From positions 56,472 through 120,471 of the forward strand of contig JAUNOM010000005.1 of the NCBI GenBank assembly GCA_030531085.1: a DNA stretch of 64,000 bases, written 5' to 3'. Source of the stretch: Prevotellaceae bacterium. GTDB lineage: Bacteria; Bacteroidota; Bacteroidia; Bacteroidales; Bacteroidaceae. Below the pieces are notes generated by a model. The model was not told the DNA's origin. It did not search any database and saw only the letters and a program-made list of their open reading frames with translations. The translations under genes were made by a program, and so were the position numbers. Shown here in pieces: positions 1 to 64,000 of this stretch (the stretch's first letter is position 1; every line of letters begins with the position of its first letter).

Positions 1-778
1 AGTATCCTAACTCCTCCGCTATCTGCTTTATCGGGGCGTCGGAGGTTATCAGCAGCAGCTGTGCGCGCTCCATCTTCTTGCGTATTATGTACTGCTGCGG
101 AGTCTGGCCTGTATGCTTTCTGAACAGGCGTATGAAGTAGTCCTTTGTCATACACGCGTTGGCGGCAAGCTCCTCCACTGGCAATTCCTCGCGCGTGTGT
201 ACCATTATATATTCTATTGCGGCGGCAATGCGCCTGTCCATGTCCGTGTCTACGGGGCGCGCGTGTTGCAACAGGCGTGACATAAGTATCAGTACGGCTC
301 CTCTCGACTGCACTTTGCGGCTTAACGGACGGCTCTTGTTGAGCATTACGTTCTGCATCAGCGTGGAACTGTTGTCGTATGTGTCGGGATCGGAGGCAGG
401 CAGCCGCAGTTCCGGGTTGTCCTTGCACAGCTCCTCCATCAGAAGCAGTTCCAGTTCGCCTGCATCCACGCAGTATGGCAGCTGCCAGTCGTTGAGAAGG
501 CGTGTGTCATTGCCGTCCTCTTCGTACAGATGTAGGTAGTAGTGCGTGAAGAGTCCGTTGCATTCGTAACTGTGTGTCACGAAGGCAGGGATGAAGTACA
601 GGTGCCCGGGGCTTAGGTCGAGGGTGGTATCCGGCATGTGTACGCGCGCATTTCCCTCCATTACCAGAAACAGACGCATGAACGGACTGTTCACATTCTT
701 CCAGTTCCAGTTGGCCTCATGTCGTGATAGTCCGACGTTGAGCACCAGCGGACGCAACAGGTCTATGGGTTTGCTCAT
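1..778 (-). CDS. AraC-family transcriptional regulator (3' end cut off by window)
   Basis: Translated leftward from an ATG at 778, the frame stays open to the window edge (about 259 residues seen). The N-terminal half reads like an AraC cupin effector domain, with a DLSPGHLYFIP stretch near residue 60. The C-terminal part is a typical helix-turn-helix pair: a TKDYFIRLFRKHTG stretch, then QQYIIRKKMERAQ, then a second helix beginning IKQIAEELGY at the edge. It faces away from the fucosidase gene, so it may control that locus, but no operator was identified. The effector is unknown. The family call is firm; the role is inferred from position. Confidence 0.9.
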   Translation of the reverse strand, partial: MSKPIDLLRPLVLNVGLSRHEANWNWKNVNSPFMRLFLVMEGNARVHMPDTTLDLSPGHLYFIPAFVTHSYECNGLFTHYYLHLYEEDGNDTRLLNDWQLPYCVDAGELELLLMEELCKDNPELRLPASDPDTYDNSSTLMQNVMLNKSRPLSRKVQSRGAVLILMSRLLQHARPVDTDMDRRIAAAIEYIMVHTREELPVEELAANACMTKDYFIRLFRKHTGQTPQQYIIRKKMERAQLLLITSDAPIKQIAEELGY

Positions 779-913
779 GATGATGTATGTGATGTGACGG
801 TTTTTATCGCAAAGATAATAACTATTTCTTAAAAAACGTGTAATTAATCACGTATTGTCGATAATGTCCTATAGTTGTCCTTTATTGTACAACCGTTTCT
901 TTGTATTTTGTCC

Positions 914-921
914 TACTTTTG
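914..921 (+). promoter_or_regulatory. Bacteroidetes -7 element of the fucosidase gene
   Basis: TACTTTTG fits the TAnnTTTG -7 consensus and lies 54 bases before the fucosidase ATG. No convincing -33 TTTG is seen at the usual spacing, which would fit a promoter needing an activator such as the adjacent AraC-type protein. That link is an inference. Confidence 0.5.
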
Positions 922-975
922 CAATTGTAAAACAATGACGAGGCCTAAACGATATATAAGGTAAGCAAATACGTT

Positions 976-2598
976 ATGAAGAAGTCTATTATTACGGCCA
1001 TGCTGTGTCTCTTCGCATCGGGTACTGTCGTGGCGCAGGACTATGATGTGCCGGTGTCAGAGCGTGACGAGCCGATGGCGCAGGGCAAGTTCAAGCCTAC
1101 TTGGCAGTCACTCGGCCAGTATGACGTTCCAGAGTGGTTCCGTAACGCCAAGTTCGGTATCTGGGCGCATTGGGGACCGCAGTGCGTTGAGGGTTCAGGC
1201 GACTGGATGGCGCGTGAGATGTATATGGAAGGCTCTGGAGCCTATAACTATCATGTTAAGAATTACGGCCATCCCTCAGAGTTCGGCTTTAAGGATGTCC
1301 TGCCGCTTTTTAAGGCGGAGCGGTGGAATCCCGACTCGCTTGTGGCTTATTATAAGAGCCTTGGCGCGGAATATTTCTTTGCCCTCGGCAACCATCATGA
1401 CAATTTCGACCTCTGGGACAGCAAGTACCAGCCGTGGAACTCACAGAACATAGGGCCGCACCGTGACATTCTGGCCGGATGGGCTGCGGCAGCCAGGAAA
1501 CAGGGCCTGCCTTTTGGCGTAAGTCTGCACGCCGACCATGCGTGGACATGGTATGAGCCGGCTCAACGCTATGACCGCAACGGCGGAAAGGCCGGTGTTC
1601 CGTACGACGGAAAGCTCACCAAGGCTGACGGTAAGGGCAAATGGTGGGACGGTATGGACCCGCAGCAGCTGTACGCGCAGAACCATGAGATGAGTAAAGG
1701 GTCGTGGGCCGACGGCATGATACACAGTCAGTGGGCGTGGGGCAATGGCGCCGCGGTGCCGTCAGAGGAGTTTGTCACGAACTTCTACAACAGAACGCTT
1801 GACGTTATAAACCGTTATAACCCCGAACTGCTGTACTTTGACGTGACGGCACTGCCGTTCTATCCTGTCAGTGACTGCGGTCTGAAGATTGCCGCGCACT
1901 TCTACAACCACAACATGGCTGCGAACAAGGGCCGTCTGACAGCGGTGATGTTCGGCAAGATACTCACTCCGGAGCAGCGCAAGGCGTTGGTGTGGGATGT
2001 GGAGCGCGGTGCTCCCAATGAGATTATGAAGGAGCCGTGGCAGTCTTGCTCGTGCATAGGCGGCTGGCATTATAATACTGGCATCTATGAGCGTAACCAT
2101 TACAAGAAGGCCGGCACCATAGCGCGCCTGCTTGTGGACATAGTCAGCAAGAACGGCAATCTGCTGCTTAGTGTGCCGCTGCGTGCCGACGGTACGTTTG
2201 ACGAGAAGGAGAAGGCTATACTCGACGAGTTCGGAGCGTGGATGAGGATAAACCGCCAGGCTATCGTGGGTACACGTCCATGGAAGGTGTTCGGAGAAGG
2301 GCCGATGGCGGAGAAACGTATCAACCTGAATGCGCAGGGATTCAACGAAGGGGCGTATAACAACCTTTCGGCGGAGGATATACGCTTCACGCAAAAGGGT
2401 TCTGTGGTCTATGCCATGCCGATGGGATGGCCCGCTGACGGCAAGATGCTGGTGCGCTCAATGGCTGGAACAAAGGTCAGGCGTGTGACGCTGTTAGGCC
2501 ACGGACGCCTGAAGTTCACCATGACAGCGGAAGGACTTAGCGTCACTCTGCCGCAGAAGCCGCTGAATGATATCCTGCCGGTACTGGAGGTGAGATGA
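976..2598 (+). CDS. Secreted alpha-L-fucosidase, GH29
   Basis: 540 residues with a signal peptide ending near VVAQ (residue 21). GH29 landmarks are present: the KFGIWAHWGPQ strand near residue 60, ALGNHHDNFDLWDS near 137, and the nucleophile strand LLYFDV with Asp289 in the expected place. The family removes terminal alpha-L-fucose from glycans by a retaining mechanism, and here it would act in the periplasm or at the surface. The C-terminal 90 residues look like the usual beta-sandwich. It is followed by its own terminator. With the two pectinesterase-like genes downstream it suggests a plant- or host-glycan locus. Exact linkage specificity cannot be read from sequence. Confidence 0.92.
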   Translation: MKKSIITAMLCLFASGTVVAQDYDVPVSERDEPMAQGKFKPTWQSLGQYDVPEWFRNAKFGIWAHWGPQCVEGSGDWMAREMYMEGSGAYNYHVKNYGHPSEFGFKDVLPLFKAERWNPDSLVAYYKSLGAEYFFALGNHHDNFDLWDSKYQPWNSQNIGPHRDILAGWAAAARKQGLPFGVSLHADHAWTWYEPAQRYDRNGGKAGVPYDGKLTKADGKGKWWDGMDPQQLYAQNHEMSKGSWADGMIHSQWAWGNGAAVPSEEFVTNFYNRTLDVINRYNPELLYFDVTALPFYPVSDCGLKIAAHFYNHNMAANKGRLTAVMFGKILTPEQRKALVWDVERGAPNEIMKEPWQSCSCIGGWHYNTGIYERNHYKKAGTIARLLVDIVSKNGNLLLSVPLRADGTFDEKEKAILDEFGAWMRINRQAIVGTRPWKVFGEGPMAEKRINLNAQGFNEGAYNNLSAEDIRFTQKGSVVYAMPMGWPADGKMLVRSMAGTKVRRVTLLGHGRLKFTMTAEGLSVTLPQKPLNDILPVLEVR

Positions 2599-2671
2599 AG
2601 TGATGAAACCATAATACTAACTTAATATATAATGTGCAAGAGAGCATTTACACCAAGGTATTAGTTTTGTT

Positions 2672-2705
2672 CTGCCGCGTCTGTAATGGGCGTGGCAGTT
2701 TTTTT
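2672..2705 (+). terminator. Rho-independent terminator after the fucosidase gene
   Basis: The 8-bp stem CTGCCGCG/CGTGGCAG (one G-T pair) at 2672-2679 and 2691-2698 is followed directly by seven T. Confidence 0.85.
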
Positions 2706-2720
2706 GTCTGTCATAAAGGC

Positions 2721-2758
2721 GACAGGGTGCACTCCTCAATGATGGAGTGCACCCTGTC
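2721..2758. terminator. Strong hairpin between convergent genes
   Basis: A perfect 15-bp stem (2721-2735 with 2744-2758, 8-base loop) lies between the fucosidase stop and the stop of the leftward pectinesterase. On the minus strand an A/T-rich tract with AAAAAAA follows some 15 bases later. It probably ends the leftward transcript or blocks read-through in both directions. Confidence 0.6.
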
Positions 2759-2792
2759 TGTTTAGTTTGCAGTGTGTGTTTATGCCGTAATG

Positions 2793-5700
2793 TTACTGTA
2801 TGAACTTCACATTATCCTTTATCACAGTGCCCTTGTAGCTCTTGCTCACCTTCTGGCCAGCGATGTTGTATGTGGCTCCTGATGTGCCTTTCGCGTCAGC
2901 CTTGACGCTTTCCACGCCTGTTGTGACAGTTGCTGTGGTGGCCTCGCCGAGTCCTCCCATCTCATTGGCCGCGCGTACGGTCCATGTGGCGGTGACATCG
3001 TCAATGGTGAAAGTTGTCATAGTGGTGGCTGTGACATACTTGCCGTCCTTGAACACTACCCAGCAGAGTGCGTAGTCGCTGTTGTCCCACTGCAACTGCA
3101 TGGTCTCCTTGTCTATAGTCACGTTGGTTGGCGCGGATGCCTGCTCCGTGAGTGCTGTAGGATCCCAGTCATCGTCCTGTCCCATCACGTTGGCAAGGCT
3201 CATCTCCTTCACCTCATCGAGGGTGAGTACAGGGTCGTTTGCATGGTCGTTGCCTTCCTTGTCGGTCCATGATGTGCGTCGTCCGCTGAGGTCCACGCTT
3301 GTGCCGCTTGTCAGGGAAGAGTTGTATTCGGCGAAGCGCTTAGGCCATCCGCCGCTCATGTCTGCCCATCCGTTGCCGAGGGCGTTAGCGTCCATCCTCG
3401 TGTTTATGTAGCAGGCTATCGGAGTGCCGCTGCCCCACGGGCGGCCAAGGTAGTAAGTCACGTCGGCGGTCTCCTTCTTTATGTAGCAGTTGTTGAAGAC
3501 GTAGCCGTATTTCTTTGCTGCTGACGGTACGGCGAGGTATCCTCCGGTGCCGCACTGCTGCAGGGTCACCTCATTATAATATACGTCACCCTTGCCGCAC
3601 AGGTAGTCGGTGCGTCCGCGTATCACGCCGCCCTCAAAGTAATATTTGCCGTTGCCGTTGTTGGACACGTAGGTATCCTGGTATCCCCACAGGCAGGCAT
3701 CCTTGAATACGGTCCTGTTTGACCTGTCCTGCAGCACTATGTCACGTCCGTGGGCATCACCCATTGAGGACTTCATAGTGAGGTTCTGGAAGTAAGCGTC
3801 ATGTCCGCTGCCCTGGATTATGAGCACGTCACCGTTGCCTATGCCCTCAAGTGGACAGGCAAGGCCATAGCCGTTGTCCCATGTGGCGGCCGGAGTCCTG
3901 TTCGTGATGACCACACCCTCCATGGACTGTCCTATGATTGACACGTAAGGAGAGGTGAGATAGGAGCGCGGGTCATCGTATGTGTTGCCGTCACCGCCCT
4001 TTGTCGTACCGTTACAGTCAAACACATAGTTGCCGTCCGCAATGAAGATGCGGAAGCGTCCTGTAGCGTTCTCGCCGCGTTTGTTGGCAGCCGCGAGCGC
4101 TTCCGTTATTGTTCCGTCGGCAGGCACTATGAAATCGTACACAGCCTTTTCCACCGCCGGCTTTACCTTTGTCTGGAAGTCCACCACAATGTCCTCGTTG
4201 ATGGCGTTGTCCGTGAGGTCTGCCACAGAACCTGCCGCAAGTACGAACTGCACGTCTGCCGAGTAGTCCAGTCCCTTGTACTCGCAGATGACGGTCTTGC
4301 CGCTTGCTACGGGTGTCATCTCCATGCCACCTATCGTGGCCTTGGCCTTTTCGGTGACCTTAATCTTCTCGTCGAATGTCAGCACCACTTTGCCATTGGC
4401 GGACGCTCCCGTTGCTCCGTTGGCCGGAACGCTGCTTACGAGCACCGGTGCAGTGCCGTCATCGATCAGCTTTGCCGTGCCTGTTATGAAGGTGGCGCCC
4501 AGTGCCACGCCGTCGTTGGCTGATGCTGTGCCGGCAATGGCAGAGTTCCTGTCGCTTATCCAGCGTATGAACAGACTGCTCTGGTTATTGGCCTCTGCCG
4601 GAAGGCTTACGGTCTCGTCCGTCCATTTCTTCGCGCCCTCAAGGGTTATGGTGCCTGCCGTGGTCCATGTCTCGCCGTCCAGCGAGTACTGTACCAGCTG
4701 TGTGGTGTACGCGTTGTAGTTGTACATCATGGCCGTCACTATCTTTATGTCCGTAAACGCGGCCGCATTCACCTTGGTCTGCCAGTAATAGTGGCCCACA
4801 TCGCCATTGCCGCTGCCTGTCCTCCAGTTTACAGCGGCCGGTCTGCCCTCGTATCCTCCGGCACCCTGCTGACTCTTGTCCAGCCATCCCTGCTCCTCGC
4901 CTGCGTCATTGCGCATCACGAGGCTTGCGGCATCATTGTCAGCGGCTGCAAAGTCGCACGCGCGTCCGGCTCCGCCGGGCCTTATGAAGTCCCAGCCGGC
5001 GATATAGTCAGCCGCGGTATACGCTGCGGTGAATGCCATATCCTTGGTCATTCTTACCGGCATCTCTGCGGCAGTCTCGCCGTTGTCCCAGTTGGTGAAG
5101 GTCAGTATGGCGTTGCTTGACGCCGTGATGCCCACCTTTGTGCCCTCCTCGTACATATTCTTTCCGTCCACAACGGTCGGCTCCGGCGACAGGCTCACCA
5201 TGTAGTCGTTGGCTCCGCCAGTAACATTGATGTCGAGTGAGTATGTGTTCACCTTCCTGAAGTTGGCGGTGAGAGTCTCGTTTGCTGTCACAGTGTATGT
5301 GAACTTGGCGTCCGCTGACACCACATCACCTGCGCTGTTGGTCCAGTTCACGAAGTCATAGCCAAAGTTCTCCGTCGCTGTCAGCGCCACCTCGTCATTC
5401 TCTATGTATGTTTCAGAGTTCGGATGTATGCTGACACTGCCGCCTTCCGCCGGCGCGCTCTGTATTGATACGGTGTATTTGTTTACCTGTGCCACCGTTC
5501 CATCAAGCGTTCCCTCTATTACAACCTCGCCGAAAGCACCGTCCTTGTTGGCACTTACGCCTACGGCAGATGTGAGATAGAAGCCCTCGCCGCCTGCGAG
5601 CTGCGCCTGCTGGGCCTCTGTCAGCGTCACTTCATACTTGTATATGGCCGTCTTGTCATAGTCCTTGTTTGACGTTGACTTGCCCTGTCTCCATGCGGTG

Positions 5701-6158
5701 AATGTTCCTAACTCCACATTGGCGCCGTCCGCCTTGTGTGCTGTCAGCACAATGCCGTTGCCGGAGTCTGTGCCGCAGCGGTTAACGTAACCTGATACCT
5801 TGGTGGGTGTGAATGTCAGTCCGCTTGCCGGACGCACAAGCCAGTTGAGCTGCTTGGTGGTTCCGGCCGGTTTGAACTTCACGGCCGTCACTCCCGTTGA
5901 CGTTCCGTCGGTCATTGTAATGGTTGTGGTGCCCGAGATGGTGCAGTCGCCATAGTCAAACGCCACGGTGCTGAAGCCGTCTGTCGGCGTGGCGGTGTAC
6001 GCGCCTACGCTCTCCGCGGCGGCATTGCTCATGGCAAACACCACTTTGGCTGGCTCCTTGGTGTAGGTTGTGCCCGCACCTGCACCGTCAGCCCATGCCA
6101 CTGCCGTCCCTGCCGTTGACAGGAGCAGTGCCAGGAAGGTATTGATACTTCTTCTCAT
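2793..6158 (-). CDS. Large secreted pectinesterase-like protein (CE8) with Ig-like and InlB-type repeats
   Basis: 1121 residues. In order: a signal peptide (to about residue 24); an N-terminal beta domain; two InlB B-repeat-like modules (about 230-380, each ending TANF/TAAY); a carbohydrate-binding-like region; a SbsA-type Ig domain beginning PVLVSSVPANGATG; the pectinesterase beta-helix (about 680-960); an FN3-like module; and a C-terminal tail. The helix keeps YQDTY with Asp828, TDYL with Asp851 and LGRPW with Arg906, the family's catalytic trio. CE8 enzymes remove methyl esters from homogalacturonan. The tail YNIAGQKV..YKGTVIKD resembles a sorting signal and recurs in the neighbouring paralogue. 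Substrate is inferred from family. Confidence 0.88.
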   Translation of the reverse strand: MRRSINTFLALLLSTAGTAVAWADGAGAGTTYTKEPAKVVFAMSNAAAESVGAYTATPTDGFSTVAFDYGDCTISGTTTITMTDGTSTGVTAVKFKPAGTTKQLNWLVRPASGLTFTPTKVSGYVNRCGTDSGNGIVLTAHKADGANVELGTFTAWRQGKSTSNKDYDKTAIYKYEVTLTEAQQAQLAGGEGFYLTSAVGVSANKDGAFGEVVIEGTLDGTVAQVNKYTVSIQSAPAEGGSVSIHPNSETYIENDEVALTATENFGYDFVNWTNSAGDVVSADAKFTYTVTANETLTANFRKVNTYSLDINVTGGANDYMVSLSPEPTVVDGKNMYEEGTKVGITASSNAILTFTNWDNGETAAEMPVRMTKDMAFTAAYTAADYIAGWDFIRPGGAGRACDFAAADNDAASLVMRNDAGEEQGWLDKSQQGAGGYEGRPAAVNWRTGSGNGDVGHYYWQTKVNAAAFTDIKIVTAMMYNYNAYTTQLVQYSLDGETWTTAGTITLEGAKKWTDETVSLPAEANNQSSLFIRWISDRNSAIAGTASANDGVALGATFITGTAKLIDDGTAPVLVSSVPANGATGASANGKVVLTFDEKIKVTEKAKATIGGMEMTPVASGKTVICEYKGLDYSADVQFVLAAGSVADLTDNAINEDIVVDFQTKVKPAVEKAVYDFIVPADGTITEALAAANKRGENATGRFRIFIADGNYVFDCNGTTKGGDGNTYDDPRSYLTSPYVSIIGQSMEGVVITNRTPAATWDNGYGLACPLEGIGNGDVLIIQGSGHDAYFQNLTMKSSMGDAHGRDIVLQDRSNRTVFKDACLWGYQDTYVSNNGNGKYYFEGGVIRGRTDYLCGKGDVYYNEVTLQQCGTGGYLAVPSAAKKYGYVFNNCYIKKETADVTYYLGRPWGSGTPIACYINTRMDANALGNGWADMSGGWPKRFAEYNSSLTSGTSVDLSGRRTSWTDKEGNDHANDPVLTLDEVKEMSLANVMGQDDDWDPTALTEQASAPTNVTIDKETMQLQWDNSDYALCWVVFKDGKYVTATTMTTFTIDDVTATWTVRAANEMGGLGEATTATVTTGVESVKADAKGTSGATYNIAGQKVSKSYKGTVIKDNVKFIQ

Positions 6159-6217
6159 TGTTTGTAGATTTGTTGTTAGTTATGAAATTTAATTGAATGG
6201 TTTTAGCATTTTGACTG

Positions 6218-6225
6218 CAAAGTTA
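6218..6225 (-). promoter_or_regulatory. -7 element of the large pectinesterase gene
   Basis: Read leftward, TAACTTTG matches TAnnTTTG about 60 bases before the ATG at 6158. No clear -33 partner is visible. Confidence 0.45.
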
Positions 6226-6318
6226 ACTAATAATTATATATAACCTGCATTTTTATTATGATAAAAAATCATTGTGACTGTATTTTACCCCCTATTTAAT
6301 TCGGAATTACCCTTTGGG

Positions 6319-6544
6319 GTTTGTGGTTTTTGGTTGTAGGTTTGGGGTTGTGGGTCTGTCGCTTATGTGGTTTTTGGTTGTCGGTTTTAGGTTGTGGGTC
6401 TGTTCTTTTTGATTTTAGGTTGTGGCTTTGCCTGAATGGATTGGCCGTGAATAGCAGAGAAAAACACCCTCGCACCGCGAGAACCTACAACGCAAAACCC
6501 AAAAGGGGACAGACCCACAACCTAAAACCGACAACCAAAAACCA
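6319..6544. repeat. G/T-rich palindrome with 36-bp perfect arms
   Basis: The stretch 6368-6403 is the exact reverse complement of 6509-6544. The left arm is made of G/T phrases such as GGTTTTTGGTTGT; a near copy of it also lies just upstream from about 6325 as a direct repeat. It fills most of the 498-bp space between the two pectinesterase genes, which holds no gene. Similar-style palindromes recur near 20.0 kb and 28.5 kb. Confidence 0.85.
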
Positions 6545-6656
6545 ATAGAAACAGACTGCGGCTGCCTCTCCCTCACGGGTAAAGCAGCCGCAGTTACCTT
6601 GGACAGAACCTCTGTCCTCGGTGGTATCCAATCCAATCTTTATTAACCTAACATCA

Positions 6657-9599
6657 TTACCTTATAGTCTTCACACCGTCCTTGATTACGATGCCTTTGT
6701 AGTCATCGCCAACCTGTATGCCGTTCAGTGTGTATGTCTTTGTCTTGCTGTCTGCCTTTACGGTGGCAGTGATGCTCTTGGCGCCTGTAGGGTCCACGCT
6801 CACAGCCGGTCCGAAGCCACCGCGTCCGTTGGCGGTACGTATGGTTGCCGCTGTGATGTCCTCGTCCGCTGTCAGTGAAGTGGCGTCCGTCAGCACGGCA
6901 GCCTTGCCGTTTACGCTTACAAGATATGCGGCGCTGCCCTCGACAGCTGTCCATGTCAGAGTGTGCTTGTCCTCAGAAACCGTGGCGGAGGATACCTGTA
7001 CCTGTGCCGCTGTCACGTCCGGAGCCCACTCTCCGTATATGTTTGCAACGGTGAACTCCGCTGCCTCCTTGTCACTGAGTATCGTCTCGTATGTGTTGTT
7101 GCCCGCACTGTGCGTGAAGGTCATCACATTGCTTGCCGGAGAGATTACCTTTCCGCTGGCGTCCATGGTGTTGTACTCCTTGAATGCGCTTGCCGCAATG
7201 TTCATGCCGCCCTTTGTGAAGCGTGAGGCGTTCAGTGAGCCATCCAATACCTTGGTGTTGATGAATGTGGCCTTTGACTCTCCGCCCCAGGAGCGTGCGA
7301 AGGTGAAGTCCTTGCAGAGGCTCTCAACCGTGCAGTCAAGGAACACGTAGCCCCAGTTGTAGCGGTCCGCAGTGGTGGCGGTGCAGTTTGGCGCGCATAT
7401 AACGTTGCTGCCAACCTTCCCATCCTTAGAACGGCTCTCGTTAACAAGCCTTACGCGGTTGTACACCACGTTGCCGTCGCCGCAGAGATAGTCCACGGTG
7501 CCGTGTATCTCGGAGTCCTCCCAGTAGAAGTTGGAGGCCTTGTTAGAATAGTAAGTATCCTGATATGACAGCATCCTCACGTTCTTGCATATCGTGTTCG
7601 CACCCTTGTCCTGCAGGCATACCGCACGGCCGGCGCCGCCGGTGGCGTAGTAGTCGAGCGCATTCTGTATGGTAAGGTCCTGTATGTACAGGCCGTCAGA
7701 TGTGTTGAGCAGTGTGGCTGTGGTGCCGATGCCCTCGTTCTCCACCGGTGGGGCGTTCCTGATGATGGTGCCGTTCATGGACTCTCCGATGATTGAGATG
7801 TTCTTCCCGGAGATGCTTGTCAGTGCAGTCTCGCCGAGGTCATACACACCGTTGGGCAGGAATATCTTCTTGTTGCCCGTGCTGTTGGCCGATGTCAGCG
7901 CAAGCAGGAAGCTGCTTACGTCACCGGCAGCTATGTTGTAGTAGCCAGTGGCCTCGTCATACTTCACGAAGTCCACCACATTGTACACAGACACCTTATG
8001 TATATATGTCACACCGTCAAAGGTTATGGTGAGTGTTGTGGCGTCTCCGTCATACTGGAATGAGTGCTCCGCACCGTCTGAGTCGGCCTTTGTCGGGAAA
8101 GTAGCCACCACAGTGCCGTCCTCGGTGGTTACAGTGGCGTTGGCCTCGCCTGCACTGTACAGACAGTTGCCTACAGACACGTATGCCTTGCCGGCCACTT
8201 TGACCTTGATGCTCTGTCCGTTGCTGAACGCCCAGCCATGCTGTGCGTCGTGGAAGGAGCCTGTCATGTCTATGACCTCGTGGTCCTCGTCATAGAAGTA
8301 TGGCTTGTTTATATCGAATACGAAGCGTGATGTCGGGGTAGCCTGCTCCACTGCGGTGACACGGGCATACAGTGACAGCTCCTGCTGCACCGCTGTACCC
8401 TCCGTAACCTTCAGCGCTGACGCCTGTGCGGAGTTGAACCATCCGCGGAAAGCCATGCCCTCCGGCACCTTTATGTCCCCACTGCCGTACTTGTATGTCA
8501 GGGCTGAGCCGCCCTGTATCTTCTCCGTGCCGATGAGTGTCTTGCCATCGGTGTCGTAATACTTCACATCCACCATAGGCAGCAGCTCTGTTGCCTCGGC
8601 GTATATGAACGGACAGTAGGAGCCGCACTTCACTGTCAGCGTGGTAGGTGTCTCGCTGTTGTACACCCATGTGACTACATGGTCTGTGGATGTGTTAGTG
8701 TCACAGCCCGCACCCCTTGTGTCCAGTGTGGCGAGGACGTTGCCTTCAGCGTCCGTTACTGTAGCCTGGTTGCTGTACTGGCATCCGCCCAGTGTCAGCT
8801 TCACAGGTCCGTCAACGGGTATCGTTACCGTTGCGTCGGTGTATCCGTGCTGCGCGTCGTGGAATGTGCCTGCCACCGTAACGCCTTCAGGGAGCGTTCC
8901 CTCCGGTTCTGTTACGGTATACGGGTCATTGCGGAAGTTTATCTTGAAGTCCTTGAATGCGCGTGCCTCCTCTGTTCCGCTCACCACGCCGTTGATTTTG
9001 ATGTTGCCGATGCTCATCTTCTTGTTGTTGGCGACGTTGGAGATGTACAGTCGCAGCGTGAACACGCGGCCTGCGTCGCCGCTCACGCTCTCCTCGTGGG
9101 TGATTGGCGCACTGGGATTGGCGTTGTTGTTGCGGCGTATCTGATTTTTCGGGTCACTGTATGCCGTGATGGCACCCTCCTTGCCGTCAATGGTGTAGCT
9201 CCATGAGAAGTATGCACCGTCGGTGCCCTCCTTGACAGCGTCAAACGCCACACCGGTAGGCTTGAAGGTGATGCCCTTCTTCATCTTTACCGTGTACTCG
9301 ATCATGTCTGTCGCCACGCAACCGGGGTTGCTTGTCGCCGGCTGGTATGTCACATACGTGCCGGCCGCTATCTCCAGACTGGAGTATGCCGCATTATGTG
9401 TCTTGACCAAGTCCGTGCCTACGGTCACGCCTGTTTCCAGTACAGCGCCTGAAATGCCTTCAGTCACTGTGGCATTAGTCTCATCGCCCACGGCCCATGA
9501 CAGGGTTCCGCTGACGTTGTCATAGCCTTGAGCCATGGCACTTGTCGCTCCAATCAGTACAAGAAGTAATGAAGCGAATAGTCGTAAAGTTCTTTTCAT
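6657..9599 (-). CDS. Secreted pectinesterase-like protein (CE8), second copy
   Basis: 980 residues, signal peptide ending ATSAMAQ. The N-terminal 550 residues hold beta-rich domains, including two similar modules each containing FHDAQHG. The pectinesterase helix covers roughly 580-880. Catalytic positions are kept: YQDTY Asp681, VDYL Asp703 and an Arg at 769, although the usual LGRPW reads FARSW here. The tail YTLNGIQVGDDYKGIVIKD parallels that of the neighbouring gene at 2793-6158, so the two are paralogues with different front ends. The FARSW change could alter substrate preference. It has its own -7 element upstream and is separated from its neighbour by a long palindrome. Confidence 0.87.
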   Translation of the reverse strand: MKRTLRLFASLLLVLIGATSAMAQGYDNVSGTLSWAVGDETNATVTEGISGAVLETGVTVGTDLVKTHNAAYSSLEIAAGTYVTYQPATSNPGCVATDMIEYTVKMKKGITFKPTGVAFDAVKEGTDGAYFSWSYTIDGKEGAITAYSDPKNQIRRNNNANPSAPITHEESVSGDAGRVFTLRLYISNVANNKKMSIGNIKINGVVSGTEEARAFKDFKINFRNDPYTVTEPEGTLPEGVTVAGTFHDAQHGYTDATVTIPVDGPVKLTLGGCQYSNQATVTDAEGNVLATLDTRGAGCDTNTSTDHVVTWVYNSETPTTLTVKCGSYCPFIYAEATELLPMVDVKYYDTDGKTLIGTEKIQGGSALTYKYGSGDIKVPEGMAFRGWFNSAQASALKVTEGTAVQQELSLYARVTAVEQATPTSRFVFDINKPYFYDEDHEVIDMTGSFHDAQHGWAFSNGQSIKVKVAGKAYVSVGNCLYSAGEANATVTTEDGTVVATFPTKADSDGAEHSFQYDGDATTLTITFDGVTYIHKVSVYNVVDFVKYDEATGYYNIAAGDVSSFLLALTSANSTGNKKIFLPNGVYDLGETALTSISGKNISIIGESMNGTIIRNAPPVENEGIGTTATLLNTSDGLYIQDLTIQNALDYYATGGAGRAVCLQDKGANTICKNVRMLSYQDTYYSNKASNFYWEDSEIHGTVDYLCGDGNVVYNRVRLVNESRSKDGKVGSNVICAPNCTATTADRYNWGYVFLDCTVESLCKDFTFARSWGGESKATFINTKVLDGSLNASRFTKGGMNIAASAFKEYNTMDASGKVISPASNVMTFTHSAGNNTYETILSDKEAAEFTVANIYGEWAPDVTAAQVQVSSATVSEDKHTLTWTAVEGSAAYLVSVNGKAAVLTDATSLTADEDITAATIRTANGRGGFGPAVSVDPTGAKSITATVKADSKTKTYTLNGIQVGDDYKGIVIKDGVKTIR

Positions 9600-9712
9600 T
9601 GTGTATCTTATGATATTTTGGTAGTATTCTAATAGCTTTAGCCTGTATTCTGGTTAGGTCGTCTTCCGTTAATAGATTATGTGCAGTGTTGTTTCGTAAT
9701 GCAAATTTGGGT

Positions 9713-9720
9713 CAAAGGTA
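9713..9720 (-). promoter_or_regulatory. -7 element of the second pectinesterase gene
   Basis: Leftward TACCTTTG matches TAnnTTTG. An imperfect -33 (TTGG) lies about 19-20 bases further upstream, across an A-tract. The predicted leader is about 110 bases. Confidence 0.55.
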
Positions 9721-9799
9721 CAAAAAAATATTCAAACAGCCAATTATCGCGTAGTTAAAAAGTGTAAATGCGGCTGAAATCGCGATAAGCCCATTTTGA

Positions 9800-10241
9800 C
9801 AAAACGTCACAAAAACGGCTGTTTTGCTTACGTTTTGCTATTTGGGGACTTTCGGTTTCACCTTGCGTTTTAGAGAGAAATGACTCCACTTTGCATCCCT
9901 TTGTATGGCGTTTTTAATGCCTTTGGGCGCAATTTGTAGTGTTTGCTGTGCAAAAGCTATGTGATTGCATTGCAATCTCTATCATATTGCACTGTGAAAG
10001 CATAGAGATTGTAGTGTAATATCTATCTGATTGCAGCGCAAAGGCGTCCCTTTCACTCCCCTTTTAGAGTGCTTTTAAAGCATGAAAAATTCCAACTTCA
10101 AGATTATCAGTGTCTTGCGTCGCTGCACGGAGAATGCGCTGTACGCGCCCACGTGAAGATAATTTTTGTACACGCGATTCTCCGAGGGCGTAAAAAATCA
10201 AAGTGTCAGAAAAAAAGCCATTTTCCTGACACTTTGATTTT
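9800..10241 (+). repeat. 442-bp non-coding dispersed element, copy 1
   Basis: The element is bounded by two hairpins whose loops carry an AAAAnGGC..TTTT core. The left stem is CAAAACGT/ACGTTTTG (9800-9807, 9830-9837). The right is a perfect 16-bp stem (10194-10209 with 10226-10241). In between, in order, are CGTTTTAGAGAGA, a block with TGCAATCTCTATCA and TATCATATTGCAC, GCGCTGTACGCG, and GCGATTCTCCGAGGG. The same pieces occur in the same order on the opposite strand at 20224-20665, also 442 bp. No credible gene lies inside. The right hairpin sits 26 bp beyond the stop of the leftward M20 gene and could end its transcript. Confidence 0.8.
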
Positions 10242-10266
10242 GGACTGTTCCCATGACGGGTTGCCG

Positions 10267-11337
10267 TCAATCCTCCAGCAGTCTCATGTATTTAGCGATG
10301 GCATCGTCTATCTCTGATATGCAGATGAACTCGTCCGCGCTGTGTGAGCGTGAGCTTTGTCCCGGGCCGAGCTTGAAGGACGGGAAGCGCATCAAGGCCT
10401 GATCGGACAGGGTGGGGGAGCCGAACGGCTGCATACCCATCGCCTTGCAGCGCTGTATCAGTGGGTGCTCCTCCGGTATACATGATGAGTGCAGGTGGAA
10501 GGAGCGTGCCTTCAGACTGCTCTTCAGCTTGTTTTGCAGGAATTCGAACACCTCCTCGTTGGTGTAGTGCTCATTGGTACGCACGTCAATGATGAAGCGG
10601 CACTCGTCAGGCACTACGTTATGCTGCGTGCCGCTGTTAACAACTGTGCACTGCATCTTGGTTGGTCCGAGCAGAGGAGATATCTTCTCGAAACGGTAGT
10701 CGCGTATGAACAGCAGGTCGTCCAGTGCCTCGTATATGGCGTTCACGCCCTCATTGCGCGCCGCGTGGCCTGACTTTCCGTGCGCCACGCCGTCTATCAC
10801 CATCAGACCACGCTCCGCTATGGCCGGCTGCATACCCGTCGGCTCTCCCACTATCGCCACGTCCACCTTTGGAAGCAGTGGCAGTACGGCGCGGATGCCG
10901 CCGGCTCCGCTGACCTCCTCCTCGCAAGACGCAAGGTATATCATGTTGAATGGCGGCCGCCCCGTGGCGGTGTCCTCATCCATTCTGGCTGATATGGCCC
11001 TGAAGACCTGTAGCAGTGCCACCAGTCCTCCGCCGCAGTCGTTGGACCCGAGGCCGTAGAGTCTGTCGCCTTCCATTATAGGTATGAACGGGTTCCGTTG
11101 CCATGTGGCTACGGGTTTCACTGTGTCTATGTGCGCATTGAGCAGCAGTGTGGGCAGACTGTCGTCCCAATGGCAGGACATTATCCACAGGTTGTTGCCC
11201 TCGCGGTGTGGGGTGAAGCCGTATTCCTCCATGGCCTGCTGCATGATGTCGGCCGCATCGCTCTCGCTGCGGCTTACAGACGGGGTGGCTATGAGACGTT
11301 TCAGCAGTTCCACCGCATCGTTTGTATATCTGTTCAT
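10267..11337 (-). CDS. M20-family deacylase/peptidase, ArgE-like
   Basis: 356 residues. Metal-site motifs are present: NAHIDTVKP (His and Asp), GLGSNDCGG (bridging Asp), EEEVSGAGG (catalytic Glu pair) and a late FKLGPGQSSRSHSADEF with the last His. Members remove acyl groups from amino acids. In Bacteroidetes such a protein is often the N-acetyl- or N-succinyl-ornithine deacylase of arginine synthesis, which suits the arg operon in this window, but that operon is 16 kb away. It is the last gene of the signalling operon, 9 bp after the soluble histidine kinase. Substrate is therefore uncertain. Confidence 0.8.
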   Translation of the reverse strand: MNRYTNDAVELLKRLIATPSVSRSESDAADIMQQAMEEYGFTPHREGNNLWIMSCHWDDSLPTLLLNAHIDTVKPVATWQRNPFIPIMEGDRLYGLGSNDCGGGLVALLQVFRAISARMDEDTATGRPPFNMIYLASCEEEVSGAGGIRAVLPLLPKVDVAIVGEPTGMQPAIAERGLMVIDGVAHGKSGHAARNEGVNAIYEALDDLLFIRDYRFEKISPLLGPTKMQCTVVNSGTQHNVVPDECRFIIDVRTNEHYTNEEVFEFLQNKLKSSLKARSFHLHSSCIPEEHPLIQRCKAMGMQPFGSPTLSDQALMRFPSFKLGPGQSSRSHSADEFICISEIDDAIAKYMRLLED

Positions 11338-11346
11338 TGTGTATTT

Positions 11347-12216
11347 TTAAATAGGTTGTTGTGCTGTTTGCTGTTGTCTCTCCCTGCAGTCGTCCACTGG
11401 TATGGAGAATGTCACGGTGGTGCCGTGCCCCTCTGCCGATGTTATGGCAATCTCTCCGTTGTGGCTCTGCGTTATGATGTTGTGGGTTATCTGCATTCCG
11501 AGGCCGGTGCCCTCACCTACTGGCTTCGTGGTTACGGTCTGGTGGAATATCTTTTCCTGCACTGCGTTGGGTATGCCCGTGCCGTTGTCGGTTATGGATA
11601 TTACCAGTCTGCCGTCCTGTACCGCCGCCTCCACGCTGATGGTGGGCCGGAAATCCGTCGTGCCCTTGGCCGCCTCGTTCTTCGCCCTCTGCCTTACGGC
11701 ATAGCAGGCGTTGCTCATTATGTTTATGACAGCGCGTGACAAGTCCTGCGGTATCACCATGCAGTGAGGCATATTGGGCTGGTAGTTCTCCCTGATTGTT
11801 ACTGTGAACTGCTTGTCGTTGGCGCGTTTGGCGTGGTATGACAGCCATACGTACTCGTGCAGCAGATGCTTTATGTCCGTGTGCACGCGCTCATTCTCCC
11901 TGCCTCTGGATATAAGCAGGATGCCTTGTATCACACTTGCCGCGCGTTCTCCGTGCTCTTTTATCTTGCTTATGTTCAGTCTTAGGCTGTCGGTGATGTC
12001 CTGTATGTCGGCTGCTGCATCCTCGTCAACGAGTCCCTTCACCCTGTCTATGGCCTCCTGTAGTTCATTTACCAGTCCAACAGACAGCCGCGAGAAGTTT
12101 ATCACGAAGTTCAGAGGGTTCTGAATCTCATGTGCTATGCCCGCGCTCAGCATTCCGAGCGACGCCATTTTCTGCAGTTGTATCATCTGCTCTTTCATTG
12201 TCTGTGTCTCATCCAT
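11347..12216 (-). CDS. Soluble sensor histidine kinase
   Basis: 289 residues with no membrane segment. A short coiled N-terminus leads into an intact H-box, AGIAHEIQNPLNF, with phospho-acceptor His29. The ATPase domain has the N-box around NIMSNACYAV, the DNGTGI G1 box and GEGTGLGMQI G2 box. It has no sensory domain of its own. It follows the beta-propeller kinase by 69 bp in the same operon. Since that partner has lost its His, this protein may supply the phosphoryl-accepting site for the pair (inference). The likely output is the receiver-phosphatase encoded first in the operon. Confidence 0.88.
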   Translation of the reverse strand: MDETQTMKEQMIQLQKMASLGMLSAGIAHEIQNPLNFVINFSRLSVGLVNELQEAIDRVKGLVDEDAAADIQDITDSLRLNISKIKEHGERAASVIQGILLISRGRENERVHTDIKHLLHEYVWLSYHAKRANDKQFTVTIRENYQPNMPHCMVIPQDLSRAVINIMSNACYAVRQRAKNEAAKGTTDFRPTISVEAAVQDGRLVISITDNGTGIPNAVQEKIFHQTVTTKPVGEGTGLGMQITHNIITQSHNGEIAITSAEGHGTTVTFSIPVDDCRERQQQTAQQPI

Positions 12217-12285
12217 AGGCTTTGATGTTTGGCGCGGGTGTCCGCACCGGTTTGTGTATTGCTCCCTTGCGGTCTGGCGGTGCCG

Positions 12286-14973
12286 CTATAGCGTTATGGT
12301 AAACTCCGTGTACGAGTCCTTTTCCGTCTGCATTGATATGGTGCCGTTGTGGTCGTGTATGGTTTCCCGTGCGAGATAGAGTCCCACTCCCGAAGCCTCT
12401 CCCGTCGGCTTTGTGGTGAAGAAGGGGTCGAAAATCTTGTCCTTTATCGCCTCCTCGATGCCGATGCCGTTGTCGTGCACCACTATTCTCGCTCCTCCGT
12501 CATCGGTAGGTGCCAGTGACATTGTCACTTCCGCGTCGTATGGCTGGCGCTGGTACTTCCTCGTCACGGCGTATATGGCGTTTGACAGCACGGCCATTAT
12601 GGCGCGTCTTAGTGATGTCGGGTCCACCATGCGTGGCATTGAGCCCTTGGATGGCAGCTGTTTGCGCAGCCTTATATGACAGGCTTTGATGTCGTCCCTG
12701 TACTGTTTGGCTGCCATCTCCATGGTCTGCTGGCACAGCTCCACCATGTCCACGCTGCGCAGTGTGCCTATCTGGTTCTTCAGCATGGCCTCCATGGCAC
12801 GCAGTGTGCGTGTGGTGTTGGCGCCGTGCTCCTCTATCTTTGCGAGATTGGTTTTCATCATGCTTATGATCTCCTCGCAGTCGTCGTATGTTTCCGTCGC
12901 CATGTTCCCCTTTTCTGACCTTATATCCTCCTGCAGGTCACTGGCAAGACGTGAGGTAAGCATTGAGAAGTTGTTGATATAGTTTATAGGATTGAGTATC
13001 CTGTCTATCAGTCCCTGTGTCAGTTTGCCGGCTGTGGCGGTGCGTTCCATCCTCATCAGGTCGGCCTGAGTGCGTTCCAGGTCGCTGCGTGCGGTGCTCA
13101 GCTCCTCTGTTCTCTCCGTCACTGTCTGCTCAAGTCTCTGCTTTGCCAGTTCCAGTTTGTGCACCCTGTACACGGCTATCTGCCTTATTGCAATTATAAT
13201 CAGGAACACATATATCAGTACTGACCACCATTTGAGGTAGAAAGGGAACTGGCGGTACCACTCCACTGACGCTGTGTTGCTGATGATACCGAACATATTC
13301 ATGCTCTGTATCTCCATCTTTGTAGGTCCGTAGGACATATTGTTGAAGTGTACCACAGTCTCTTCGGACCATGCGCTCCATCTGTCATCGTTGATTCTGT
13401 ACCTGTATCTGGCGGGCATGAACAGCGAATTGTCCGCATTGGAGAAGTATATCGTCAGGTTGCGGCAGTCTGACGGCAGCCTGACATTATCTGTCCGCGT
13501 TATGGGTGGTAGTCCGTCAGCCCTGTATCCGCCCCATATCACGGAGTCGTTGAATGCCACTATCTGGCGTATGTACAGCTCCGGTCTGGCTATGGCGTTC
13601 CTGTTCTCCTCTATATGCCGCAGGTTGTAGTTCACAACACCGAAGTCTCCGCCTGTCCATAGAGAGTAGCTGTTGTCCATAAACATCGCGTTTATGGTGC
13701 GTCCTGCCATTGGCCGCAGCCATGCGGACAGCCTTATGTCGGCCTTTCCGCCTATGGTTGCCTGCAGGTTCTTGCCGTCGGGGTCCGTGAACCATCTGTG
13801 TCCGGCCTTGTCGTACAGCTCCACCTTGGGCCTTATTGAAGCTATTCCCGTGTTTATGCGCTCCAGTGTCCCCCCGTGTCCTAACGGAACGTTCCACTGT
13901 TCGCCGTACAGTGTCTCCGCACGCAGCATTGTTCCCACCACTTTTACCTTCACGCACTTCTCTATCCTGGCAATCATCACGTGCCGGCTGCTGTCTGTTG
14001 ACACCTCGTATATGCCGTCCGTCTCCCCTGTGTACAGTGTGTTGCCCGGCCCCTGGCATACCGATAGCGTGTTGCCTTCGGTCATTCTGGAGACGCTGTC
14101 GGCAGTGATGCTGTACAGACCGTTGGCTGTTGCGGCGATGATACCGCCGTTGTCAGCCTGTATCATCTGCCAGCAGGCGGCCGGAGAGTCAAGCATCAGG
14201 GCGGCGTTTCCGCATTCCATCCGGTATATACCCTGCATGGTGCCGATGTACATGGTCTGTCCTGTCATCCCGAAGGAGTACACCTCGCCGTTCAGCCCCT
14301 GCGCCTCTGTGAGCCTGGTGAATGGTGACGGTGCCTCAATGGCGAATATTCCATGCTCCGTAGCGCCCCATATCATGTTGTCGCCATTGTATGTTATGGC
14401 GTTGATGCTGTTGCTGCCAAGTCCGTCCCTCTTCGTTAATGGCAGGTGATGCCCGTCCTGTATCAGCTCCACCCCTTTTGAAACGCGTGTGATTACGGTC
14501 GTTCCAGTGGCGTTCAGCCTAAGTCTTGTGTCCGTGGCACGTGCCGTCCGCCTTGCCATGGCTTGCTGCAGTGGTGACATTGTGGCGCCTCCTCGGCCGT
14601 CAGTTGGTATGGTGTGCAGTTTAAGACGGCCGTTAATGTCCGGCGCAAGGTATCCGAACACGTTCGGACCCCTTGTCCATATCCGTCCGTCCGGTCCCTT
14701 TACCACGCGCGTCACACGGCTCTTGCGTGGTGTCTGTATCCTTCTCCATGACGCACCGTCATAATATAGTATTCCATCGTAGTTGGCTACGAACACTGAA
14801 CCGTAGGAGTCGCAGGCCACATCGTAGTTACGGTTGTGGGCTTTGTACTCTGTGGCGCTGTAATGTCGCGCGAAAGGCACTCCCAGACTGCCTGCCACGG
14901 CTGTGACAGCGGCATGGACAAGCAGTGTCGCCACTATGATTCTCCATATATTTCTTTTGGGTAGGGGTGCCAT
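12286..14973 (-). CDS. Beta-propeller sensor kinase lacking the phospho-acceptor His
   Basis: 895 residues: N-terminal signal/anchor, two-component-regulator propeller repeats (about 40-480), a Y_Y_Y-type domain ending near residue 590, a membrane helix (YLKWWSVLIYVFLIIIAI), coiled coil, DHp and HATPase. The ATP site is complete (DNGIGI, FFTTKPTGEASGVGL). The H-box reads LTQGLIDRILNPINY: the Asn-Pro part is kept but the His-Glu pair is Asp-Arg, with Asp657 where His should be. The reading frame is clean, so this looks like a real substitution and not decay. Members normally sense extracellular or periplasmic sugars. The next gene encodes a kinase with a normal H-box. Confidence 0.85.
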   Translation of the reverse strand: MAPLPKRNIWRIIVATLLVHAAVTAVAGSLGVPFARHYSATEYKAHNRNYDVACDSYGSVFVANYDGILYYDGASWRRIQTPRKSRVTRVVKGPDGRIWTRGPNVFGYLAPDINGRLKLHTIPTDGRGGATMSPLQQAMARRTARATDTRLRLNATGTTVITRVSKGVELIQDGHHLPLTKRDGLGSNSINAITYNGDNMIWGATEHGIFAIEAPSPFTRLTEAQGLNGEVYSFGMTGQTMYIGTMQGIYRMECGNAALMLDSPAACWQMIQADNGGIIAATANGLYSITADSVSRMTEGNTLSVCQGPGNTLYTGETDGIYEVSTDSSRHVMIARIEKCVKVKVVGTMLRAETLYGEQWNVPLGHGGTLERINTGIASIRPKVELYDKAGHRWFTDPDGKNLQATIGGKADIRLSAWLRPMAGRTINAMFMDNSYSLWTGGDFGVVNYNLRHIEENRNAIARPELYIRQIVAFNDSVIWGGYRADGLPPITRTDNVRLPSDCRNLTIYFSNADNSLFMPARYRYRINDDRWSAWSEETVVHFNNMSYGPTKMEIQSMNMFGIISNTASVEWYRQFPFYLKWWSVLIYVFLIIIAIRQIAVYRVHKLELAKQRLEQTVTERTEELSTARSDLERTQADLMRMERTATAGKLTQGLIDRILNPINYINNFSMLTSRLASDLQEDIRSEKGNMATETYDDCEEIISMMKTNLAKIEEHGANTTRTLRAMEAMLKNQIGTLRSVDMVELCQQTMEMAAKQYRDDIKACHIRLRKQLPSKGSMPRMVDPTSLRRAIMAVLSNAIYAVTRKYQRQPYDAEVTMSLAPTDDGGARIVVHDNGIGIEEAIKDKIFDPFFTTKPTGEASGVGLYLARETIHDHNGTISMQTEKDSYTEFTITL

Positions 14974-14988
14974 TTGTACAGGTTCAGG

Positions 14989-16152
14989 TTATAGTCGTTT
15001 TAGTGTCAGGATGGTGATGTCATCACTCTGTTCCGCGTTGCCGGTATGTTCATGCACGGCATCGATTATTCTCTCCACCGTCCGCTGCGCGTCCATGCCG
15101 CGGCATGATGCCAGCAGTGCCTCAAGACGCTGCTCGCCGTACAGCTCTCCGCTGTCGTTGCAGGCTTCGGTGACACCGTCTGTGAACGTCACAATGCTGT
15201 CGCCGTGGTTCAGTTGTACTGTCGCGGACTTGTAGGAGTATCGCTCCACCACTCCAAGGCTTATGTTCGGTGACAGCGGCAGTGTCTCCATGCTGCCGTC
15301 GGCGCGCAGTATATATGGGGGATTGTGTCCGGCATTGACATACGTTATCACGCCGGTGCGCACATTGTATACACCGTAGAACAGTGTCACGAACATGGAG
15401 TCGAAGCTCTCGCAGGCCAGTATGTCATTGCTTTCGTTTATCACGGACACGGCATCGAGGGTCTTCCTGCCTGCAAAGCGCAGCAGAGTGTGGCTTACAG
15501 CCATGAAGATTGCGGCCGGAACCCCCTTGCCAGACACGTCGGCGATGGTGAATCCTATATGGTTCTCGTCTATTCTGTAGAAGTCATAGAAGTCTCCGCC
15601 GACGTCACTTGCGGGTTTCATGGATGCAAAGATGTCCAGTTGTCCTGTAAGGTCGCTGAAGGGAGGGAATGTGGTGGGCAGTATGGCCAGCTGAGTGTCC
15701 GCCGCCATGGCGAGGTCTCCCTTGATATCTCTGAGCTGTCCGTGCTCTTTCTGCGTCTGCTTCACAAACTCTATCTCCTGTATAGCCTTCTCAATGGTGA
15801 GCTGCAGGTCGTCCAGGTCAATGGGCTTTGTGGCAAAGTCGAAGGCTCCATTGTTCATTGCGGAGCGTATGTTGCCCATCTCTCCGTATGCGCTTACCAT
15901 GATTACCTTCAGCGCGGGGTTGTGTCTGCTGTTCAATTCGCGCAATAATGTAAGCCCGTCCATCTCCGGCATATTGATATCGCTAAGCACTATGTCGGTG
16001 TCCGGATGCTCCTCGAGGACCTGAAGCGCCTCTATGCCATTGTGCGCAAATAGGAATATGTACTCCCCATTGCGTATTTTGCGGCGGAAGTACTGCCTTA
16101 GGAGCAGCTCAAGGTCCTGCTCGTCATCAACGCTTAGTATCTTTGTTGCCAT
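14989..16152 (-). CDS. Response regulator with PP2C/SpoIIE phosphatase output (RsbU-like)
   Basis: 387 residues. An N-terminal receiver domain has the acidic pair DDE near residue 9 and phospho-acceptor Asp58 in DIVLSDINMPEMDG, with a late Lys in FATKPID. After a helical linker (about 125-160) comes a SpoIIE-type PP2C domain: DVGGDFYDFY, IADVSGKGVPAAIFM, YVNAGHNPP, FTDGVTEA and a terminal SDDITIL. Such proteins dephosphorylate an anti-sigma-factor antagonist or similar partner when the receiver is phosphorylated. First gene of a leftward operon, 15 bp before the propeller kinase. No partner anti-sigma gene is in the window. Confidence 0.92.
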   Translation of the reverse strand: MATKILSVDDEQDLELLLRQYFRRKIRNGEYIFLFAHNGIEALQVLEEHPDTDIVLSDINMPEMDGLTLLRELNSRHNPALKVIMVSAYGEMGNIRSAMNNGAFDFATKPIDLDDLQLTIEKAIQEIEFVKQTQKEHGQLRDIKGDLAMAADTQLAILPTTFPPFSDLTGQLDIFASMKPASDVGGDFYDFYRIDENHIGFTIADVSGKGVPAAIFMAVSHTLLRFAGRKTLDAVSVINESNDILACESFDSMFVTLFYGVYNVRTGVITYVNAGHNPPYILRADGSMETLPLSPNISLGVVERYSYKSATVQLNHGDSIVTFTDGVTEACNDSGELYGEQRLEALLASCRGMDAQRTVERIIDAVHEHTGNAEQSDDITILTLKRL

Positions 16153-16196
16153 GGTGAAGCAGTGTTTTCAAGTGTGGGAAAATGATTATATGGCAA

Positions 16197-16227
16197 CAAA
16201 GGTAGCAATAAATCTTGGAACGGACAA
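16197..16227 (-). promoter_or_regulatory. Promoter of the receiver-phosphatase operon
   Basis: Leftward TACCTTTG (16197-16204) is a perfect -7. A TTGT lies 19 bases upstream as an imperfect -33. The ATG is at 16152, giving a leader of about 40 bases. Confidence 0.6.
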
Positions 16228-16245
16228 CACAAAAAGCCCGAAAAA

Positions 16246-16277
16246 TTTGGCGGTTTGAGAAATTTTAGATATTTTTG
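16246..16277 (+). promoter_or_regulatory. Promoter of the acyl-CoA synthetase gene
   Basis: TTTG (16246-16249), 20 bases, then TATTTTTG (16270-16277) is a full Bacteroidetes promoter. It overlaps the TTG at 16275, so that codon cannot be the translation start. This supports the ATG at 16305. Confidence 0.75.
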
Positions 16278-16304
16278 CAACAGAAATTAACACGGCATTT
16301 CCCG

Positions 16305-18146
16305 ATGCCATCAACATCATTAGCCATTACAAGGATTATGCAGACTGTCTGTCATTTAGGCCTGCTGCCGTATAAGCAGGCGGAAAAGTACGGCACAAGG
16401 ACCGTCTTTGAGTATCAGGACTTTGGCTCTGAGGCGTGGAAGACCGCTTCCTGGACAGAGTTCGCAGCGAGTGTGCGGCGTGTGTCCAATGCAATGCTCA
16501 GCATAGGCATAGGTGTACAGGAGTGCATAGGTGTCTTCTCGCAGAACGCTCTGCAGTACATCTACACCGACTTCGGCGCTTTCGGAATACGGGCGGTAAG
16601 CATTCCCTTCTACGCCACAAGCTCCGAGCACCAGCTGCAGTATGTCATCAACGACGCGGGCATACGCTTCATGTTCGTGGGAGAGCAGGAACAGTATGAC
16701 AAGGCGCGGCGTGTGCAGGCCCTTTGCAGCACTCTGGAGCGCATAATCGTGTTTGACCGCACCGTGACCCTTGCGGATCATGACACCACAACCATGTTCT
16801 TCAGCGACTTCCTGGAGCTTGCCGACGGTATGACAGATGACACTGTGCTGCGCGAACGCCATGACGGGCTGTGCGATGACGACCTTGTCAACATCCTTTA
16901 CACTTCCGGCACCACGGGAGAGCCTAAGGGAGTGATGCTTGGAGCAGGGCAGTTCGCGGCGGCGCTGAAGGCTAATGACGAGTGTGTCCCCATCGGAGAG
17001 GAGGACCGTGTGATAACATTCCTGCCGATAACGCATATCTTCGAGAGGGGATGGGACGTGCTGGCGCTGACCGAAGGGGCCACACTGATAATAAACACCA
17101 ATCCGCATAACATACAGAATGCTATGCGTGAGCGGAAGCCTACGTGTATGTCTGCGGTGCCAAGGTTCTGGGAAAAGGTGTACGCTGGCGTCCAGGCCAG
17201 GATAGACAGCGCCACTCCGTTCCAGAAAAGGCTGTTCCGCGAGGCGCTGGAGGTGGGCAGGAAGGTCAACGTGGAATGCAGATCAAAGGGCAGGAAGCCC
17301 TCCTTGGCGCTGGCATGGAAGTACAAGCTGATGAACAGAACTGTCCTTGCGCTTGTCAGGAAGCAGCTTGGACTGGAGCATCCCAACATCTTCCCGACGG
17401 CAGGGGCGGTGGTGTCGTCCGAGGTGGAGACCTTCGTGAACAGCCTTGGCATCAATATGATTGTGGGATATGGACTGACGGAGAGTCTCGCCACGGTGTC
17501 CTGCGACCAGAAGGAGAGGGGTTTCACCGTGGGATCTGTGGGCCGTGTGATAAACGGCGTTGACGTAAAGATTGGCGATAACAACGAGATACTGCTGAAG
17601 GGCCCCACCATTACCCGAGGATATTACAGGCGCGAGCATCTTAACAGCGAGGCATTCACAGAGGACGGATACTTCCGTACCGGTGATGCCGGTTACCTAA
17701 AGGACGGTGAGCTGTTCCTTACCGAGCGCATAAAGGATTTGTACAAGACCTCCAACGGCAAGTATGTGGCGCCGCAGGCGGTGGAGTCCAAGCTGTTAGT
17801 GGACAAGTATATAGAGCAGATAGCGGTGATAGCCGACGGGCGCAAGTTCGTGTCCGCGCTCATAGTTCCCACATATAGCCTCCTGGAGGACTATGCGCGT
17901 GAGTGCGGCATCACGTTCATCAGCCGCGAGGACCTGTGCGGCAGCCCTAAAATCATGAAGATGCTGGAGGAGAGAATCAGCACCCTGCAGCAGGGACTGG
18001 CCGGATACGAGCAGGTAAAGCGCTTCACTCTGCTGCCGGAACCCTTCACAATGGAGAATGGAGAACTTACAAACACACTGAAAACAAGACGCCCGGTGAT
18101 AATAAAGAACTATGCCGCGGTGATAGAGAAAATGTACGAGGAATAA
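16305..18146 (+). CDS. Long-chain acyl-CoA synthetase (AMP-forming), FadD-like
   Basis: 613 residues from the ATG at 16305; an in-frame ATG at 16338 is the alternative. The AMP-binding signature YTSGTTGEPKGVM is near residue 205, followed by the GYGLTES motif and the YFRTGDAGYLKDGELF hinge region. ERIKDLYKTSNGKYVAP carries the C-terminal catalytic Lys region. The family activates fatty acids with ATP to acyl-AMP and then acyl-CoA, at the inner face of the membrane. The stop is 6 bp before prfB, so the two are probably cotranscribed. A FadL-type porin lies 6 kb downstream. Confidence 0.92.
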   Translation: MPSTSLAITRIMQTVCHLGLLPYKQAEKYGTRTVFEYQDFGSEAWKTASWTEFAASVRRVSNAMLSIGIGVQECIGVFSQNALQYIYTDFGAFGIRAVSIPFYATSSEHQLQYVINDAGIRFMFVGEQEQYDKARRVQALCSTLERIIVFDRTVTLADHDTTTMFFSDFLELADGMTDDTVLRERHDGLCDDDLVNILYTSGTTGEPKGVMLGAGQFAAALKANDECVPIGEEDRVITFLPITHIFERGWDVLALTEGATLIINTNPHNIQNAMRERKPTCMSAVPRFWEKVYAGVQARIDSATPFQKRLFREALEVGRKVNVECRSKGRKPSLALAWKYKLMNRTVLALVRKQLGLEHPNIFPTAGAVVSSEVETFVNSLGINMIVGYGLTESLATVSCDQKERGFTVGSVGRVINGVDVKIGDNNEILLKGPTITRGYYRREHLNSEAFTEDGYFRTGDAGYLKDGELFLTERIKDLYKTSNGKYVAPQAVESKLLVDKYIEQIAVIADGRKFVSALIVPTYSLLEDYARECGITFISREDLCGSPKIMKMLEERISTLQQGLAGYEQVKRFTLLPEPFTMENGELTNTLKTRRPVIIKNYAAVIEKMYEE

Positions 18147-18152
18147 GAACAC

Positions 18153-19268
18153 ATGACAACACAGGAGCAATTAAAGGATGTAAAGGACCGTGCCGACGCC
18201 CTGGCACGTTATCTGGACATAGACCAGAAGAGGATAGCATACGAGGAAGAGGACCTGAGAACGCAGGCTCCGGACTTCTGGGACGACCCCGACAGGGCGC
18301 GACAGCAGATGAAGGTGGTCGGAGAACTGAAGAAATGGATAGAGGGATACGACGAGGTGCGGACGGCGGCCGACGAGCTTCAGCTGAGCATGGAGTTCTT
18401 CCGTGACGAGATGGTTACGGAAGAGGAGGTGGATCAGGCCTATGACCGCGCGATAAAGGCCATAGAGTCGCTGGAGCTGCGTAATATGCTGCGACAGGAG
18501 GAGGATCCTATGGACGCGGTACTGAAGATAAATTCCGGCGCAGGAGGCACCGAGGCGCAGGACTGGGCGCAGATGCTGATGCGTATGTATATGCGCTGGG
18601 CGGAGAAAGGTGGCTACAAGGTGACCGTGGTAGACCTGCTTGAGGGCGACGAGGCCGGCATAAAGTCAGTCACAATGCAGATTGAAGGCGGCGAGTACGC
18701 ATACGGATATCTGAAGTCCGAGAACGGTGTGCACCGTCTGGTGCGTGTAAGTCCCTACAACGCGCAGGGCAAGCGCATGACGAGTTTCGCCTCTGTATTC
18801 GTGACACCGCTTATTGATGACTCCATAGAAGTGGAGGTGGACCCCGCGCGTATATCGTGGGACACATTCCGTTCAGGCGGTGCCGGCGGCCAGAACGTTA
18901 ACAAAGTGGAGACGGGTGTCAGGCTGAGGTATATGTATCAGGACCCTGATACGGGTGAGGAGGAGGAGATTCTCATTGCCAATACCGAGAGCCGCAAGCA
19001 GCAGCAGAACCGTGAGAACGCCATGCGACTGCTCAAGTCACAGCTCTATGACCGCGCCATGAAGAAGCGGATGGAGGCGCAGGCCGCCATAGAGGCAGGC
19101 AAGATGAAGATTGAATGGGGCAGCCAGATACGCTCATACGTATTTGATGACCGCCGTGTCAAGGACCACCGCACCAACTATCAGACATCAGACGTGGACG
19201 CGGTGATGGACGGTAAGCTCGACGGCTTTATCAAAGCGTACCTCATGGAGATAAACAATAAGGAGTAA
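18153..19268 (+). CDS. prfB: Peptide chain release factor 2
   Basis: 371 residues. The GGQ motif that triggers peptidyl-tRNA hydrolysis is at 245-247 (RSGGAGGQNVNKVE). The stop-codon-recognition tripeptide, usually Ser-Pro-Phe in RF2, reads Ser200-Pro201-Tyr202 here. The gene is one uninterrupted frame: where many species have an in-frame UGA and programmed frameshift after the ARYL-D region, this has CTG GAC, so that autoregulation is absent. RF2 decodes UGA and UAA. Tight linkage to the acyl-CoA synthetase (6 bp) indicates one transcript. Confidence 0.96.
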   Translation: MTTQEQLKDVKDRADALARYLDIDQKRIAYEEEDLRTQAPDFWDDPDRARQQMKVVGELKKWIEGYDEVRTAADELQLSMEFFRDEMVTEEEVDQAYDRAIKAIESLELRNMLRQEEDPMDAVLKINSGAGGTEAQDWAQMLMRMYMRWAEKGGYKVTVVDLLEGDEAGIKSVTMQIEGGEYAYGYLKSENGVHRLVRVSPYNAQGKRMTSFASVFVTPLIDDSIEVEVDPARISWDTFRSGGAGGQNVNKVETGVRLRYMYQDPDTGEEEEILIANTESRKQQQNRENAMRLLKSQLYDRAMKKRMEAQAAIEAGKMKIEWGSQIRSYVFDDRRVKDHRTNYQTSDVDAVMDGKLDGFIKAYLMEINNKE

Positions 19269-19304
19269 TCATTATCTAAAACTATAACCATAAAAATTAA
19301 GAAT

Positions 19305-19457
19305 ATGAACAAGAACAAAGTCAAGGCTAACGCAAAGCGTGCCGCTTATGCGGAGAAGAAGGAGAAAGAGGGCCGCAGCATCATCAACTGGATTTTCGGG
19401 GTGCTTGTGCTGCTCGGAGTGATATACGCTGTCTACACCATGCTGATACTCGGATAG
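19305..19457 (+). CDS. Small single-pass membrane protein (50 residues)
   Basis: A Lys-rich front (MNKNKVKANAKRAAYAEKK) is followed by one hydrophobic helix (about residues 28-48, INWIFGVLVLLGVIYAVY). It starts 36 bp after prfB and ends 23 bp before the CYTH gene, all rightward. Positive-inside orientation is expected. I recognise no family, but codon use, spacing and a clean start/stop support a real gene. Confidence 0.65.
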   Translation: MNKNKVKANAKRAAYAEKKEKEGRSIINWIFGVLVLLGVIYAVYTMLILG

Positions 19458-19480
19458 AGCCGGCACCGTATTCATTACGA

Positions 19481-19972
19481 ATGGAGATAGAGCGTAAATT
19501 CCTCGTCAAACGCGACGGTGCGTTCCGCGATATGGTGCGCTCCTCCTCGTCCATAGCACAGGGTTATATGGACGTGAGGGGCGCGACGGTGCGCATACGT
19601 CTGCGTGATGACAGGGCATACCTAACCATTAAGGGGCCGTCGTACGACGGTGGAGTGTCGCGTTATGAGTTTGAACGCGAGATACCTGTGAAGGATGCCA
19701 GGGAGATGCTGGCCCTGTGCCGCGGCGGACTGATAGAGAAGACGCGCCATCTGGTTCCGTATGAGGGGCATATCTTTGAGGTTGACGAGTTTCATGGGGC
19801 CAATGAGGGCCTGCTGTTCTGCGAGGTTGAACTGAGCAGTGAGGATGAGAGTTTCTCAAAACCGCCGTTCCTCGGCCCGGAAGTCACAGGCAACCGCCAT
19901 TATTACAACTCACATCTGCTGACAGACCCATATCCCAACTGGAAGGATGAGGTGCCTGAGGGGTACAGATGA
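19481..19972 (+). CDS. CYTH-domain protein (triphosphate tunnel fold)
   Basis: 163 residues. It opens with the ExExK signature MEIERKFLV and continues with alternating charged beta strands: TVRIRLRDDRAYLTIKGP, then YEFEREIP, then a late YEGHIFEVDEFHG. CYTH enzymes bind a metal-triphosphate inside a beta barrel; bacterial members hydrolyse inorganic triphosphate or related substrates. It ends an apparent four-gene rightward group with the acyl-CoA synthetase, prfB and the small membrane peptide. The actual substrate cannot be told from sequence. Confidence 0.88.
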   Translation: MEIERKFLVKRDGAFRDMVRSSSSIAQGYMDVRGATVRIRLRDDRAYLTIKGPSYDGGVSRYEFEREIPVKDAREMLALCRGGLIEKTRHLVPYEGHIFEVDEFHGANEGLLFCEVELSSEDESFSKPPFLGPEVTGNRHYYNSHLLTDPYPNWKDEVPEGYR

Positions 19973-19989
19973 GTTTAAGTTGTTTAGTG

Positions 19990-20193
19990 GTTTAGTCGTT
20001 TGGTGGTTTAGTTGCTTGTGCAGTTGTTTAGTGGTTTAGTAGTTTGGCAGTTAAGTTATTTGGTTAGTTGTTTAGGAAGTTGGTCGTTTGGTGGTTTAGT
20101 TATTTGGTTGCTTGCTTCTGTAAGAGACCGACTAATACCCCAAAATATCCCTAAACAGCGTACACAAGCAACTAAACCACCAAACGACTAAAC
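19990..20193. repeat. G/T-rich palindrome with 31-bp perfect arms
   Basis: 19990-20020 is the exact reverse complement of 20163-20193. The left flank is a run of phrases such as GTTTAGTGGTTTAGT from 19976 to about 20115; the right flank is the A/C-rich counterpart. Sequence differs from the palindrome at 6.3 kb but the grammar is the same. No gene lies in this stretch. Confidence 0.85.
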
Positions 20194-20223
20194 AACTAAA
20201 CAACCAAACTCGTCCAACTTACA

Positions 20224-20665
20224 GATTGTAACTAAAACGGCCTTTTTACTTACAATCGCGTTTTTCGCACCCCTCGGAGAATCGCTTATTTGAAAAATAT
20301 CTTTCCGCGGACGCGTACAGCGCAATCTGAATGGATTTTGTTAACATATTGAATGCCTTGGAGTTAGCATTATGTGCGAGTCTGAAGAGATGCGAAATCC
20401 CCCGAAAAGTGGCGCTTTTGTGCCCTTTTCGGGGGATTTTCATGCTGCAATCACTATCATTTAACGATGCAATCTCTATCAAATTACTGGGTAATCAGAT
20501 AGAGATTACACGGTAAAAGCTATCATATTGCACCACAAGAGCATTTTTATTGCTTTTTAGAAGGTGCAAACAGGCTTCCGTCTCTCTAAAACGTGTGGTG
20601 GAGACAGGTGTTCAAAAAACAGCGATTGTAAGTAAAATGGCCTTTTAACTTACAATCGCTGTTTT
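20224..20665 (-). repeat. 442-bp non-coding dispersed element, copy 2 (inverted)
   Basis: Read leftward it repeats the order of copy 1 at 9800-10241: a perfect 17-bp hairpin (20616-20632 with 20649-20665; loop around AAAATGGCCTTTT), CGTTTTAGAGAGA, the TATCATATTGCAC and TGCAATCTCTATCA blocks, GCGCTGTACGCG, GCGATTCTCCGAGGG, and a closing hairpin GATTGTAA/TTACAATC (20224-20231, 20250-20257) with an AAAACGGCC loop. Length equals copy 1 although much of the sequence has drifted. It lies 34 bp beyond the stop of the secreted-protein gene at 20699. Confidence 0.8.
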
Positions 20666-20698
20666 GGTGTATCTGTGTGACGGGTGGTGGCGTCAGCC

Positions 20699-21382
20699 TT
20701 ATTTCATCACTTTCACAACCTTTCCGCTCGCCTTCTTTATGATGTTCAGACCCGGTTGCAGGCTGTTTGTAACCACGCCTCCGGCAGTCACTATCCTGAT
20801 GTCCTCATCCTTCTGCAGTGCGGAGTCCGCATCGCTGATGCCAGTCGGTGCCGTCACCGTTATCATGCCCTCGCATTCCAGTCCTCTGCTGACGGTTCCA
20901 GCCACCTCATGCCATGCCTGTGGCATTCCAGACAGCTCTATGTCACTCATGCGCAGGGCATAGTCTCCAGGTGCGATGTCTTCAGATACGGCCACTGTTA
21001 TGGTGAACACCTCGCCGTCCGTGCCGCTGAATGGCCTGCCGTCATTCTGCAGTATGCCCACCCTGTACTCCTTCTGCTCCGGCAGATAGTTGGAGAACAC
21101 GGTGTGCTGTGCCGCTGTTGTCCTCTTGTCGCTTGTCTTAATGATGAGGCCATCGCTGTCATCGGGCACTGATATGCCCTCAGGCAGCTGGAAGTGCAGT
21201 CCCAGTGACTGTACGTCCTCACTGTTCTTCATACATACGGAGAGCTGCCCTGTAGCGCCGGCCTGTATCGTTGCAGGTGCGATGTACAGCATATTGGAGG
21301 CTTCCGCGGCACCTGTCTCGGCCATTGCCGTGACGGATGCGCACAGCATTGATGCGATGGCGAATATCTTTTTTCGTGTCAT
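20699..21382 (-). CDS. Secreted cohesin-like protein, function unknown
   Basis: 227 residues. The signal peptide ends near AMAE (22). The body reads as one beta-sandwich of the cohesin/Ig type: LYIAPATIQAGATGQLSVCMKN, then LGLHFQLPEGISV, then GEVFTITVAVSEDIAPGDYALRMSDIELS. The end, NSLQPGLNIIKKASGKVVKV, resembles the short C-terminal tails of cell-surface proteins in this phylum. It stands alone between the repeat element and lptB. Partner unknown. Confidence 0.6.
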   Translation of the reverse strand: MTRKKIFAIASMLCASVTAMAETGAAEASNMLYIAPATIQAGATGQLSVCMKNSEDVQSLGLHFQLPEGISVPDDSDGLIIKTSDKRTTAAQHTVFSNYLPEQKEYRVGILQNDGRPFSGTDGEVFTITVAVSEDIAPGDYALRMSDIELSGMPQAWHEVAGTVSRGLECEGMITVTAPTGISDADSALQKDEDIRIVTAGGVVTNSLQPGLNIIKKASGKVVKVMK

Positions 21383-21517
21383 AGTTGTAATGTTCTGTTT
21401 AGGTGGTTATGTGCGATAACACGGTGTTGTGCGCAAAGATAAGAAAATATTTTCATATCAGCAAGAAAATCTGCGCTTATTTGCATTTTTCCCTGTCAGA
21501 TATGCGTTTTCCTCCCC

Positions 21518-22291
21518 TTAGATGACACCCTGTGGCATGGAGAACTTCTTTTTTTGCAGCACGAAGTTCGTTCCGAGATACTTCTCGCGCACCGTCTGGT
21601 TGGCGGCCAGCTCGTCCGGTGTGCCGTGGAACAGTATTCTTCCCTCGAAGAGAAGGTACGCCCTGTCGGTGATGTTCAGCGTCTCGTGCACGTTGTGGTC
21701 GGTTATCAGTATTCCGATGTTCTTGTGCTTCAGGTGCCATACCACGTTCTGTATCTCCTCCACGGCGATAGGGTCCACGCCGGCAAACGGCTCGTCAAGC
21801 ATTATGAACTTCGGCTCTATGGCCAGGCATCGCGCTATCTCCGTGCGGCGTCGCTCTCCTCCTGACAGGCGGTCGCCATTGTTCTTGCGCACCTTCTGCA
21901 GGCTGAACTCCGTAATCAGGCTCTCCAGCTTCTCCATCTGGTATGCCCTTGGCTTGCCCGTCATCTCCAGTACGGACAGGATGTTGTCCTCAACGGACAT
22001 CTTTCTGAATACGGAGGCCTCCTGCGGCAGGTATCCCACACCGTTGCGCGCGTGCTCATAGACCGCCATCGAGGTGATCTCCTTGTCGTCAATGAACACA
22101 CGTCCGGCGTTGGGCACCACCAGTCCCGTCGTCATATAGAACGAAGTGGTCTTGCCGGCGCCGTTCGGACCGAGGAGACCTACTATCTCCCCCTGCCTTA
22201 CCTCAAACGAAACATCGTTTACAACCGTGCGCTTGCCGTAGATTTTCTTCAGTCCCTCGCTGCGCAGGATGGAGTGATGTGTTTCTTCCAT
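21518..22291 (-). CDS. lptB: LPS export ABC transporter ATP-binding protein
   Basis: 257 residues. Walker A is [11 protein letters not shown], the Q-loop lies in the [13 protein letters not shown] region, the signature is [15 protein letters not shown], Walker B is [19 protein letters not shown] and the H-loop is [13 protein letters not shown]. The [10 protein letters not shown] stretch is diagnostic of LptB. It powers lipopolysaccharide extraction from the inner membrane with LptFG, which are not in this window. It stands alone here between a secreted protein and the flavoprotein gene. Confidence 0.95.
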
Positions 22292-22457
22292 TTACCTTAT
22301 CATGTTATGATTCCACTGCCATGACGATGCTGTCTTGATGGTTTAAGGTCTGGAGTCATGGATGTCTCTGGACTGTACTAACCACTAAAACACCACAACC
22401 ATGAAATAACTAAACCACCAGACAACAAAACTGCTAAACAACGGAATCCCGTTCTCC

Positions 22458-23396
22458 TTATCCTAACAGCTGTCTGCGTGCGGTGTTGTACTCCTCCACC
22501 AGTCTCTGCATTACCACGCTGACAGGCTCTATCTTCTTTATTGCGGATGCAATCTGTCCTATCTCCAGCTCTCCGTCGTTGATGTCACCGTCGAAAATGC
22601 CGCGCCTTGTGGACTTCTCGCCAAGTATGCTGAGCAGTTCAGGGCCGTCCGCTCCGCGTCCCTCGGCCTCCGCCAGGCGCTCGTACAGCGCGTTCTTCAC
22701 CAGTCTTGACGGCGCCAGCTTCTTGAGGCACAGCATTGTCTCGCCCTCCTGCAGGTTTGTGCAGCGCTGCTTGAACGCGTCCGCGGCAGAACTTTCCTCG
22801 GTCAGGGCGAAGAGCGTGCCTATCTGGACGCCGTCAGCACCTAATGCCTGTGCTGCCAGACAGGCCTGGCCGGACGCTATGCCTCCTGCCGCAATCAGTG
22901 GCAGTGAGGTGGCCTGGCGAACCTGCGGTATCAGGCACATAGTCGTGGTCTCCTCGCGTCCGTTATGGCCGCCGGCCTCGAAGCCTTCGGCCACTACCAC
23001 GTCCACACCAGCCTCCTCGCACTTCCTTGCGAACTTGGAGGAGCTGACCACATGGGCCACAGTCATGCCCGCATCATGAAAGCGTTGCGTGTATTTCTTG
23101 GGGCTTCCGGCAGATGTGAACACTATCTTGCAGCCCTCTTCTATAATCATGTCGATGAGAGAGTCTATCTGCGGATACATCAATGGCAGGTTGATGCCCC
23201 ACGGCTTGTCGGTGGCCGCCTTCAGCTTCTGTATGTGCTCGCGCAGCAAGTCTACTGTCATGGTGCCTGCGCCTATCAGTCCCAGGCCGCCGGCATTGCT
23301 CACTGCCGCCGCCAGCCGCCATCCGCTGCACCACGCCATGCCACCGGCTATCACCGGAATCTCTATCCCGAATATCTGTTTAATTCTGTTTTCCAT
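22458..23396 (-). CDS. FMN-dependent FabK/nitronate monooxygenase-family protein
   Basis: 312 residues of TIM-barrel type. Family motifs are IPVIAGGMAWCSG at the start, NAGGLGLIGAG, the GFEAGGHNG phosphate/FMN loop around residue 142, and LIAAGGIASG plus DGVQIGTLF near 165-190. Members are either enoyl-ACP reductase II (FabK) or nitronate monooxygenase and are hard to separate without alignment. GFEAGGHNG suits both. It sits 47 bp after dtd on the same strand. A role in fatty acid synthesis is possible but unproven. Confidence 0.8.
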   Translation of the reverse strand: MENRIKQIFGIEIPVIAGGMAWCSGWRLAAAVSNAGGLGLIGAGTMTVDLLREHIQKLKAATDKPWGINLPLMYPQIDSLIDMIIEEGCKIVFTSAGSPKKYTQRFHDAGMTVAHVVSSSKFARKCEEAGVDVVVAEGFEAGGHNGREETTTMCLIPQVRQATSLPLIAAGGIASGQACLAAQALGADGVQIGTLFALTEESSAADAFKQRCTNLQEGETMLCLKKLAPSRLVKNALYERLAEAEGRGADGPELLSILGEKSTRRGIFDGDINDGELEIGQIASAIKKIEPVSVVMQRLVEEYNTARRQLLG

Positions 23397-23443
23397 ATTC
23401 TATGTCTGTATTATTATTAATAATGTGTGTTGAAATGTACTGT

Positions 23444-23896
23444 CTATTCCCTGTTTCTCGTGTCCATACATATTGTCACCGGCCCGTCATTCAGCAGCTC
23501 CACCTTCATGTCCGCACCGAACTCGCCCGTCTGCACGGGGTGTCCCAGCTGCTCGGACATGGCTTTCACGAACTTCTCGTACAGCGGTACCGTCACCTCA
23601 TGGCTGCCTGCGCGGAGGTAACTCGGACGGTTGCCCTTCTTGTATGAGGCCCATAGCGTGAACTGTGACACCACAAGCACCTCGCCGCCCGTGTCTGTCA
23701 CGCTGCGGTTCATGACACCCTCCTCGTCATCAAACACCCTTAGCGCCGCAATCTTCCTTGCCAGCCAGTCTATATCCTCCTGTGTGTCATCGTTGGCGCA
23801 GCCAAGCAGTACCAGATACCCGTGCCCTATCCGTGACTTTACGGTGCCGTTGATGGTGACAGAGGCATGGGACACGCGTTGTATTACAGCCCTCAT
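23444..23896 (-). CDS. dtd: D-aminoacyl-tRNA deacylase
   Basis: 150 residues, normal family length. It begins MRAVIQRVSHASV and has the two signature motifs SQFTLWAS (active-site Thr region) and NDGPVT, the cross-subunit Gly-Pro loop. The dimeric enzyme hydrolyses D-amino acids or Gly mischarged on tRNA. It is the first gene of a short leftward pair with the FabK/NMO-like gene. Confidence 0.95.
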   Translation of the reverse strand: MRAVIQRVSHASVTINGTVKSRIGHGYLVLLGCANDDTQEDIDWLARKIAALRVFDDEEGVMNRSVTDTGGEVLVVSQFTLWASYKKGNRPSYLRAGSHEVTVPLYEKFVKAMSEQLGHPVQTGEFGADMKVELLNDGPVTICMDTRNRE

Positions 23897-24058
23897 CCGT
23901 TCTATATCTTTCTGTTTATGATGTTTCTATGTATGCAAAGTTACAATAAAAATGTCAAATGGCAAAACTTTCCGTTACACTTAAAGATAATTTTGTTAAT
24001 GAATATTAATTTAAAACAGAAATATAGAACAATCAAATGTAATAATATATTAATTTGA

Positions 24059-24066
24059 TAACTTTG
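24059..24066 (+). promoter_or_regulatory. -7 element of the FadL-type porin gene
   Basis: TAACTTTG fits TAnnTTTG, 52 bases before the ATG. The upstream region is very A/T-rich and no clear TTTG -33 stands at the expected spacing. Confidence 0.5.
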
Positions 24067-24117
24067 CACCTGTAAAATAAAGCAAAAAAGGCGACTAACA
24101 AATTAAAGATTATTAAA

Positions 24118-25794
24118 ATGACTATTAAGAAAGCATTAATGGCTGCGGTGGTATCCATAGCAGTCACAATGGATGCCAGTGCTGGCGGCCTACTTACCAA
24201 TACCAACCAGAACGTGGCGTTCCTGCGCAATCCGGCACGCGATGCCGCCATCGGCATAGATGGTGTTTACAGCAATCCGGCAGGCGTCGCGTTCATGCCC
24301 GAGGGCTGGTACGCGTCGTTTAACTTCCAGAATGCGCACCAGACACGTACCATAGAGTCCACATTCGCGGGCTTTGCAGGCAATGTGAACAATCTTGGAC
24401 AGAAATCAAAGACATTCAAGGGCGAGGCGGATGTAGCGGTAATCCCTTCTGTTCAGGTGGCCAAGAACTGGAAGAAGTGGTCTTTCCAGTTCAACTTCGC
24501 CATCACGGGCGGCGGTGGCAAGTGCACCTTCGACAACGGTCTCGGCTCTATCGAGAGCCTCGTGTCACTTGTTCCCGGAGTGTTCAACGCTCTCGGCGGC
24601 ACGCTTAACAGTGCGGCAGGCGGCGCGCAGCTGTTCCCCACGCAGAATGTGTACAGCATGGACACCTACCTTCGTGGCAGGCAGTATTACTATGGCTATA
24701 CCCTCGGAGCGGCATACAGGATAAATGACAACTGGTCCGTGTACGGCGGCCTCAGGCTTCTGTATGGCACTGCGAACTATTATGGCTATGTCCGGAACAT
24801 ACAGCTGCACACACAGGGCAGCGGAATGTTCCCGTCCGCAGCGACAGAGAACCTCGGCAAGTGGGTGACAGACCACAGCCAGCTTGTGAAACAGGCTCTG
24901 GGCAACATCGTAACCAACAGCGAGCTGCTTGATGCGGCTATGCCTCTCATGGTCGGTGGCATTGACAAGATGCTGGAAGAGGGCATACAGCTGAACTGTG
25001 ACCAGGACGGTTACGGCGTGGCTCCCATAATAGGTGTGGACTATAAGATGGACGATAAGTTCAACTTTGCGGCCAAGTATGAGTTCAAGACACGTATGCG
25101 CCTTGAGAACCGCGCCTCAAACAGTGAGCTTGTAAAGTACATACCACAGCTTGAACGCTTTGCGGACGGACGCATAAACGCTGATGATAGTCCTGCTCTC
25201 CTTACCCTTGGCGCGCAGTACAGCGTGCTGCCCAATGTGCGTCTGAATGCAGGATGGCACCATTATTTTGACAAGGACGGACATCAGCACGACGATATGC
25301 AGAAGAAACTTGGCGGTGATACCAACGAGTATCTGTTCGGTGCGGAGTGGGATGTGTGTGACCGCATAACGGTCAGCGCAGGCGGTCAGCGTACAGTGTA
25401 TGACCTGGCGGACGGCTATATGGATGACATATCATTCAATGTCAGCTCCACATCCCTGGGTTTTGGCGCTAAGGTGAAGGTGGCGAAGAACCTTGACGTC
25501 AACATTGCATACTTCCAGACCTTCTATCAGGACTATGAGCGCCATCAGACGGACTACAACAACGTGGGCGCAACCATCAATGGCATTGCCGGTGGTATCA
25601 CAAAGACTCTCACCGACGGCTTGCAGACACCGCAGGGACAGGCTTTGGCACAGCTTGCAGGCCTCAATGCTCCACAGCTTAATGCCGCAATGCAGGGCAT
25701 TATGGGACAGATACAGAAGACAGACTTCTCCGGTTCGGACAAGTTCACACGTACCAACCGCGTGATAGGTATCGGAGTGGACTGGACATTCTAA
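24118..25794 (+). CDS. Outer-membrane transport protein, OmpP1/FadL family
   Basis: 558 residues. The signal peptide ends at DASAGG; the FadL-type N-terminus LLTNTNQNVAFLRNPARDAAIGIDGVYSNPAGVAFMPEG follows (given here only as a landmark, residues 24-62). The rest is a long beta barrel with aromatic-ended strands and a final VIGIGVDWTF, a typical last strand ending in Phe. The family lets hydrophobic molecules such as long-chain fatty acids cross the outer membrane. An acyl-CoA synthetase gene is nearby. Substrate is not determined. Confidence 0.9.
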   Translation: MTIKKALMAAVVSIAVTMDASAGGLLTNTNQNVAFLRNPARDAAIGIDGVYSNPAGVAFMPEGWYASFNFQNAHQTRTIESTFAGFAGNVNNLGQKSKTFKGEADVAVIPSVQVAKNWKKWSFQFNFAITGGGGKCTFDNGLGSIESLVSLVPGVFNALGGTLNSAAGGAQLFPTQNVYSMDTYLRGRQYYYGYTLGAAYRINDNWSVYGGLRLLYGTANYYGYVRNIQLHTQGSGMFPSAATENLGKWVTDHSQLVKQALGNIVTNSELLDAAMPLMVGGIDKMLEEGIQLNCDQDGYGVAPIIGVDYKMDDKFNFAAKYEFKTRMRLENRASNSELVKYIPQLERFADGRINADDSPALLTLGAQYSVLPNVRLNAGWHHYFDKDGHQHDDMQKKLGGDTNEYLFGAEWDVCDRITVSAGGQRTVYDLADGYMDDISFNVSSTSLGFGAKVKVAKNLDVNIAYFQTFYQDYERHQTDYNNVGATINGIAGGITKTLTDGLQTPQGQALAQLAGLNAPQLNAAMQGIMGQIQKTDFSGSDKFTRTNRVIGIGVDWTF

Positions 25795-25831
25795 GCCTTT
25801 GGGATGTAAAGGCCGGATTATATGTATATAA

Positions 25832-25869
25832 AAAGAATGCAGCTGCCCGAAAGGGCGGCTGCATTCTTT
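25832..25869. terminator. Bidirectional terminator between the FadL-type gene and murF
   Basis: A 17-bp stem (25832-25848 with 25853-25869, one T-G pair) has a GAAA tetraloop. It is flanked by T on the right and by A (T on the minus strand) on the left, and it lies between two convergent genes. Confidence 0.9.
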
Positions 25870-25924
25870 TTTGATTGTGCGGTGTATTGTATTTTCAACC
25901 TATTGCCAGTAGGGTAGGAGGTGC

Positions 25925-27214
25925 CTATAGCAGTTCCGGCAATTCAAAGAGTCTGTTGGCGTTGGAGCCCTTAATGAGTATGTACTGGCCGCTGACAGGG
26001 GAGGACTTCAGCTCCTTCTTCACGGCCTCCACATCCGGAAACTTGCGGAAAGTGCAGTCGGTCATGGCGAACCTGTGGCCCACAAGCCACACATTATCTA
26101 TATGGTTGGACATGAGATAATCCACTACCTTCTGGTGCTCCTCATGGCTTACCGCTCCAAGCTCGCCCATATCTCCGAGAATAGCCATCTTTGGCTCCAC
26201 CTGCATGATGCAGAAGTTGTGGAGAGCCGCTGCCATTGAGGTGGGGTTGGCGTTGTATGTGTCCACAATCAGCTTGTTATGCTCCGTTATTGTCAGCTGT
26301 GAGCGGTTGTTGCTTGGCACATAGTCTGCCAGAGCCTTGCACACCTGCTGTGCCGTCACGCCGAAGTGCAGGCCGATTGTGGCTGCCGCCAGCATATTAT
26401 ATATATTGTACGCGCCCACGAGATGTGTCATGACCTCGTGCTCCTTGCCTGCGTTCCTCCAGCGGAAGTGCAGGAACGGGGCGCAGTCTATGACCTCTCC
26501 CTTCACGGTGATGTCGTCCGCGTCTGTGTTCACTGCGTATTTCACTGACGGAAGCTCTCCGACGATGCCGGCGAGGTGTGGGTTGTCAGCGTCAATGAAT
26601 ACACAGCTTCCCCGTGTATTGCGCAGTTTGTCGTACAACTCGCCCTTGGTTCTGAGCACTCCCTCGAAAGATCCGAAGCCTTCAAGATGCCCCATGCCCA
26701 CGTTGGTGATGATACCGCAGTCAGGCTCAACGATGTCCGCCAGAGTCTTTATCTCTCCGGGATGGTTTGCGCCCATCTCCACGACGGCGATCTCATCCTC
26801 TGCCGTCAGTCGCAGCAGTGTTTTGGGCACGCCTATGTGGTTGTTGAAGTTGCCCTGCGTGTACAGTACCCTGTACTTCTTCTGCAATACGGCCGCTATC
26901 AGCTCCTTTGTGGTTGTCTTGCCGTTTGTTCCTGTCACTCCAATGATGCGTGTGCCCAGTGCTCTGCGGTGCTCGTTAGCCAGTTGCTGCAGTGCGGTCA
27001 GCACGTCGGGCACCAGTATGCAGCGCGAATCAGTGGCATACTGCTCCTCATCTATCACAGCGTACGCGCAACCTTGATGCAAAGCCGCTGCGGCGTATGC
27101 GTTGCCGTTGAAGGATTCGCCCTTTAACGCGAAGAAGATACTGCCGGCGGGGCAGTCACGGCTGTCTGTTGTGATGACAGGGTGTTGTAAGAATAGTGAA
27201 TATAATGTAGACAT
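25925..27214 (-). CDS. murF: UDP-MurNAc-tripeptide--D-Ala-D-Ala ligase
   Basis: 429 residues. The Mur-ligase ATP loop GVTGTNGKTTTKEL is near residue 108, with the substrate-domain EMGANHPGEI at about 160, and DTYNANPTSM and GDMGELG in the C-terminal domain. All are MurF-type. It adds D-Ala-D-Ala to UDP-MurNAc-tripeptide in the cytoplasm, the last soluble step of peptidoglycan precursor synthesis. It follows proA by 43 bp and may be read from the arg/pro operon. No other mur genes are near. Confidence 0.94.
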   Translation of the reverse strand: MSTLYSLFLQHPVITTDSRDCPAGSIFFALKGESFNGNAYAAAALHQGCAYAVIDEEQYATDSRCILVPDVLTALQQLANEHRRALGTRIIGVTGTNGKTTTKELIAAVLQKKYRVLYTQGNFNNHIGVPKTLLRLTAEDEIAVVEMGANHPGEIKTLADIVEPDCGIITNVGMGHLEGFGSFEGVLRTKGELYDKLRNTRGSCVFIDADNPHLAGIVGELPSVKYAVNTDADDITVKGEVIDCAPFLHFRWRNAGKEHEVMTHLVGAYNIYNMLAAATIGLHFGVTAQQVCKALADYVPSNNRSQLTITEHNKLIVDTYNANPTSMAAALHNFCIMQVEPKMAILGDMGELGAVSHEEHQKVVDYLMSNHIDNVWLVGHRFAMTDCTFRKFPDVEAVKKELKSSPVSGQYILIKGSNANRLFELPELL

Positions 27215-27257
27215 TGGTGTTGATGGACTTAATGTTTTCCTTCTTTTATGTTCCGTT

Positions 27258-28499
27258 TTAGCCCCTTATCTGTCCACGGCCCTCTATCAGCCACTTGTAT
27301 GTGGTGATCTCTTCCAGTCCCATTGGGCCGCGTGGACCGAGTTTCTGGGTTGATATACCAATCTCCGCGCCCAGTCCGAACTGCGCACCGTCCGTGAAAC
27401 TGGTTGGTGCGTTGACGTATACGCAGGCAGCGTCAACCTGTTTCTGGAAGCTCTCGGCGGTGTCTTTGTTCTCTGTTACGATGCACTCGCTGTGTCCGGA
27501 GCCGTAGTTGGCAATGTGCTCGATGGCCTCGCCGGCAGTGTGCACGGTCTTTATCGCCATGGTATAGGCCATGAACTCTGTGCCAAAGGATTCCTTTGTG
27601 GCAGGTATCAGCAGCTCGGCAGGGTAATGTCCGGCAAGCGCTGTCATGGCTTCCGCGTCAGCATATATCTTTACGCTGGCCGCTTTCAGTGGCTCGCAGA
27701 CTACGGGCAGGTCATTCAGACGGTCAGAATGTACAATGAGGCAGTCAAGGGCGTTGCATACAGACACGCGTCTGGTCTTGGCGTTGTTCACAACACGTGT
27801 GGCTATCTCCGTGTCCGCATCCTTGTCCATGTATGTGTGCACCACTCCTGCGCCCGTCTCTATCACCGGTACCTTGGCATTGTCGCGCACAAAGTCTATC
27901 AGCCTGCGTCCGCCGCGCGGTATACACACATCGATGAAGCCTACGGCAGACAGCATCTCGGCTGTGGCCTCATGGGTGGCAGGCAGCAACTGTACCACTC
28001 CAGTGTCCACACCCTCTGCGGCCAGCACGCTGTGAATCATGTTTACTATGGCGATATTGGAGCATTCAGCGTCACGTCCGCCCTTAAGCACGCAGGCGTT
28101 GCCACTCTTGAAACAGAGAGAGAATACATCGAAGGCCACATTGGGGCGTGCCTCGAACACCATACCGATGACTCCGAACGGCACTGACACACGGCGCAGC
28201 TTCAGACCGTTGTCAAGTGTCCTCTGGTCAAGCACACGTCCTAACGGAGAAGGCAGCATAGTCACGTGCCGCATATCCGATGCTATGTCGGCAAGACGTT
28301 GCGGTGTGAGCTGAAGACGGTCATATAACGGGTTGTTCTTGTCCATACGTGCGAGGTCCATGGCATTGGCCTCAAGGATATCGGACTCATGTTGTGATAT
28401 GGCGTCAGCGACATTGCGGAGTATCTCGTCGCGTCTTGAGTCAGGAATCAGTGCAAGGGTGCGTGAAGCACTCTTTGCTATGGAAAATTGTTCTAACAT
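27258..28499 (-). CDS. proA: Gamma-glutamyl phosphate reductase
   Basis: 413 residues from the ATG at 28499; a longer frame exists to 28565 but it runs into the G/T palindrome, so [13 protein letters not shown] is preferred. It has [20 protein letters not shown], the [13 protein letters not shown] segment with the catalytic Cys, and [16 protein letters not shown] at the end. ProA reduces gamma-glutamyl phosphate to the semialdehyde with NADPH, the second step of proline synthesis. proB lies just upstream, separated only by the palindrome. Confidence 0.95.
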
Positions 28500-28502
28500 T
28501 TT

Positions 28503-28604
28503 TTGTTGTGGTTTTATGGTTTTTGGTTGTAGGTTATGGGTTATAAGAAAAGGTAAAGTTCTCAACCTAAAACCAAAAACCTATAACCCAAAACCTAAAA
28601 TCTG
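28503..28604. repeat. G/T-rich palindrome between proB and proA
   Basis: The left half (GGTTTTTGGTTGTAGG and similar) is partly complementary to the right half (CCTAAAACCAAAAACC and similar) around a centre near 28553. It is inside the arg/pro operon, where its hairpin could modulate proA expression relative to proB. Same style as the repeat at 6.3 kb. Confidence 0.75.
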
Positions 28605-28609
28605 TCCGT

Positions 28610-29677
28610 TTACATCATAGCCAGATAGTCATAGTGTACCAGCGGCTTCAGATCGTGCTTGCCTATCAGTGCCTTCGCCTCTTCAGAGCAGTATGCGCTG
28701 CGTCCCACCGCAATGCGGTCGTTCTCCGGAGTGACAATGTTCACGATGTCACCCTCCTCAAAGTCACCCTCAATGTCGGTCACACCGACAAAGAGAAGGC
28801 TTACGGCCTTGCCGGAGCACAGTGCCTTTACGGCAGGACTGTTGAGACGTACTATGCCTTTGGCAAAGCTCTCGCTGTGGGCTATCCACTTCTTTACGGT
28901 GGAAACGGCGTCAGGTCGTGGAGTGAACTCCGTGTGTAGCGTGTCCGATGGCGCGTCGAACAGGCGCAGAAGTATGTTGTCCCGCTTGCCGTTAGCTATG
29001 ATTACCTTTATCCCTTCGTCCGCAACCTTACGGGCAATGTTACACTTTGTTATCATGCCTCCGCGTCCGCAGCCGCTCTTTTCGGTCTGTATGTAGTCGC
29101 TAAGGTCACGGTCCGGCTCCACAACAGGTATCACAGACGCGTCCGGATCCTTAGGTGAGCCGTTGTAAATGCCGTCAATGTTCGACAGGATTATCAGCTC
29201 ATCGGCATCCAGCATGGCGGCTATGAGACCGGAGAGCTCATCATTGTCGGTGAACATCAGTTCCGTAACGGACACGGTGTCGTTCTCGTTTACGATGGGA
29301 ATGACACCGTTCTGCAGCATCACCTGCATACAGGCGCGCTGGTTCAGGTACTCACGCCGCGTGGCGAAGTTCTCCTTCATCGTCAGCACCTGGCCCACAT
29401 GGAGGCCGTATTCGCGGAACAGGTCATAATAATGGTTTATAAGTTTGGCCTGGCCCAGAGCCGAGAACAGCTGCCGTTGCTGCACGCTGTCAAGCTGTCT
29501 GTCCGTGGATAGCAGCGCTCTTCCTGCCGCCACGGCTCCTGATGATACCATTATCACCTCCACACCGCGGCCGCGCAGCTCTGCAATCTGGTCCACCAGA
29601 TGTGACATTCTCGTCAGGTCGAGCCTGCCGTCGGTACGGGTCAGCACGTTAGAGCCTATCTTTATTACTATGCGCAT
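28610..29677 (-). CDS. proB: Glutamate 5-kinase
   Basis: 355 residues. An amino-acid-kinase domain opens VIKIGSNVLT and continues VSSGAVAAG and IPIVNENDTVS, then DADELIILSNIDG. A C-terminal PUA domain follows from about residue 275 (GIVRLNSPAVKAL to VGRSAYCSEEAKALIG). It phosphorylates glutamate to gamma-glutamyl phosphate, the feedback-controlled first step of proline synthesis. It sits between proC and proA. The length and PUA domain match the E. coli type. Confidence 0.95.
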   Translation of the reverse strand: MRIVIKIGSNVLTRTDGRLDLTRMSHLVDQIAELRGRGVEVIMVSSGAVAAGRALLSTDRQLDSVQQRQLFSALGQAKLINHYYDLFREYGLHVGQVLTMKENFATRREYLNQRACMQVMLQNGVIPIVNENDTVSVTELMFTDNDELSGLIAAMLDADELIILSNIDGIYNGSPKDPDASVIPVVEPDRDLSDYIQTEKSGCGRGGMITKCNIARKVADEGIKVIIANGKRDNILLRLFDAPSDTLHTEFTPRPDAVSTVKKWIAHSESFAKGIVRLNSPAVKALCSGKAVSLLFVGVTDIEGDFEEGDIVNIVTPENDRIAVGRSAYCSEEAKALIGKHDLKPLVHYDYLAMM

Positions 29678-29709
29678 CTACTGAATGTTTGTCTTTATGA
29701 ATATGAAAT

Positions 29710-29745
29710 GTGAGAGGTGGGAGGCGTATCCTCCTCACCTCTCAC
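29710..29745 (-). promoter_or_regulatory. Intercistronic hairpin between proC and proB
   Basis: A 10-bp stem GTGAGAGGTG/CACCTCTCAC plus 5 further pairs with one bulge gives a very stable hairpin. No U-run follows in the direction of transcription, so it is more likely an mRNA-stabilising or attenuating element than a terminator. Confidence 0.5.
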
Positions 29746-29768
29746 ACTGTTTGCCACTGCAGGCTGTC

Positions 29769-30548
29769 TTATTTCGCGCCGGCTTTCAGGCCGCGTATCA
29801 CTGAACTTGTAAATCCTGCGTGCTCCATCTCGTTCAGTCCCTTGATGGTTACACCGCCCGGGGTGGTGACAAGGTCAATGGCTGCCTCGGGATGCATACC
29901 ACTTGCCTGTAGCAATTCAACCGCCCCCTTCATGGTCTGCATCACAATCTCCTGCGCATCGTGAGCCTTGAAGCCCAGTTCCACGCCACCCTCGCTGCTG
30001 GCACGTATGTAACGCATGGCGTATGCTATGCCGCAGGAGGCGAGTGTGGTGCCCGCGCCGAGCAGATTCTCTGTAGTTATGATGGTGCGTCCCATGCTGT
30101 CGAACAGTGACTTCACCGTCTTCACACCGCTGTCGGAGGCGCTGATGTTCACAAGGAACGTCATGCTTGCCAGCTGTGCTATGGCGATGTTGGGGATGCA
30201 GAGCATCAGTTGCGGCCGGCTGCCGTCCTTATCCATCCACTCAAGGATGCTGCTGCTCTTCACACCTGCGGCTATCACCACGAGGGTCTGCCTGTCATAG
30301 TCCATCGACTCCTTTATTCCCGTAAGCACTTTCTCCACAAGCCATGGCTTGACGAATACCATAACGATGTCCGCACCCTTTACAGTCTGTGCGTTGTCGG
30401 TGGATGTCTCCGCTCCGGCCTCGGCGAAACGTGAGAGGTCGGCCATAGGGTCAGCGACCGAGATGCTTAGTGTCTGCACCGTCTGCTTTAAGAGACCTTC
30501 GACGGTTGCGCCGCCCATTGCTCCGGCACCTATTACTGCTATCTTCAT
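29769..30548 (-). CDS. proC: Pyrroline-5-carboxylate reductase
   Basis: 259 residues. The N-terminal Rossmann motif AVIGAGAMGGATVEGL binds NAD(P)H. The C-terminal dimer domain carries SCGIAYAMRYIRA and the signature DLVTTPGGVTIKGLNEME. It reduces pyrroline-5-carboxylate to proline, the last step of the pathway. It lies 42 bp after argD in the operon. Confidence 0.95.
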   Translation of the reverse strand: MKIAVIGAGAMGGATVEGLLKQTVQTLSISVADPMADLSRFAEAGAETSTDNAQTVKGADIVMVFVKPWLVEKVLTGIKESMDYDRQTLVVIAAGVKSSSILEWMDKDGSRPQLMLCIPNIAIAQLASMTFLVNISASDSGVKTVKSLFDSMGRTIITTENLLGAGTTLASCGIAYAMRYIRASSEGGVELGFKAHDAQEIVMQTMKGAVELLQASGMHPEAAIDLVTTPGGVTIKGLNEMEHAGFTSSVIRGLKAGAK

Positions 30549-30590
30549 CTTTGTGTTCTGTTTAGTGTTGTGTTCTGATGTCTGGCACTG

Positions 30591-31733
30591 TTAAATGCTT
30601 GCAAGTACCTTGGTGAGACGCTCCATGAAGTCGTCCACATCCGCCTTGGTGAGGCAGAGAGGTGGCAGTATTCTCAGCAGGTTAGTGCCCGCACAGCCCG
30701 TGAAACAGTGGTAGTCATAAACCAGTTTCCGGCGTATCTCAGCGTGAGGCACGTCAAACTCCACGCCTATCATCAGTCCGCGGCCACGCACATCTGTTAT
30801 GTGTGGCTGTGTCTTCTGTAGCTCCTTCAGCCGGCATACGAGGTAGTCACCGGTCTCAATGACATTCTGCAGCAGGTTCTCCTGCTCCATAATGTCGAGC
30901 ACTGCCAGTGCTGCCGTGCAGGCAAGGTGGTTGCCTCCGAATGTGGTACCGAGCTGTCCGTAGACGGGTTTGAACTCCGGAGAGATAAGGACACCGCCCA
31001 TCGGGAAGCCGTTGCCTATGCCTTTGGCCATGGTTATGATGTCAGGCTTGATGCCAAGCCACTGATGTGCAAAGAACTTACCGGAGCGTCCGTAGCCGCA
31101 CTGTATCTCATCACAGATGAGGAAGGTGCCGTTGCGCTTGCAGGCTGCCGCCAGTCCCTGTGCGAACTCGGCCGTAGCCATCTGTATTCCGCCCACGCCC
31201 TGAATACATTCCAGTATCACTGCGCAGACATCCCCTTTGTCAATCTCCGCCTCCCACGCTGCAAGGTCGTTCAAAGGAAGGAACGTTACGTGTCCGCAGT
31301 CGTTGATAGGAGCCACAATCTTGGGGTTGTTTGTTACCTCAACAGCCAGTGATGTACGGCCGTGGAATGCCTTGCTGGCTGACAGCACGCGCTTGCGGCC
31401 GTTGGTGAAAGAGGCGAGCTTCAGCGCGTTCTCGTTGGCTTCGGCGCCGGAGTTTATCAGGAATAACTGATAGTCCTCATATCCGCAGGCCTTGCCGAGG
31501 CGCTCTGCCAGCTCCACCTGTAGCTTGTTCTGTACGGAATTGCTGTAGAAACCGAGCTTGTTGAGCTGTTCGGTCATCTTCTCCACATAGTGTGGATGGC
31601 AGTGACCCACGCTTATTACAGCGTGACCGCCATATAGGTCCAGGTACTCCTGTCCATTGGAGTCCCATACCTTGCATCCCTTTCCCTTGACAATGTTCAC
31701 GTCAAACAGGGGATATACGTCAAATGTCTTCAT
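30591..31733 (-). CDS. argD: Acyl-ornithine aminotransferase
   Basis: 380 residues, class-III PLP aminotransferase. YGGHAVISVGHCHP is near the start, then NSGAEANENALKLA and FLICDEIQCGYGRSGKFFAHQ, and the PLP Lys lies in DIITMAKGIGNGFPMG. Within this operon it transfers an amino group to acyl-glutamate semialdehyde. In Bacteroidetes the acyl group may be succinyl instead of acetyl, which cannot be read here. It lies 20 bp after argC. Confidence 0.92.
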   Translation of the reverse strand: MKTFDVYPLFDVNIVKGKGCKVWDSNGQEYLDLYGGHAVISVGHCHPHYVEKMTEQLNKLGFYSNSVQNKLQVELAERLGKACGYEDYQLFLINSGAEANENALKLASFTNGRKRVLSASKAFHGRTSLAVEVTNNPKIVAPINDCGHVTFLPLNDLAAWEAEIDKGDVCAVILECIQGVGGIQMATAEFAQGLAAACKRNGTFLICDEIQCGYGRSGKFFAHQWLGIKPDIITMAKGIGNGFPMGGVLISPEFKPVYGQLGTTFGGNHLACTAALAVLDIMEQENLLQNVIETGDYLVCRLKELQKTQPHITDVRGRGLMIGVEFDVPHAEIRRKLVYDYHCFTGCAGTNLLRILPPLCLTKADVDDFMERLTKVLASI

Positions 31734-31753
31734 AACAGTCTTTGTTTTTTGTT

Positions 31754-32776
31754 TTAGAATGCTGATGCCTTGAGGCCCAGTCCGGCCTTCTCGTCTATGC
31801 CGAACATGATGTTCATGTTCTGCACAGCCTGTCCTACGGCGCCTTTCAGCAGGTTGTCAATCATTGATGTCACGACAATCTTGCGTCCGAAGACCTCCGC
31901 GTGCACCAGAGCCTTGTTGGTGTTGACTACCTGTTTCATGTCTGGAGCCTTCTCTGTGTAGTGTGTGAAGGCGGCATCCTTGTAATATTCCTTATATAAA
32001 GCGTCCACATCAGCCTTTGACATAGCTTCCTTCAGCCTGACAACCTCGGTGCAGAAGATGCCTCTTGCAAAGTCTCCGCGGTATGGTATGAAGTCAACAG
32101 TAATCTCGTTGTCTGCAACCTCGTAGCCGTCATTCAGCGTATCCACCACACGTGGAGCCCCTTCCGGACGCAGTTCGTTTAGAGTCTGCGTGATTTCGTG
32201 CAGGTGCTGGTGTGTGAACAGCTTGTATACGGAGAAGTTGTTGTTGCGCCATGAGAAGTGAGTTGTGGCTCCTGGCTTCTGTCCTGCGCCCGTAGAGCCC
32301 GTTATTGCGTTCACGGCTATGTCGTCAGTGAGCAGTCCTGCCTTAGCCAAAGGCAGCAGACCGAGCTGTATGCAGGTGGCGAAGCACCCCGGATTGGCCA
32401 GATGCTGGCAGGCGGCTATGGCCTCCCTGTGTGTCTCCGGCAGTCCATATACGTAGTCATGGTTGCCTGCGAGGCGGAAGTCCTGTGCGAGATCGATTAT
32501 CTTTACATTGTCAGGAATGGTGTGCTCCTTAAGGAAAGCCTCGCTTTTACCGTGCCCGAAGCAGAAGAATACCACATCAACGGCATCGAAAGGCATTTCA
32601 GATGTGAATGCAATGTCGGTGTCTCCAATGAGTCCCTCATGTACCTCGCATACCTTGTTGCCGGCGTTTGACTCGCTGTTTGCGAATACTATCTCGACGG
32701 AGGGATGGTTGACAAGCAGGCGGATCAGTTCTCCACCTGTGTAGCCTGCCGCTCCTAATATACCTACTCTTATCAT
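31754..32776 (-). CDS. argC: N-acyl-gamma-glutamyl-phosphate reductase
   Basis: 340 residues. It begins VGILGAAGYTGGELIRLL (NADP-binding) and has the catalytic Cys in ANPGCFATCIQLGLLPL and the TGSTGAGQKP loop. A C-terminal HVNTNKA-like stretch and NNLLKGA(V)GQAVQNMN follow. It reduces acyl-glutamyl phosphate in arginine synthesis. It is placed between argG and argD, with short gaps either side. Confidence 0.95.
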   Translation of the reverse strand: MIRVGILGAAGYTGGELIRLLVNHPSVEIVFANSESNAGNKVCEVHEGLIGDTDIAFTSEMPFDAVDVVFFCFGHGKSEAFLKEHTIPDNVKIIDLAQDFRLAGNHDYVYGLPETHREAIAACQHLANPGCFATCIQLGLLPLAKAGLLTDDIAVNAITGSTGAGQKPGATTHFSWRNNNFSVYKLFTHQHLHEITQTLNELRPEGAPRVVDTLNDGYEVADNEITVDFIPYRGDFARGIFCTEVVRLKEAMSKADVDALYKEYYKDAAFTHYTEKAPDMKQVVNTNKALVHAEVFGRKIVVTSMIDNLLKGAVGQAVQNMNIMFGIDEKAGLGLKASAF

Positions 32777-32811
32777 TATGCTATGTCGTTATTCTCTTTA
32801 TGCGGTATGAC

Positions 32812-34011
32812 TTATCTCTTCTCGTCGGGGTGAGCTAGATAGTATGCCCTGAGAGCTGTTGATGATACCTTGATGAAGCCTTTGGCATCCTCTGACGACC
32901 ATGCCTTGGCTGTCTCGCCATATTCGCCGAGCTTGTTCTTGACAAGGTCGTTCGGTGAGTCCACACCCACAGTCTGGAAACCGAGAGGGCGCAGCTCCAG
33001 CTCCACCTCACCGGTGACATTGCGCTGTGATGACGCAAGCATCGCCTCGATGTCCGCCATTACAGGCTCCAGATACTGTGACTCATGCAGGAACATTCCA
33101 TACCAGTTAGCCACCTGGTCCTTCCAGTACTGCTGCCACTTGGACAGTGTGTACTTCTCAAGGAAGCGGTGTGCGCCGATGATAAGCATTGGGGCAGCGG
33201 CCTCAAAGCCCACACGTCCCTTGATGCCGATGATTGTGTCGCCCACGTGACAGTCACGGCCTATGCCGTAAGCGGCGCCTATCTCCTCCACAGCCTGTAT
33301 GGCCTTGATTTTGTCGTCATAGCGCTTGCCGTTGACAGTGCACAGCTCTCCCTTCTCGAAACCGAGCTTCAGAGTCTCCGGACCCTCCTTTGTAGGATGC
33401 TTAAGATATGCAGATTCGGGCAGTCCCTGCTTGGAGTCGAGAATCTCTCCGCCACAGATTGATGTGCCCCAGATGCCTACGTTGTATGAATACTTCAGCT
33501 TTGTGAAGTCAGCAAAGAACCCGTGCGCGTTGAGATAGTCTATCTCTTCCTGACGTGACAGGTTGCCATCACGTGTAAGGGTGATGATCTCCACGCCCGG
33601 AGCCATTACAAGGAAAGTCATGTCAAAGCGTATCTGGTCGTTGCCGGCACCCGTTGAGCCGTGCGCAATGGCGTCGGCGCCAATCTCATTGGCGTAGCGC
33701 GCGATGGCGATAGCCTGGAAAATGCGCTCGGATGATACTGATATCGGATAGCAGTTGTTACGGAGCACATTGCCGTAGACCATGTATTTGAGTGACTTCT
33801 CATAGTACTCCTGCGTAACATCAAGTGTAACGTACTTTACTGCACCGAGTTTGTAGGCGTTCTCCTCATTAGTCTTGAGCTGCTCGGCTGAGAAACCGCC
33901 GGTATTGGCGCACGCTGCGTACACCTCATAACCGTCCTGTGCGAGTTTCATCACTGTGTAGGAGGTGTCAAGGCCTCCACTGAAAGCTACTACTACTTTT
34001 TTCTTTGTCAT
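32812..34011 (-). CDS. argG: Argininosuccinate synthase
   Basis: 399 residues. The N-type ATP pyrophosphatase loop AFSGGLDTSYTV opens the protein; HGSTGAGNDQIRF and a GIWGTSICGGEILD segment mark the citrulline/aspartate site. It condenses citrulline with aspartate at the cost of ATP. It lies 58 bp after the acetyltransferase gene and 35 bp before argC. argF, argH and argB are not in view. Confidence 0.94.
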   Translation of the reverse strand: MTKKKVVVAFSGGLDTSYTVMKLAQDGYEVYAACANTGGFSAEQLKTNEENAYKLGAVKYVTLDVTQEYYEKSLKYMVYGNVLRNNCYPISVSSERIFQAIAIARYANEIGADAIAHGSTGAGNDQIRFDMTFLVMAPGVEIITLTRDGNLSRQEEIDYLNAHGFFADFTKLKYSYNVGIWGTSICGGEILDSKQGLPESAYLKHPTKEGPETLKLGFEKGELCTVNGKRYDDKIKAIQAVEEIGAAYGIGRDCHVGDTIIGIKGRVGFEAAAPMLIIGAHRFLEKYTLSKWQQYWKDQVANWYGMFLHESQYLEPVMADIEAMLASSQRNVTGEVELELRPLGFQTVGVDSPNDLVKNKLGEYGETAKAWSSEDAKGFIKVSSTALRAYYLAHPDEKR

Positions 34012-34069
34012 AGTTGTATGATATTTATTTGTTCTTCTTTATGGATGTTGCTCCCTCTCCCTTATCTGA

Positions 34070-34681
34070 TTAGAATGGAATGCCTCTCCTTGTCAGTGTC
34101 TTTACCACGTCCTGGAACACCTCGGCAGGTGTAGGCTCCCCCTTGTGTGTCTCTGGATCGTACAGCATACCCGTGCAAATACAGAACTTACGCTGCTTCA
34201 TCTCCAGTATTGGGTGGTTGACACAGCCGCGGCATCCACGCCAGAAAGCCTCGTCATCAGTAAGCTGGTTGAAGGACACGGGCACGTATCCCAAGGCGGT
34301 ATTCATTTTCATCACGGCGTCTCCGGATGTCAGTGAGAATATTTTTGCGTGCGGCCACCTGACGCGTGCCAGCGTGAACGTGTAGTCCTTGATGCGCTTT
34401 GCGACGCCAAGGCCTTGGAAGTCGGGGTGTACTATGAGGCCTGAGGTGGTGACATACGCCTTGTTGCCCCATGTCTCGATGTAGCTGAAGCCTACAAAGC
34501 GGTCATTCTCGTCAAGGGCTATGACCGCCTTGCCCTCCTTCATCTTCGTAGCCACATACTCATGTGTGCGCTCCGCGATGCCTGTGCCTCGTCTTTTAGC
34601 CGCCTCACGTATGGTGTCGAGTATCTCGTCAACGTATTTCTCATGCTCGGCGTCGGCTACAAGAATTCTGATATCTTTCAT
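34070..34681 (-). CDS. GNAT-family N-acetyltransferase of the arginine operon
   Basis: 203 residues. A central GNAT fold has SGLIVHPDFQGLGVAKRIKD as the acyl-CoA loop (about residues 98-116). A Cys-rich C-terminal part (FWRGCRGCVN, KFCICTGMLYDP) is not standard GNAT. Position between argR and argG suggests that it acylates glutamate as the pathway's first step, replacing ArgA/ArgJ. Such a protein is commonly found at this place in Bacteroidetes arg operons. Assigned role is inferred. Confidence 0.82.
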   Translation of the reverse strand: MKDIRILVADAEHEKYVDEILDTIREAAKRRGTGIAERTHEYVATKMKEGKAVIALDENDRFVGFSYIETWGNKAYVTTSGLIVHPDFQGLGVAKRIKDYTFTLARVRWPHAKIFSLTSGDAVMKMNTALGYVPVSFNQLTDDEAFWRGCRGCVNHPILEMKQRKFCICTGMLYDPETHKGEPTPAEVFQDVVKTLTRRGIPF

Positions 34682-34732
34682 TTTATATTATTGTATTTGT
34701 TTTCCTTATATATAAATAATGTGTATCCTGTG

Positions 34733-35218
34733 TTACAGAACCATGTCCGGAATGACTGATGACAGCTGGTCCACCACGTCAACGTGTGTCGCCCCCTCGC
34801 GTATCACGATGAAAATGGTGTCGTCCCCCGCTATTGTTCCAAGTACGTCACGCAGGTTTGCGGAGTCAATGTTTGACGCAATGCTGCTGGCAAAGCCCGG
34901 CCGCGTGCGTATGACAGCCATGTTTCCAGAGAACTGAATGGACTGAAAGCCGGGTGCGGGCAGTATGTCAGCCGGTGTATGTGGCCGGTGTACCCTGCGG
35001 TAGGCTGTCTCATTGGGTATGGCATACACATACCTGCCCTCCGCATTGGCAGTCTTCACTATCTTCAGCAGCTTCATGTCGCGCGATAAAGTGGCCTGCG
35101 CTGTCTCTATGCCCTGACGTGCCAAGGCCCTGATTATTTCGTCCTGTGAACTCAATTCACTGGAGGTGACAATCAGTCTCAATGCCGCCAGCCTGTCATT
35201 CTTGGTTATCTTACGCAT
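34733..35218 (-). CDS. argR: Arginine repressor
   Basis: 161 residues. The winged helix covers 1-75 ([27 protein letters not shown]). The C-terminal oligomerisation/arginine-binding domain carries [16 protein letters not shown] and the [13 protein letters not shown] end. It is the first gene of the arg/pro operon and so probably controls itself and the operon in response to arginine. I found no clear pair of ARG boxes at the promoter. Confidence 0.94.
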
Positions 35219-35242
35219 GGATAATTATTCAAAAGTAGACTG

Positions 35243-35274
35243 CAAAATTATAAATAAATATGTAGATATGCAAA
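35243..35274 (-). promoter_or_regulatory. Promoter of the arg/pro operon
   Basis: Leftward TTTG (35271-35274), 20 bases, TAATTTTG (35243-35250) matches the Bacteroidetes consensus and lies 25 bases before the argR ATG at 35218. Confidence 0.75.
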
Positions 35275-35356
35275 TATTATGCTATAAAATTTCTTTGTTC
35301 TGTGAATATTTTTCCAAAAACACACTGTTTTATCATTGCTGTTGAGGTGAAGACAA

Positions 35357-35394
35357 TAAAAAATCCCTGCGGGTATGGATAGTACCCACAGGGA
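35357..35394 (-). terminator. Terminator of tRNA-Pro
   Basis: The stem TCCCTG(c)GGGTA/TACCC(a)CAGGGA at 35364-35394 is followed leftward by six U. Confidence 0.85.
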
Positions 35395-35421
35395 AATGGC
35401 GTCTAAATTAGCAACTTCTTG

Positions 35422-35494
35422 TCGGGGTGACCAGACTCGAACTGGCGACCCCTACGTCCCGAACGTAGTGCGCTACCAACTGCGCTACACCCCG
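35422..35494 (-). tRNA. tRNA-Pro(CGG)
   Basis: A 73-nt cloverleaf. The acceptor CGGGGTG pairs with CACCCCG with discriminator A; the anticodon stem CTACG/CGTAG encloses TTCGGGA, giving anticodon CGG; the T-arm loop is TTCGAGT. CCA is not encoded. Confidence 0.95.
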
Positions 35495-35536
35495 ATGCCG
35501 TTAGACTGATTACGGCCTTGTTACCGAAATCGGATG

Positions 35537-35568
35537 CAAAGGTAGATAAAATATTTGAAATAAGCAAA
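35537..35568 (-). promoter_or_regulatory. Promoter of tRNA-Pro
   Basis: Leftward TTTG (35565-35568), 20 bases, TACCTTTG (35537-35544), 43 bases before the tRNA. The rest of the 423-bp space between the two tRNAs shows only this promoter and that of tRNA-Phe. Confidence 0.8.
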
Positions 35569-35816
35569 GGTTTTGAATAAAAAATAGCATATTTCACTAA
35601 TAACTTTATGCCGGAGGGGTTAAAACGACGGGATTGTCATACATATATTGCAATCTGATAATACAGAAGAAAGGTCGTAGGCACTCAATGTGTGGCTTAT
35701 GATGTACATTCTATAAAATTGTATTGTCAAAGCAATGTTCCCGTAACCTAAATGTCATATTTTGTAACTTATATAGAAGAAAACAGGCGTTAGAATGAAA
35801 AAACTCCCGTAAAAAT

Positions 35817-35847
35817 TTTGCCAGTTCGCAGAAAATGTCTACCTTTG
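35817..35847 (+). promoter_or_regulatory. Promoter of tRNA-Phe
   Basis: TTTG (35817-35820), 19 bases, TACCTTTG (35840-35847): a perfect match to the Bacteroidetes vegetative promoter. Confidence 0.82.
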
Positions 35848-35917
35848 CATCGCAATCAAGGGAAATGCACTAACATAGGGGTGTTAAAGGGCAGTGTATA
35901 GAACTTGTATTGCAAAT

Positions 35918-35990
35918 GGTGCCATAGCTCAGTTGGTAGAGCAAAGGACTGAAAATCCTTGTGTCCCCGGTTCGATTCCTGGTGGCACCA
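35918..35990 (+). tRNA. tRNA-Phe(GAA), probable integration site of the island
   Basis: 73 nt. The acceptor GGTGCCA pairs with TGGCACC, discriminator A; the anticodon stem AAGGA/TCCTT holds CTGAAAA (anticodon GAA); the T-loop is TTCGATT. CCA is not encoded. A rightward integrase gene begins 255 bp downstream and base composition falls from here on, so the 3' half of this tRNA is the likely attachment sequence. The matching right end is outside the window. Confidence 0.95.
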
Positions 35991-35998
35991 CTCGAAAA

Positions 35999-36027
35999 GG
36001 AAGTTGAGATAATCAGCTTCCTTTTTT
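35999..36027 (+). terminator. Terminator of tRNA-Phe
   Basis: The 9-bp stem GGAAGTTGA/TCAGCTTCC (one T-G pair), loop GATAA, is followed by six T. Confidence 0.85.
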
Positions 36028-36146
36028 GTTATATTGAATTTGTTGTTTTGTAGATTGTAAGTGGTTGATTTCATGTCAATTAAACATACATTCAACTAAC
36101 ATCAATTCTGTTATAACGAAAAATTCAAAAAAGGGAACGACCCGGT

Positions 36147-36170
36147 TGGTGTACATTGTGGTGTACATTG
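36147..36170. repeat. Two abutting 12-bp direct repeats upstream of the integrase
   Basis: TGGTGTACATTG occurs twice without a gap, 75 bp before the integrase ATG and about 160 bp from the tRNA end. This place and form suit arm-type binding sites of a tyrosine recombinase, or an operator of the integrase gene. Neither is shown. Confidence 0.6.
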
Positions 36171-36244
36171 GAAAAGTCACATCCGGTTACAACTATTGGT
36201 TCATCATTCTTCTATTCTTAAATGCAAAGCAAGAACAAAGAGTT

Positions 36245-37522
36245 ATGGTGAAACTAAAATTCATAATAAAGGATAGTTCCCTCGTCCTGAGAATAAGTGA
36301 GGGGAAAGAGAGATACTACAAATCGGTCAAACACCTTTTGGCCGGCAGTCCCAATTTAGCGAAGCATTGGAACGCGGACAAAGAGCGTTTCTCAGCCAAC
36401 GCCGTTTCATACTCGGAAAATAACAAGATTCTGGAGGAGTTCAAGAGCCCCTATATAAAGTTGCTGCTTGAGCATCCCGAACTCACGGCGAGGCAGGTGG
36501 CATCATACTTCCAGCCTATCAAGCAAGTCAAATGTGAAGTCATTGAAAGACCGGTGGGAAATACTGTAGCAGCATCCGATTTCAACTTTGTTGAGAAATA
36601 TCTGGAAGAGGTTATCTTGCGGGAGAAGGCAAAGTTGGGCTGCAATTTTGAGACCTATTCCAAACTGCTAAGCAAGTGCCGCAAAATCATCAAAGGATTC
36701 TCATCCTTGACTTTCCAGTCGCTCGATTATAAGGCTTGCGTTCAACTGGCCCACACATTTGCAAAATATGACGGGTACAAGGGAACATCAAAATCTTTCA
36801 GAAACTTACTGGGCAAGGCCAGCAAAGACAAGGATGTTCCATTCTCATTGGTCCAGATAGGCGACTTCAAGTTCGCGGAATATAATCCCAAAAGAAACTG
36901 CGCTGACAATAAAACTCCCGACATATTAACGCAAGAGCAACTGAGACGATTCATCAATGCGGATTTGTCCAAACTCACTCCGCAATACAAAAACCGGAAA
37001 GAAGTCGAACTGTATCGCGATTTCTGCATATTCATGTTCCATTCCTTTTTCGCTCCATGTGATGTCATTAAACTGAAATACTCGGAACTTACTCGCAATA
37101 ACACTATCAGAACCAGACGCAAGAAAACACATCAACTGGTTGAAGTTCCTGTGTCTCCAGTAATGGGGAACATCATTTCCAAATACAGAGGGACAACTAC
37201 AGATGGATATGTCTTTCCAATCATGGACGATGAAAAAGAAAAGACATACCAGACCAAAGACTATACATTCAAAAAGTTTCGGGAAAAGCTCAATATCTGG
37301 CTTAAATCAGTCGGAAAAGAGCTGGGTGTGGACTATGACCTGTATGCCTATGTGTTTCGCCATACGGCAATCACTGTGGCCTTGGATAGCGGCTTGCCCA
37401 TTTCCTATATTGCAATGGCGGCAGGGACAAGCATAGAGATGATCCAAGAGCATTATTATAATGGGGACAGCATCACGAATCAGCAGAGACTACAGATGGC
37501 GTTTATGAAAGCTGCGACATAA
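36245..37522 (+). CDS. Tyrosine recombinase (integrase) of the island
   Basis: 425 residues from the ATG at 36245; upstream in-frame ATGs give an unlike N-terminus. It has an N-terminal Arm-DNA-binding domain, a SAM-like core-binding domain (about 120-220) and a catalytic domain (about 225-425). Kept: the Lys strand TRRKKTHQLVEVPV, Arg372 in FRHT, and the nucleophile Tyr404/405 in EHYYNGD. Changed: the first catalytic Arg, expected where FFAPCDV reads Ala270, and the His of the HxxR box, here Tyr369. AGTS replaces the LGH motif, as in many phage integrases. It would excise and insert the element at tRNA-Phe. Activity with no first Arg is questionable. Confidence 0.88.
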   Translation: MVKLKFIIKDSSLVLRISEGKERYYKSVKHLLAGSPNLAKHWNADKERFSANAVSYSENNKILEEFKSPYIKLLLEHPELTARQVASYFQPIKQVKCEVIERPVGNTVAASDFNFVEKYLEEVILREKAKLGCNFETYSKLLSKCRKIIKGFSSLTFQSLDYKACVQLAHTFAKYDGYKGTSKSFRNLLGKASKDKDVPFSLVQIGDFKFAEYNPKRNCADNKTPDILTQEQLRRFINADLSKLTPQYKNRKEVELYRDFCIFMFHSFFAPCDVIKLKYSELTRNNTIRTRRKKTHQLVEVPVSPVMGNIISKYRGTTTDGYVFPIMDDEKEKTYQTKDYTFKKFREKLNIWLKSVGKELGVDYDLYAYVFRHTAITVALDSGLPISYIAMAAGTSIEMIQEHYYNGDSITNQQRLQMAFMKAAT

Positions 37523-37530
37523 ATGTAAAA

Positions 37531-37562
37531 AGTCCCGGTAGCAAAACAAGACTACCGGGACT
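37531..37562. terminator. Bidirectional terminator after the integrase
   Basis: The 11-bp perfect stem AGTCCCGGTAG/CTACCGGGACT (37531-37541, 37552-37562) lies between convergent genes, with an A-run on its left side (U-run on the minus strand). Confidence 0.8.
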
Positions 37563-37574
37563 CAATTCCACACT

Positions 37575-37853
37575 TCACTTCATCAAATGGACGTGCCATA
37601 AAACAAGATAACGGAACAAGGCTCCTGCAATTCCACCAATCATGGTAGCGATGAAATCGAGCCAATCAAAACCGTTACCTTTGATCCAACCGAAAGTACC
37701 GCCACGCTTGCCGTTCCAAAGCCAGTCTTTCATTTCGGCAGAAGCAGCGGCGGTAAAAGCTGCAACAACACCAAGAGTTAAGCCAATAAAGAAGCCGACA
37801 AGAATGTGTTTGGGACGGTTGCTTTCAGTAAGCCATTTGAAATACTTTTTCAT
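37575..37853 (-). CDS. Small membrane protein, YfiM-like
   Basis: 92 residues with hydrophobic helices at about 16-38 and 66-88. The pattern PKHILVGFFIGLTLG ... AEMKDW ... FDWLDFIATMIGGIAG follows the YfiM/phage periplasmic family (His, Glu-Lys-Asp, Asp in membrane-flanking places). Phages often carry such proteins near lysis or host-takeover genes. No enzymatic role is known to me. The tRNA cluster lies directly upstream. Confidence 0.6.
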   Translation of the reverse strand: MKKYFKWLTESNRPKHILVGFFIGLTLGVVAAFTAAASAEMKDWLWNGKRGGTFGWIKGNGFDWLDFIATMIGGIAGALFRYLVLWHVHLMK

Positions 37854-37877
37854 ATAAGATAAATTGATTCATTGTGC

Positions 37878-37959
37878 GGAAGGCATCCCAATCGAAGAGA
37901 ATCCTATACAGGACAATCGGTTTTCAAGACCGTTGCAGCACCTTGCTGCTTCACCTTCC
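37878..37959 (-). tRNA. tRNA-Ser(TGA), island-borne
   Basis: 82 nt, type II. The acceptor GGAAGGT pairs with GCCTTCC (one G-T) with discriminator G, as expected for Ser. The D-stem is GCAGC/GCTGC; the anticodon stem ACGGT/ACCGA holds loop CTTGAAA, anticodon TGA; a long variable arm TCCT/AGGA is present; the T-loop is TTCGATT with a slightly imperfect stem. CCA is not encoded. Location inside the island suggests a phage-type tRNA. Confidence 0.8.
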
Positions 37960-38051
37960 AAAATCCTCTGCGATTTTCACAAATGACAGAGGCAAAAGTG
38001 TTTCGTATGTAAAAAGAAAAAATAGCAAATTGCTTTGCGCTTTCAATGGGA

Positions 38052-38122
38052 GGGGCGCCGCCGGAAGTTGATCCAGCACCTTCAGATGAAACACCTGCTG
38101 TTCTTCATTAAACTACGCACCC
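38052..38122 (-). tRNA. tRNA-like gene with irregular anticodon arm
   Basis: 71 nt. GGGTGC/GCGCCC forms the acceptor, the D-arm AGTTTAATGAAGAAC is typical, and the T-stem is GCTGG/CCGGC with an 8-base loop. The anticodon arm (CAGGT..TTTCAT..CTG) does not make a clean 5-bp stem with 7-base loop, so the identity is undetermined (TTC or CAT possible). It lies between two better tRNAs and may be degenerate or specialised. Confidence 0.4.
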
Positions 38123-38128
38123 ATATTG

Positions 38129-38202
38129 TTACGGGGGCAGGACTCGAACCTGCGACCTCCAGCTTATGAGGCTGGCGAGCTACCCACTGCTACCACCCCG
38201 CG
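38129..38202 (-). tRNA. tRNA-Met(CAT), initiator-like acceptor, island-borne
   Basis: 74 nt. The anticodon stem CCAGC/GCTGG holds CTCATAA, anticodon CAT; the T-arm GCAGG/CCTGC encloses TTCGAGT. The acceptor CGCGGGG faces CCCCGTA, leaving a C1-A72 mismatch that marks bacterial initiator tRNAs. The three G-C pairs of a classical initiator anticodon stem are not all present. Initiator or elongator use is therefore open. Confidence 0.85.
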
Positions 38203-38253
38203 ATATTATCGGTTACATTATAGATTAGTATGTAAACCGATAAAAGGTTTATT

Positions 38254-38586
38254 TTATCCCTTTTTATTGTGGTTTTTCTGCCACATAGCCCATTTGGGGC
38301 GTGTAGAGAGGTAATTCAAATCTCTTTCATGCTTGTATGCCTCACGCTCAAAAGAAATGTTTCGATAAGCGTTCCCTTTCTTAAAGAGACGCACAATCCA
38401 CTCCAGCAGATATATTATGTAGAACAAGATATATCCAAGCTCTTTCATCTGGGCGGTATGGATTCTTTCGTGATTGAGCACAATATCGTTGATGTCACGC
38501 TCTGTACCTCTGACAAACAAAATACCGAAGAGATTGATTGCCAGGAATCCCTTAAATGGGATGATGTTATTGTAAATAATTTTCAT
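38254..38586 (-). CDS. Small membrane protein with HExxH motif
   Basis: 110 residues. LNHERIHTAQMKEL contains HERIH (HExxH), followed by a hydrophobic helix (YILFYIIYLLEWIVRLF) and FEREAYKHE, where the Glu could be a third metal ligand. This layout recurs in Bacteroidetes putative membrane metallopeptidases of M48/M56 type, though this one is very short. It is last in the long leftward gene run. No substrate can be suggested. Confidence 0.6.
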   Translation of the reverse strand: MKIIYNNIIPFKGFLAINLFGILFVRGTERDINDIVLNHERIHTAQMKELGYILFYIIYLLEWIVRLFKKGNAYRNISFEREAYKHERDLNYLSTRPKWAMWQKNHNKKG

Positions 38587-38588
38587 AT

Positions 38589-38987
38589 TTAATCTTTGAA
38601 ATGTTCAACAACTTCTTCTATTGTGGCTTTACGCCATTTAAGGGAAACTTCCGATATATCATCATAGCCCTTATTATAGCACCAACAGCCTTCAGGTGAG
38701 ATAAACCATTGGTATATATCTGTATCATTTCTCAATCCAGCAATAGCAAGAAATTTTTCTTCATTAGTACCACAATCAATAGAGCACCCTATGTCAGGGT
38801 TGTTTTGTAAATCCCACTCTGGTGATGCAACATACCGCCATTCTTTTGTTTCCTTAATTCGGAATGTTGCAAGATATTTGCCCATCCATTTGCCATTATT
38901 CAGCCGATACCCCAGGGCTTCCAATTTTTTACGAAGTCCTGGAGTGTTCTTATGTATGAAACATGGTGTTGTGAATTTCGGTGTCAT
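38589..38987 (-). CDS. Conserved mobile-element protein, function unknown
   Basis: 132 residues from the ATG at 38987, which overlaps the methyltransferase stop by 4 bp (ATGA). It opens MTPKFTTPCFIHKNTPGLRKKLEALGY, a start seen in many Bacteroidales phage/island proteins (landmark, residues 1-27). Aromatic- and Cys-bearing middle; no enzymatic motif seen. Confidence 0.6.
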   Translation of the reverse strand: MTPKFTTPCFIHKNTPGLRKKLEALGYRLNNGKWMGKYLATFRIKETKEWRYVASPEWDLQNNPDIGCSIDCGTNEEKFLAIAGLRNDTDIYQWFISPEGCWCYNKGYDDISEVSLKWRKATIEEVVEHFKD

Positions 38988-39478
38988 GCCTTCTCTCCTT
39001 TCATAAAGCAAATCCAATGAGTGTTGGCGCGTTTGCCGGATATATGTCCAAAAATAGGTTTTTCTGATGTTAATTTAAGAATTTCAGACACTTTTATGTC
39101 TGTCTCATTCCATTTGAAAATTAGAAAGCCACCGGGTTTTAGAACTCTGAAACATTCTTTGAAGCCCTTGGACAACATATCTTTCCAATCTCCTTCAAGA
39201 CAGCCATACTTAATCATTTGGTAGCCTGATTTTTCTTTCTTGCTGCCTGTATATTTCAGATGTGGTGGGTCAAAGACAACCATAGAAAAGCTCTCATCAG
39301 GATATGGCATTTTGGTAAAATCAGCTTTTACATCTGGCTTCACCTCAAACTTACGTCCATCGCATAGGGTTGTCTCAACATCACGTATATCTTGGAATAA
39401 CACGCGAGTCTCTTGCTTATCGAAGTAGAACATCTTGCCGCCACAGCAAGCATCTAAGATTGGTTGTGTAATATTCAT
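38984..39478 (-). CDS. SAM-dependent methyltransferase
   Basis: 164 residues. ILDACCGGKMFYF is a motif-I-like SAM loop, VVFDPPHLKYTG carries the DPP[YH]-type catalytic motif of amino-N methyltransferases, and FRVLKPGGFLIFKW is the late strand. The DPPH form points to N6-adenine or N4-cytosine methylation of DNA, a frequent phage self-protection step; RNA or protein targets remain possible. It overlaps both neighbours by 4 bp. Confidence 0.75.
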   Translation of the reverse strand: MNITQPILDACCGGKMFYFDKQETRVLFQDIRDVETTLCDGRKFEVKPDVKADFTKMPYPDESFSMVVFDPPHLKYTGSKKEKSGYQMIKYGCLEGDWKDMLSKGFKECFRVLKPGGFLIFKWNETDIKVSEILKLTSEKPIFGHISGKRANTHWICFMKGEKA

Positions 39479-39684
39479 AACTTTTCATATTTAAGTCCAA
39501 AGCACCAACGAAGCATCAGCGCCTTGAAACGTGATATAGGCTTATAAACAGTTATAGAAGTGTTGGTTGGCTCATGTCTCAAATAACCAATCGGCTTCAT
39601 AATTTTGATTTTGTGACTGCGACCATTGCGCATCATGTCTTCAAAGTCCTTACCAAGAACCTGTAATTTTTCCACTGCATCCAT
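39475..39684 (-). CDS. Hypothetical protein (69 residues)
   Basis: Start taken at 39684 (MDAVEKLQVL), which leaves a 1-bp gap to the preceding gene; a start at 39705 would overlap it. It has a mostly basic C-terminus (ISRFKALMLRWCFGLKYEKL). No family recognised. Confidence 0.45.
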   Translation of the reverse strand: MDAVEKLQVLGKDFEDMMRNGRSHKIKIMKPIGYLRHEPTNTSITVYKPISRFKALMLRWCFGLKYEKL

Positions 39685-39685
39685 A

Positions 39686-39877
39686 TCATTTATGTTCTTT
39701 TTCAATATTCAACAATACGTCCTTTATCAATTGAAGAAAATACCCATCATCGTGAGACAACCTCCATCTGAAATATGAGGAGGTTTGCCATTCCGAATCA
39801 TCTGGCACGTTCTCAAATGTAAAGAGGGCGAATTTATCAGCCCACAGTATTCGCCAAATCGCAAATAGTTTTTTCAT
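39686..39877 (-). CDS. Hypothetical protein (63 residues)
   Basis: Trp-rich short protein beginning MKKLFAIWRILWADKFALFT; starts with a 4-bp overlap with the upstream gene. No family recognised. Confidence 0.45.
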   Translation of the reverse strand: MKKLFAIWRILWADKFALFTFENVPDDSEWQTSSYFRWRLSHDDGYFLQLIKDVLLNIEKEHK

Positions 39878-40509
39878 CTGTCGTCCTCCTCTGAGAAAAG
39901 AGGTTTAACATCCACTATAAACTGATTGCATACGCATGTGCTCCAATTGCTTACAACAGTATATTCGCCACCTATAACTGGGTGTTTAACGCACAATTCC
40001 TTGCGTTCATTGCCATTACAGTTTAAGGTTACTTCATACTGCCGGTCAATACAATTTGCCAACAATGCCCAATATGGCAAATCAAATTCATTGCAGATAT
40101 AAAATGGGAAAAGAGCTGAACGTCGGCTTTCAATAGCCCATGAAGAAGTCTCAATCTCTCCAGTTATGCAGTCAATTTCATAAAAGGTTTCACCCTCTTT
40201 TTGTTCAGGGTGGTTCTGTACATAATTTGCAAGAAGGCTTAACGCATCATATTTAATGCAGTGGTTATCGGCGTTGTGAACTGAGATATTACCATAACGG
40301 TTAATGCGGTCACTAATTTCGGCCCGAATATCACGGGCAAAGAACTTTAATCTGTCTCCTTTCAATAATCCACGATTGCGCTGAATGATGCGCCAAAAGT
40401 CCTGCGCGTAGCCACTCACATAGGAGTGCCGACCAATGCAGTACCGTGTTGCGCACCATAAGAGATTGTCGAAATCTGTTGATGATAGATGAAATTTGTC
40501 TGTATTCAT
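39874..40509 (-). CDS. Hypothetical island protein (211 residues)
   Basis: A soluble protein with several Cys and His (CATRYCIGRH, CIDRQYEVTLNCNGNERKELC). No motif of known function seen. It overlaps the downstream gene by 4 bp and follows RNase HI by 11 bp, so it belongs to the same leftward transcript. Confidence 0.55.
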   Translation of the reverse strand: MNTDKFHLSSTDFDNLLWCATRYCIGRHSYVSGYAQDFWRIIQRNRGLLKGDRLKFFARDIRAEISDRINRYGNISVHNADNHCIKYDALSLLANYVQNHPEQKEGETFYEIDCITGEIETSSWAIESRRSALFPFYICNEFDLPYWALLANCIDRQYEVTLNCNGNERKELCVKHPVIGGEYTVVSNWSTCVCNQFIVDVKPLFSEEDDR

Positions 40510-40520
40510 AATTTAGATGA

Positions 40521-40916
40521 TTATTTTCTCCCAAAATCTGCCGGAGTCTCACCCCAGCGTTTGTTGTCCCAGTGATAAATTTCAATTGTGTCCACGTCCG
40601 ATGACAGTGCCCGCAGGAACATTTCTGCACGGATCAGGTCTTTGCACGGTTTTGTAGATGATGTTTTCTTCGCCTTGAACCATGCGATTGCAGTCATGGA
40701 GTCGGTATAAATGATTCGAGGCTGGAAGTCATTCTCAATGATGAACTTCACAGCCTCGACAACCGCAAGAAATTCTCCTATATTAGTGGTTTGGTTCCCC
40801 AAATCCTTATAAAATATCTGTTCTTTGGTCGCTAAGTTTATACCTTGATACTCCGTCTTTCCATTCTTCATGGAATGGGCCGCATCAGTGGCGATTCCTT
40901 CGACCGGCCTTCTCAT
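40521..40916 (-). CDS. RNase HI-family nuclease
   Basis: 131 residues from the ATG at 40916 (140 if 40943 is used). The acidic quartet is visible: GIATDAAH, NIGEFLAVVEAV, IIYTDSMTAIAWF and a late Asp in TPADFG. The spacing is that of Bacteroidetes RNase HI proteins without an N-terminal hybrid-binding domain. It cleaves RNA in RNA-DNA hybrids. In an element that also encodes a reverse transcriptase it could process hybrids, but 15 kb separates them. Confidence 0.85.
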   Translation of the reverse strand: MRRPVEGIATDAAHSMKNGKTEYQGINLATKEQIFYKDLGNQTTNIGEFLAVVEAVKFIIENDFQPRIIYTDSMTAIAWFKAKKTSSTKPCKDLIRAEMFLRALSSDVDTIEIYHWDNKRWGETPADFGRK

Positions 40917-41505
40917 TTTTGCCTCTCTTGTTATGGATTTCACGCATATCCTGCTTCATCTGCTCTACCAGTTCGATAGCTGCGGTGTTGAAGCTCTCTA
41001 CGATATACATCAGATCCTTGACGTCACATCGCTTTTCCAGAACTGCCAGACAAGCCGGTAGGGATTTCACGCTTTCCTTCTGTCCGTGGAAGGGGTCAAA
41101 CCTTATGATTTTGTTGCCGAAAGCGACTTCTACCTGATACATTGAACCGCGAACATATTTGGTGGTCACAGTAGCCTTAAATTGGACGGCATTGGCTTCG
41201 ATTGCAATATAGCCTGGAATGTGTTCCTCGCCAGTCTTTTTATTGATGGTCTTGGTCATCGGAATGAGAGTGCAGTCATACAGCACATTAGGCAGTATGT
41301 TGTTTGACATTTCCCGGTCGATGATGACAATCTTTTTAGGGTACGGGGAGTCCTGGCGAACTCCACATACTACGCCATTTACAGGATTCTGGGAAACGAA
41401 ACTGATAAATGCTCCGTTCTTCTCAGATTTGATGAATTTGAGCTTCGTGTGAACCTTTTCTACACCAGCTCCGGTTGTCTCGATTTTATTGATGTCTTGT
41501 TCCAT
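40885..41505 (-). CDS. Hypothetical island protein (206 residues)
   Basis: Soluble, with a basic tail (NKRGKNEKAGRRNRH). The middle has alternating beta strands (GYIAIEANAVQFKATVTTKY). It has its own -7 element upstream and overlaps RNase HI by about 30 bp, which implies joint expression. No family recognised; a nucleic-acid-binding role is only suggested by the tail. Confidence 0.55.
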   Translation of the reverse strand: MEQDINKIETTGAGVEKVHTKLKFIKSEKNGAFISFVSQNPVNGVVCGVRQDSPYPKKIVIIDREMSNNILPNVLYDCTLIPMTKTINKKTGEEHIPGYIAIEANAVQFKATVTTKYVRGSMYQVEVAFGNKIIRFDPFHGQKESVKSLPACLAVLEKRCDVKDLMYIVESFNTAAIELVEQMKQDMREIHNKRGKNEKAGRRNRH

Positions 41506-41569
41506 TGCGGTTGTTATGATTATTCAAAATAAAAAACCACCGAGCCGCAAATGATGCAACCCAGTGGTA

Positions 41570-41577
41570 CAAAGTTA
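41570..41577 (-). promoter_or_regulatory. -7 element before the 206-residue protein / RNase HI genes
   Basis: Leftward TAACTTTG, 65 bases before the ATG at 41505. The 244-bp gap it lies in holds no gene. Confidence 0.5.
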
Positions 41578-41749
41578 GTTTATAAAAGTTGGATTTAAGC
41601 TGTTTTTAACGACAAAATATTTTTACAAAACACTGATATTCAACTGTTTCGTGTTATAAGTAAGTTGCCGTTTGAATTGGAGTTATTTGCTTTAATTCAA
41701 CTTGTTAGACAGATAACAGCAATCTCAATTCCTGTTATGATGAAAAAAT

Positions 41750-42055
41750 TTAATAATCCATTTCTTTTTCTGCTTTTATGCGTTCTATATCTGGCAAATC
41801 AAGTGCCCCATTCTCATTTCGGCAATCAATGATACATATCTCAGTACCGTCTCTCCCGAAGAGTGACAGGACAGATAAGCCATCAGGCATAACGCCTACA
41901 CCAGATTCTAACACGCGGATAGTTGACAATGATTTTAACGCTCGATCAACGTCATTCCCCAGAACCATATATTGCCCCGGAATATGATAAAGAATGAGCG
42001 CTTTTGGGTGCAATGCTTTATAATAGTCATGCACTTCAATTTGCTTTACGTTCAT
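41750..42055 (-). CDS. Hypothetical protein (101 residues)
   Basis: MNVKQIEVHDYYKALHPKAL start; alpha/beta composition with no catalytic motif. Last gene of the set that starts at 43891. No family recognised. Confidence 0.5.
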   Translation of the reverse strand: MNVKQIEVHDYYKALHPKALILYHIPGQYMVLGNDVDRALKSLSTIRVLESGVGVMPDGLSVLSLFGRDGTEICIIDCRNENGALDLPDIERIKAEKEMDY

Positions 42056-42066
42056 ATCGATAAGAA

Positions 42067-42429
42067 TTATAGTTTAATACTATCTATTGCGCAGTTCTCG
42101 CAGAGACCATCAAATTTTTTATGCTCACTGCGAGAAATCTCTTTACGGCATTTTGAGCAATAATAAACCGGCTGCTTTCTATGAAACAAAAATCCCCTCA
42201 CTTTTTGAGGGGATAAGCCGTATTTATTTGCTATAGCCTGAAGGACGAGTTTTGGTAACGCTTTCGTAGCTTTTCGCTGAGTTTGATATTCATATTCCAG
42301 CACCATGCGAACTGCCACATCATTCGCCAGCAGACCCAAGGCGTCAAGTTTCTGAAGGTCAATTGCCGGGAATCCGGTTACAGCAGAAAGCTTATTGTAT
42401 TCGTCGTCGGTAAATTGAAAACGTCTCAT
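42067..42429 (-). CDS. Protein with C-terminal zinc ribbon (120 residues)
   Basis: A C-terminal CSKC..14..CENC pair forms a treble-clef/zinc ribbon (residues about 90-113). The N-terminal part has HTH-like helices (LVLQAIANKYGLSPQKVRGFL). It may be a small DNA-binding regulator of the element. It overlaps the downstream start of its upstream neighbour by 4 bp. Confidence 0.55.
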   Translation of the reverse strand: MRRFQFTDDEYNKLSAVTGFPAIDLQKLDALGLLANDVAVRMVLEYEYQTQRKATKALPKLVLQAIANKYGLSPQKVRGFLFHRKQPVYYCSKCRKEISRSEHKKFDGLCENCAIDSIKL

Positions 42430-42686
42430 GGCTTTTTGTTTTTCTGTTTTTTCTTAGGACGTGCAAATTCTTCTATTTGGCATTGTATTTTGTCTATTGA
42501 ATCAGTAAATCCATCAAGAGTGTCCATAGCGTCTTGCATCGCAAATCCTCTGGAAGATTCTTGAAGTCCCTCTGGAAGGGAATACAAGGCATCTTCTTCT
42601 TCCTCTCGGATTTCGCCAATTCTATCTTTTGCTTCTTCCAGCAAATCGATTACGTCCAATAGTTCTTCTCTTCTTTCTTTATTCAT
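42426..42686 (-). CDS. Helical acidic protein (86 residues)
   Basis: Glu-rich coiled coil (LLDVIDLLEEAKDRIGEIREEEED) with a basic tail PKKKQKNKK. This layout is common among phage accessory proteins. No function assigned. Confidence 0.5.
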   Translation of the reverse strand: MNKERREELLDVIDLLEEAKDRIGEIREEEEDALYSLPEGLQESSRGFAMQDAMDTLDGFTDSIDKIQCQIEEFARPKKKQKNKKP

Positions 42687-42689
42687 ATA

Positions 42690-43100
42690 TTATTCAAATT
42701 GTATTTCTATATCCAAAGCATTGATGATGTCCAAGAAGCTTTCAATTCTCAAACCGCCATCACGGTTTTCAAAAGCGTCTATTACTGTTATGGGTACCTT
42801 GACATTTTTTGCTAATTGTCTGGACGATATTCCGGCAAACTCACGCTCTCGCTTAATGCACTCACGCAAATCGTCAACCGTGCTGATTATCCAGTATTCC
42901 TGACCGGTTAATATAAAAGATGCCTTACACATAAGAATGTAAAGCATCATATCATTAACATTGAAACTGCCAAAGCCACGTTCAATGGCTTCTATTTTCT
43001 TGGCTGATAATTGCAAAATGTATGGCAAGCTGTCTTTTAAGCAGACATGCGCACAATCTTTTTGCTTAACCAGTTGTTCGCATAATTCTGTACAATTCAT
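42690..43100 (-). CDS. XRE-type helix-turn-helix regulator
   Basis: 136 residues from the ATG at 43100, 1 bp from the previous stop. The C-terminal half reads LRECIKREREFAGISSRQLAKNVKVPITVIDAFENRDGGLRIESFLDIINAL, a clear XRE HTH (described residues about 83-133). The N-terminal half (about 80 residues) is of unknown type. It probably controls part of the element. Confidence 0.7.
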   Translation of the reverse strand: MNCTELCEQLVKQKDCAHVCLKDSLPYILQLSAKKIEAIERGFGSFNVNDMMLYILMCKASFILTGQEYWIISTVDDLRECIKREREFAGISSRQLAKNVKVPITVIDAFENRDGGLRIESFLDIINALDIEIQFE

Positions 43101-43101
43101 A

Positions 43102-43536
43102 TCAATTTGTTTTATCTTTGCTGTTTTTGTAATAAGGTATAGCCACCTCACATATAAGACCTATAGCAATTCCCGCAAACGTCGTAACCAGCAAAGTGGC
43201 TTCAAATTCATGCTTTAGGCAATAAAAGAACAGAACAATAGACGCTGCTATTATGTGAAATGCAACAGCAACAATCAAAATCCATTTTATAGTTTTGAAG
43301 TACCATATCATTGGAAAGCGTTTTGGATGATCATCTTCAGGCTCTCTCTCAGAGAAGTTTTTATTCGCTATGATACATTGAAAACAACCTATCAATATGA
43401 GCGCCAAAGCGAACAATACGATACATGGGTTGTTTTCCACCCAGTATGATAATACTGGTAAGCACAATAGCAACAAGCACAATATTCCTCCATTTATCAG
43501 GATTTTGGCAATAATTAACAATTTCTTTCGATTCAT
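43102..43536 (-). CDS. Four-helix membrane protein (144 residues)
   Basis: Hydrophobic helices at about 5-30, 36-55, 75-100 and 112-132 (ILINGGILCLLLLCLPVLSYW and following). No family recognised. It precedes the HTH gene and follows another membrane protein gene. Confidence 0.55.
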   Translation of the reverse strand: MNRKKLLIIAKILINGGILCLLLLCLPVLSYWVENNPCIVLFALALILIGCFQCIIANKNFSEREPEDDHPKRFPMIWYFKTIKWILIVAVAFHIIAASIVLFFYCLKHEFEATLLVTTFAGIAIGLICEVAIPYYKNSKDKTN

Positions 43537-43549
43537 ACCCTTCTTTTGG

Positions 43550-43891
43550 TTACATGATAAATTGATAAGCCAGCCCTATAGTCAAAGCCATTCCAGGCAC
43601 CACAGATGCAAAAGCAAGCAGTAACTTAAATCCGTTTAATTTGGGGAACAATACGCCTGTTTTAGATGCAATAAGTTTCCAATATAGCAAGGCGATTATT
43701 CCGACGATGACACTGATACACATGCTCATCAGGCCCGACAATATAGCTTTCAGTGACCATGTTTCATTTTCACCAGCCTCGATAAATACGCCTAAGAAAA
43801 GAAAGAATACCGCAGATAGCAATGCCCCAGCTCCAAAGCCTATAAGCATCAACATTGCAGTGTCTATATTATCTCGTTTTTCTTGTTTCAT
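43550..43891 (-). CDS. Three- to four-helix membrane protein (113 residues)
   Basis: Helices AMLMLIGFGAGALLSAVFFLFLG, ILSGLMSMCISVIVGIIALLYW and LLLAFASVVPGMALTIGLAYQF. It is the first gene after the structured non-coding stretch at 43926-44046. Function unknown. Confidence 0.55.
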   Translation of the reverse strand: MKQEKRDNIDTAMLMLIGFGAGALLSAVFFLFLGVFIEAGENETWSLKAILSGLMSMCISVIVGIIALLYWKLIASKTGVLFPKLNGFKLLLAFASVVPGMALTIGLAYQFIM

Positions 43892-43925
43892 ACTTGTTCA
43901 ATTATATTTGCATGGACACAAGAAA

Positions 43926-44046
43926 AGTGGGCTGCCATCCGTACTAATTCGCAGGTATCGCCAAACACCTATATACACGCACGGATAGGCAGCCCACTGT
44001 GTATGAGCTGTCTCCGTGCCTGGTGTATATTTGTTTAATTTGGCGA
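43926..44046. ncRNA. Structured non-coding stretch with two competing foldings
   Basis: Folding 1: 43926-43942 pairs with 43981-43998 (17 bp, one bulged A; arm AGTGGGCTGCCATCCGT). Folding 2: the interval from about 43957 to 43985 pairs with 44012-44046 through ATCGCCAAA/TTTGGCGAT, ATATACAC/GTGTATAT and GCACGGA/TCCGTGC. Folding 2 uses GCACGGA, which folding 1 also needs, so they exclude each other. It lies in the 282-bp gap before the membrane-protein genes: a candidate leader, attenuator or small RNA. Confidence 0.5.
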
Positions 44047-44173
44047 TTTAACGAATAGGAGGCACTTTTCTAATATGTCTTATTCGGCAATTAAAGCCAC
44101 TGCAAAATTACAAAATATCATTGGATTTCCTGTAAACTTTGTACAACTATTAACTCAATTCTACCATTATAGC

Positions 44174-44410
44174 TCAAATTGTTACGGTTATAGCCTTACG
44201 AAGTTCACCGGCATAGCCATGAGCACGCAACGCTTTCAGCAAAAGGTCCACTGGAACCAATTGAGCTGTGGTGTCATCTTCCAGCACCAGAGAAGCTTTG
44301 AAAGCAGCATAGTCCGGGCACATGTGCTTTTGTTCAAACGGGCACCTGTTTCTGCCAACGACTTTCTTGTTATGGCAGTTGCTACAAAATTGTTTAAGCC
44401 TGTCATTCAT
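44174..44410 (-). CDS. Cys-rich small protein with GYxGELR tail (78 residues)
   Basis: FCSNCHN and RCPFEQKHMCPDY supply a four-Cys metal site. The C-terminal LLLKALRAHGYAGELRKAITVTI is a copy of the tail of the protein encoded just upstream, with which it overlaps by 4 bp (ATGA). Confidence 0.6.
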   Translation of the reverse strand: MNDRLKQFCSNCHNKKVVGRNRCPFEQKHMCPDYAAFKASLVLEDDTTAQLVPVDLLLKALRAHGYAGELRKAITVTI

Positions 44411-44595
44411 ACATTGATCACTTTAACGAGTCTGAGTTCTCCGTTATAACCACGACGACGGAGTTCGCCAAATAGATTGTCGTCACTAAAATCTGCCAAA
44501 CTGAGGATTGCTTTATTGCCAGGCTGAGGTTGATAATCTGTTGGGCGAACCTCACGTACTTCATTTTTAGATGTGTTCTTACTTGTTTTTGCCAT
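44407..44595 (-). CDS. Small protein with GYxGELR tail (62 residues)
   Basis: Start taken at 44595 (MAKTSKNTSKNEV). It ends LFGELRRRGYNGELRLVKVINV, matching the tail of the next gene. The shared tail may be a common partner-binding segment. Confidence 0.55.
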   Translation of the reverse strand: MAKTSKNTSKNEVREVRPTDYQPQPGNKAILSLADFSDDNLFGELRRRGYNGELRLVKVINV

Positions 44596-44707
44596 TTCTG
44601 TAATGTTTTTATTGATTATTTTTGTAAATTTGCGGTGTAAAAAGATGAGGGCCAGAATATGCCAGTACCCCAACCCTCATCAACCGGTGAGTTGACTTAC
44701 GCCTATC

Positions 44708-44920
44708 TTATGCCGGCTGTAAGTCTGAATCGCAAGCAATTCCTTTTAGAACGGTGTTGTCAACTTCAACGCGATAGAAGAACTTGCGTTCCTCCGCATC
44801 GTTATCGCTGAAAGAGGCATAGACCTTCTTGATTTTACCAACCTTCCCCTTGTATTGGGGCTGAAGGCTGTTGCTCACAATTGTTACTCGATCGTTTGTT
44901 TTGAACTTTGCTGTTACCAT
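44708..44920 (-). CDS. KOW/SH3-like small protein (70 residues)
   Basis: MVTAKFKTNDRVTIVSNSLQPQYKGKVGKIKKVYASF has the alternating hydrophobic/Gly pattern of a KOW- or SH3-like barrel (landmark, residues 1-37). Probably a nucleic-acid- or protein-binding accessory factor. Confidence 0.5.
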   Translation of the reverse strand: MVTAKFKTNDRVTIVSNSLQPQYKGKVGKIKKVYASFSDNDAEERKFFYRVEVDNTVLKGIACDSDLQPA

Positions 44921-44925
44921 TGCTG

Positions 44926-45186
44926 TTATGCGTTAAATTTTGCTCTCCATGCCAAATAGTCTTCACGAGCTTGAGCCAAAACATCGGACGCTTTGGTTTT
45001 AAGGCCATCTACTCTTACGATAGGCACCCCATCGTGAGCAATGTATAGACGACCGTTAAACTCGATGACGTTGATACTCTTGCAGCTTATGTTCTCCAGC
45101 TGCTTAGCTCGACGTTTTTGACATGCGGCCTGAGAGCGTTCTTTGATACGCTTCAGCCAATTGCAAATAGCATTAAAAAATTTCAT
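44926..45186 (-). CDS. Basic hypothetical protein (86 residues)
   Basis: An Arg/Lys/Gln-rich N-terminal helix (WLKRIKERSQAACQKRRAKQ), then beta strands and a helical end. It follows the 78-residue gene by 73 bp. No family recognised. Confidence 0.5.
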   Translation of the reverse strand: MKFFNAICNWLKRIKERSQAACQKRRAKQLENISCKSINVIEFNGRLYIAHDGVPIVRVDGLKTKASDVLAQAREDYLAWRAKFNA

Positions 45187-45259
45187 TTACATAACTGTTA
45201 AATGATTTAGATGAATTATTGTGGCCGGAGCCACCATGTCAATTTGGATTTATAGTCAG

Positions 45260-45496
45260 TTAATGCTTTTGACCATACTTTTTAGGCACATTGTGTTTGT
45301 GCCTCATGTGTTTAGCATATTTGCGAGCCTCTTGCTTTGTGTCGAAAATTGCAGCTACTTCCGTATTTTCCATGAACTTAATGCCAAACAATACCTTGGC
45401 ATGTTTCATCCAAACTACATATTTATCACGACGCCATTGTGAACTCCACATGCCTTGCACATAGACATCCGTTATTTGTTTCTTAAAAAGTTTCAT
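45260..45496 (-). CDS. Basic hypothetical protein (78 residues)
   Basis: Lys/His-rich end (YAKHMRHKHNVPKKYGQKH); central AAIFDTKQEARKYAKHM is like the small SPOR/DUF-type repeats used in single-domain phage proteins. Overlaps the upstream gene by 4 bp. Confidence 0.45.
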   Translation of the reverse strand: MKLFKKQITDVYVQGMWSSQWRRDKYVVWMKHAKVLFGIKFMENTEVAAIFDTKQEARKYAKHMRHKHNVPKKYGQKH

Positions 45497-45696
45497 TCTG
45501 TTTCATTGTTTTGATGATTTATGAATTGCTTCGCTTCTTTCTCAGATTTTCCAAAGCAATTCATAAGGACTTGAATTTTCGCTTCATTTAGGCATTTCCG
45601 GCAATAAGGTTCAGCCGGAATGTCAGGGTCAATCATGGGCCAAAAGGCGACGGCTTGTTTGCCACAGACGATACATTTACATTCAGATGCTTTCAT
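45493..45696 (-). CDS. Zinc-finger small protein (67 residues)
   Basis: Start at 45696 (MKASECKCIVCGKQAV), which avoids overlap with the upstream gene. CIVC and CRKC form a four-Cys zinc site about 30 residues apart; a helix (EKEAKQFINHQ) closes the protein. Confidence 0.5.
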   Translation of the reverse strand: MKASECKCIVCGKQAVAFWPMIDPDIPAEPYCRKCLNEAKIQVLMNCFGKSEKEAKQFINHQNNETE

Positions 45697-45697
45697 G

Positions 45698-46063
45698 TTA
45701 CTTGCTTGCCCATTCTTCAATATAATTATGAATTTCGCCTCGAATAAAGAGCATATCTCCGCTTCCGTCGCCCCACCAATCATTGCACTGGCTCAAGAAG
45801 CGACCGGCGTGGTTATCTGGACAAAGCTTTTTGTAGATTGATTTGAACATTGTCGCAACCTTACGGCCACTAAAATGGCCGGCGTTCTTAGCGTCATTTG
45901 TACAATAGCCCCATGCGTAAACAGTTTCAATGTCTCCGGCGTCATTGCGAAACTCCATGTCAGTATCGCCCCAAGCGCCATAGTTGATAGTATCTTTCAG
46001 TAACTGTTGCTCATCCCCAGTAAGTTGGGATTCGATGATTTGGATAACTTCTTGTGCTTCCAT
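45698..46063 (-). CDS. Hypothetical island protein (121 residues)
   Basis: Acidic, aromatic-rich protein (TVYAWGYCTNDAKNAGHFSGRKVATMF; landmark, residues about 47-73). The GHFSGRKVATMFKSIYKKL run recurs in Bacteroidales mobile elements as far as I recall. Function unknown. Confidence 0.55.
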   Translation of the reverse strand: MEAQEVIQIIESQLTGDEQQLLKDTINYGAWGDTDMEFRNDAGDIETVYAWGYCTNDAKNAGHFSGRKVATMFKSIYKKLCPDNHAGRFLSQCNDWWGDGSGDMLFIRGEIHNYIEEWASK

Positions 46064-46064
46064 A

Positions 46065-46304
46065 TTATTTGCCCTTTTTAATTGTCAGTTCAACATTGCC
46101 GTGACTGTCAGTGATTGTGTATTCATCACAATTGTCTGCATCAAATTTTTGCTGAGAGTACCATACCATTAGACCGAGGATTTCGTTTTCAGTAATTTCT
46201 CGTCTAACTTGACTCATCAAATCTTTGCTTTTGTTTTTCTTGGCGATGTAAGCCGATTTCCACCCCGTAACGATTACGGTATCTTGTAATTCTTTCTGTG
46301 TCAT
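46065..46304 (-). CDS. Hypothetical protein (79 residues)
   Basis: Begins MTQKELQDTVIVTGWKSAYI; overlaps the upstream gene by 4 bp. No family recognised. Confidence 0.5.
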   Translation of the reverse strand: MTQKELQDTVIVTGWKSAYIAKKNKSKDLMSQVRREITENEILGLMVWYSQQKFDADNCDEYTITDSHGNVELTIKKGK

Positions 46305-46564
46305 TTATTGTCTCCTTTGGGTGGTTTTACTACATACAAATCAGCGATTAGAATATCGCCGTCTTGCTCAAAATTAAGTAACCCTTGGCTGAGCAAGTAT
46401 GAGCCTATTTCAACAGCGATATTTTGCTTTACCAGCTCTATACCGCACAACTCAATTTCAGTTGGAGATAGTTTGTATTTTCGCTGTACCAAACCGAAAT
46501 CAGACTTGCGAATCTTAATGTAATCATCTGTTATTTCTTTCGCGTTTTTGAGTATTGCTTCCAT
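46301..46564 (-). CDS. Hypothetical protein (87 residues)
   Basis: Short alpha/beta protein ending DILIADLYVVKPPKGDNK. Coupled to its downstream neighbour by a 4-bp overlap. No family recognised. Confidence 0.5.
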   Translation of the reverse strand: MEAILKNAKEITDDYIKIRKSDFGLVQRKYKLSPTEIELCGIELVKQNIAVEIGSYLLSQGLLNFEQDGDILIADLYVVKPPKGDNK

Positions 46565-46571
46565 ATTTGAA

Positions 46572-46787
46572 CTATTTTGAAAATCCTAAAATTTCCACAT
46601 CATTATTATAGACTTGATGAGTAAGCCATTCAGATGATTGAAATACGACGCATCCTTTCTTACGAAATTTGGTATTAGCTGGCAATCTGAAAACAGCAGT
46701 CACTAATTCAATTGAGCCATCAGATAGCCGCACATACATTCCGCGCCTTAAACGCTTTGGTATTACCTTATTGCGTTTCCTTTTCAT
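46572..46787 (-). CDS. Basic small protein (71 residues)
   Basis: Opens with an Arg/Lys-rich stretch (MKRKRNKVIPKRLRRGMYV), then SH3-like strands. Likely nucleic-acid binding by charge alone. Overlaps the upstream gene by 20 bp. Confidence 0.5.
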   Translation of the reverse strand: MKRKRNKVIPKRLRRGMYVRLSDGSIELVTAVFRLPANTKFRKKGCVVFQSSEWLTHQVYNNDVEILGFSK

Positions 46788-47088
46788 GCTCGGCCCTCCA
46801 TTTGTTGTATTTCTCTATCCATTGGTTGTAACTTTGTAACCTAATACTGTTAGGCACATCCGTGTCTTTCAGACAATTGTTACAAACTATATTCTTGTTG
46901 AGATTGTCAAGTTCATACCAACCATGATGCTTTGCATATTGCTTGACAAAAGCCGTCCACGCAAAAATGCCCCATTGCTTTTGCAATTCTTCTGGCGGCA
47001 TCGGAATATGCAACTCCTTGCCGCATCGTTTGCATTTTGGGTGCTCTATTTCGTAACGGAGTTTTTGACGAAGTTCTGTTATATTCAT
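46768..47088 (-). CDS. Zinc-binding hypothetical protein (106 residues)
   Basis: CKRCGKELHIPMPPEE near residue 19 and CNNCLKD near 68 give a four-Cys zinc site; Trp-rich helices fill the gap. Overlaps the upstream gene by 4 bp. Confidence 0.5.
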   Translation of the reverse strand: MNITELRQKLRYEIEHPKCKRCGKELHIPMPPEELQKQWGIFAWTAFVKQYAKHHGWYELDNLNKNIVCNNCLKDTDVPNSIRLQSYNQWIEKYNKWRAEHEKETQ

Positions 47089-47486
47089 ATTACGTTCTTT
47101 TTAAGTTCTTCGATAAGAGCGTTGGCAATCAACATGGAATGACGCGCCACACATTCAACACTTGGGTTAGGGTCAACGCCGGGAATAACTGGTGAAGCCA
47201 AAATGCCAACCATTGCACTTTTGGCAATTTCATATTTACGATGTTCCCAATCAATGTTTTCTGAAGTCACAGTGATAACACCAGGAGATTCTAAAGCCTT
47301 TCTCAGTTGTTCTTGTCTATCGGTTTTAACAGCCCGTTCAATTCGCTCTTGAACTTCTTCATCTGTATATCCCAATATGTCAAATTCATTCCTGTTCAGC
47401 CAGGCTTTTGGCTCGGTGTCCTTAATCCATCCGTCGTTCCAATGAACATCGATGATTTCTTTTGTGCTTTTAAGTAATGCTTTCAT
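47085..47486 (-). CDS. Hypothetical protein (133 residues)
   Basis: Helical, with SPVIPGVDPNPSVECVARH in the C-terminal half. Soluble. No family recognised; gene order places it with the small accessory proteins. Confidence 0.5.
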   Translation of the reverse strand: MKALLKSTKEIIDVHWNDGWIKDTEPKAWLNRNEFDILGYTDEEVQERIERAVKTDRQEQLRKALESPGVITVTSENIDWEHRKYEIAKSAMVGILASPVIPGVDPNPSVECVARHSMLIANALIEELKKNVI

Positions 47487-47496
47487 GTTTATTTAA

Positions 47497-47838
47497 TTAT
47501 GGTTGAGGCACAGGCATCCAATGTGTAATCCGCTCATTACATAGCTTGCTGCACATTGGCTTAAACCCAAAATCCGTAAAATACATCTCTTGTGTCACTT
47601 TTGTAACTAATTGCCCTGCCCGGTTCTTATAGTGTCGCCGGACAAGTATGTACATTCCATCTTTAGGAAGACGCTCACCTTCGCCGACCTTTATCCATTG
47701 ATTCTTTTTGTACCATTTGACTCCTGCAATGAACCCTTCAGCAATCATTTGCATAATGTCAGAGGTGCCGCAGGGAACGCCATTGCGCCCGAATGATTTG
47801 ATTGTCGCTTGGGCATATTCTTTTGCTGCTGTTTTCAT
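47497..47838 (-). CDS. DUF551-containing phage-type protein
   Basis: 113 residues. The C-terminal half WIKVGEGERLPKDGMYILVR ... ITHWMPVPQP is the DUF551 pattern (W-I-x-V ... LP-x-G ... THWMP-P), frequent in phages and prophages. Function unknown. Confidence 0.75.
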   Translation of the reverse strand: MKTAAKEYAQATIKSFGRNGVPCGTSDIMQMIAEGFIAGVKWYKKNQWIKVGEGERLPKDGMYILVRRHYKNRAGQLVTKVTQEMYFTDFGFKPMCSKLCNERITHWMPVPQP

Positions 47839-47844
47839 TTCTCG

Positions 47845-48564
47845 TTATTGATGTTCAATACCATACCCAAACAAGGCAAAATCACCTCTTGCCGGGTCAT
47901 TAGGAAATATCTCTTTCATTGCCTTGGTAATTTCCAAAGCGGTTCGCATATCGGCCTGTTTTCTATTTGTCAAGCCAAGCTCCAGCGCCATACGATGTAC
48001 ATGAGTGTCCAATGGAATCATCAAGTCGTCGGCCTTCAACTTGTGCCACAATCCCATATCAACTGGACTATCAGCCCTCACCATCCAACGCAAAAGCATA
48101 CAAAGCCGCTTACATGCAGAACCTTTACTATAATCCGGGATTCCATTGATTCCCTTAAAATAGTTACACAGGGCTTCTACAGGCGTTTTATTTGGTTGGG
48201 CGATAATCATATCCTCCATACGTTCAAAATCGCTGTAAAGCCTCCGCAAACGGTCTCCAAGCTTGTACAAATCATCATAAGACAAGAAACGATAAAACTT
48301 CCTGTGGTCGTTATAATAAAAGTTATACTGCTTCGTCATCACCCAGCAATAAGGGTCATCGCAAAAATCTTTGTCTAACCAATTTGCTACTTTGAGGATA
48401 GCCTTGCGGTTGCCGAAAGCAAGCCAAGAGGTGATAAAGCCACTAATCTCAACCCGCTTTCCAAAATGTTTTCTGGGGAATTGCACCGGGTCATCAATGA
48501 TAAAGGCTGGAGATTCATATCGTCCAGCCCAATCAATTAGTCGTTGCTTAATCTTGTTATCCAT
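47845..48564 (-). CDS. TIGR02757-family protein (HhH-GPD-like)
   Basis: 239 residues. Family landmarks are SACKRLCMLLRWMVRADSPVD, LKADDLMIPLDTHVHRMALELG, LEITKAMKEIFPNDPARGDFAL. The fold is related to helix-hairpin-helix DNA glycosylases. Chromosomal copies are usual in Bacteroidetes, so finding one inside a mobile element is notable. Its substrate is not established. It overlaps the next gene upstream by 8 bp. Confidence 0.85.
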   Translation of the reverse strand: MDNKIKQRLIDWAGRYESPAFIIDDPVQFPRKHFGKRVEISGFITSWLAFGNRKAILKVANWLDKDFCDDPYCWVMTKQYNFYYNDHRKFYRFLSYDDLYKLGDRLRRLYSDFERMEDMIIAQPNKTPVEALCNYFKGINGIPDYSKGSACKRLCMLLRWMVRADSPVDMGLWHKLKADDLMIPLDTHVHRMALELGLTNRKQADMRTALEITKAMKEIFPNDPARGDFALFGYGIEHQ

Positions 48565-48787
48565 TTTTGAGTTTCTTGCTTATGATTTCGTAAAGCATTA
48601 CCGCCAAACAAAATCCATTACTGACTATGAGAGGAGTGTTTCGTGTCATAATGCCATTAACCATCCAAAATAGATTGCCGGCACTCACAAGGTATTTAAT
48701 AGTGTTAGCGCTTTTGGCCAGCATCCCAGCACCTCGAAATAATGTTGCGACCCACGCTATTAGTTCTGCAATAATTGCCATAGTCAT
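48557..48787 (-). CDS. Small membrane protein beside the radical SAM cassette (76 residues)
   Basis: Three hydrophobic stretches (MAIIAELIAWVATLF, IKYLVSAGNLFWMVNGIM, PLIVSNGFCLAVMLYEII). Its start codon overlaps the stop of the radical SAM gene (TAATG), so the two are translationally coupled. It could be a transport or immunity partner of a peptide product; this is inference. Confidence 0.6.
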   Translation of the reverse strand: MTMAIIAELIAWVATLFRGAGMLAKSANTIKYLVSAGNLFWMVNGIMTRNTPLIVSNGFCLAVMLYEIISKKLKNG

Positions 48788-49617
48788 TACTTTTTATCTG
48801 TTGAATTGGAGGTGCTCCACAATATAGAGCATACTTGCTTTTCCTGCTCAGTAATGGGACACTGAAGATGCCACTTATATGAATCGCAACCGCCACACGG
48901 ACGGAAACCGAGCAATTTCCGGGTGATATGAGATACCGGCTCGGATATATTAGCTATAACTTTGCACTGTTCAGACTCACCCAAACGAATACTGCCGTCC
49001 CAACTTACAATAGGGAGGCAGAAACGCTGATGATACTCCATCAATGCACCTATACCGATTCTGTGTAGAACCTTTGTCTGCGCCAATATCAATGATGGGT
49101 TGATGCAGGAGGGGAATCCGTTCACGCATTTAGCTTCATCGTACCATTTACCACTGCAAGCACGACCCAAAGGTTTCATTCGGATGTCACTGTATTTATC
49201 ACATAACGCGACCTTATTGCCAAACAGACGCAAAGCTTTCAAATTGGGCTTATGCAGTTCGTCATAGTTAGCATATAAGCCTTTGAATGAAGAAATCTGC
49301 AAGAAGAATCCTTGCCGCTTTGACACCATTTGAGCAAATTTCTCAGTGAATGTATGGTCTCTGATGAACGTGCCGTTTGATAGCACCGAAACTGATATGA
49401 AATCACTGTTTATGAGGAGTTCCAGAAAATCAAAAAACTCAGGATGAGATGTCGGCTCACCTCCAGAAAGCATGACAACCTTTGACCCTATATTCTTTGC
49501 AAATCGCAAAGCCTGGATAAACGTGTCTCTGCTCATCATTTCGCTGCGTTCAGGCCCGGCATTTTGCATACAGTGCGGGCAACGTAATGTACAGTGTTGT
49601 GTTATATTGATAATCAT
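48787..49617 (-). CDS. Radical SAM enzyme with Cys-rich C-terminus
   Basis: 276 residues from the ATG at 49617; the longer frame upstream runs through a hairpin and part of the peptide gene, so it is rejected. The N-terminus ITQHCTLRCPHC gives the CxxxCxxC 4Fe-4S site (Cys9, 13, 16). VMLSGGEPTSHPEF is the SAM-binding GGE motif and VSVLSNGT follows. The C-terminal third has clustered Cys (CSGKWYDEAKC, SCIN, CGGCDSYKWHLQC) suited to auxiliary clusters as in SPASM/twitch proteins. It follows a 39-residue peptide gene, so peptide modification is a fair guess. Confidence 0.82.
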   Translation of the reverse strand: MIINITQHCTLRCPHCMQNAGPERSEMMSRDTFIQALRFAKNIGSKVVMLSGGEPTSHPEFFDFLELLINSDFISVSVLSNGTFIRDHTFTEKFAQMVSKRQGFFLQISSFKGLYANYDELHKPNLKALRLFGNKVALCDKYSDIRMKPLGRACSGKWYDEAKCVNGFPSCINPSLILAQTKVLHRIGIGALMEYHQRFCLPIVSWDGSIRLGESEQCKVIANISEPVSHITRKLLGFRPCGGCDSYKWHLQCPITEQEKQVCSILWSTSNSTDKK

Positions 49618-49638
49618 AAAGAGTCTAATAGATTTAAT

Positions 49639-49664
49639 GACAGAGGGGTGAATACCCCTCTGTC
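49639..49664 (-). terminator. Stem-loop between the peptide gene and the radical SAM gene
   Basis: A perfect 11-bp stem GACAGAGGGGT/ACCCCTCTGTC has loop GAAT (or ATTC read leftward). It lies 8 bp after the peptide stop and 21 bp before the enzyme start. It could act as an attenuator or 3' stabiliser that raises peptide over enzyme expression, as in many peptide-modification operons. Confidence 0.65.
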
Positions 49665-49672
49665 GCTTAGCG

Positions 49673-49792
49673 TCATTCACTAATAATTGCCAACTGACCG
49701 CAAGCTGCACCGTTCTCAATCTCTGCCTGTGTTGCTATGGCTACTGCATAATCGTAACCAAGGTTTTCCAACTGATTTTTGATTGCTTCCAT
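49673..49792 (-). CDS. 39-residue peptide between two radical SAM genes (candidate RiPP precursor)
   Basis: It opens MEAIKNQLENLGYDYAVAI and ends ENGAACGQLAIISE, with a single Cys31. The front half forms an amphipathic, leader-like helix with a GYDYA turn; the tail with Gly28, Cys31 and Gly32 could be the modified core. It starts 21 bp after the upstream enzyme stop, and a stem-loop follows its stop. No second copy was seen. The frame is short, but conserved spacing and the two flanking radical SAM genes argue that it is real. Confidence 0.65.
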   Translation of the reverse strand: MEAIKNQLENLGYDYAVAIATQAEIENGAACGQLAIISE

Positions 49793-49813
49793 TGTTTTTT
49801 AATTTTAAAAGGT

Positions 49814-50596
49814 TTATACTAAATTTATACCCTCGACAACTCCTTTGCCGAGATTATTCTTGTCAGAAATGTTGTTTGGGTTGATTGGAGATAGCTTCAC
49901 AAAGAAATAATCCTTGTCGAAGTATTGCTGCAACTTCTCCGCATCAAAATCGGATTCGTCTACAAGCGTGAGGTTGATTGTCGTTTTAAGATTGCTTTCC
50001 GTGCGTATCTGCCCCAGTTCCTCAATCGTCATTTGCTTTGAATATGGAATAAGCCAGTTTCGCTTTTCCTCATCAAAGGAGTGCAGGCTAATCTGTAATG
50101 TCACGTTTCCTTTGACAAAAGAGAAGTCACTATGTTTTATGCCGATTGTGGAAACGTAATGATGTGTGTTCGGGTATTTCTCCGTAATGCGACTGATAGC
50201 CTTCTTTACCGCTTCGATGTTCAAGAATGGCTCACCCATGCGAGTATAGTTTATCTTGAACTCTTTGGCTTCTGTCGGGTTGCACCCCGACTGACTGATT
50301 GCAAATTCAACCTGCTCTACAATCTCATCGGCTGTTAGGTTGCGGTATCGCTTCATGTTCCCTGTGGCGCAAAACTTACAACGGACAGGGCATCCGCTCA
50401 TCGTAGATACACCTATCATCCATCGTTCAGAGCGGCTTCCCAAATCGGTATTATCCAATTTGTTTTGCTTGCGCCCTATTGCGTCTTTTGTGTAGAACGG
50501 CAAAAATGTGTCTGTCGTTTCAACAAGCATACCATCTGTCAGTTGCAGACAATATACAATGCCATTCTTAAACTTTTTACTTCTTAGAATTTTCAT
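49814..50596 (-). CDS. RlmN-like radical SAM protein, shortened
   Basis: 260 residues from the ATG at 50596 (MKILRSKKF). The site GCPVRCKFCATGN gives CxxxCxxC (Cys69, 73, 76). RMGEPFLN, VTLQISLHSFDEEKRNWLIPYSK and the TIEEL segment match RlmN/Cfr-type methyl synthases. RlmN is usually about 350 residues; here the N-terminal HhH-like domain and the C-terminal segment with the methyl-carrying Cys are missing, so rRNA methylation is doubtful. The adjacent peptide gene suggests another substrate. Confidence 0.78.
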   Translation of the reverse strand: MKILRSKKFKNGIVYCLQLTDGMLVETTDTFLPFYTKDAIGRKQNKLDNTDLGSRSERWMIGVSTMSGCPVRCKFCATGNMKRYRNLTADEIVEQVEFAISQSGCNPTEAKEFKINYTRMGEPFLNIEAVKKAISRITEKYPNTHHYVSTIGIKHSDFSFVKGNVTLQISLHSFDEEKRNWLIPYSKQMTIEELGQIRTESNLKTTINLTLVDESDFDAEKLQQYFDKDYFFVKLSPINPNNISDKNNLGKGVVEGINLV

Positions 50597-50600
50597 ATCT

Positions 50601-50756
50601 TCACTTTTTATCAAATTGTTCAAAATACTTGCATCCGTTTTTACGTGATGCCTTAATCCTATGTCGCAACTTTGAGCAATACATGAATCTTGAATGTAAA
50701 CACGAATAGTATTTACAATAGCTACAATGCCTGTCCTCAGTTTCTGTCTGGTCCAT
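50601..50756 (-). CDS. Cys-rich 51-residue protein
   Basis: HCSYCKYYSC followed by YCSKLRHR and NGCKYFEQ: a C-x2-C-x4-C-x8-C array with many basic residues, as in a small zinc finger. The stop lies 4 bp before the RlmN-like start, and it begins 4 bp after the 73-residue gene. It could serve the neighbouring enzymes, but nothing shows that directly. Confidence 0.55.
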   Translation of the reverse strand: MDQTETEDRHCSYCKYYSCLHSRFMYCSKLRHRIKASRKNGCKYFEQFDKK

Positions 50757-50759
50757 AAG

Positions 50760-50981
50760 CTAAATCTCCGTTAGTGCTGAGAAATCTTCCAGTTCCTCTT
50801 CTTCAAGCGTTTTGATAAGCTGGATGTCTTCATCACTGAACTCGAATGTCGGAATGTACTTTAATACCGGGAAATGCAATGTACCGCAATCCATGTCTTC
50901 AGTTTCCATGCCCTCTGTAGATTTAGCTAATGTTCCAAGCATAGAAACAAGTAATTTTCTAATCCTTTCTTCTTTACTCAT
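50760..50981 (-). CDS. Acidic small protein (73 residues)
   Basis: Helical front (KEERIRKLLVSMLGTLAKS) and very acidic end (FSDEDIQLIKTLEEEELEDF). It is the first gene of the tightly spaced set leading to the radical SAM genes. No family recognised. Confidence 0.5.
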   Translation of the reverse strand: MSKEERIRKLLVSMLGTLAKSTEGMETEDMDCGTLHFPVLKYIPTFEFSDEDIQLIKTLEEEELEDFSALTEI

Positions 50982-50988
50982 AATGATC

Positions 50989-52035
50989 TTACATTACTAT
51001 CTCCCAATCCTCAGCAAACACATCACTGATAGACGGCACCCATGAATCAGCACGACCAGTGTTCTCATTATAGATAAGGCACTGGGAAGTGTAATCTATG
51101 GTTCCTTTGCCTTTTAGAATAAGGCCTTTTGCGGATTGAGGCAGAGATTGCATCTTGGGAATGATTTCCTCAGTAATATGAGCCGGCACTTGTTTGATGA
51201 CCCACAAGCCTTTACCATTCCAGCCGCTTCTACGAACTGGATAACCCGCTTTGAGAGCCATGATAGCCATGCCAAAATTCATCTTTCGCACTTCTGCGCT
51301 ATCAGAGCCTTGCATACGTTGTATGCGAGCGTCAAGAAGGCGTATATAGTCGAACATGGTGTAGCACTGCATTTCCAGCAAACACTTGTTGTACGTGTCA
51401 TCCACAACTTCATTCATTTTGCCAGAGTCTATGAAAGCAGCCAACTTTATATATCTGTCATTGACTTCGCTGGCTTCTATCTGCATACGGTCAACAGGTG
51501 TTTCAGCAATCTTATATGCCTTTTCAAACACATCTTTCGGGGACCAACTTTCATAGCCATCTTCATAAACGACTTTGTAGCCGTCTTCACGATTCATCGA
51601 GCGAGGCACCTCTCCATCTTTAGGATATACTTTACCATCTACTCGCCACGCAGGAGTGGCACTAACTGTTTTTGTTCCAATATACTTTTTCATATAATTA
51701 TTTGATTTTTTAATTTCTATAGCATTAGCTAATATGTTTTGCGCAAAGCTTTGGCCGTCAGTTAAAAAATCCAAGCTCTCATTGTGAAACATCTTTCGAT
51801 ATTCTTTTTCTGATGTTGGATAACACATGCGACCAGCTAAATGTGATGTAGGGCCAGCGCCCATCAATCTAACACAGCCGCTATCTAATAAGAAAGCACC
51901 AATCCCCCAACAACCATGTTGCTTAGGATAAAAATAATAGGCTTCTTTTCGGCTATTATCAACGCTTTGAAGATATAACCCATTATTCAAGAAAATGGGG
52001 AACCCTTGATAAAACAAAATGCGTTCATCTATCAT
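50989..52035 (-). CDS. Multi-part phage-type protein ending in a DUF2829 (Tad2-like) domain
   Basis: 348 residues. The first 110 form an unknown module. From about 114 (MKKYIGTKTVSATPAW) a phage-type module continues with YEDGYESWSPKDVFEKAY and a helical RYIKLAAFIDSGKM segment. The last 90 (MNFGMAIMALKAGYPVRRSGWNGKGLWV ... FAEDWEIV) match DUF2829, the fold of Tad2, which traps the cyclic-ADP-ribose-type signal of Thoeris defence. The fusion in one chain is unusual; Tad2 proteins are normally small. Anti-defence activity is inferred from family alone. Confidence 0.75.
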   Translation of the reverse strand: MIDERILFYQGFPIFLNNGLYLQSVDNSRKEAYYFYPKQHGCWGIGAFLLDSGCVRLMGAGPTSHLAGRMCYPTSEKEYRKMFHNESLDFLTDGQSFAQNILANAIEIKKSNNYMKKYIGTKTVSATPAWRVDGKVYPKDGEVPRSMNREDGYKVVYEDGYESWSPKDVFEKAYKIAETPVDRMQIEASEVNDRYIKLAAFIDSGKMNEVVDDTYNKCLLEMQCYTMFDYIRLLDARIQRMQGSDSAEVRKMNFGMAIMALKAGYPVRRSGWNGKGLWVIKQVPAHITEEIIPKMQSLPQSAKGLILKGKGTIDYTSQCLIYNENTGRADSWVPSISDVFAEDWEIVM

Positions 52036-52051
52036 TATTATTCAATATGTT

Positions 52052-52915
52052 TTAGTCAAACCACTCTACATTATCTTCTTTCAATACTTCCACCAGTTGT
52101 TTGTCAGAAAGCTGAAGGTTAGTATCATCAGTGAAATAAAATATCTCATCATAGATATTTTCCGCTTCTTTACTCGCAAATCCCTCATTTTCATCTTCAA
52201 AACTTCCGGGTTGTAGCGCATCTAAAAACTTCGTGCTGGCAATAACAAGGTCATCCCCGTCTTTGTCTGTTACGATACGGCATCTATATGTCGTACCGTT
52301 AAATTCATAATCTTGAAATCTCATACTGCTTGGTGTAATCAAATCAGGATAGACTGGAGTCAACTCGTGAACATAGACTTCGGCCTCGCTGTCAGAAGAT
52401 GCAATACATACAATTGCGTCCAAGAAGAAATCATCACGGTCGCCGGTTAGCTCGCCTTGCTCGTTAAAGCTAAAAGGAACCTTGAAAACCTCATATTCAC
52501 CAGACGTTTCTCCAACAGGATCATTCCACCAAACTTTGGCACCGGGTTTAATAAAGCGATAAAAATAAGATGTGTCTGTATCATCCTCTTCTTCAATCCT
52601 TGTTTCAGGATAGCACCAATCAATATCATTGAACAGGGCATCGCACCACTCTCGATTACCACAGCAAAGCTCAAGAAGGTCATTGTGGGTGTAATAATCA
52701 CAGTTTTCGCCGCCACATTCATACTCTATGCCATCAACCACTACCGCTGCATCTTCCGCTGCGTACTCTGGCACATAGCATGGCGCGTTCCAGTCATTTT
52801 TATAGGCTTCCTCATCTTTGAAGATGAAGCCATTGTCACTTTGACCGAATAGAAAATATGGCAGACCGTCATGCCAATGCACTTCTCCTATACCGGCTAT
52901 TCTTTTATTGTCCAT
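52052..52915 (-). CDS. Very acidic protein (287 residues), function unknown
   Basis: Start at 52915 (MDNKRIAGIGEVHWHDGLPYF). Asp/Glu are abundant throughout, with few Lys/Arg (for example EEEDDTDTSYFYR). It resembles in composition the acidic proteins at 59.5-64 kb. DNA mimicry, as in anti-restriction proteins, is possible but unproven. Confidence 0.55.
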   Translation of the reverse strand: MDNKRIAGIGEVHWHDGLPYFLFGQSDNGFIFKDEEAYKNDWNAPCYVPEYAAEDAAVVVDGIEYECGGENCDYYTHNDLLELCCGNREWCDALFNDIDWCYPETRIEEEDDTDTSYFYRFIKPGAKVWWNDPVGETSGEYEVFKVPFSFNEQGELTGDRDDFFLDAIVCIASSDSEAEVYVHELTPVYPDLITPSSMRFQDYEFNGTTYRCRIVTDKDGDDLVIASTKFLDALQPGSFEDENEGFASKEAENIYDEIFYFTDDTNLQLSDKQLVEVLKEDNVEWFD

Positions 52916-52979
52916 ATTTTGAGAGTTTAGTAATGGGACCCACCAGCTATTAAAGCACTTGGTGAGCCCCAGATTCATT

Positions 52980-54077
52980 TTATTTGCTTCGCCATTCGTT
53001 CATCTTGGCTTCGATGTCAATGCCATTGTTAGCAATCAACTCTTTCATAGCACCGAACATACGCCAACCTTCTCCATTTTTATAGACTTCAGCAAGTTTA
53101 TCAAGCTCACGGAGAGATGACGACTCTACCAGCGGATTCCCCTTGCTGCTAAGCATTTTGCATCCGTGGAACATAATAAGGTTACGCATGGTGAAGTAGC
53201 CACCAGCACCCTTGTACGCATCCTTAAACGCCGGGCTCATCACGAGACTGTAAGGTGAATACATCTCTTTCACAATCTGGTAGAATCCGACGACAGCACG
53301 GTAGAGGTCTGTCATGTTTTTTGCATCCTTAATCTGTCGGGCGCATCTTTCCAGCGGATTGAACACTTTCTTGCGCAAATCATCAACGAAGATGTTATTG
53401 CCGTTGAGCGTGATATAAGGATTGCCCTTACAACGCTTACATTTCTTCTTTCTCTGTTCAACATGCTCGTTAAGCTGCTTGAGATAGTCTGCTGCCATTG
53501 CACTGGCTACATTCTTATTAAACCAACGATTGCGCTGGATAAAATTCTCCTGGTCAAGCACCTCCAGCTTAGCCTGTATGCGGATTTCCTCAATCAGCAT
53601 TTCCCAGCTATAACGGAAGCCCTTTGCCTGAAGCGCATTAAGAAATCCTACAGGCTTACCGGTTTTCCAATTCTTCTGAGTCAGCATGTGGAACACTTGT
53701 GCCATAACCCATCTGCGGAACAAGCGGCGGTTGGGTACAGTGCCGCCTTTGAAGATGGCGATAATAATAGGGTCGTTGTCTGCCAAGATCGTCAGACCGC
53801 CGTTTTCAAGACGGGCGATAGATTCAACTCCTTCTGCGTTTGTTACTGCGAAAAGGTTTGTTACGTCAATACCGGCGGCTTTCATCGCCTCAATCTTCTT
53901 TGATGCTTTCATTGCTATTCTGTTTTTAGAATTTGAATTGTTTTCTGATTCAAGCGGGAGCGTAACAGTTCCCAGACCGCTATCCTTACCGATAGCGATA
54001 CCTGCTGTGAATGACTCATGTTCAGGAATTGCGATACTTGCGCCGCATTTAGGGCATACTACTTTTGTTTCTTTCAT
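52980..54077 (-). CDS. Zinc-ribbon protein of mobile elements (365 residues)
   Basis: An N-terminal ribbon CPKCGASI (and the expected second Cys pair is absent) is followed by a linker (about 15-60), a core with FKGGTVPNRRLFRRWVMAQVFHML, a central CKRCKGNPYI site, and a helical C-terminus. I recall similar proteins on Bacteroides islands but know no function. Arg-rich core and zinc sites suggest nucleic-acid contact. Overlaps the upstream gene by 4 bp. Confidence 0.55.
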   Translation of the reverse strand: MKETKVVCPKCGASIAIPEHESFTAGIAIGKDSGLGTVTLPLESENNSNSKNRIAMKASKKIEAMKAAGIDVTNLFAVTNAEGVESIARLENGGLTILADNDPIIIAIFKGGTVPNRRLFRRWVMAQVFHMLTQKNWKTGKPVGFLNALQAKGFRYSWEMLIEEIRIQAKLEVLDQENFIQRNRWFNKNVASAMAADYLKQLNEHVEQRKKKCKRCKGNPYITLNGNNIFVDDLRKKVFNPLERCARQIKDAKNMTDLYRAVVGFYQIVKEMYSPYSLVMSPAFKDAYKGAGGYFTMRNLIMFHGCKMLSSKGNPLVESSSLRELDKLAEVYKNGEGWRMFGAMKELIANNGIDIEAKMNEWRSK

Positions 54078-54478
54078 AACTTATTTAATGATTGCTGAAT
54101 TTTAATTTGTAATAGTTCTTGCTCTTGCTTTTCAAACTTTTGTTTTAGTCTACTAAATGATTGTTGATATTGTTTTAGCGCATTTCTTTGCATCAACACT
54201 TTATGTGTAAGGGATTCAAATAAATCTTTAGTATCTTTACAATCTGGATTTTCTGTTACTTTAGATATAATCGAATCAATATACTCTCTTAAATCTTCAA
54301 CTTTGGTATTAAGCGATTGATTTGCAATTTTCAATTGCTTGTTTTCCGTCTGAAGTAGTTTGTATTGTTTGCTTCTTTGAATGTCATACTCCTTAAATTT
54401 TTGAATAGCTAAACGCAATCGCTCTACTTCTGAAAGCCCATTCAAATCGTATGGTTTTCGTATCTCTATATTATCCAT
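54074..54478 (-). CDS. Coiled-coil protein (134 residues)
   Basis: Long heptads from residue 20 on (LAIQKFKEYDIQRSKQYKLLQ, then LKQKFEKQEQELLQIKIQQ); almost wholly helical. Overlaps both neighbours (4 and 13 bp). Confidence 0.6.
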   Translation of the reverse strand: MDNIEIRKPYDLNGLSEVERLRLAIQKFKEYDIQRSKQYKLLQTENKQLKIANQSLNTKVEDLREYIDSIISKVTENPDCKDTKDLFESLTHKVLMQRNALKQYQQSFSRLKQKFEKQEQELLQIKIQQSLNKL

Positions 54479-54918
54479 TGTCTTAATATTATTAGTGATT
54501 TATACTTGTCTGATTGCCAAAACCAATAACCCTTGGCAAACTCATCCCATATCAAGTCGCTATTGAGAATTGCGATTAAGAGATATAGCTCTAAACGCAA
54601 TTGAGCAAGTTCACGGTTTTCGCCGTAGAGCATATCATCTTCAGATAGCTCGTGTTCGGGTAAGGCTCGGAAGTAACGTCTGTATCTCGCTTCACTTCGA
54701 GCGGACGGGACGCTGCGACAATACTGCCAGTAAAACCCTTCTACCATCACAAGTAGATCGTTGACAGGAAAGTTGGTGTCATATCCCAGACATCCTTCAT
54801 ACTGACCATCCTTGATGATGTATTTACCATCAATTACAAGGTCACGCTTCTCCAAATTGATTCTGAAGGTGGAACCATTATGGACTTTTTCTTGCGCTTC
54901 ATTCCAAATATTTTCCAT
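54466..54918 (-). CDS. Hypothetical protein (150 residues), next to the hairpin array
   Basis: DLVIDGKYIIKDGQYEGCLGYDTNF in the first third (landmark), then Arg-rich EARYRRYFRALPEHELSEDD. Its start codon is 40 bp left of the first array box. If the array is transcribed leftward, this is the next gene on that transcript. No family recognised. Confidence 0.5.
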   Translation of the reverse strand: MENIWNEAQEKVHNGSTFRINLEKRDLVIDGKYIIKDGQYEGCLGYDTNFPVNDLLVMVEGFYWQYCRSVPSARSEARYRRYFRALPEHELSEDDMLYGENRELAQLRLELYLLIAILNSDLIWDEFAKGYWFWQSDKYKSLIILRQWII

Positions 54919-54957
54919 TGAATGTCAATTAAAAAGGACGTATTCAAAATTTGTGAC

Positions 54958-55119
54958 GTAGTTCTTTAATCGAATCGATACATAACAGGTATTGAATCCG
55001 GGTGAGGTCAGGATATAATCCTGAGAGAACCCGGATGATTGTGACCTGTTACTTAAAGCCAAATCCCTTATACATCCGATGTTACGTTACATTGTTTTAA
55101 TTATGCTCAGGCTAATTGA
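54958..55119. ncRNA. Hairpin array unit A
   Basis: The box CTTTAATCGAATCGAT (54965-54980 region) is followed by a three-segment hairpin: TAACAGGT/ACCTGTTA (54983-54990, 55044-55051), ATCCGGGT/ACCCGGAT (54996-55003, 55029-55036) and TCAGGAT/ATCCTGA (55008-55014, 55018-55024). A linker with TTAAAGCC completes the unit. Confidence 0.7.
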
Positions 55120-55278
55120 CACATTGCTATATTAGAGCCGATGCGAAGAGCGGGTTTGGCACGCGTAGGTCATCTCATATTTGAGATGAACCACGCGTGT
55201 GTGTACCCGCCGCGCTGAATTAAAGCCACTTGCATAATTGATACTGTGCTGTATTGATAGTCAGTCTCATCAGTTTGG
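55120..55278. ncRNA. Hairpin array unit B
   Basis: The box CATTGCTATATTAGAGCCGA is followed by GCGGGT/ACCCGC (55150-55155, 55205-55210), CACGCGT/ACGCGTG (55160-55166, 55193-55199) and CATCTCA/TGAGATG (55171-55177, 55182-55188). The linker again has TTAAAGCC. Confidence 0.72.
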
Positions 55279-55441
55279 CACATTTCTATATTTGTTTCGA
55301 TTAGAGAGCTGGATGCCGAAGGCGAGTAATCCAGGTTTCAAACCTGGATGGATAGCCTTCGTTCAAATCCAGTCTCTTATAAAGGTGCTGCCTTGACTGG
55401 CCGAAGTTGTGCTGAAAGAATTTTGGTTCTCAAAACTGCGA
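55279..55441. ncRNA. Hairpin array unit C
   Basis: The box CATTTCTATATTTGTTTCGA is followed by four nested stems: AGAGA/TCTCT, CTGGAT/ATCCAG (55309-55314, 55367-55372), CGAAGGC/GCCTTCG (55317-55323, 55355-55361) and ATCCAGGTT/AACCTGGAT (55329-55337, 55341-55349). Confidence 0.75.
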
Positions 55442-55581
55442 TACATTACTTCAATCGTTTCGATGTGTGCGGCCAGATGAACGGAGTGCGCCGGCTCACG
55501 CGGTGGATTCTGGCCGCAAAGCTGAACATTAGTTTCTTGAACCTGGCCGGCTGTATTGCCGAGATTACCAAGATATAATTG
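55442..55581. ncRNA. Hairpin array unit D
   Basis: The box CATTACTTCAATCGTTTCGA is followed by a 10-bp outer stem TGCGGCCAGA/TCTGGCCGCA (55468-55477, 55509-55518) and a weaker inner stem CGCCG/CGGTG (55489-55493, 55501-55505). This is the shortest interval to the next box (140 bp). Confidence 0.68.
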
Positions 55582-55763
55582 CACATAACTATATTGGCGT
55601 CAATATGAAGAAGATTCGCCAGAATCGACGGGCTGGCCGGAGATGGTAATCACCGCTCCAAAAGCCCGTCGATTCTGGTTTGAGTCTTCAGAATTAAATT
55701 TTATATCTCATAATCTATCTTGTGCAGATGCCCAAATGTTTTATGATTGTCAAGCGTTTTTGT
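55582..55763. ncRNA. Hairpin array unit E
   Basis: The box is diverged (CATAACTATATTGGCGTCAA). Stems are TGAAGA/TCTTCA, a perfect 16-bp CCAGAATCGACGGGCT with its complement (55619-55634, 55663-55678), then GGAG/CTCC and GGT/ACC. This is the longest continuous helix of the array. Confidence 0.75.
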
Positions 55764-55922
55764 ATGGTTCTGTAATCTTTTCGATGTACGTGATCTGCTT
55801 CATCGATAACGGTCCAGGATGTGTAACAGACTCGGACCTTATCGAGTGTTAAGGAGATCACGCTGAAGTATTCGCTATTCAATCATATTCTGCATACTCA
55901 GAAGAGAAGTCAGGTTTTACTG
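55764..55922. ncRNA. Hairpin array unit F
   Basis: The box GGTTCTGTAATCTTTTCGAT is followed by CGTGATCT/AGATCACG (55789-55796, 55855-55862) and TCGATAA-GGTCC/GGACC-TTATCGA with one bulged C (55803-55815, 55834-55845). Confidence 0.72.
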
Positions 55923-56089
55923 TGTAATACTTTAATGGTGTCGATATTAGGATCATCTTGTCTTGATTCTGACAGTCTTGGTGGTACACTCAAGACGAAA
56001 CGAATCAAGAGTTAAAGATGATCTTAATTGAATTTTGAAGCCATTCCTCTCAAACCGTACACTCGGTTGCTGAAAGTCAGCACTTATGG
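55923..56089. ncRNA. Hairpin array unit G
   Basis: The box TAATACTTTAATGGTGTCGA is followed by GATCATCTT/AAGATGATC (55951-55959, 56015-56023), TCTTGATTC/GAATCAAGA (55961-55969, 56002-56010) and GTCTTG/CAAGAC (55975-55980, 55991-55996). The linker contains a small hairpin TGCTGA/TCAGCA. Confidence 0.75.
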
Positions 56090-56243
56090 TGCATTTCTGT
56101 AATCATTTCGATATTGGGACGCCATTCTGTCCGCTGGAAGCTCCGGCGCAGGAGTCGGGTACGACTACAAGTCTGAGCTGGAACTGGACAGCATTATGGC
56201 GTCTAAATTGAAAGAAGTGCTCTTCTTCCAGCGTATTGCACTA
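56090..56243. ncRNA. Hairpin array unit H, next to the reverse transcriptase gene
   Basis: The box CATTTCTGTAATCATTTCGA is followed by GACGCCAT/ATGGCGTC (56118-56125, 56196-56203), CTGTCC/GGACAG (56127-56132, 56186-56191), AGCTC/GAGCT and AGTC/GACT. The outer stem ends 40 bp before the RT stop codon at 56244. Confidence 0.74.
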
Positions 56244-57518
56244 TCAAAGATTCTCAACCAATGTCGCATAAGCTTCACGGCTCGTCAGAAGAGCGTTTCT
56301 CATGCAGCCAATGGTTAAATAGCCGGGAATTTCTTGCTCCGTCTTGTTTCGGTTGCTTTTGACATTTCTGCCCTGTCCGCGTTGTATGCAACCTTCAGAC
56401 TTTGTTTTGACATAGCCAAGACCACCAATTTTCTTCTTACCGGTTTGCACAGCCCTCAGACAATCCATGACAAATTTATTCAGTTCGTTAATGTCTTTGT
56501 TGACATTGCAAATAGGGAGAACTTGTGTGGCCCAACTAAACTCGCCATTGCCCTTATAAAGATAACGATTGACAGAATTGACCGCCTTGGTTAATGTGAT
56601 TCCCCGTTGTTTGATTGTACGGTGCTCAATTTCCTTCTGGAAAGTTTTTATTCGAGACCCGCTTAATGAGATGTCAGCCCCTTTTATAGAAAAACCAAGG
56701 AATTTGAACCAATGTGTATGAGTCAAGTATTCCACTTTCTTCGGATTGAGCTTCATACTCATTAGCGAAAGGTCATCTGTCAAAATCGCCATCGCTCTTT
56801 CGTATTCGGGGCCAACGAAAAGCATATCATCGGAGTAACGGACATAGAAGCCATCCAATTGACTTAGCTTGGAGTCAATATGGTATAGAAGGACATCGGC
56901 TAACCACGAGGCGACAGCGCAGCCCTGCTTCAATGACTGATATTTTTGCAACAGGTTGCCGTCTGGGTCAAAGTAATAATCGCTGTGATAATACTTTCTT
57001 AGCACATCAATCAGTGCAGAGTGACCATATTGAGACTCTACCATGTCAAATGCCTTATCAATAAATTCGATGGGCACGCTATCGAAATACTTGCTGAGGT
57101 CAGACTTCCAGCCAATTACATCACCCTTAGTCCCGCATATCGTTCTTGAAACTTCCTGAACTACTTTTCCACAACCAGTGCCTTTCTGATAGGACTTACA
57201 ACTTTTGTGAACCATATCTGGAGTCAATTCAAAAAGGAGATCGTTGGCAATACTAAGAAGTATGCGGTCCATCGGTTCGTTGATATAGACCGTTCTGAAC
57301 TCACCGTTGTCCTTGGGTATTTGAGCCGTATGAGGAGGGGCAATTTCATATTTGCCATTCTTGATAGCCTGATACATTTGAGCCCTCACTTCGGGCTTCG
57401 CTAATTTACAAAGGTCTCGTCGGTTTATGTCTTTGCCGACACCCTTATCAATAGCATATTCCCATCGAGGAAACTCAAAAAATTTTTCTAATATAATATC
57501 TTCCATTTTGATTTTCAA
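56244..57518 (-). CDS. Reverse transcriptase associated with the hairpin array
   Basis: 424 residues. RT blocks in order: IPKDNGEFRTVYI (RT1), LSIANDLLFELTPDM (RT2), WKSDLSKYFDSVP with Asp140 (RT3), SLKQGCAVASWLADVLL (RT4), FYVRYSDDMLFVG with Asp230-Asp231 (RT5), KLNPKKVEYL and WFKFLGFSIKG (RT6-7). A tail of about 140 residues ends with a basic segment (GRNVKSNRNKT) and YLTIGCMRNALLTSREAYATL. The RT4 block lacks the SQ ending of diversity-generating RTs, and no group II maturase or retron-type C-terminus was recognised. The gene abuts the 73-residue ORF (no gap) and is followed by the eight-unit array. Template and product are unknown. Confidence 0.88.
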   Translation of the reverse strand: MKIKMEDIILEKFFEFPRWEYAIDKGVGKDINRRDLCKLAKPEVRAQMYQAIKNGKYEIAPPHTAQIPKDNGEFRTVYINEPMDRILLSIANDLLFELTPDMVHKSCKSYQKGTGCGKVVQEVSRTICGTKGDVIGWKSDLSKYFDSVPIEFIDKAFDMVESQYGHSALIDVLRKYYHSDYYFDPDGNLLQKYQSLKQGCAVASWLADVLLYHIDSKLSQLDGFYVRYSDDMLFVGPEYERAMAILTDDLSLMSMKLNPKKVEYLTHTHWFKFLGFSIKGADISLSGSRIKTFQKEIEHRTIKQRGITLTKAVNSVNRYLYKGNGEFSWATQVLPICNVNKDINELNKFVMDCLRAVQTGKKKIGGLGYVKTKSEGCIQRGQGRNVKSNRNKTEQEIPGYLTIGCMRNALLTSREAYATLVENL

Positions 57519-57740
57519 TTAAAACCATTTCAAAAGTCGAGGAGTTTCCCAGTAATAATTCTTTTCTGGGCAAAACTCTCTTAATGCAATGATAATTTTG
57601 TTTTTCAACTCTGCCTTTTTCAGAAACAGCCGGCCTTTGCTTAAAGAATAATCACGCCCCCTTTTCAACCCGTAAAGAGATAATATCGATGGAATACATT
57701 GTTCAAGTTCAACTATGATATTTGCTGATACTTTTGACAT
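57519..57740 (-). CDS. Small partner ORF directly upstream of the reverse transcriptase (73 residues)
   Basis: Helical, basic in the middle (GLKRGRDYSLSKGRLFLKKAELKNKI), Trp/Phe at the end (TPRLLKWF). Its stop is immediately followed by the RT start, so translation is likely coupled. It is too short and unlike the accessory protein Avd of diversity-generating elements. An RNA-binding helper is a reasonable guess only. Confidence 0.6.
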   Translation of the reverse strand: MSKVSANIIVELEQCIPSILSLYGLKRGRDYSLSKGRLFLKKAELKNKIIIALREFCPEKNYYWETPRLLKWF

Positions 57741-57742
57741 AA

Positions 57743-58210
57743 TTAGAAATGATAATCCAACACGCTGTTAATATAAAGAACGGTTCCAACCTTCATATCT
57801 TCTAATAGTTCCAATAACACTCTTGGTTTACATGTCATGTCGCCAGCCCAATCAGAAAGACAAAAAAGAATATATTTGGCAAAGGGGTAGTCAATGGATT
57901 CTCTTAATCTGTATGTATTACAATGTCTTTCTTCAATGAATAATTTTAACTCTTTTTGTAACGCTTGGTGCCACTCATTTTTTACAGCTTCAATGTTACC
58001 ATTGTACACAATTGTATCAGGTTCTTTACCACGATAGAATAAACTTCTAAACCAGTGATAGTCATATAACTCTTCGATAGCATTAGTGCGTTCTTGACCT
58101 GTTAATAGTGTGGTATAATCCACATTCGCATCATCATAAAAATTACTCTCATCTGCCCAATCATCCGGGTGAACCGCGTCTTGAGTTATTTCATAAATAA
58201 AACTGTGCAT
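57743..58210 (-). CDS. Acidic hypothetical protein (155 residues)
   Basis: Opens MHSFIYEITQDAVHPDDWADE; a middle stretch LTGQERTNAIEELYDYHWFRS and the C-terminal LFCLSDWAGDMTCKPRVLL. No family recognised. It is 2 bp from the RT partner ORF. Confidence 0.5.
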   Translation of the reverse strand: MHSFIYEITQDAVHPDDWADESNFYDDANVDYTTLLTGQERTNAIEELYDYHWFRSLFYRGKEPDTIVYNGNIEAVKNEWHQALQKELKLFIEERHCNTYRLRESIDYPFAKYILFCLSDWAGDMTCKPRVLLELLEDMKVGTVLYINSVLDYHF

Positions 58211-58212
58211 AA

Positions 58213-58557
58213 TTATATTTTTTCATTATTAAGCAAATCGTCATGCAGATTATGCGGACATCGTTCATCAAACCAATGCCAAACATCAAAACGATAAGTG
58301 CCGGCAGGGAAACACAAAAACGGCTTTTCTATTTCATCATCATTGTTGATTGGAATTTCAGAAAATCGTTCCCACAATTCAGAAAGAGTGGCAAGGCCGG
58401 TATGGTCTTCGCAATCTTCGCACCATGTATCTTCCGTTTCAGCCGGAGTGTTTACATCAGAACAGTATTTGTTCGTATTTGCATCCACCCATGCCATTAT
58501 TTGAACATTGGTACCGCCACATTCCGGGCAATACAAAGTATCTAATGTATGTTTCAT
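58213..58557 (-). CDS. Zinc-ribbon protein (114 residues)
   Basis: CPECGGTNVQIMAWVD and WCEDCEDHTGL make a four-Cys ribbon in the first 50 residues. The rest is acidic and aromatic. Typical of small island proteins; overlaps the upstream gene by 4 bp. Confidence 0.55.
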   Translation of the reverse strand: MKHTLDTLYCPECGGTNVQIMAWVDANTNKYCSDVNTPAETEDTWCEDCEDHTGLATLSELWERFSEIPINNDDEIEKPFLCFPAGTYRFDVWHWFDERCPHNLHDDLLNNEKI

Positions 58558-58745
58558 ACAATCTGATTGTTAATATTTCCACCACAAACTTCTACATTAT
58601 CCACAATGTATGGGCAGTCTTGCGGAAGTTGTATTTCTACTTGTGCGCACTCAAGCTCTTCTGCGATTTCTCCGTTAGATAACTCATAGTTGTCAGGTAC
58701 AGACAAATCTACACGCACTGTTAGATAAATATCTCTACTTTCCAT
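58554..58745 (-). CDS. Hypothetical protein (63 residues)
   Basis: Acidic beta-rich protein beginning MESRDIYLTVRVDLSVPDNYEL. Follows the hairpin after the lectin-fold gene. No family recognised. Confidence 0.5.
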   Translation of the reverse strand: MESRDIYLTVRVDLSVPDNYELSNGEIAEELECAQVEIQLPQDCPYIVDNVEVCGGNINNQIV

Positions 58746-58761
58746 ATTGAAATTTATTATA

Positions 58762-58786
58762 GCCGGGCCAGAAAAACTGGCCCGGC
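58762..58786 (-). terminator. Hairpin after the lectin-fold protein gene
   Basis: A perfect 10-bp stem GCCGGGCCAG/CTGGCCCGGC has a five-base loop. No U-run follows leftward, so it may be partial termination or mRNA protection. Confidence 0.6.
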
Positions 58787-58800
58787 AGAAAGATTAAAGA

Positions 58801-59469
58801 TTAAACTGATAGGGCTACAGCAGGGCGAACCACGTGAGTGTTGCACTTGCCGTTGCCGTAGCTGTAACCACTGTAGAAGTTCACGACCCACGAGATGTAG
58901 GCACTGTTCTCAGTGGAAGACCAGTACCACTCTTTTCTCATCGGAGAACCACCAACAGCCTCCAGCGCCTTGTTGACTTCCTTTATATTCAGCAGAATGA
59001 GATGCAACTGGGCGAGAGATGGAATATACTGTCCTTCTTTCAGGTCAATCTTCGGATTCAATGCCTCACCATAGTCCTTGGTATTGGCTTCACCATCCCA
59101 GTCTGTGATTGCATCGAAGAAGTCTGAGTGATAAAACTCTGGAGTGCCACTTATTCCATCTGCGGTAAGAGCAACCTCTTCACCATCAGCTGCGTCGTGA
59201 AGCGCAACAGTCGCGATTTTATCACCCATTTTGACAGCCACGCCAATTACCTTGTCGGCGATTGACTTCGGGTCGTCAGTAGATGTGAGGTGTCCACCCT
59301 CCAAGACGTAATACACACCGTCTGACCAGAACTGTTGCTGGAATGAAGCCGGAGCTTGTTCATCACCAGTTACGAAATTGTACACTTTCTTTGCTTTCTC
59401 AACATCGAAGTTGAGGTTGGCTACGATAGCCATTCTGAGCTTTTGAATCTCTGTAAGATTTGCTGCCAT
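58801..59469 (-). CDS. C-type-lectin-fold protein with a variable-region-like C-terminus
   Basis: 222 residues. The first 180 hold a helical start and a beta region. The C-terminal 40 (WYWSSTENSAY ... VVNFYSG ... VVRPAVAL) are the end of a formylglycine/C-type-lectin fold as in DUF1566 and in targets of diversity-generating retroelements. Between Asn-Phe and the Val-Arg-Pro end many codons are NNC (TAC, AGC, TAC, GGC, AAC, GGC, TGC, AAC, CAC), the mark left by adenine mutagenesis of AAC codons. No matching template repeat was found here. Probably a ligand-binding display protein. Confidence 0.7.
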   Translation of the reverse strand: MAANLTEIQKLRMAIVANLNFDVEKAKKVYNFVTGDEQAPASFQQQFWSDGVYYVLEGGHLTSTDDPKSIADKVIGVAVKMGDKIATVALHDAADGEEVALTADGISGTPEFYHSDFFDAITDWDGEANTKDYGEALNPKIDLKEGQYIPSLAQLHLILLNIKEVNKALEAVGGSPMRKEWYWSSTENSAYISWVVNFYSGYSYGNGKCNTHVVRPAVALSV

Positions 59470-59499
59470 TGTAATTTGAATTTAATTGTAAATAATAAA

Positions 59500-60069
59500 T
59501 TATTCGTTCTCTTCTTTCAGAGTAGGAATTTCTAAATAAGCACAAGCCTCTCTAACATTCTCAAGGAACTGAGGGAAGAAGTCTTGCCATTCCAGATATT
59601 TTCCAATTCTACTTGCAACCTGTTGAAAATCGCCATCAGAAATTTCCGGATCATAGCCGGCATCGGAAATATCTTCTCGACACAAGCTTACTACTGGCAC
59701 CTCACAAACAGGCGGCTCTGTAGTAACATCTTTCACATCGTTGGTCTCTGGAATCTCATCTATGATATAGCTAAGATGTCCAAACTCTACATCATCAAGA
59801 CGCATTTCTTCATTGCCATATTCTTTATCATATCCGTAAATCTCAAGGATGCCATCTACTACCGCTACACGAGTGATGTAGCAATCACAGTTAGACTCCC
59901 AATGACTATCTCCGGCCATCACAATTGGCATTTGAACTCCTTCTACGTTTTCTCCGTCTTCTGTCTGAAAGCGAAATTCGCCTCCGTGGGCAAGAACAGC
60001 CTTTTTAAGTTCCTCTCGCTCTAAGGCTTCAAGCTTTCTGTACTGTTGATAAAAATTTGAATGTCTCAT
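59500..60069 (-). CDS. Acidic island protein with AHGG motif (189 residues)
   Basis: ELKKAVLAHGGEFRFQTEDGE near residue 20 and ILEIYGYDKEYGNEEMRLDDVEFGHLSYIIDEI later. The same pattern is in the next gene (AIKAHGGAYYF, GIEFYGIDEYD, HVSLGGILDIL), so they are paralogues. Strongly acidic. Overlaps its paralogue by 4 bp. Function unknown. Confidence 0.6.
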   Translation of the reverse strand: MRHSNFYQQYRKLEALEREELKKAVLAHGGEFRFQTEDGENVEGVQMPIVMAGDSHWESNCDCYITRVAVVDGILEIYGYDKEYGNEEMRLDDVEFGHLSYIIDEIPETNDVKDVTTEPPVCEVPVVSLCREDISDAGYDPEISDGDFQQVASRIGKYLEWQDFFPQFLENVREACAYLEIPTLKEENE

Positions 60070-60431
60070 TTTATATTTGGGTCTGGTAAATTTTCAAGTA
60101 TATCAAGAATACCTCCCAACGAAACATGGTCAAGCTGGATGGCATCTTTGAGGTCTATGCAATCATATTCATCTATGCCGTAAAACTCGATGCCATGATT
60201 GCCAAGGATAACCGATGTCACATAGAAAGAACCCTGCCGGCCTTTGTAGTAAGTGTAAGCGTCAACAAGAGGAAGTTCTAATTCACTCAGGTCATCAATC
60301 TCGGCAAGGCTTTCATCGTTTTCATCGACAAAATAATATGCACCGCCGTGAGCCTTGATAGCATCCAGCAATGCTTTGTTGGCATCTTCTTTTAATGAGA
60401 ACCAACGCTTGTTCAAATGGTCTATGTTCAT
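60066..60431 (-). CDS. Acidic island protein with AHGG motif, paralogue (121 residues)
   Basis: Essentially the first two thirds of the neighbouring protein: KALLDAIKAHGGAYYFVDEND, then YVTSVILGNHGIEFYGIDEYD. Strongly acidic; function unknown. Confidence 0.6.
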   Translation of the reverse strand: MNIDHLNKRWFSLKEDANKALLDAIKAHGGAYYFVDENDESLAEIDDLSELELPLVDAYTYYKGRQGSFYVTSVILGNHGIEFYGIDEYDCIDLKDAIQLDHVSLGGILDILENLPDPNIK

Positions 60432-60435
60432 AATC

Positions 60436-60909
60436 TCAATCGTTTATAGGGTAATGCCATTGGGACCAATAAACTTCGTCCCACATGGGATTTTGAGGGT
60501 CATCACCTTCTTTCAGGTCTTGCTCAAATTGCTTTTTATCTCCATCGTAGCCGCCTTTAATTGCACATTGTTCACAGCAAAAGAAGCTTCCAGCGATGTA
60601 GTAACCATCAAAAACTGGAAAGCCACAATGCTCACAGATGCGTAGATCGTCCAAAGCATCGTCTTGTTCGTAAGAATAAAGAATTTCAACAACGGTCTGG
60701 CTATACAACTCACCCCATTTACTGAGGGAATCATAATTGACCTCCGGGCCTTTGGGTGCAAATGGATAGTACCGGAGTTTCAAAGTTTCTTCCCGCGCTT
60801 TATCAAACGCAACGGCAACAGAACACCCTTCACGTTTCCAGTACATAAAACAATCGTGGCAGAACTTCGTAAAGATGTCCTGCCACTGCTCATCAGTAAG
60901 TTGACTCAT
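60436..60909 (-). CDS. Zinc-binding hypothetical protein (157 residues)
   Basis: Start at 60909 (MSQLTDEQWQDIFTKF), which avoids overlap. ICEHCGFPVFDGYYIAGSFFCCEQCA is a LIM/treble-clef-like site near residue 100 (landmark). Function unknown. Confidence 0.55.
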   Translation of the reverse strand: MSQLTDEQWQDIFTKFCHDCFMYWKREGCSVAVAFDKAREETLKLRYYPFAPKGPEVNYDSLSKWGELYSQTVVEILYSYEQDDALDDLRICEHCGFPVFDGYYIAGSFFCCEQCAIKGGYDGDKKQFEQDLKEGDDPQNPMWDEVYWSQWHYPIND

Positions 60910-60919
60910 TTCACAGTAT

Positions 60920-61477
60920 TTATTCGGGTTGCCAATTTGTATCAAGTTCATAGTCACCGGTCGGCTCAAATGTGTTTCTGGGAATTTCCTCTTTTCGCAT
61001 CATCTCATCTACGATGTCGTATGCTTCATCCTCAGAAGCCGCTATAACTTGAATTGACCGAGCAAAATCCCAATGAATATCCACATTTACATAGGTCGGA
61101 GGCAATGGACATTCGCCATCAAAACAACCGTACCATTGTAGAAGAGTTTCTTCGTTGTCGTATTTCTTACGTTGCAATTCAAGATAGGCATCCTGCTGAT
61201 AGTGACTAACTTTAGATTCAGAAGCGTCCGGTTCGTTGATAAGACGTTCTTTAGCTAATACTACAGCCTGTTCCCATAGACCATCTTCTTTAGCGAGTTC
61301 TTGACAATAACTATCCCAAAAGGAAGTGAAGAAATCACAAACCTTTTTAGGTTGGATGCCAAAGCTGTTCTCATAATCAGAAACATAAATGCTTCCGAGT
61401 GTTATTTGTTGACGGAGGGACCACAGGTATTCATCCTTCAGCCATCCGTTTTCATCAAAACAATCTTTTGTTCTCAT
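60920..61477 (-). CDS. Acidic hypothetical protein (185 residues)
   Basis: Helical first half (DFFTSFWDSYCQELAKEDG) and an end with IQVIAASEDEAYDIVDEMM. The VIAASEDEAYDI stretch is a short beta-alpha motif often seen at the end of phage proteins. Overlaps the upstream gene by 4 bp. Confidence 0.5.
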   Translation of the reverse strand: MRTKDCFDENGWLKDEYLWSLRQQITLGSIYVSDYENSFGIQPKKVCDFFTSFWDSYCQELAKEDGLWEQAVVLAKERLINEPDASESKVSHYQQDAYLELQRKKYDNEETLLQWYGCFDGECPLPPTYVNVDIHWDFARSIQVIAASEDEAYDIVDEMMRKEEIPRNTFEPTGDYELDTNWQPE

Positions 61478-61779
61478 ATTTTTGCAAATGTTATAAGAGC
61501 CTGATACATTTGTTCTCCGAGATCATCCCAGCTAATCATTTGCTGAAGGTCTTCGTCATAGTTAGCCGTTTCACCAGCAAAATAATATGCTTGGTCACGA
61601 ATCTCATCGGCTATAGCCTGACGTCGGAGATTGTTAGGCTCAAATTTATAATCTTCAATGAGCTCAGATATGGGAGTTTCAAACTCGCCACACACCAGAC
61701 ACACGTATTCCATGTCGTCCGGCCCATCACCCAACAAGTCGAGCTCTTCTCCGTTAGGCAAGGGAAATAAAAGTTTCAT
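61474..61779 (-). CDS. Acidic hypothetical protein with Cys pair (101 residues)
   Basis: YVCLVCGEFETPISELIEDY suggests half of a zinc site. Very acidic. It overlaps neighbours on both sides by 1-4 bp. Confidence 0.5.
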   Translation of the reverse strand: MKLLFPLPNGEELDLLGDGPDDMEYVCLVCGEFETPISELIEDYKFEPNNLRRQAIADEIRDQAYYFAGETANYDEDLQQMISWDDLGEQMYQALITFAKI

Positions 61780-62633
61780 TAGTTAAATAATCCAGGAATT
61801 ACAGGCATCGCAGCAATCGCAACCTTACGTTTTTGTTCTTTTTCATGCTCCTCGACATAATCGAGGAACTGTTCTTTGTAATCATCCCAATCAATTACAA
61901 TCCAGTAAGGCCCTTTGCCTTTATCGGGATTTTCATATCGCATAGGATGTGCTGTAGCATAATCGGTGTAGAGCGAACCATATTTCAGATAAATCTCCCA
62001 TTCCTCTTTTGCCTCGTCCGTTTCTGGTTCTACACAATGATAGTCAGTGTTTTCTTCAACATACATATAGATGGACTCATTCAAGCCTTCAATTTCTTCT
62101 GGAGCCATCAGGCTGAGCAAATAACCAAGAAAATAACTGGTGTAATGATCGTTTGACGGGTCTTGCATCAGTTCAAACCATTCTTCAATATCATTGCTCA
62201 TAAAGGAGATAAAACCACTGCAACTCGTATGATACTTCTTAATTAGAGCAGCAAGTTCAGTGCGATACTCCGGCAAACTTCCTAATTCTTTCAGGCGTTT
62301 AACGAGTGCATCGTAATCAGGAACCTCGAAGGTTGCGAAAATTCGGTCAGTAGTGAAATTGTACTCTTTTGGAGAGCTGACATAGCAACCAACATATTCC
62401 ATCGGAACACCAAGACAATTTTTAATTATCTCAGCATAATCATCAGCAAATAGTTTTGCAACTTTATCTCTATAATCAGGACCAAAGCCCCAATCATCAA
62501 TGAGATTCAGACTTTCAAAATCTTCATACTCACCATACTTCATTTCATGGATTTCCGTCCATTCATTTTCGCCCTGCTCCCAGATACCTTGATAAAAACC
62601 GGTAAAGTTGGGTACTTCTAAATCCAGTCTCAT
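61779..62633 (-). CDS. Large acidic island protein (284 residues)
   Basis: Asp/Glu and aromatic residues dominate (WEQGENEWTEIHEMKYGEYE near the start; WIVIDWDDYKEQFLDYVEEH near the end). No catalytic motif seen. Such composition is found in DNA-mimic anti-restriction proteins, but no ArdA-type signature was recognised. Confidence 0.55.
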   Translation of the reverse strand: MRLDLEVPNFTGFYQGIWEQGENEWTEIHEMKYGEYEDFESLNLIDDWGFGPDYRDKVAKLFADDYAEIIKNCLGVPMEYVGCYVSSPKEYNFTTDRIFATFEVPDYDALVKRLKELGSLPEYRTELAALIKKYHTSCSGFISFMSNDIEEWFELMQDPSNDHYTSYFLGYLLSLMAPEEIEGLNESIYMYVEENTDYHCVEPETDEAKEEWEIYLKYGSLYTDYATAHPMRYENPDKGKGPYWIVIDWDDYKEQFLDYVEEHEKEQKRKVAIAAMPVIPGLFN

Positions 62634-62636
62634 AAT

Positions 62637-63254
62637 TCAAAAACTTTCAGGATAAAGGGTTCTGGCGACGTTATATGCAAGTTCCTCATAACAGAACCAG
62701 CATATAAATACATAGTGAGGCAGATGCTTATCGTTGCGAACAGGTTCACCAATCTCTTCTTCAAAGTCTTCTACAAACGCTTCTAAATCATCAATATGCT
62801 GGATATAGAAGCGTTTGCAATCAGAATTATAAATAAACATTCCAATCATGCCGGAGGAGCAGCCACCGTAAGAAAGGTCATGGAAAAATCCATACGGTGT
62901 ATCATATCCTTCAGCATGGCCAGCCATATCTTCGATAAGCTCATCCACAAAATCATACTTTTCTGTGTATGCTTGCTTAAACATGCCAATCAAGAATGTT
63001 TCAGTGTCTGGAAGGTCGTCAGCAAGAATAGAACGGTCTGCACGATAGCCAAAGAAGTGCTCGTAAATTTCCTCCGCTTCCTCCTCACCCTTAGCCATCA
63101 ACCAATCGTAAGGTGTTTCTCCTTCATCAAGATAATCCTCAATGGTTTCTTCCTCGCCGATAAATAACTCCATCAGGCGTTTTGAGTCATCCTGGTGGTC
63201 TTTAATGTATTTTGTCCACCAGTTAATTACATATTGTTCAAATGTCTGTTCCAT
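62637..63254 (-). CDS. Acidic island protein with GCSSGMIG motif (205 residues)
   Basis: Start at 63254 (MEQTFEQYVINWW), 4 bp after the preceding stop. Central YGFFHDLSYGGCSSGMIGMF, then FYIQHIDDLEAFVEDFEEEIGEP. I recall proteins with the GCSSGMIG stretch on many Bacteroidales phages and islands, with no known function. Confidence 0.6.
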   Translation of the reverse strand: MEQTFEQYVINWWTKYIKDHQDDSKRLMELFIGEEETIEDYLDEGETPYDWLMAKGEEEAEEIYEHFFGYRADRSILADDLPDTETFLIGMFKQAYTEKYDFVDELIEDMAGHAEGYDTPYGFFHDLSYGGCSSGMIGMFIYNSDCKRFYIQHIDDLEAFVEDFEEEIGEPVRNDKHLPHYVFICWFCYEELAYNVARTLYPESF

Positions 63255-63258
63255 GTTT

Positions 63259-63648
63259 TTAAGAATTTGGTTGTTCCCAAAGTATTTCTTTATTATTCGC
63301 TTCAGACAAGGCATCGGACAAATTCTTTATCATTTGTTCGCACTGCTCCATATCTTTCACGACATCAGTAAGGCGATACGGCGCTCCGTTTTTGCCATGC
63401 CCATCAGGGCCGACCCAAAGCATAGCTTCCTCGTCCGGGTCATACCCTTCATAGTAGTTATCAACTTCCTCAATCAGGGTATAGATGTCATAATTTTGCA
63501 TCGTAGCCCAGAAACAAAAGTCTTGTCCAAAATCGGTGTACTGGGAGAAAGTAAACTCAACATCGTCACCATTGATCTCAGTGCTCACGGAAAATCCTTG
63601 GCTTTCCGCGATTTCTATAATACGGTCAATAAACTCTTGCTGATTCAT
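63259..63648 (-). CDS. Acidic hypothetical protein (129 residues)
   Basis: Opens MNQQEFIDRIIEIAESQGFS, has DDVEFTFSQYTDFGQDFCFW and a DVVKDMEQCEQM helix. Function unknown. Confidence 0.55.
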   Translation of the reverse strand: MNQQEFIDRIIEIAESQGFSVSTEINGDDVEFTFSQYTDFGQDFCFWATMQNYDIYTLIEEVDNYYEGYDPDEEAMLWVGPDGHGKNGAPYRLTDVVKDMEQCEQMIKNLSDALSEANNKEILWEQPNS

Positions 63649-63650
63649 AG

Positions 63651-63980
63651 TTACTGGTATTTACGATATTCTTCAACTTGGTCAATGTCGTCCATGCCGT
63701 TCCACCAATCCATGAAATCTTCAGTAGCCTGGTCCCAATCACAGCCTTCTTCACCATCCTCGTTGGTACAAGCATAGTCATTGATATTCAAATGAGCGAT
63801 GGCAAACAACGCAGTATAGTCTGTGGAAGTGTCTTCTGCCCATTCCTGAGCTTCTTCTACATCCTTTTGCTTGATGTTTGCTTCCAAATGCTCTTCATCA
63901 GCATAGCCAAGCCACTGAGCGATGGTGTCAAACTCGAACCAGAACAAAGGCTCACCTGAAAAAGTGTGTGGATTAAGCAT
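63651..63980 (-). CDS. Acidic hypothetical protein (109 residues)
   Basis: Complete within the window (ATG at 63980). It contains DSTDYTALFAIAHL-like and DWDQATEDFMDWWNGMDD stretches; highly acidic with several Trp. It continues the acidic block, which probably extends beyond the edge. Confidence 0.55.
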   Translation of the reverse strand: MLNPHTFSGEPLFWFEFDTIAQWLGYADEEHLEANIKQKDVEEAQEWAEDTSTDYTALFAIAHLNINDYACTNEDGEEGCDWDQATEDFMDWWNGMDDIDQVEEYRKYQ

Positions 63981-64000
63981 ACAATCTTGTTAGTCTGAAG

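Follow-up and report, generated by a model that had tools for sequence, protein, structure and literature searches.

A stretch of DNA of 64,000 nucleotides (the window) carries, on its minus strand, a reverse transcriptase (RT) gene beside a row of eight long hairpins that differ in sequence, which raises the question of whether a single enzyme could serve a whole set of structured RNAs. To our knowledge, known RT-ncRNA systems have one RNA per enzyme.

The RT gene (56244..57518, minus strand; 424 aa as listed) is placed among the UG27 RTs by a match to PADLOC RT_UG27 that is both the best and full-length (420/420 profile positions, E 2.2e-232, 769 bits), with UG26 next at 115 bits and Drt9 and UG17 (DRT10) also among the next-best profiles. 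Assignments to the retron class (NF038233, 38.8 bits against a cut-off of 235; PADLOC RT_Ec107-like, 35.9 bits) and to group II intron maturases (TIGR04416, 89.7 bits against a cut-off of 300) were rejected. The UG27 RTs form one fully supported clade in a 32-row tree that also holds UG26, Drt2, Drt3a, group II, two phage RTs and one RT of a diversity-generating retroelement (DGR), where they occupy a long separate branch with no resolved sister; DRT9 and DRT10 RTs are missing from this tree, profile searches of 198 genomes of the order having found none, with the controls likewise giving no match.

The intact YSDD motif reported in an earlier note on this DNA is present in all 26 aligned RT sequences, the window RT included. 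The same note had a 73-residue ORF (57519..57740, minus strand) abutting the RT without a gap, a picture that changes in two respects. The RT probably starts at an ATG four codons in (57506), where its relatives start, leaving 12 nt between the two frames, and the ORF, present in close relatives only, lies directly before the RT in just 5 of 34 relatives and 3 of 12 further ones and is therefore not a core part; the constant partners are two other proteins, p150 and p365. The UG27 cassette of the window probably sits in a prophage. Carriers of the cassette, whose RT has received little study, are viruses of gut Bacteroidales.

Because the RT is encoded on the minus strand, the array lies downstream of it and each hairpin is read before its box, the reverse of the order first described; along the RT strand each unit consists of a small stem-loop, a long variable hairpin and the box. 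The eight units themselves were correctly located from the window alone: a weight matrix built from the boxes of relatives locates eight of them on the minus strand at 54.9-56.2 kb (first bases 56115, 55948, 55788, 55607, 55467, 55304, 55145 and 54982; spacing 140-181), and the sole other match of at least 13 bits on either strand of the 64 kb is a weak one at 63275.

Within each unit, a small loop or other short stretch is the complement of the unit's box, a feature absent from the earlier note. All features of the array are on the minus strand. Unit 1 (hairpin 56118..56203, box 56070-56115) has no clear small stem, its complementary GTGCA (56237-56241, with TGCAC) lying just past the RT stop codon. 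Unit 2 (hairpin 55951..56023, box 55903-55948) has the loop AGTGTA at 56058-56063 (GTGTA with TACAC), unit 3 (55788..55863, box 55743-55788) the loop AGTATG at 55893-55898 (GTATG with CATAC), and unit 4 (55610..55689, box 55562-55607) the loop GCACA at 55721-55725 (GCACA with TGTGC). The hairpin of unit 5 (55468..55518, box 55422-55467; loop AATACA at 55552-55557, ATACA with TGTAT) lacks 32 nt of its top relative to three related loci (L002, L003 and L037), which accounts for the 140-nt spacing. Unit 6 (55304..55377, box 55259-55304) again has no clear small stem and fails the strict pairing tests, its complementary AGCACA lying at 55408-55413 (GCACA with TGTGC). Units 7 (55143..55215, box 55100-55145) and 8 (54982..55052, box 54937-54982) carry the loops AGCACA at 55245-55250 (GCACA with TGTGT, one G-U) and AACGTA at 55083-55088 (ACGTA with TACGT), respectively.

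The array folds far more stably than shuffled sequence (MFE -392.7 against -274.5 +/- 9.7 in 12 dinucleotide shuffles, z -12.1), and its hairpin zones are unrelated from unit to unit (mean identity 0.51, against 0.50 when shuffled) whereas its boxes are related (0.62 against 0.49), so that the first impression of a structure kept while the arms change is borne out. A CRISPR array was rejected, as the boxes share only this 0.62 identity and the variable parts are hairpins. Searches of the genome of origin gave no further copies of the array at E<=0.001, and both Rfam matches within 54400-58000 fall below the gathering score.

The loop and the box of a unit pair with each other. When the strength of the stem was the sole basis for picking loops, 157 of 219 units paired with their own box, compared with a mean of 35 and a maximum of 49 over 1000 shuffles; the remaining 62 did not pair, and 6 of an initial 225 units had been dropped for lacking any 6-nt loop with a stem. 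In another, strict test 125 of 146 units paired, while 500 permutations reached 56 at most. The loop matches its own box in 72% of cases, those of other units of the array in 16.3% and those of other arrays in 15.5%; the last two values led to the rejection of the idea that cross-pairing is avoided within an array, and a test for pairing between a box and the following unit's loop was likewise negative (-6.28 against -6.42 permuted). Loop and box covary through 33 pair types, G-U variants included. By comparative analysis, each unit is thereby shown as a module of its own, whose loop and box would form a pseudoknot. Among the 219 units a single G-U occurs in 18 and a single A-C or other mismatch in none, and the scaffold therefore appears to work as RNA of the RT strand. 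Separate pseudoknot counts of 44 G-T and 34 A-C were set aside because they used only fully pairing loops, which brings in misalignment and selection.

The loops bear on a further explanation, a short-template mode like that of DRT10 or DRT3a, in which a segment of the scaffold is copied repeatedly into tandem-repeat DNA and the long hairpin serves as template boundary or trigger. According to passages of PMC12632851 and PMC13174585, the class 2 UG RTs that have been studied to date take ncRNAs encoded in cis as their templates, and according to the latter these templates are short and give rise to tandem-repeat cDNA, that of DRT3a being ACACAC; UG27 loops are frequently A-GCACA or A-ACACA. 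The 33 pair types, G-U included, nevertheless fit pairing better than one fixed template, and the several unrelated hairpins of each array would be left unexplained. This mode is judged unlikely.

The claim that RT and array belong together is well supported by the comparison of homologous loci. At least two neighbouring units (2 to 10) accompany the RT at 59 of 64 non-redundant loci, counted after removal of records whose RT stretch was no longer than about 900 nt, and the other five have isolated boxes only. A search based on p365 gave 77 loci, many of them on contigs shared with the first set of relatives, with the RT in 73, p150 in 76 and at least two neighbouring boxes in 70. All 19 loci that were folded gave z between -3.5 and -16.6 (12 shuffles each). 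The place and strand of the array are conserved in many diverged phage loci, some of which have additional units after p365, likewise on the RT strand. In contrast, nine of nine UG26 RT loci lack neighbouring boxes, p150 and p365 in flanks of roughly 1.5 kb per side; a p365 further away would lie outside this span. A box-pattern scan of viral contigs returned 17 stretches. The rescanned ones that lie off known UG27 contigs never had two neighbouring boxes of at least 13 bits on a single strand and therefore look like chance matches.

The two partner proteins, p150 (54466..54918, minus strand) and p365 (52980..54077, minus strand), belong to no known family and occur in all 34 first relatives, a set that omits four phage records with an RT identity of only 22-24%. 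RT and p150 are fused in one frame at 10 of the 64 non-redundant loci, and in this fusion clade the arrays are weaker or located elsewhere. The p150 model is confident (pLDDT 93.4), whilst p365 is mostly helical with, by eye, a CxxC pair near its N-terminus and only weak, sub-cut-off family matches; for neither did a fold search of the PDB give a match at E<=0.001. An extra ORF between them, p134 (54074..54478, minus strand), is matched only in phage BS-TP1 among the 34 relatives and is probably not core. Judged from these loci, array, RT, p150 and p365 are as a rule inherited as one set. One locus (L125) keeps p150 and p365 with neither RT nor array in the approximately 5 kb seen upstream, and the two proteins may therefore have a role of their own.

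The position of the array between RT and p150 on one strand, with the partner of box 1 just past the RT stop codon, would suit regulation of the operon, in which the hairpins would attenuate the RT-p150-p365 transcript or govern its processing or stability. As many as ten pseudoknotted modules, no two of them identical, would seem to exceed any regulatory need, and the spread from 2 to 10 neighbouring units in the 59 loci, the further units after p365 and the joint absence of RT and array in L125 also speak against such a role, which we regard as improbable.

In whole units of six close relatives (one locus, L033, was left out, as just seven boxes were found there), 50 of 352 consensus pairs show compensatory change; this compensation between relatives and the covariation within units support the proposal that the units are functional RNAs. 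Small stems changed by 47 G-T against 26 A-C. The long hairpins had 88 G-T and 72 A-C in a first count and, for unique changes, 54 and 69, indistinguishable from an even split (p 0.21), with 53 and 54 in a later count, in which inner stems gave 43 and 33. This lack of a G-U preference is a weak hint that the hairpins matter as DNA. No hairpins within any array are alike at a level of at least 0.66, whereas 410 pairs between loci are. At corresponding positions, phages share conserved hairpin sequences: between the window and the related locus L034, the values for units 1, 6 and 8 are 0.89, 0.84 and 0.85, higher than the 0.77 of the RT gene.

Together with the regular spacing and the many inverted repeats, the missing G-U bias would also be expected of a DNA-level cis element (an origin, recombination or packaging site) lying in the operon by chance. 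The tolerance of loop-box pairing for G-U and not A-C, and the restriction of units to the RT strand even past p365, make this explanation highly improbable. Action as RNA, with the units serving as structured guides, sponges or inhibitors in a ribonucleoprotein (RNP) with RT and p150 while the RT copies something else or mainly binds RNA, would be consistent with selection of the scaffold as RNA (18 G-U to 0 A-C) and with the conservation of hairpins by position. The YSDD motif in 26 of 26 RTs and the long hairpins free of G-U preference speak against it, and we consider action purely as RNA somewhat unlikely.

The reading we prefer, at about even chances, is that one UG27 RT works with p150, and probably with p365, on a modular ncRNA array, the RNP being of a retron-like or DRT-like kind and the units being putative templates or effectors of the RT. 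The pseudoknotted scaffold would be the handle bound by RT-p150, with synthesis beginning at or close to the conserved box that lies 3' of the hairpin, and the hairpin would be copied into a DNA hairpin as a retron copies its msd; this suggests that one enzyme may turn the whole RNA set into different DNA hairpins. More speculatively, the DNA set might act in phage-phage or phage-host conflict, in lysogen defence or as decoys or inhibitors against host defences, and such a conflict could explain why the arms diverge fast with pairing kept. In its fullest form, put forward tentatively and with less confidence than the RNP itself, the cassette would be a multiplexed phage factory of DNA hairpins: an RT with two new subunits would read an inherited set of retron-like modules, non-redundant and up to about ten in number, which share a pseudoknot handle and differ in their hairpin templates. 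The phage would release a panel of DNA hairpins that differ from one another, each aimed at a target of its own, and would evolve by module change, gain and loss.

If this is true, an RT that serves an array of modules in which the handle is conserved and the hairpins change freely would amount to multiplexed DNA writing in nature, and the purpose of phage-borne RTs of an unknown group would become testable. The loop-box code offers a direct route to finding, counting and altering modules, and the p150 and p365 families are clear knock-out targets.

In the open literature library no description of an RT with such a hairpin array was found, UG27 itself being a named group. UG26 RTs have the nearest profile to UG27 and share its RYSDD motif. 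Bacteroides phage BS-TP1 has a second RT, gp25, beside the four-helix protein gp26, which by our own reading is a DGR; both phage RTs occur in one genome as separate genes, gp25 has no match in the window, and a DGR was rejected for the window locus, self-comparison giving no repeat touching 54-58 kb at E<=1e-3 and no pair touching the array. In retrons, the RT adjoins a long hairpin and a conserved stretch of RNA, a layout that the UG27 cassette, as known from its sequence, resembles, but its RT is not of the retron class (38.8 bits against 235) and it has many modules instead of one. Class 2 UG/DRT systems (DRT2, DRT9, DRT10 and DRT3a) are known with one ncRNA per system; like them, UG27 loci combine a UG-type RT with a conserved structured candidate ncRNA in cis, which here takes the form of an array, and they differ in their 2-10 neighbouring modules, their p150/p365 pair and their phage setting.

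On the minus strand, 56244-57518 encodes a reverse transcriptase (RT) that matches the full length of the PADLOC profile RT_UG27 and scores 769 bits (the second-best profile, UG26, scores 115 bits); UG27 is, by its PADLOC profile name, a named RT group. A tree built from 32 RTs places UG27 in a single clade with full support, on a long branch that has no resolved sister. This RT is uncommon: a protein search found it in 3 of 393 genomes from the order (the window's own genome counted), and a profile search in 1 of 395 from the phylum, this being the window's own genome. The named hosts of RT loci are all Bacteroidota (Prevotella, Palleniella, Muribaculaceae, Alistipes, Butyricimonas and Bacteroides).

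The window's minus strand was analysed in the sense of the RT. The 1.3 kb interval between the RT and the partner gene p150 contains only short overlapping ORFs and, with a maximum pairing distance of 120 nt, folds much more stably than its dinucleotide-shuffled versions (12 shuffles, z −12.1). All eight units described in the earlier note are present in it, and Rfam gave no match at gathering score. Each unit consists of a small stem-loop, whose loop is usually A-N5, followed by a long hairpin and a conserved box with the approximate consensus ATCRAA-N5-TAAAGNAATGTGCC, then TGAGA. A box weight matrix trained on relatives scored at least 9 at 58 of 596,414 positions outside the regions treated as arrays; 24 of the best 25 listed matches are on the RT strand, and many are real further units, located downstream of the partner gene p365 or in arrays left unmasked. 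Further units in the same orientation downstream of p365 were seen in L027 (8950-9848, up to six consecutive), in L042 (after 5533) and, near 9350, in L005 and L012.

Relatives of p150 (54466-54918) and p365 (52980-54077), the conserved partners of the RT, accompany it in all 34 loci of a first set (32 from a viral-contig scan and two RT-covering loci from a phage collection). In 29 of the 34, the RT and p150 are separated by roughly 630-1630 nt of non-coding sequence; the gap is below 200 nt in L028 and L030, the RT is fused to p150 in L024 and L032, and both partners lie upstream of the RT in L021. Twelve more loci from cellular genomes have the same arrangement as far as their length shows. 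A search with the p365 alignment added 77 loci new to the set, many of them on the same contigs as the first set, with the RT in 73, p150 in 76 and at least two neighbouring boxes in 70. Three of the four without RT are at a contig end, and the fourth, L125, has neither RT nor array in the approximately 5 kb seen upstream of p150; its p150 and p365 (4800-6969) look close to those of L014, a locus with all parts.

Removal of RT genes at least 97% identical reduced 120 records to 64 non-redundant loci. At least two neighbouring units occur in 59 of the 64, 49 of these having 4 to 8 and one having ten, the maximum; in the other five (L024, L028, L032, L091 and L097) boxes occur only in isolation. 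The RT frame is extended by more than 100 codons, where p150 matches, in 10 of the 64, and L042 is one more such locus; protein fusion is a classical sign of joint function.

Searches of Pfam, PHROGs and NCBIfam gave no match for the window's p150 and, for its p365, only weak matches under the cut-off. Searched one by one, p150 members gave a single weak Pfam match, to an RNA-ligase profile (one member, E 7e-4), and p365 members a single weak PHROGs match, also from one member. The predicted models have a mean pLDDT of 93.4 (p150) and 77.6 (p365, the first ~54 residues being of low confidence), and Foldseek found no PDB match for either at E≤0.001.

In all eight window units, five upstream bases are complementary to five box bases of the same unit, with seven different box 5-mers among them (upstream/box, units 1 to 8: GTGCA/TGCAC, GTGTA/TACAC, GTATG/CATAC, GCACA/TGTGC, ATACA/TGTAT, GCACA/TGTGC, GCACA/TGTGT and ACGTA/TACGT). 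A first test of this pseudoknot found a complementary upstream loop in 125 of 146 units (500 permutations: mean 41, maximum 56); by their small stems, six window units pass it, all but units 1 and 6. A second test, covering 225 units, picked each loop by stem strength alone, blind to the box, and obtained one in 219. Of these, 157 pair, compared with a permuted mean of 35.3 and maximum of 49 (1000 permutations), in 33 loop-box pair types, G-U variants among them. When the two most frequent boxes are set aside, 100 of 135 units pair (permuted maximum 25). Shuffling within arrays only, which removes the common descent of arrays, reached at most 90 in 2000 shuffles over 60 arrays, against the observed 157. 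Loops pair with their own box in 72% of cases, with other boxes of the same array in 16% and with boxes of other arrays in 15.5%. Pairing of a box with the next unit's loop was no better than permuted.

The 219 units comprise 139 with Watson-Crick pairs only, 18 with one G-U, none with just one mismatch, A-C or otherwise, and 62 with at least two mismatches, many of which probably reflect a wrongly chosen loop. Pairing in DNA, or on the opposite strand, would not be expected to spare G-U alone, so these counts point to loop-box pairing that acts in RT-strand RNA.

The long hairpins mostly end 2-7 nt before the box and have a median length of 83 (157 units). In a set of six close relatives, a two-sided change that keeps pairing is present at 50 of the 352 consensus pairs in whole units; of the cells, 1839 were unchanged and 149 unpaired, with 59 changed on one side and 65 on both. 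Certain hairpins diverge rapidly, as in unit 2 (0.55 identity between the window and Bacteroides phage BS-TP1); others are more closely conserved than the RT gene, as in units 1, 6 and 8 (0.89, 0.84 and 0.85, compared with 0.77 for the RT gene). Across 332 units in 64 loci, no two hairpins of one array are alike at ≥0.66; between loci 410 hairpin pairs are, 319 of them at nearly equal distance from the RT. The array is thus a duplicate-free set in which each member has its own identity.

Single departures in intact long-hairpin helices comprise 54 G-T and 69 A-C (unique); the non-redundant set has 53 and 54, and a cruder tally 88 and 72. Small stems have 47 G-T versus 26 A-C. The long hairpins thus bear no clear mark of selection as RNA and would fit selection as DNA, although this is suggestive only.

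The window's left portion belongs to the host chromosome, with genes for a peptide chain release factor (18153-19268) and argininosuccinate synthase (32812-34011); inverted repeats there (6324-6544, 10131-10241 and 19968-20665) are partly of low complexity and some are mutually related. After a tRNA-Phe gene (35918-35991) comes a gene resembling tyrosine integrases (36065-37522; PF00589, E 2.6e-5, 24.5 bits, slightly below the cut-off of 27.1). The cassette region is akin to BS-TP1 (111.7 kb; RT identity 86%), which is annotated with tail, portal, integrase and partition genes. Given the host genes, the tRNA-Phe and integrase-like pair and this kinship, the cassette is most likely part of a prophage inserted at tRNA-Phe, and with host genes to the left and phage genes farther right, 35918-37522 is a likely attachment site. 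Two genes downstream of p365, 50989-52035 (minus strand) encodes crAss001_48-like and Tad2-like (Thoeris anti-defence 2) domains. The product of 58801-59469 (minus strand), also encoded near the RT in close relatives, matches Lcl_C weakly and has a WYWSST-type end. Separate from its cassette, BS-TP1 has another RT, gp25, with the four-helix protein gp26 next to it (L064, 26168-28151), probably a diversity-generating retroelement.

Sequence comparison establishes the modules, the pairing within units and the co-inheritance of the cassette. The simplest reading is that discrete RNAs would be transcribed from the units and that the RT, p150 and perhaps p365 would form an RNP with each, the scaffold serving as a handle. 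The unit RNA may offer the RT a priming site, the long hairpin could be the template and a DNA hairpin the product, and the cassette may have a role in conflict. Among the matches listed from the open PMC literature there was no paper on a UG27 RT and none on an RT-associated array of hairpin RNAs; an earlier description outside it is possible. Those class 2 UG RTs that have been characterised take a cis-encoded ncRNA as their template (PMC12632851, PMC13174585). UG26 RTs have the profile nearest to UG27, and nine UG26 loci carry no neighbouring boxes, p150 or p365 within about 1.5 kb on each side, although p365 could lie farther.
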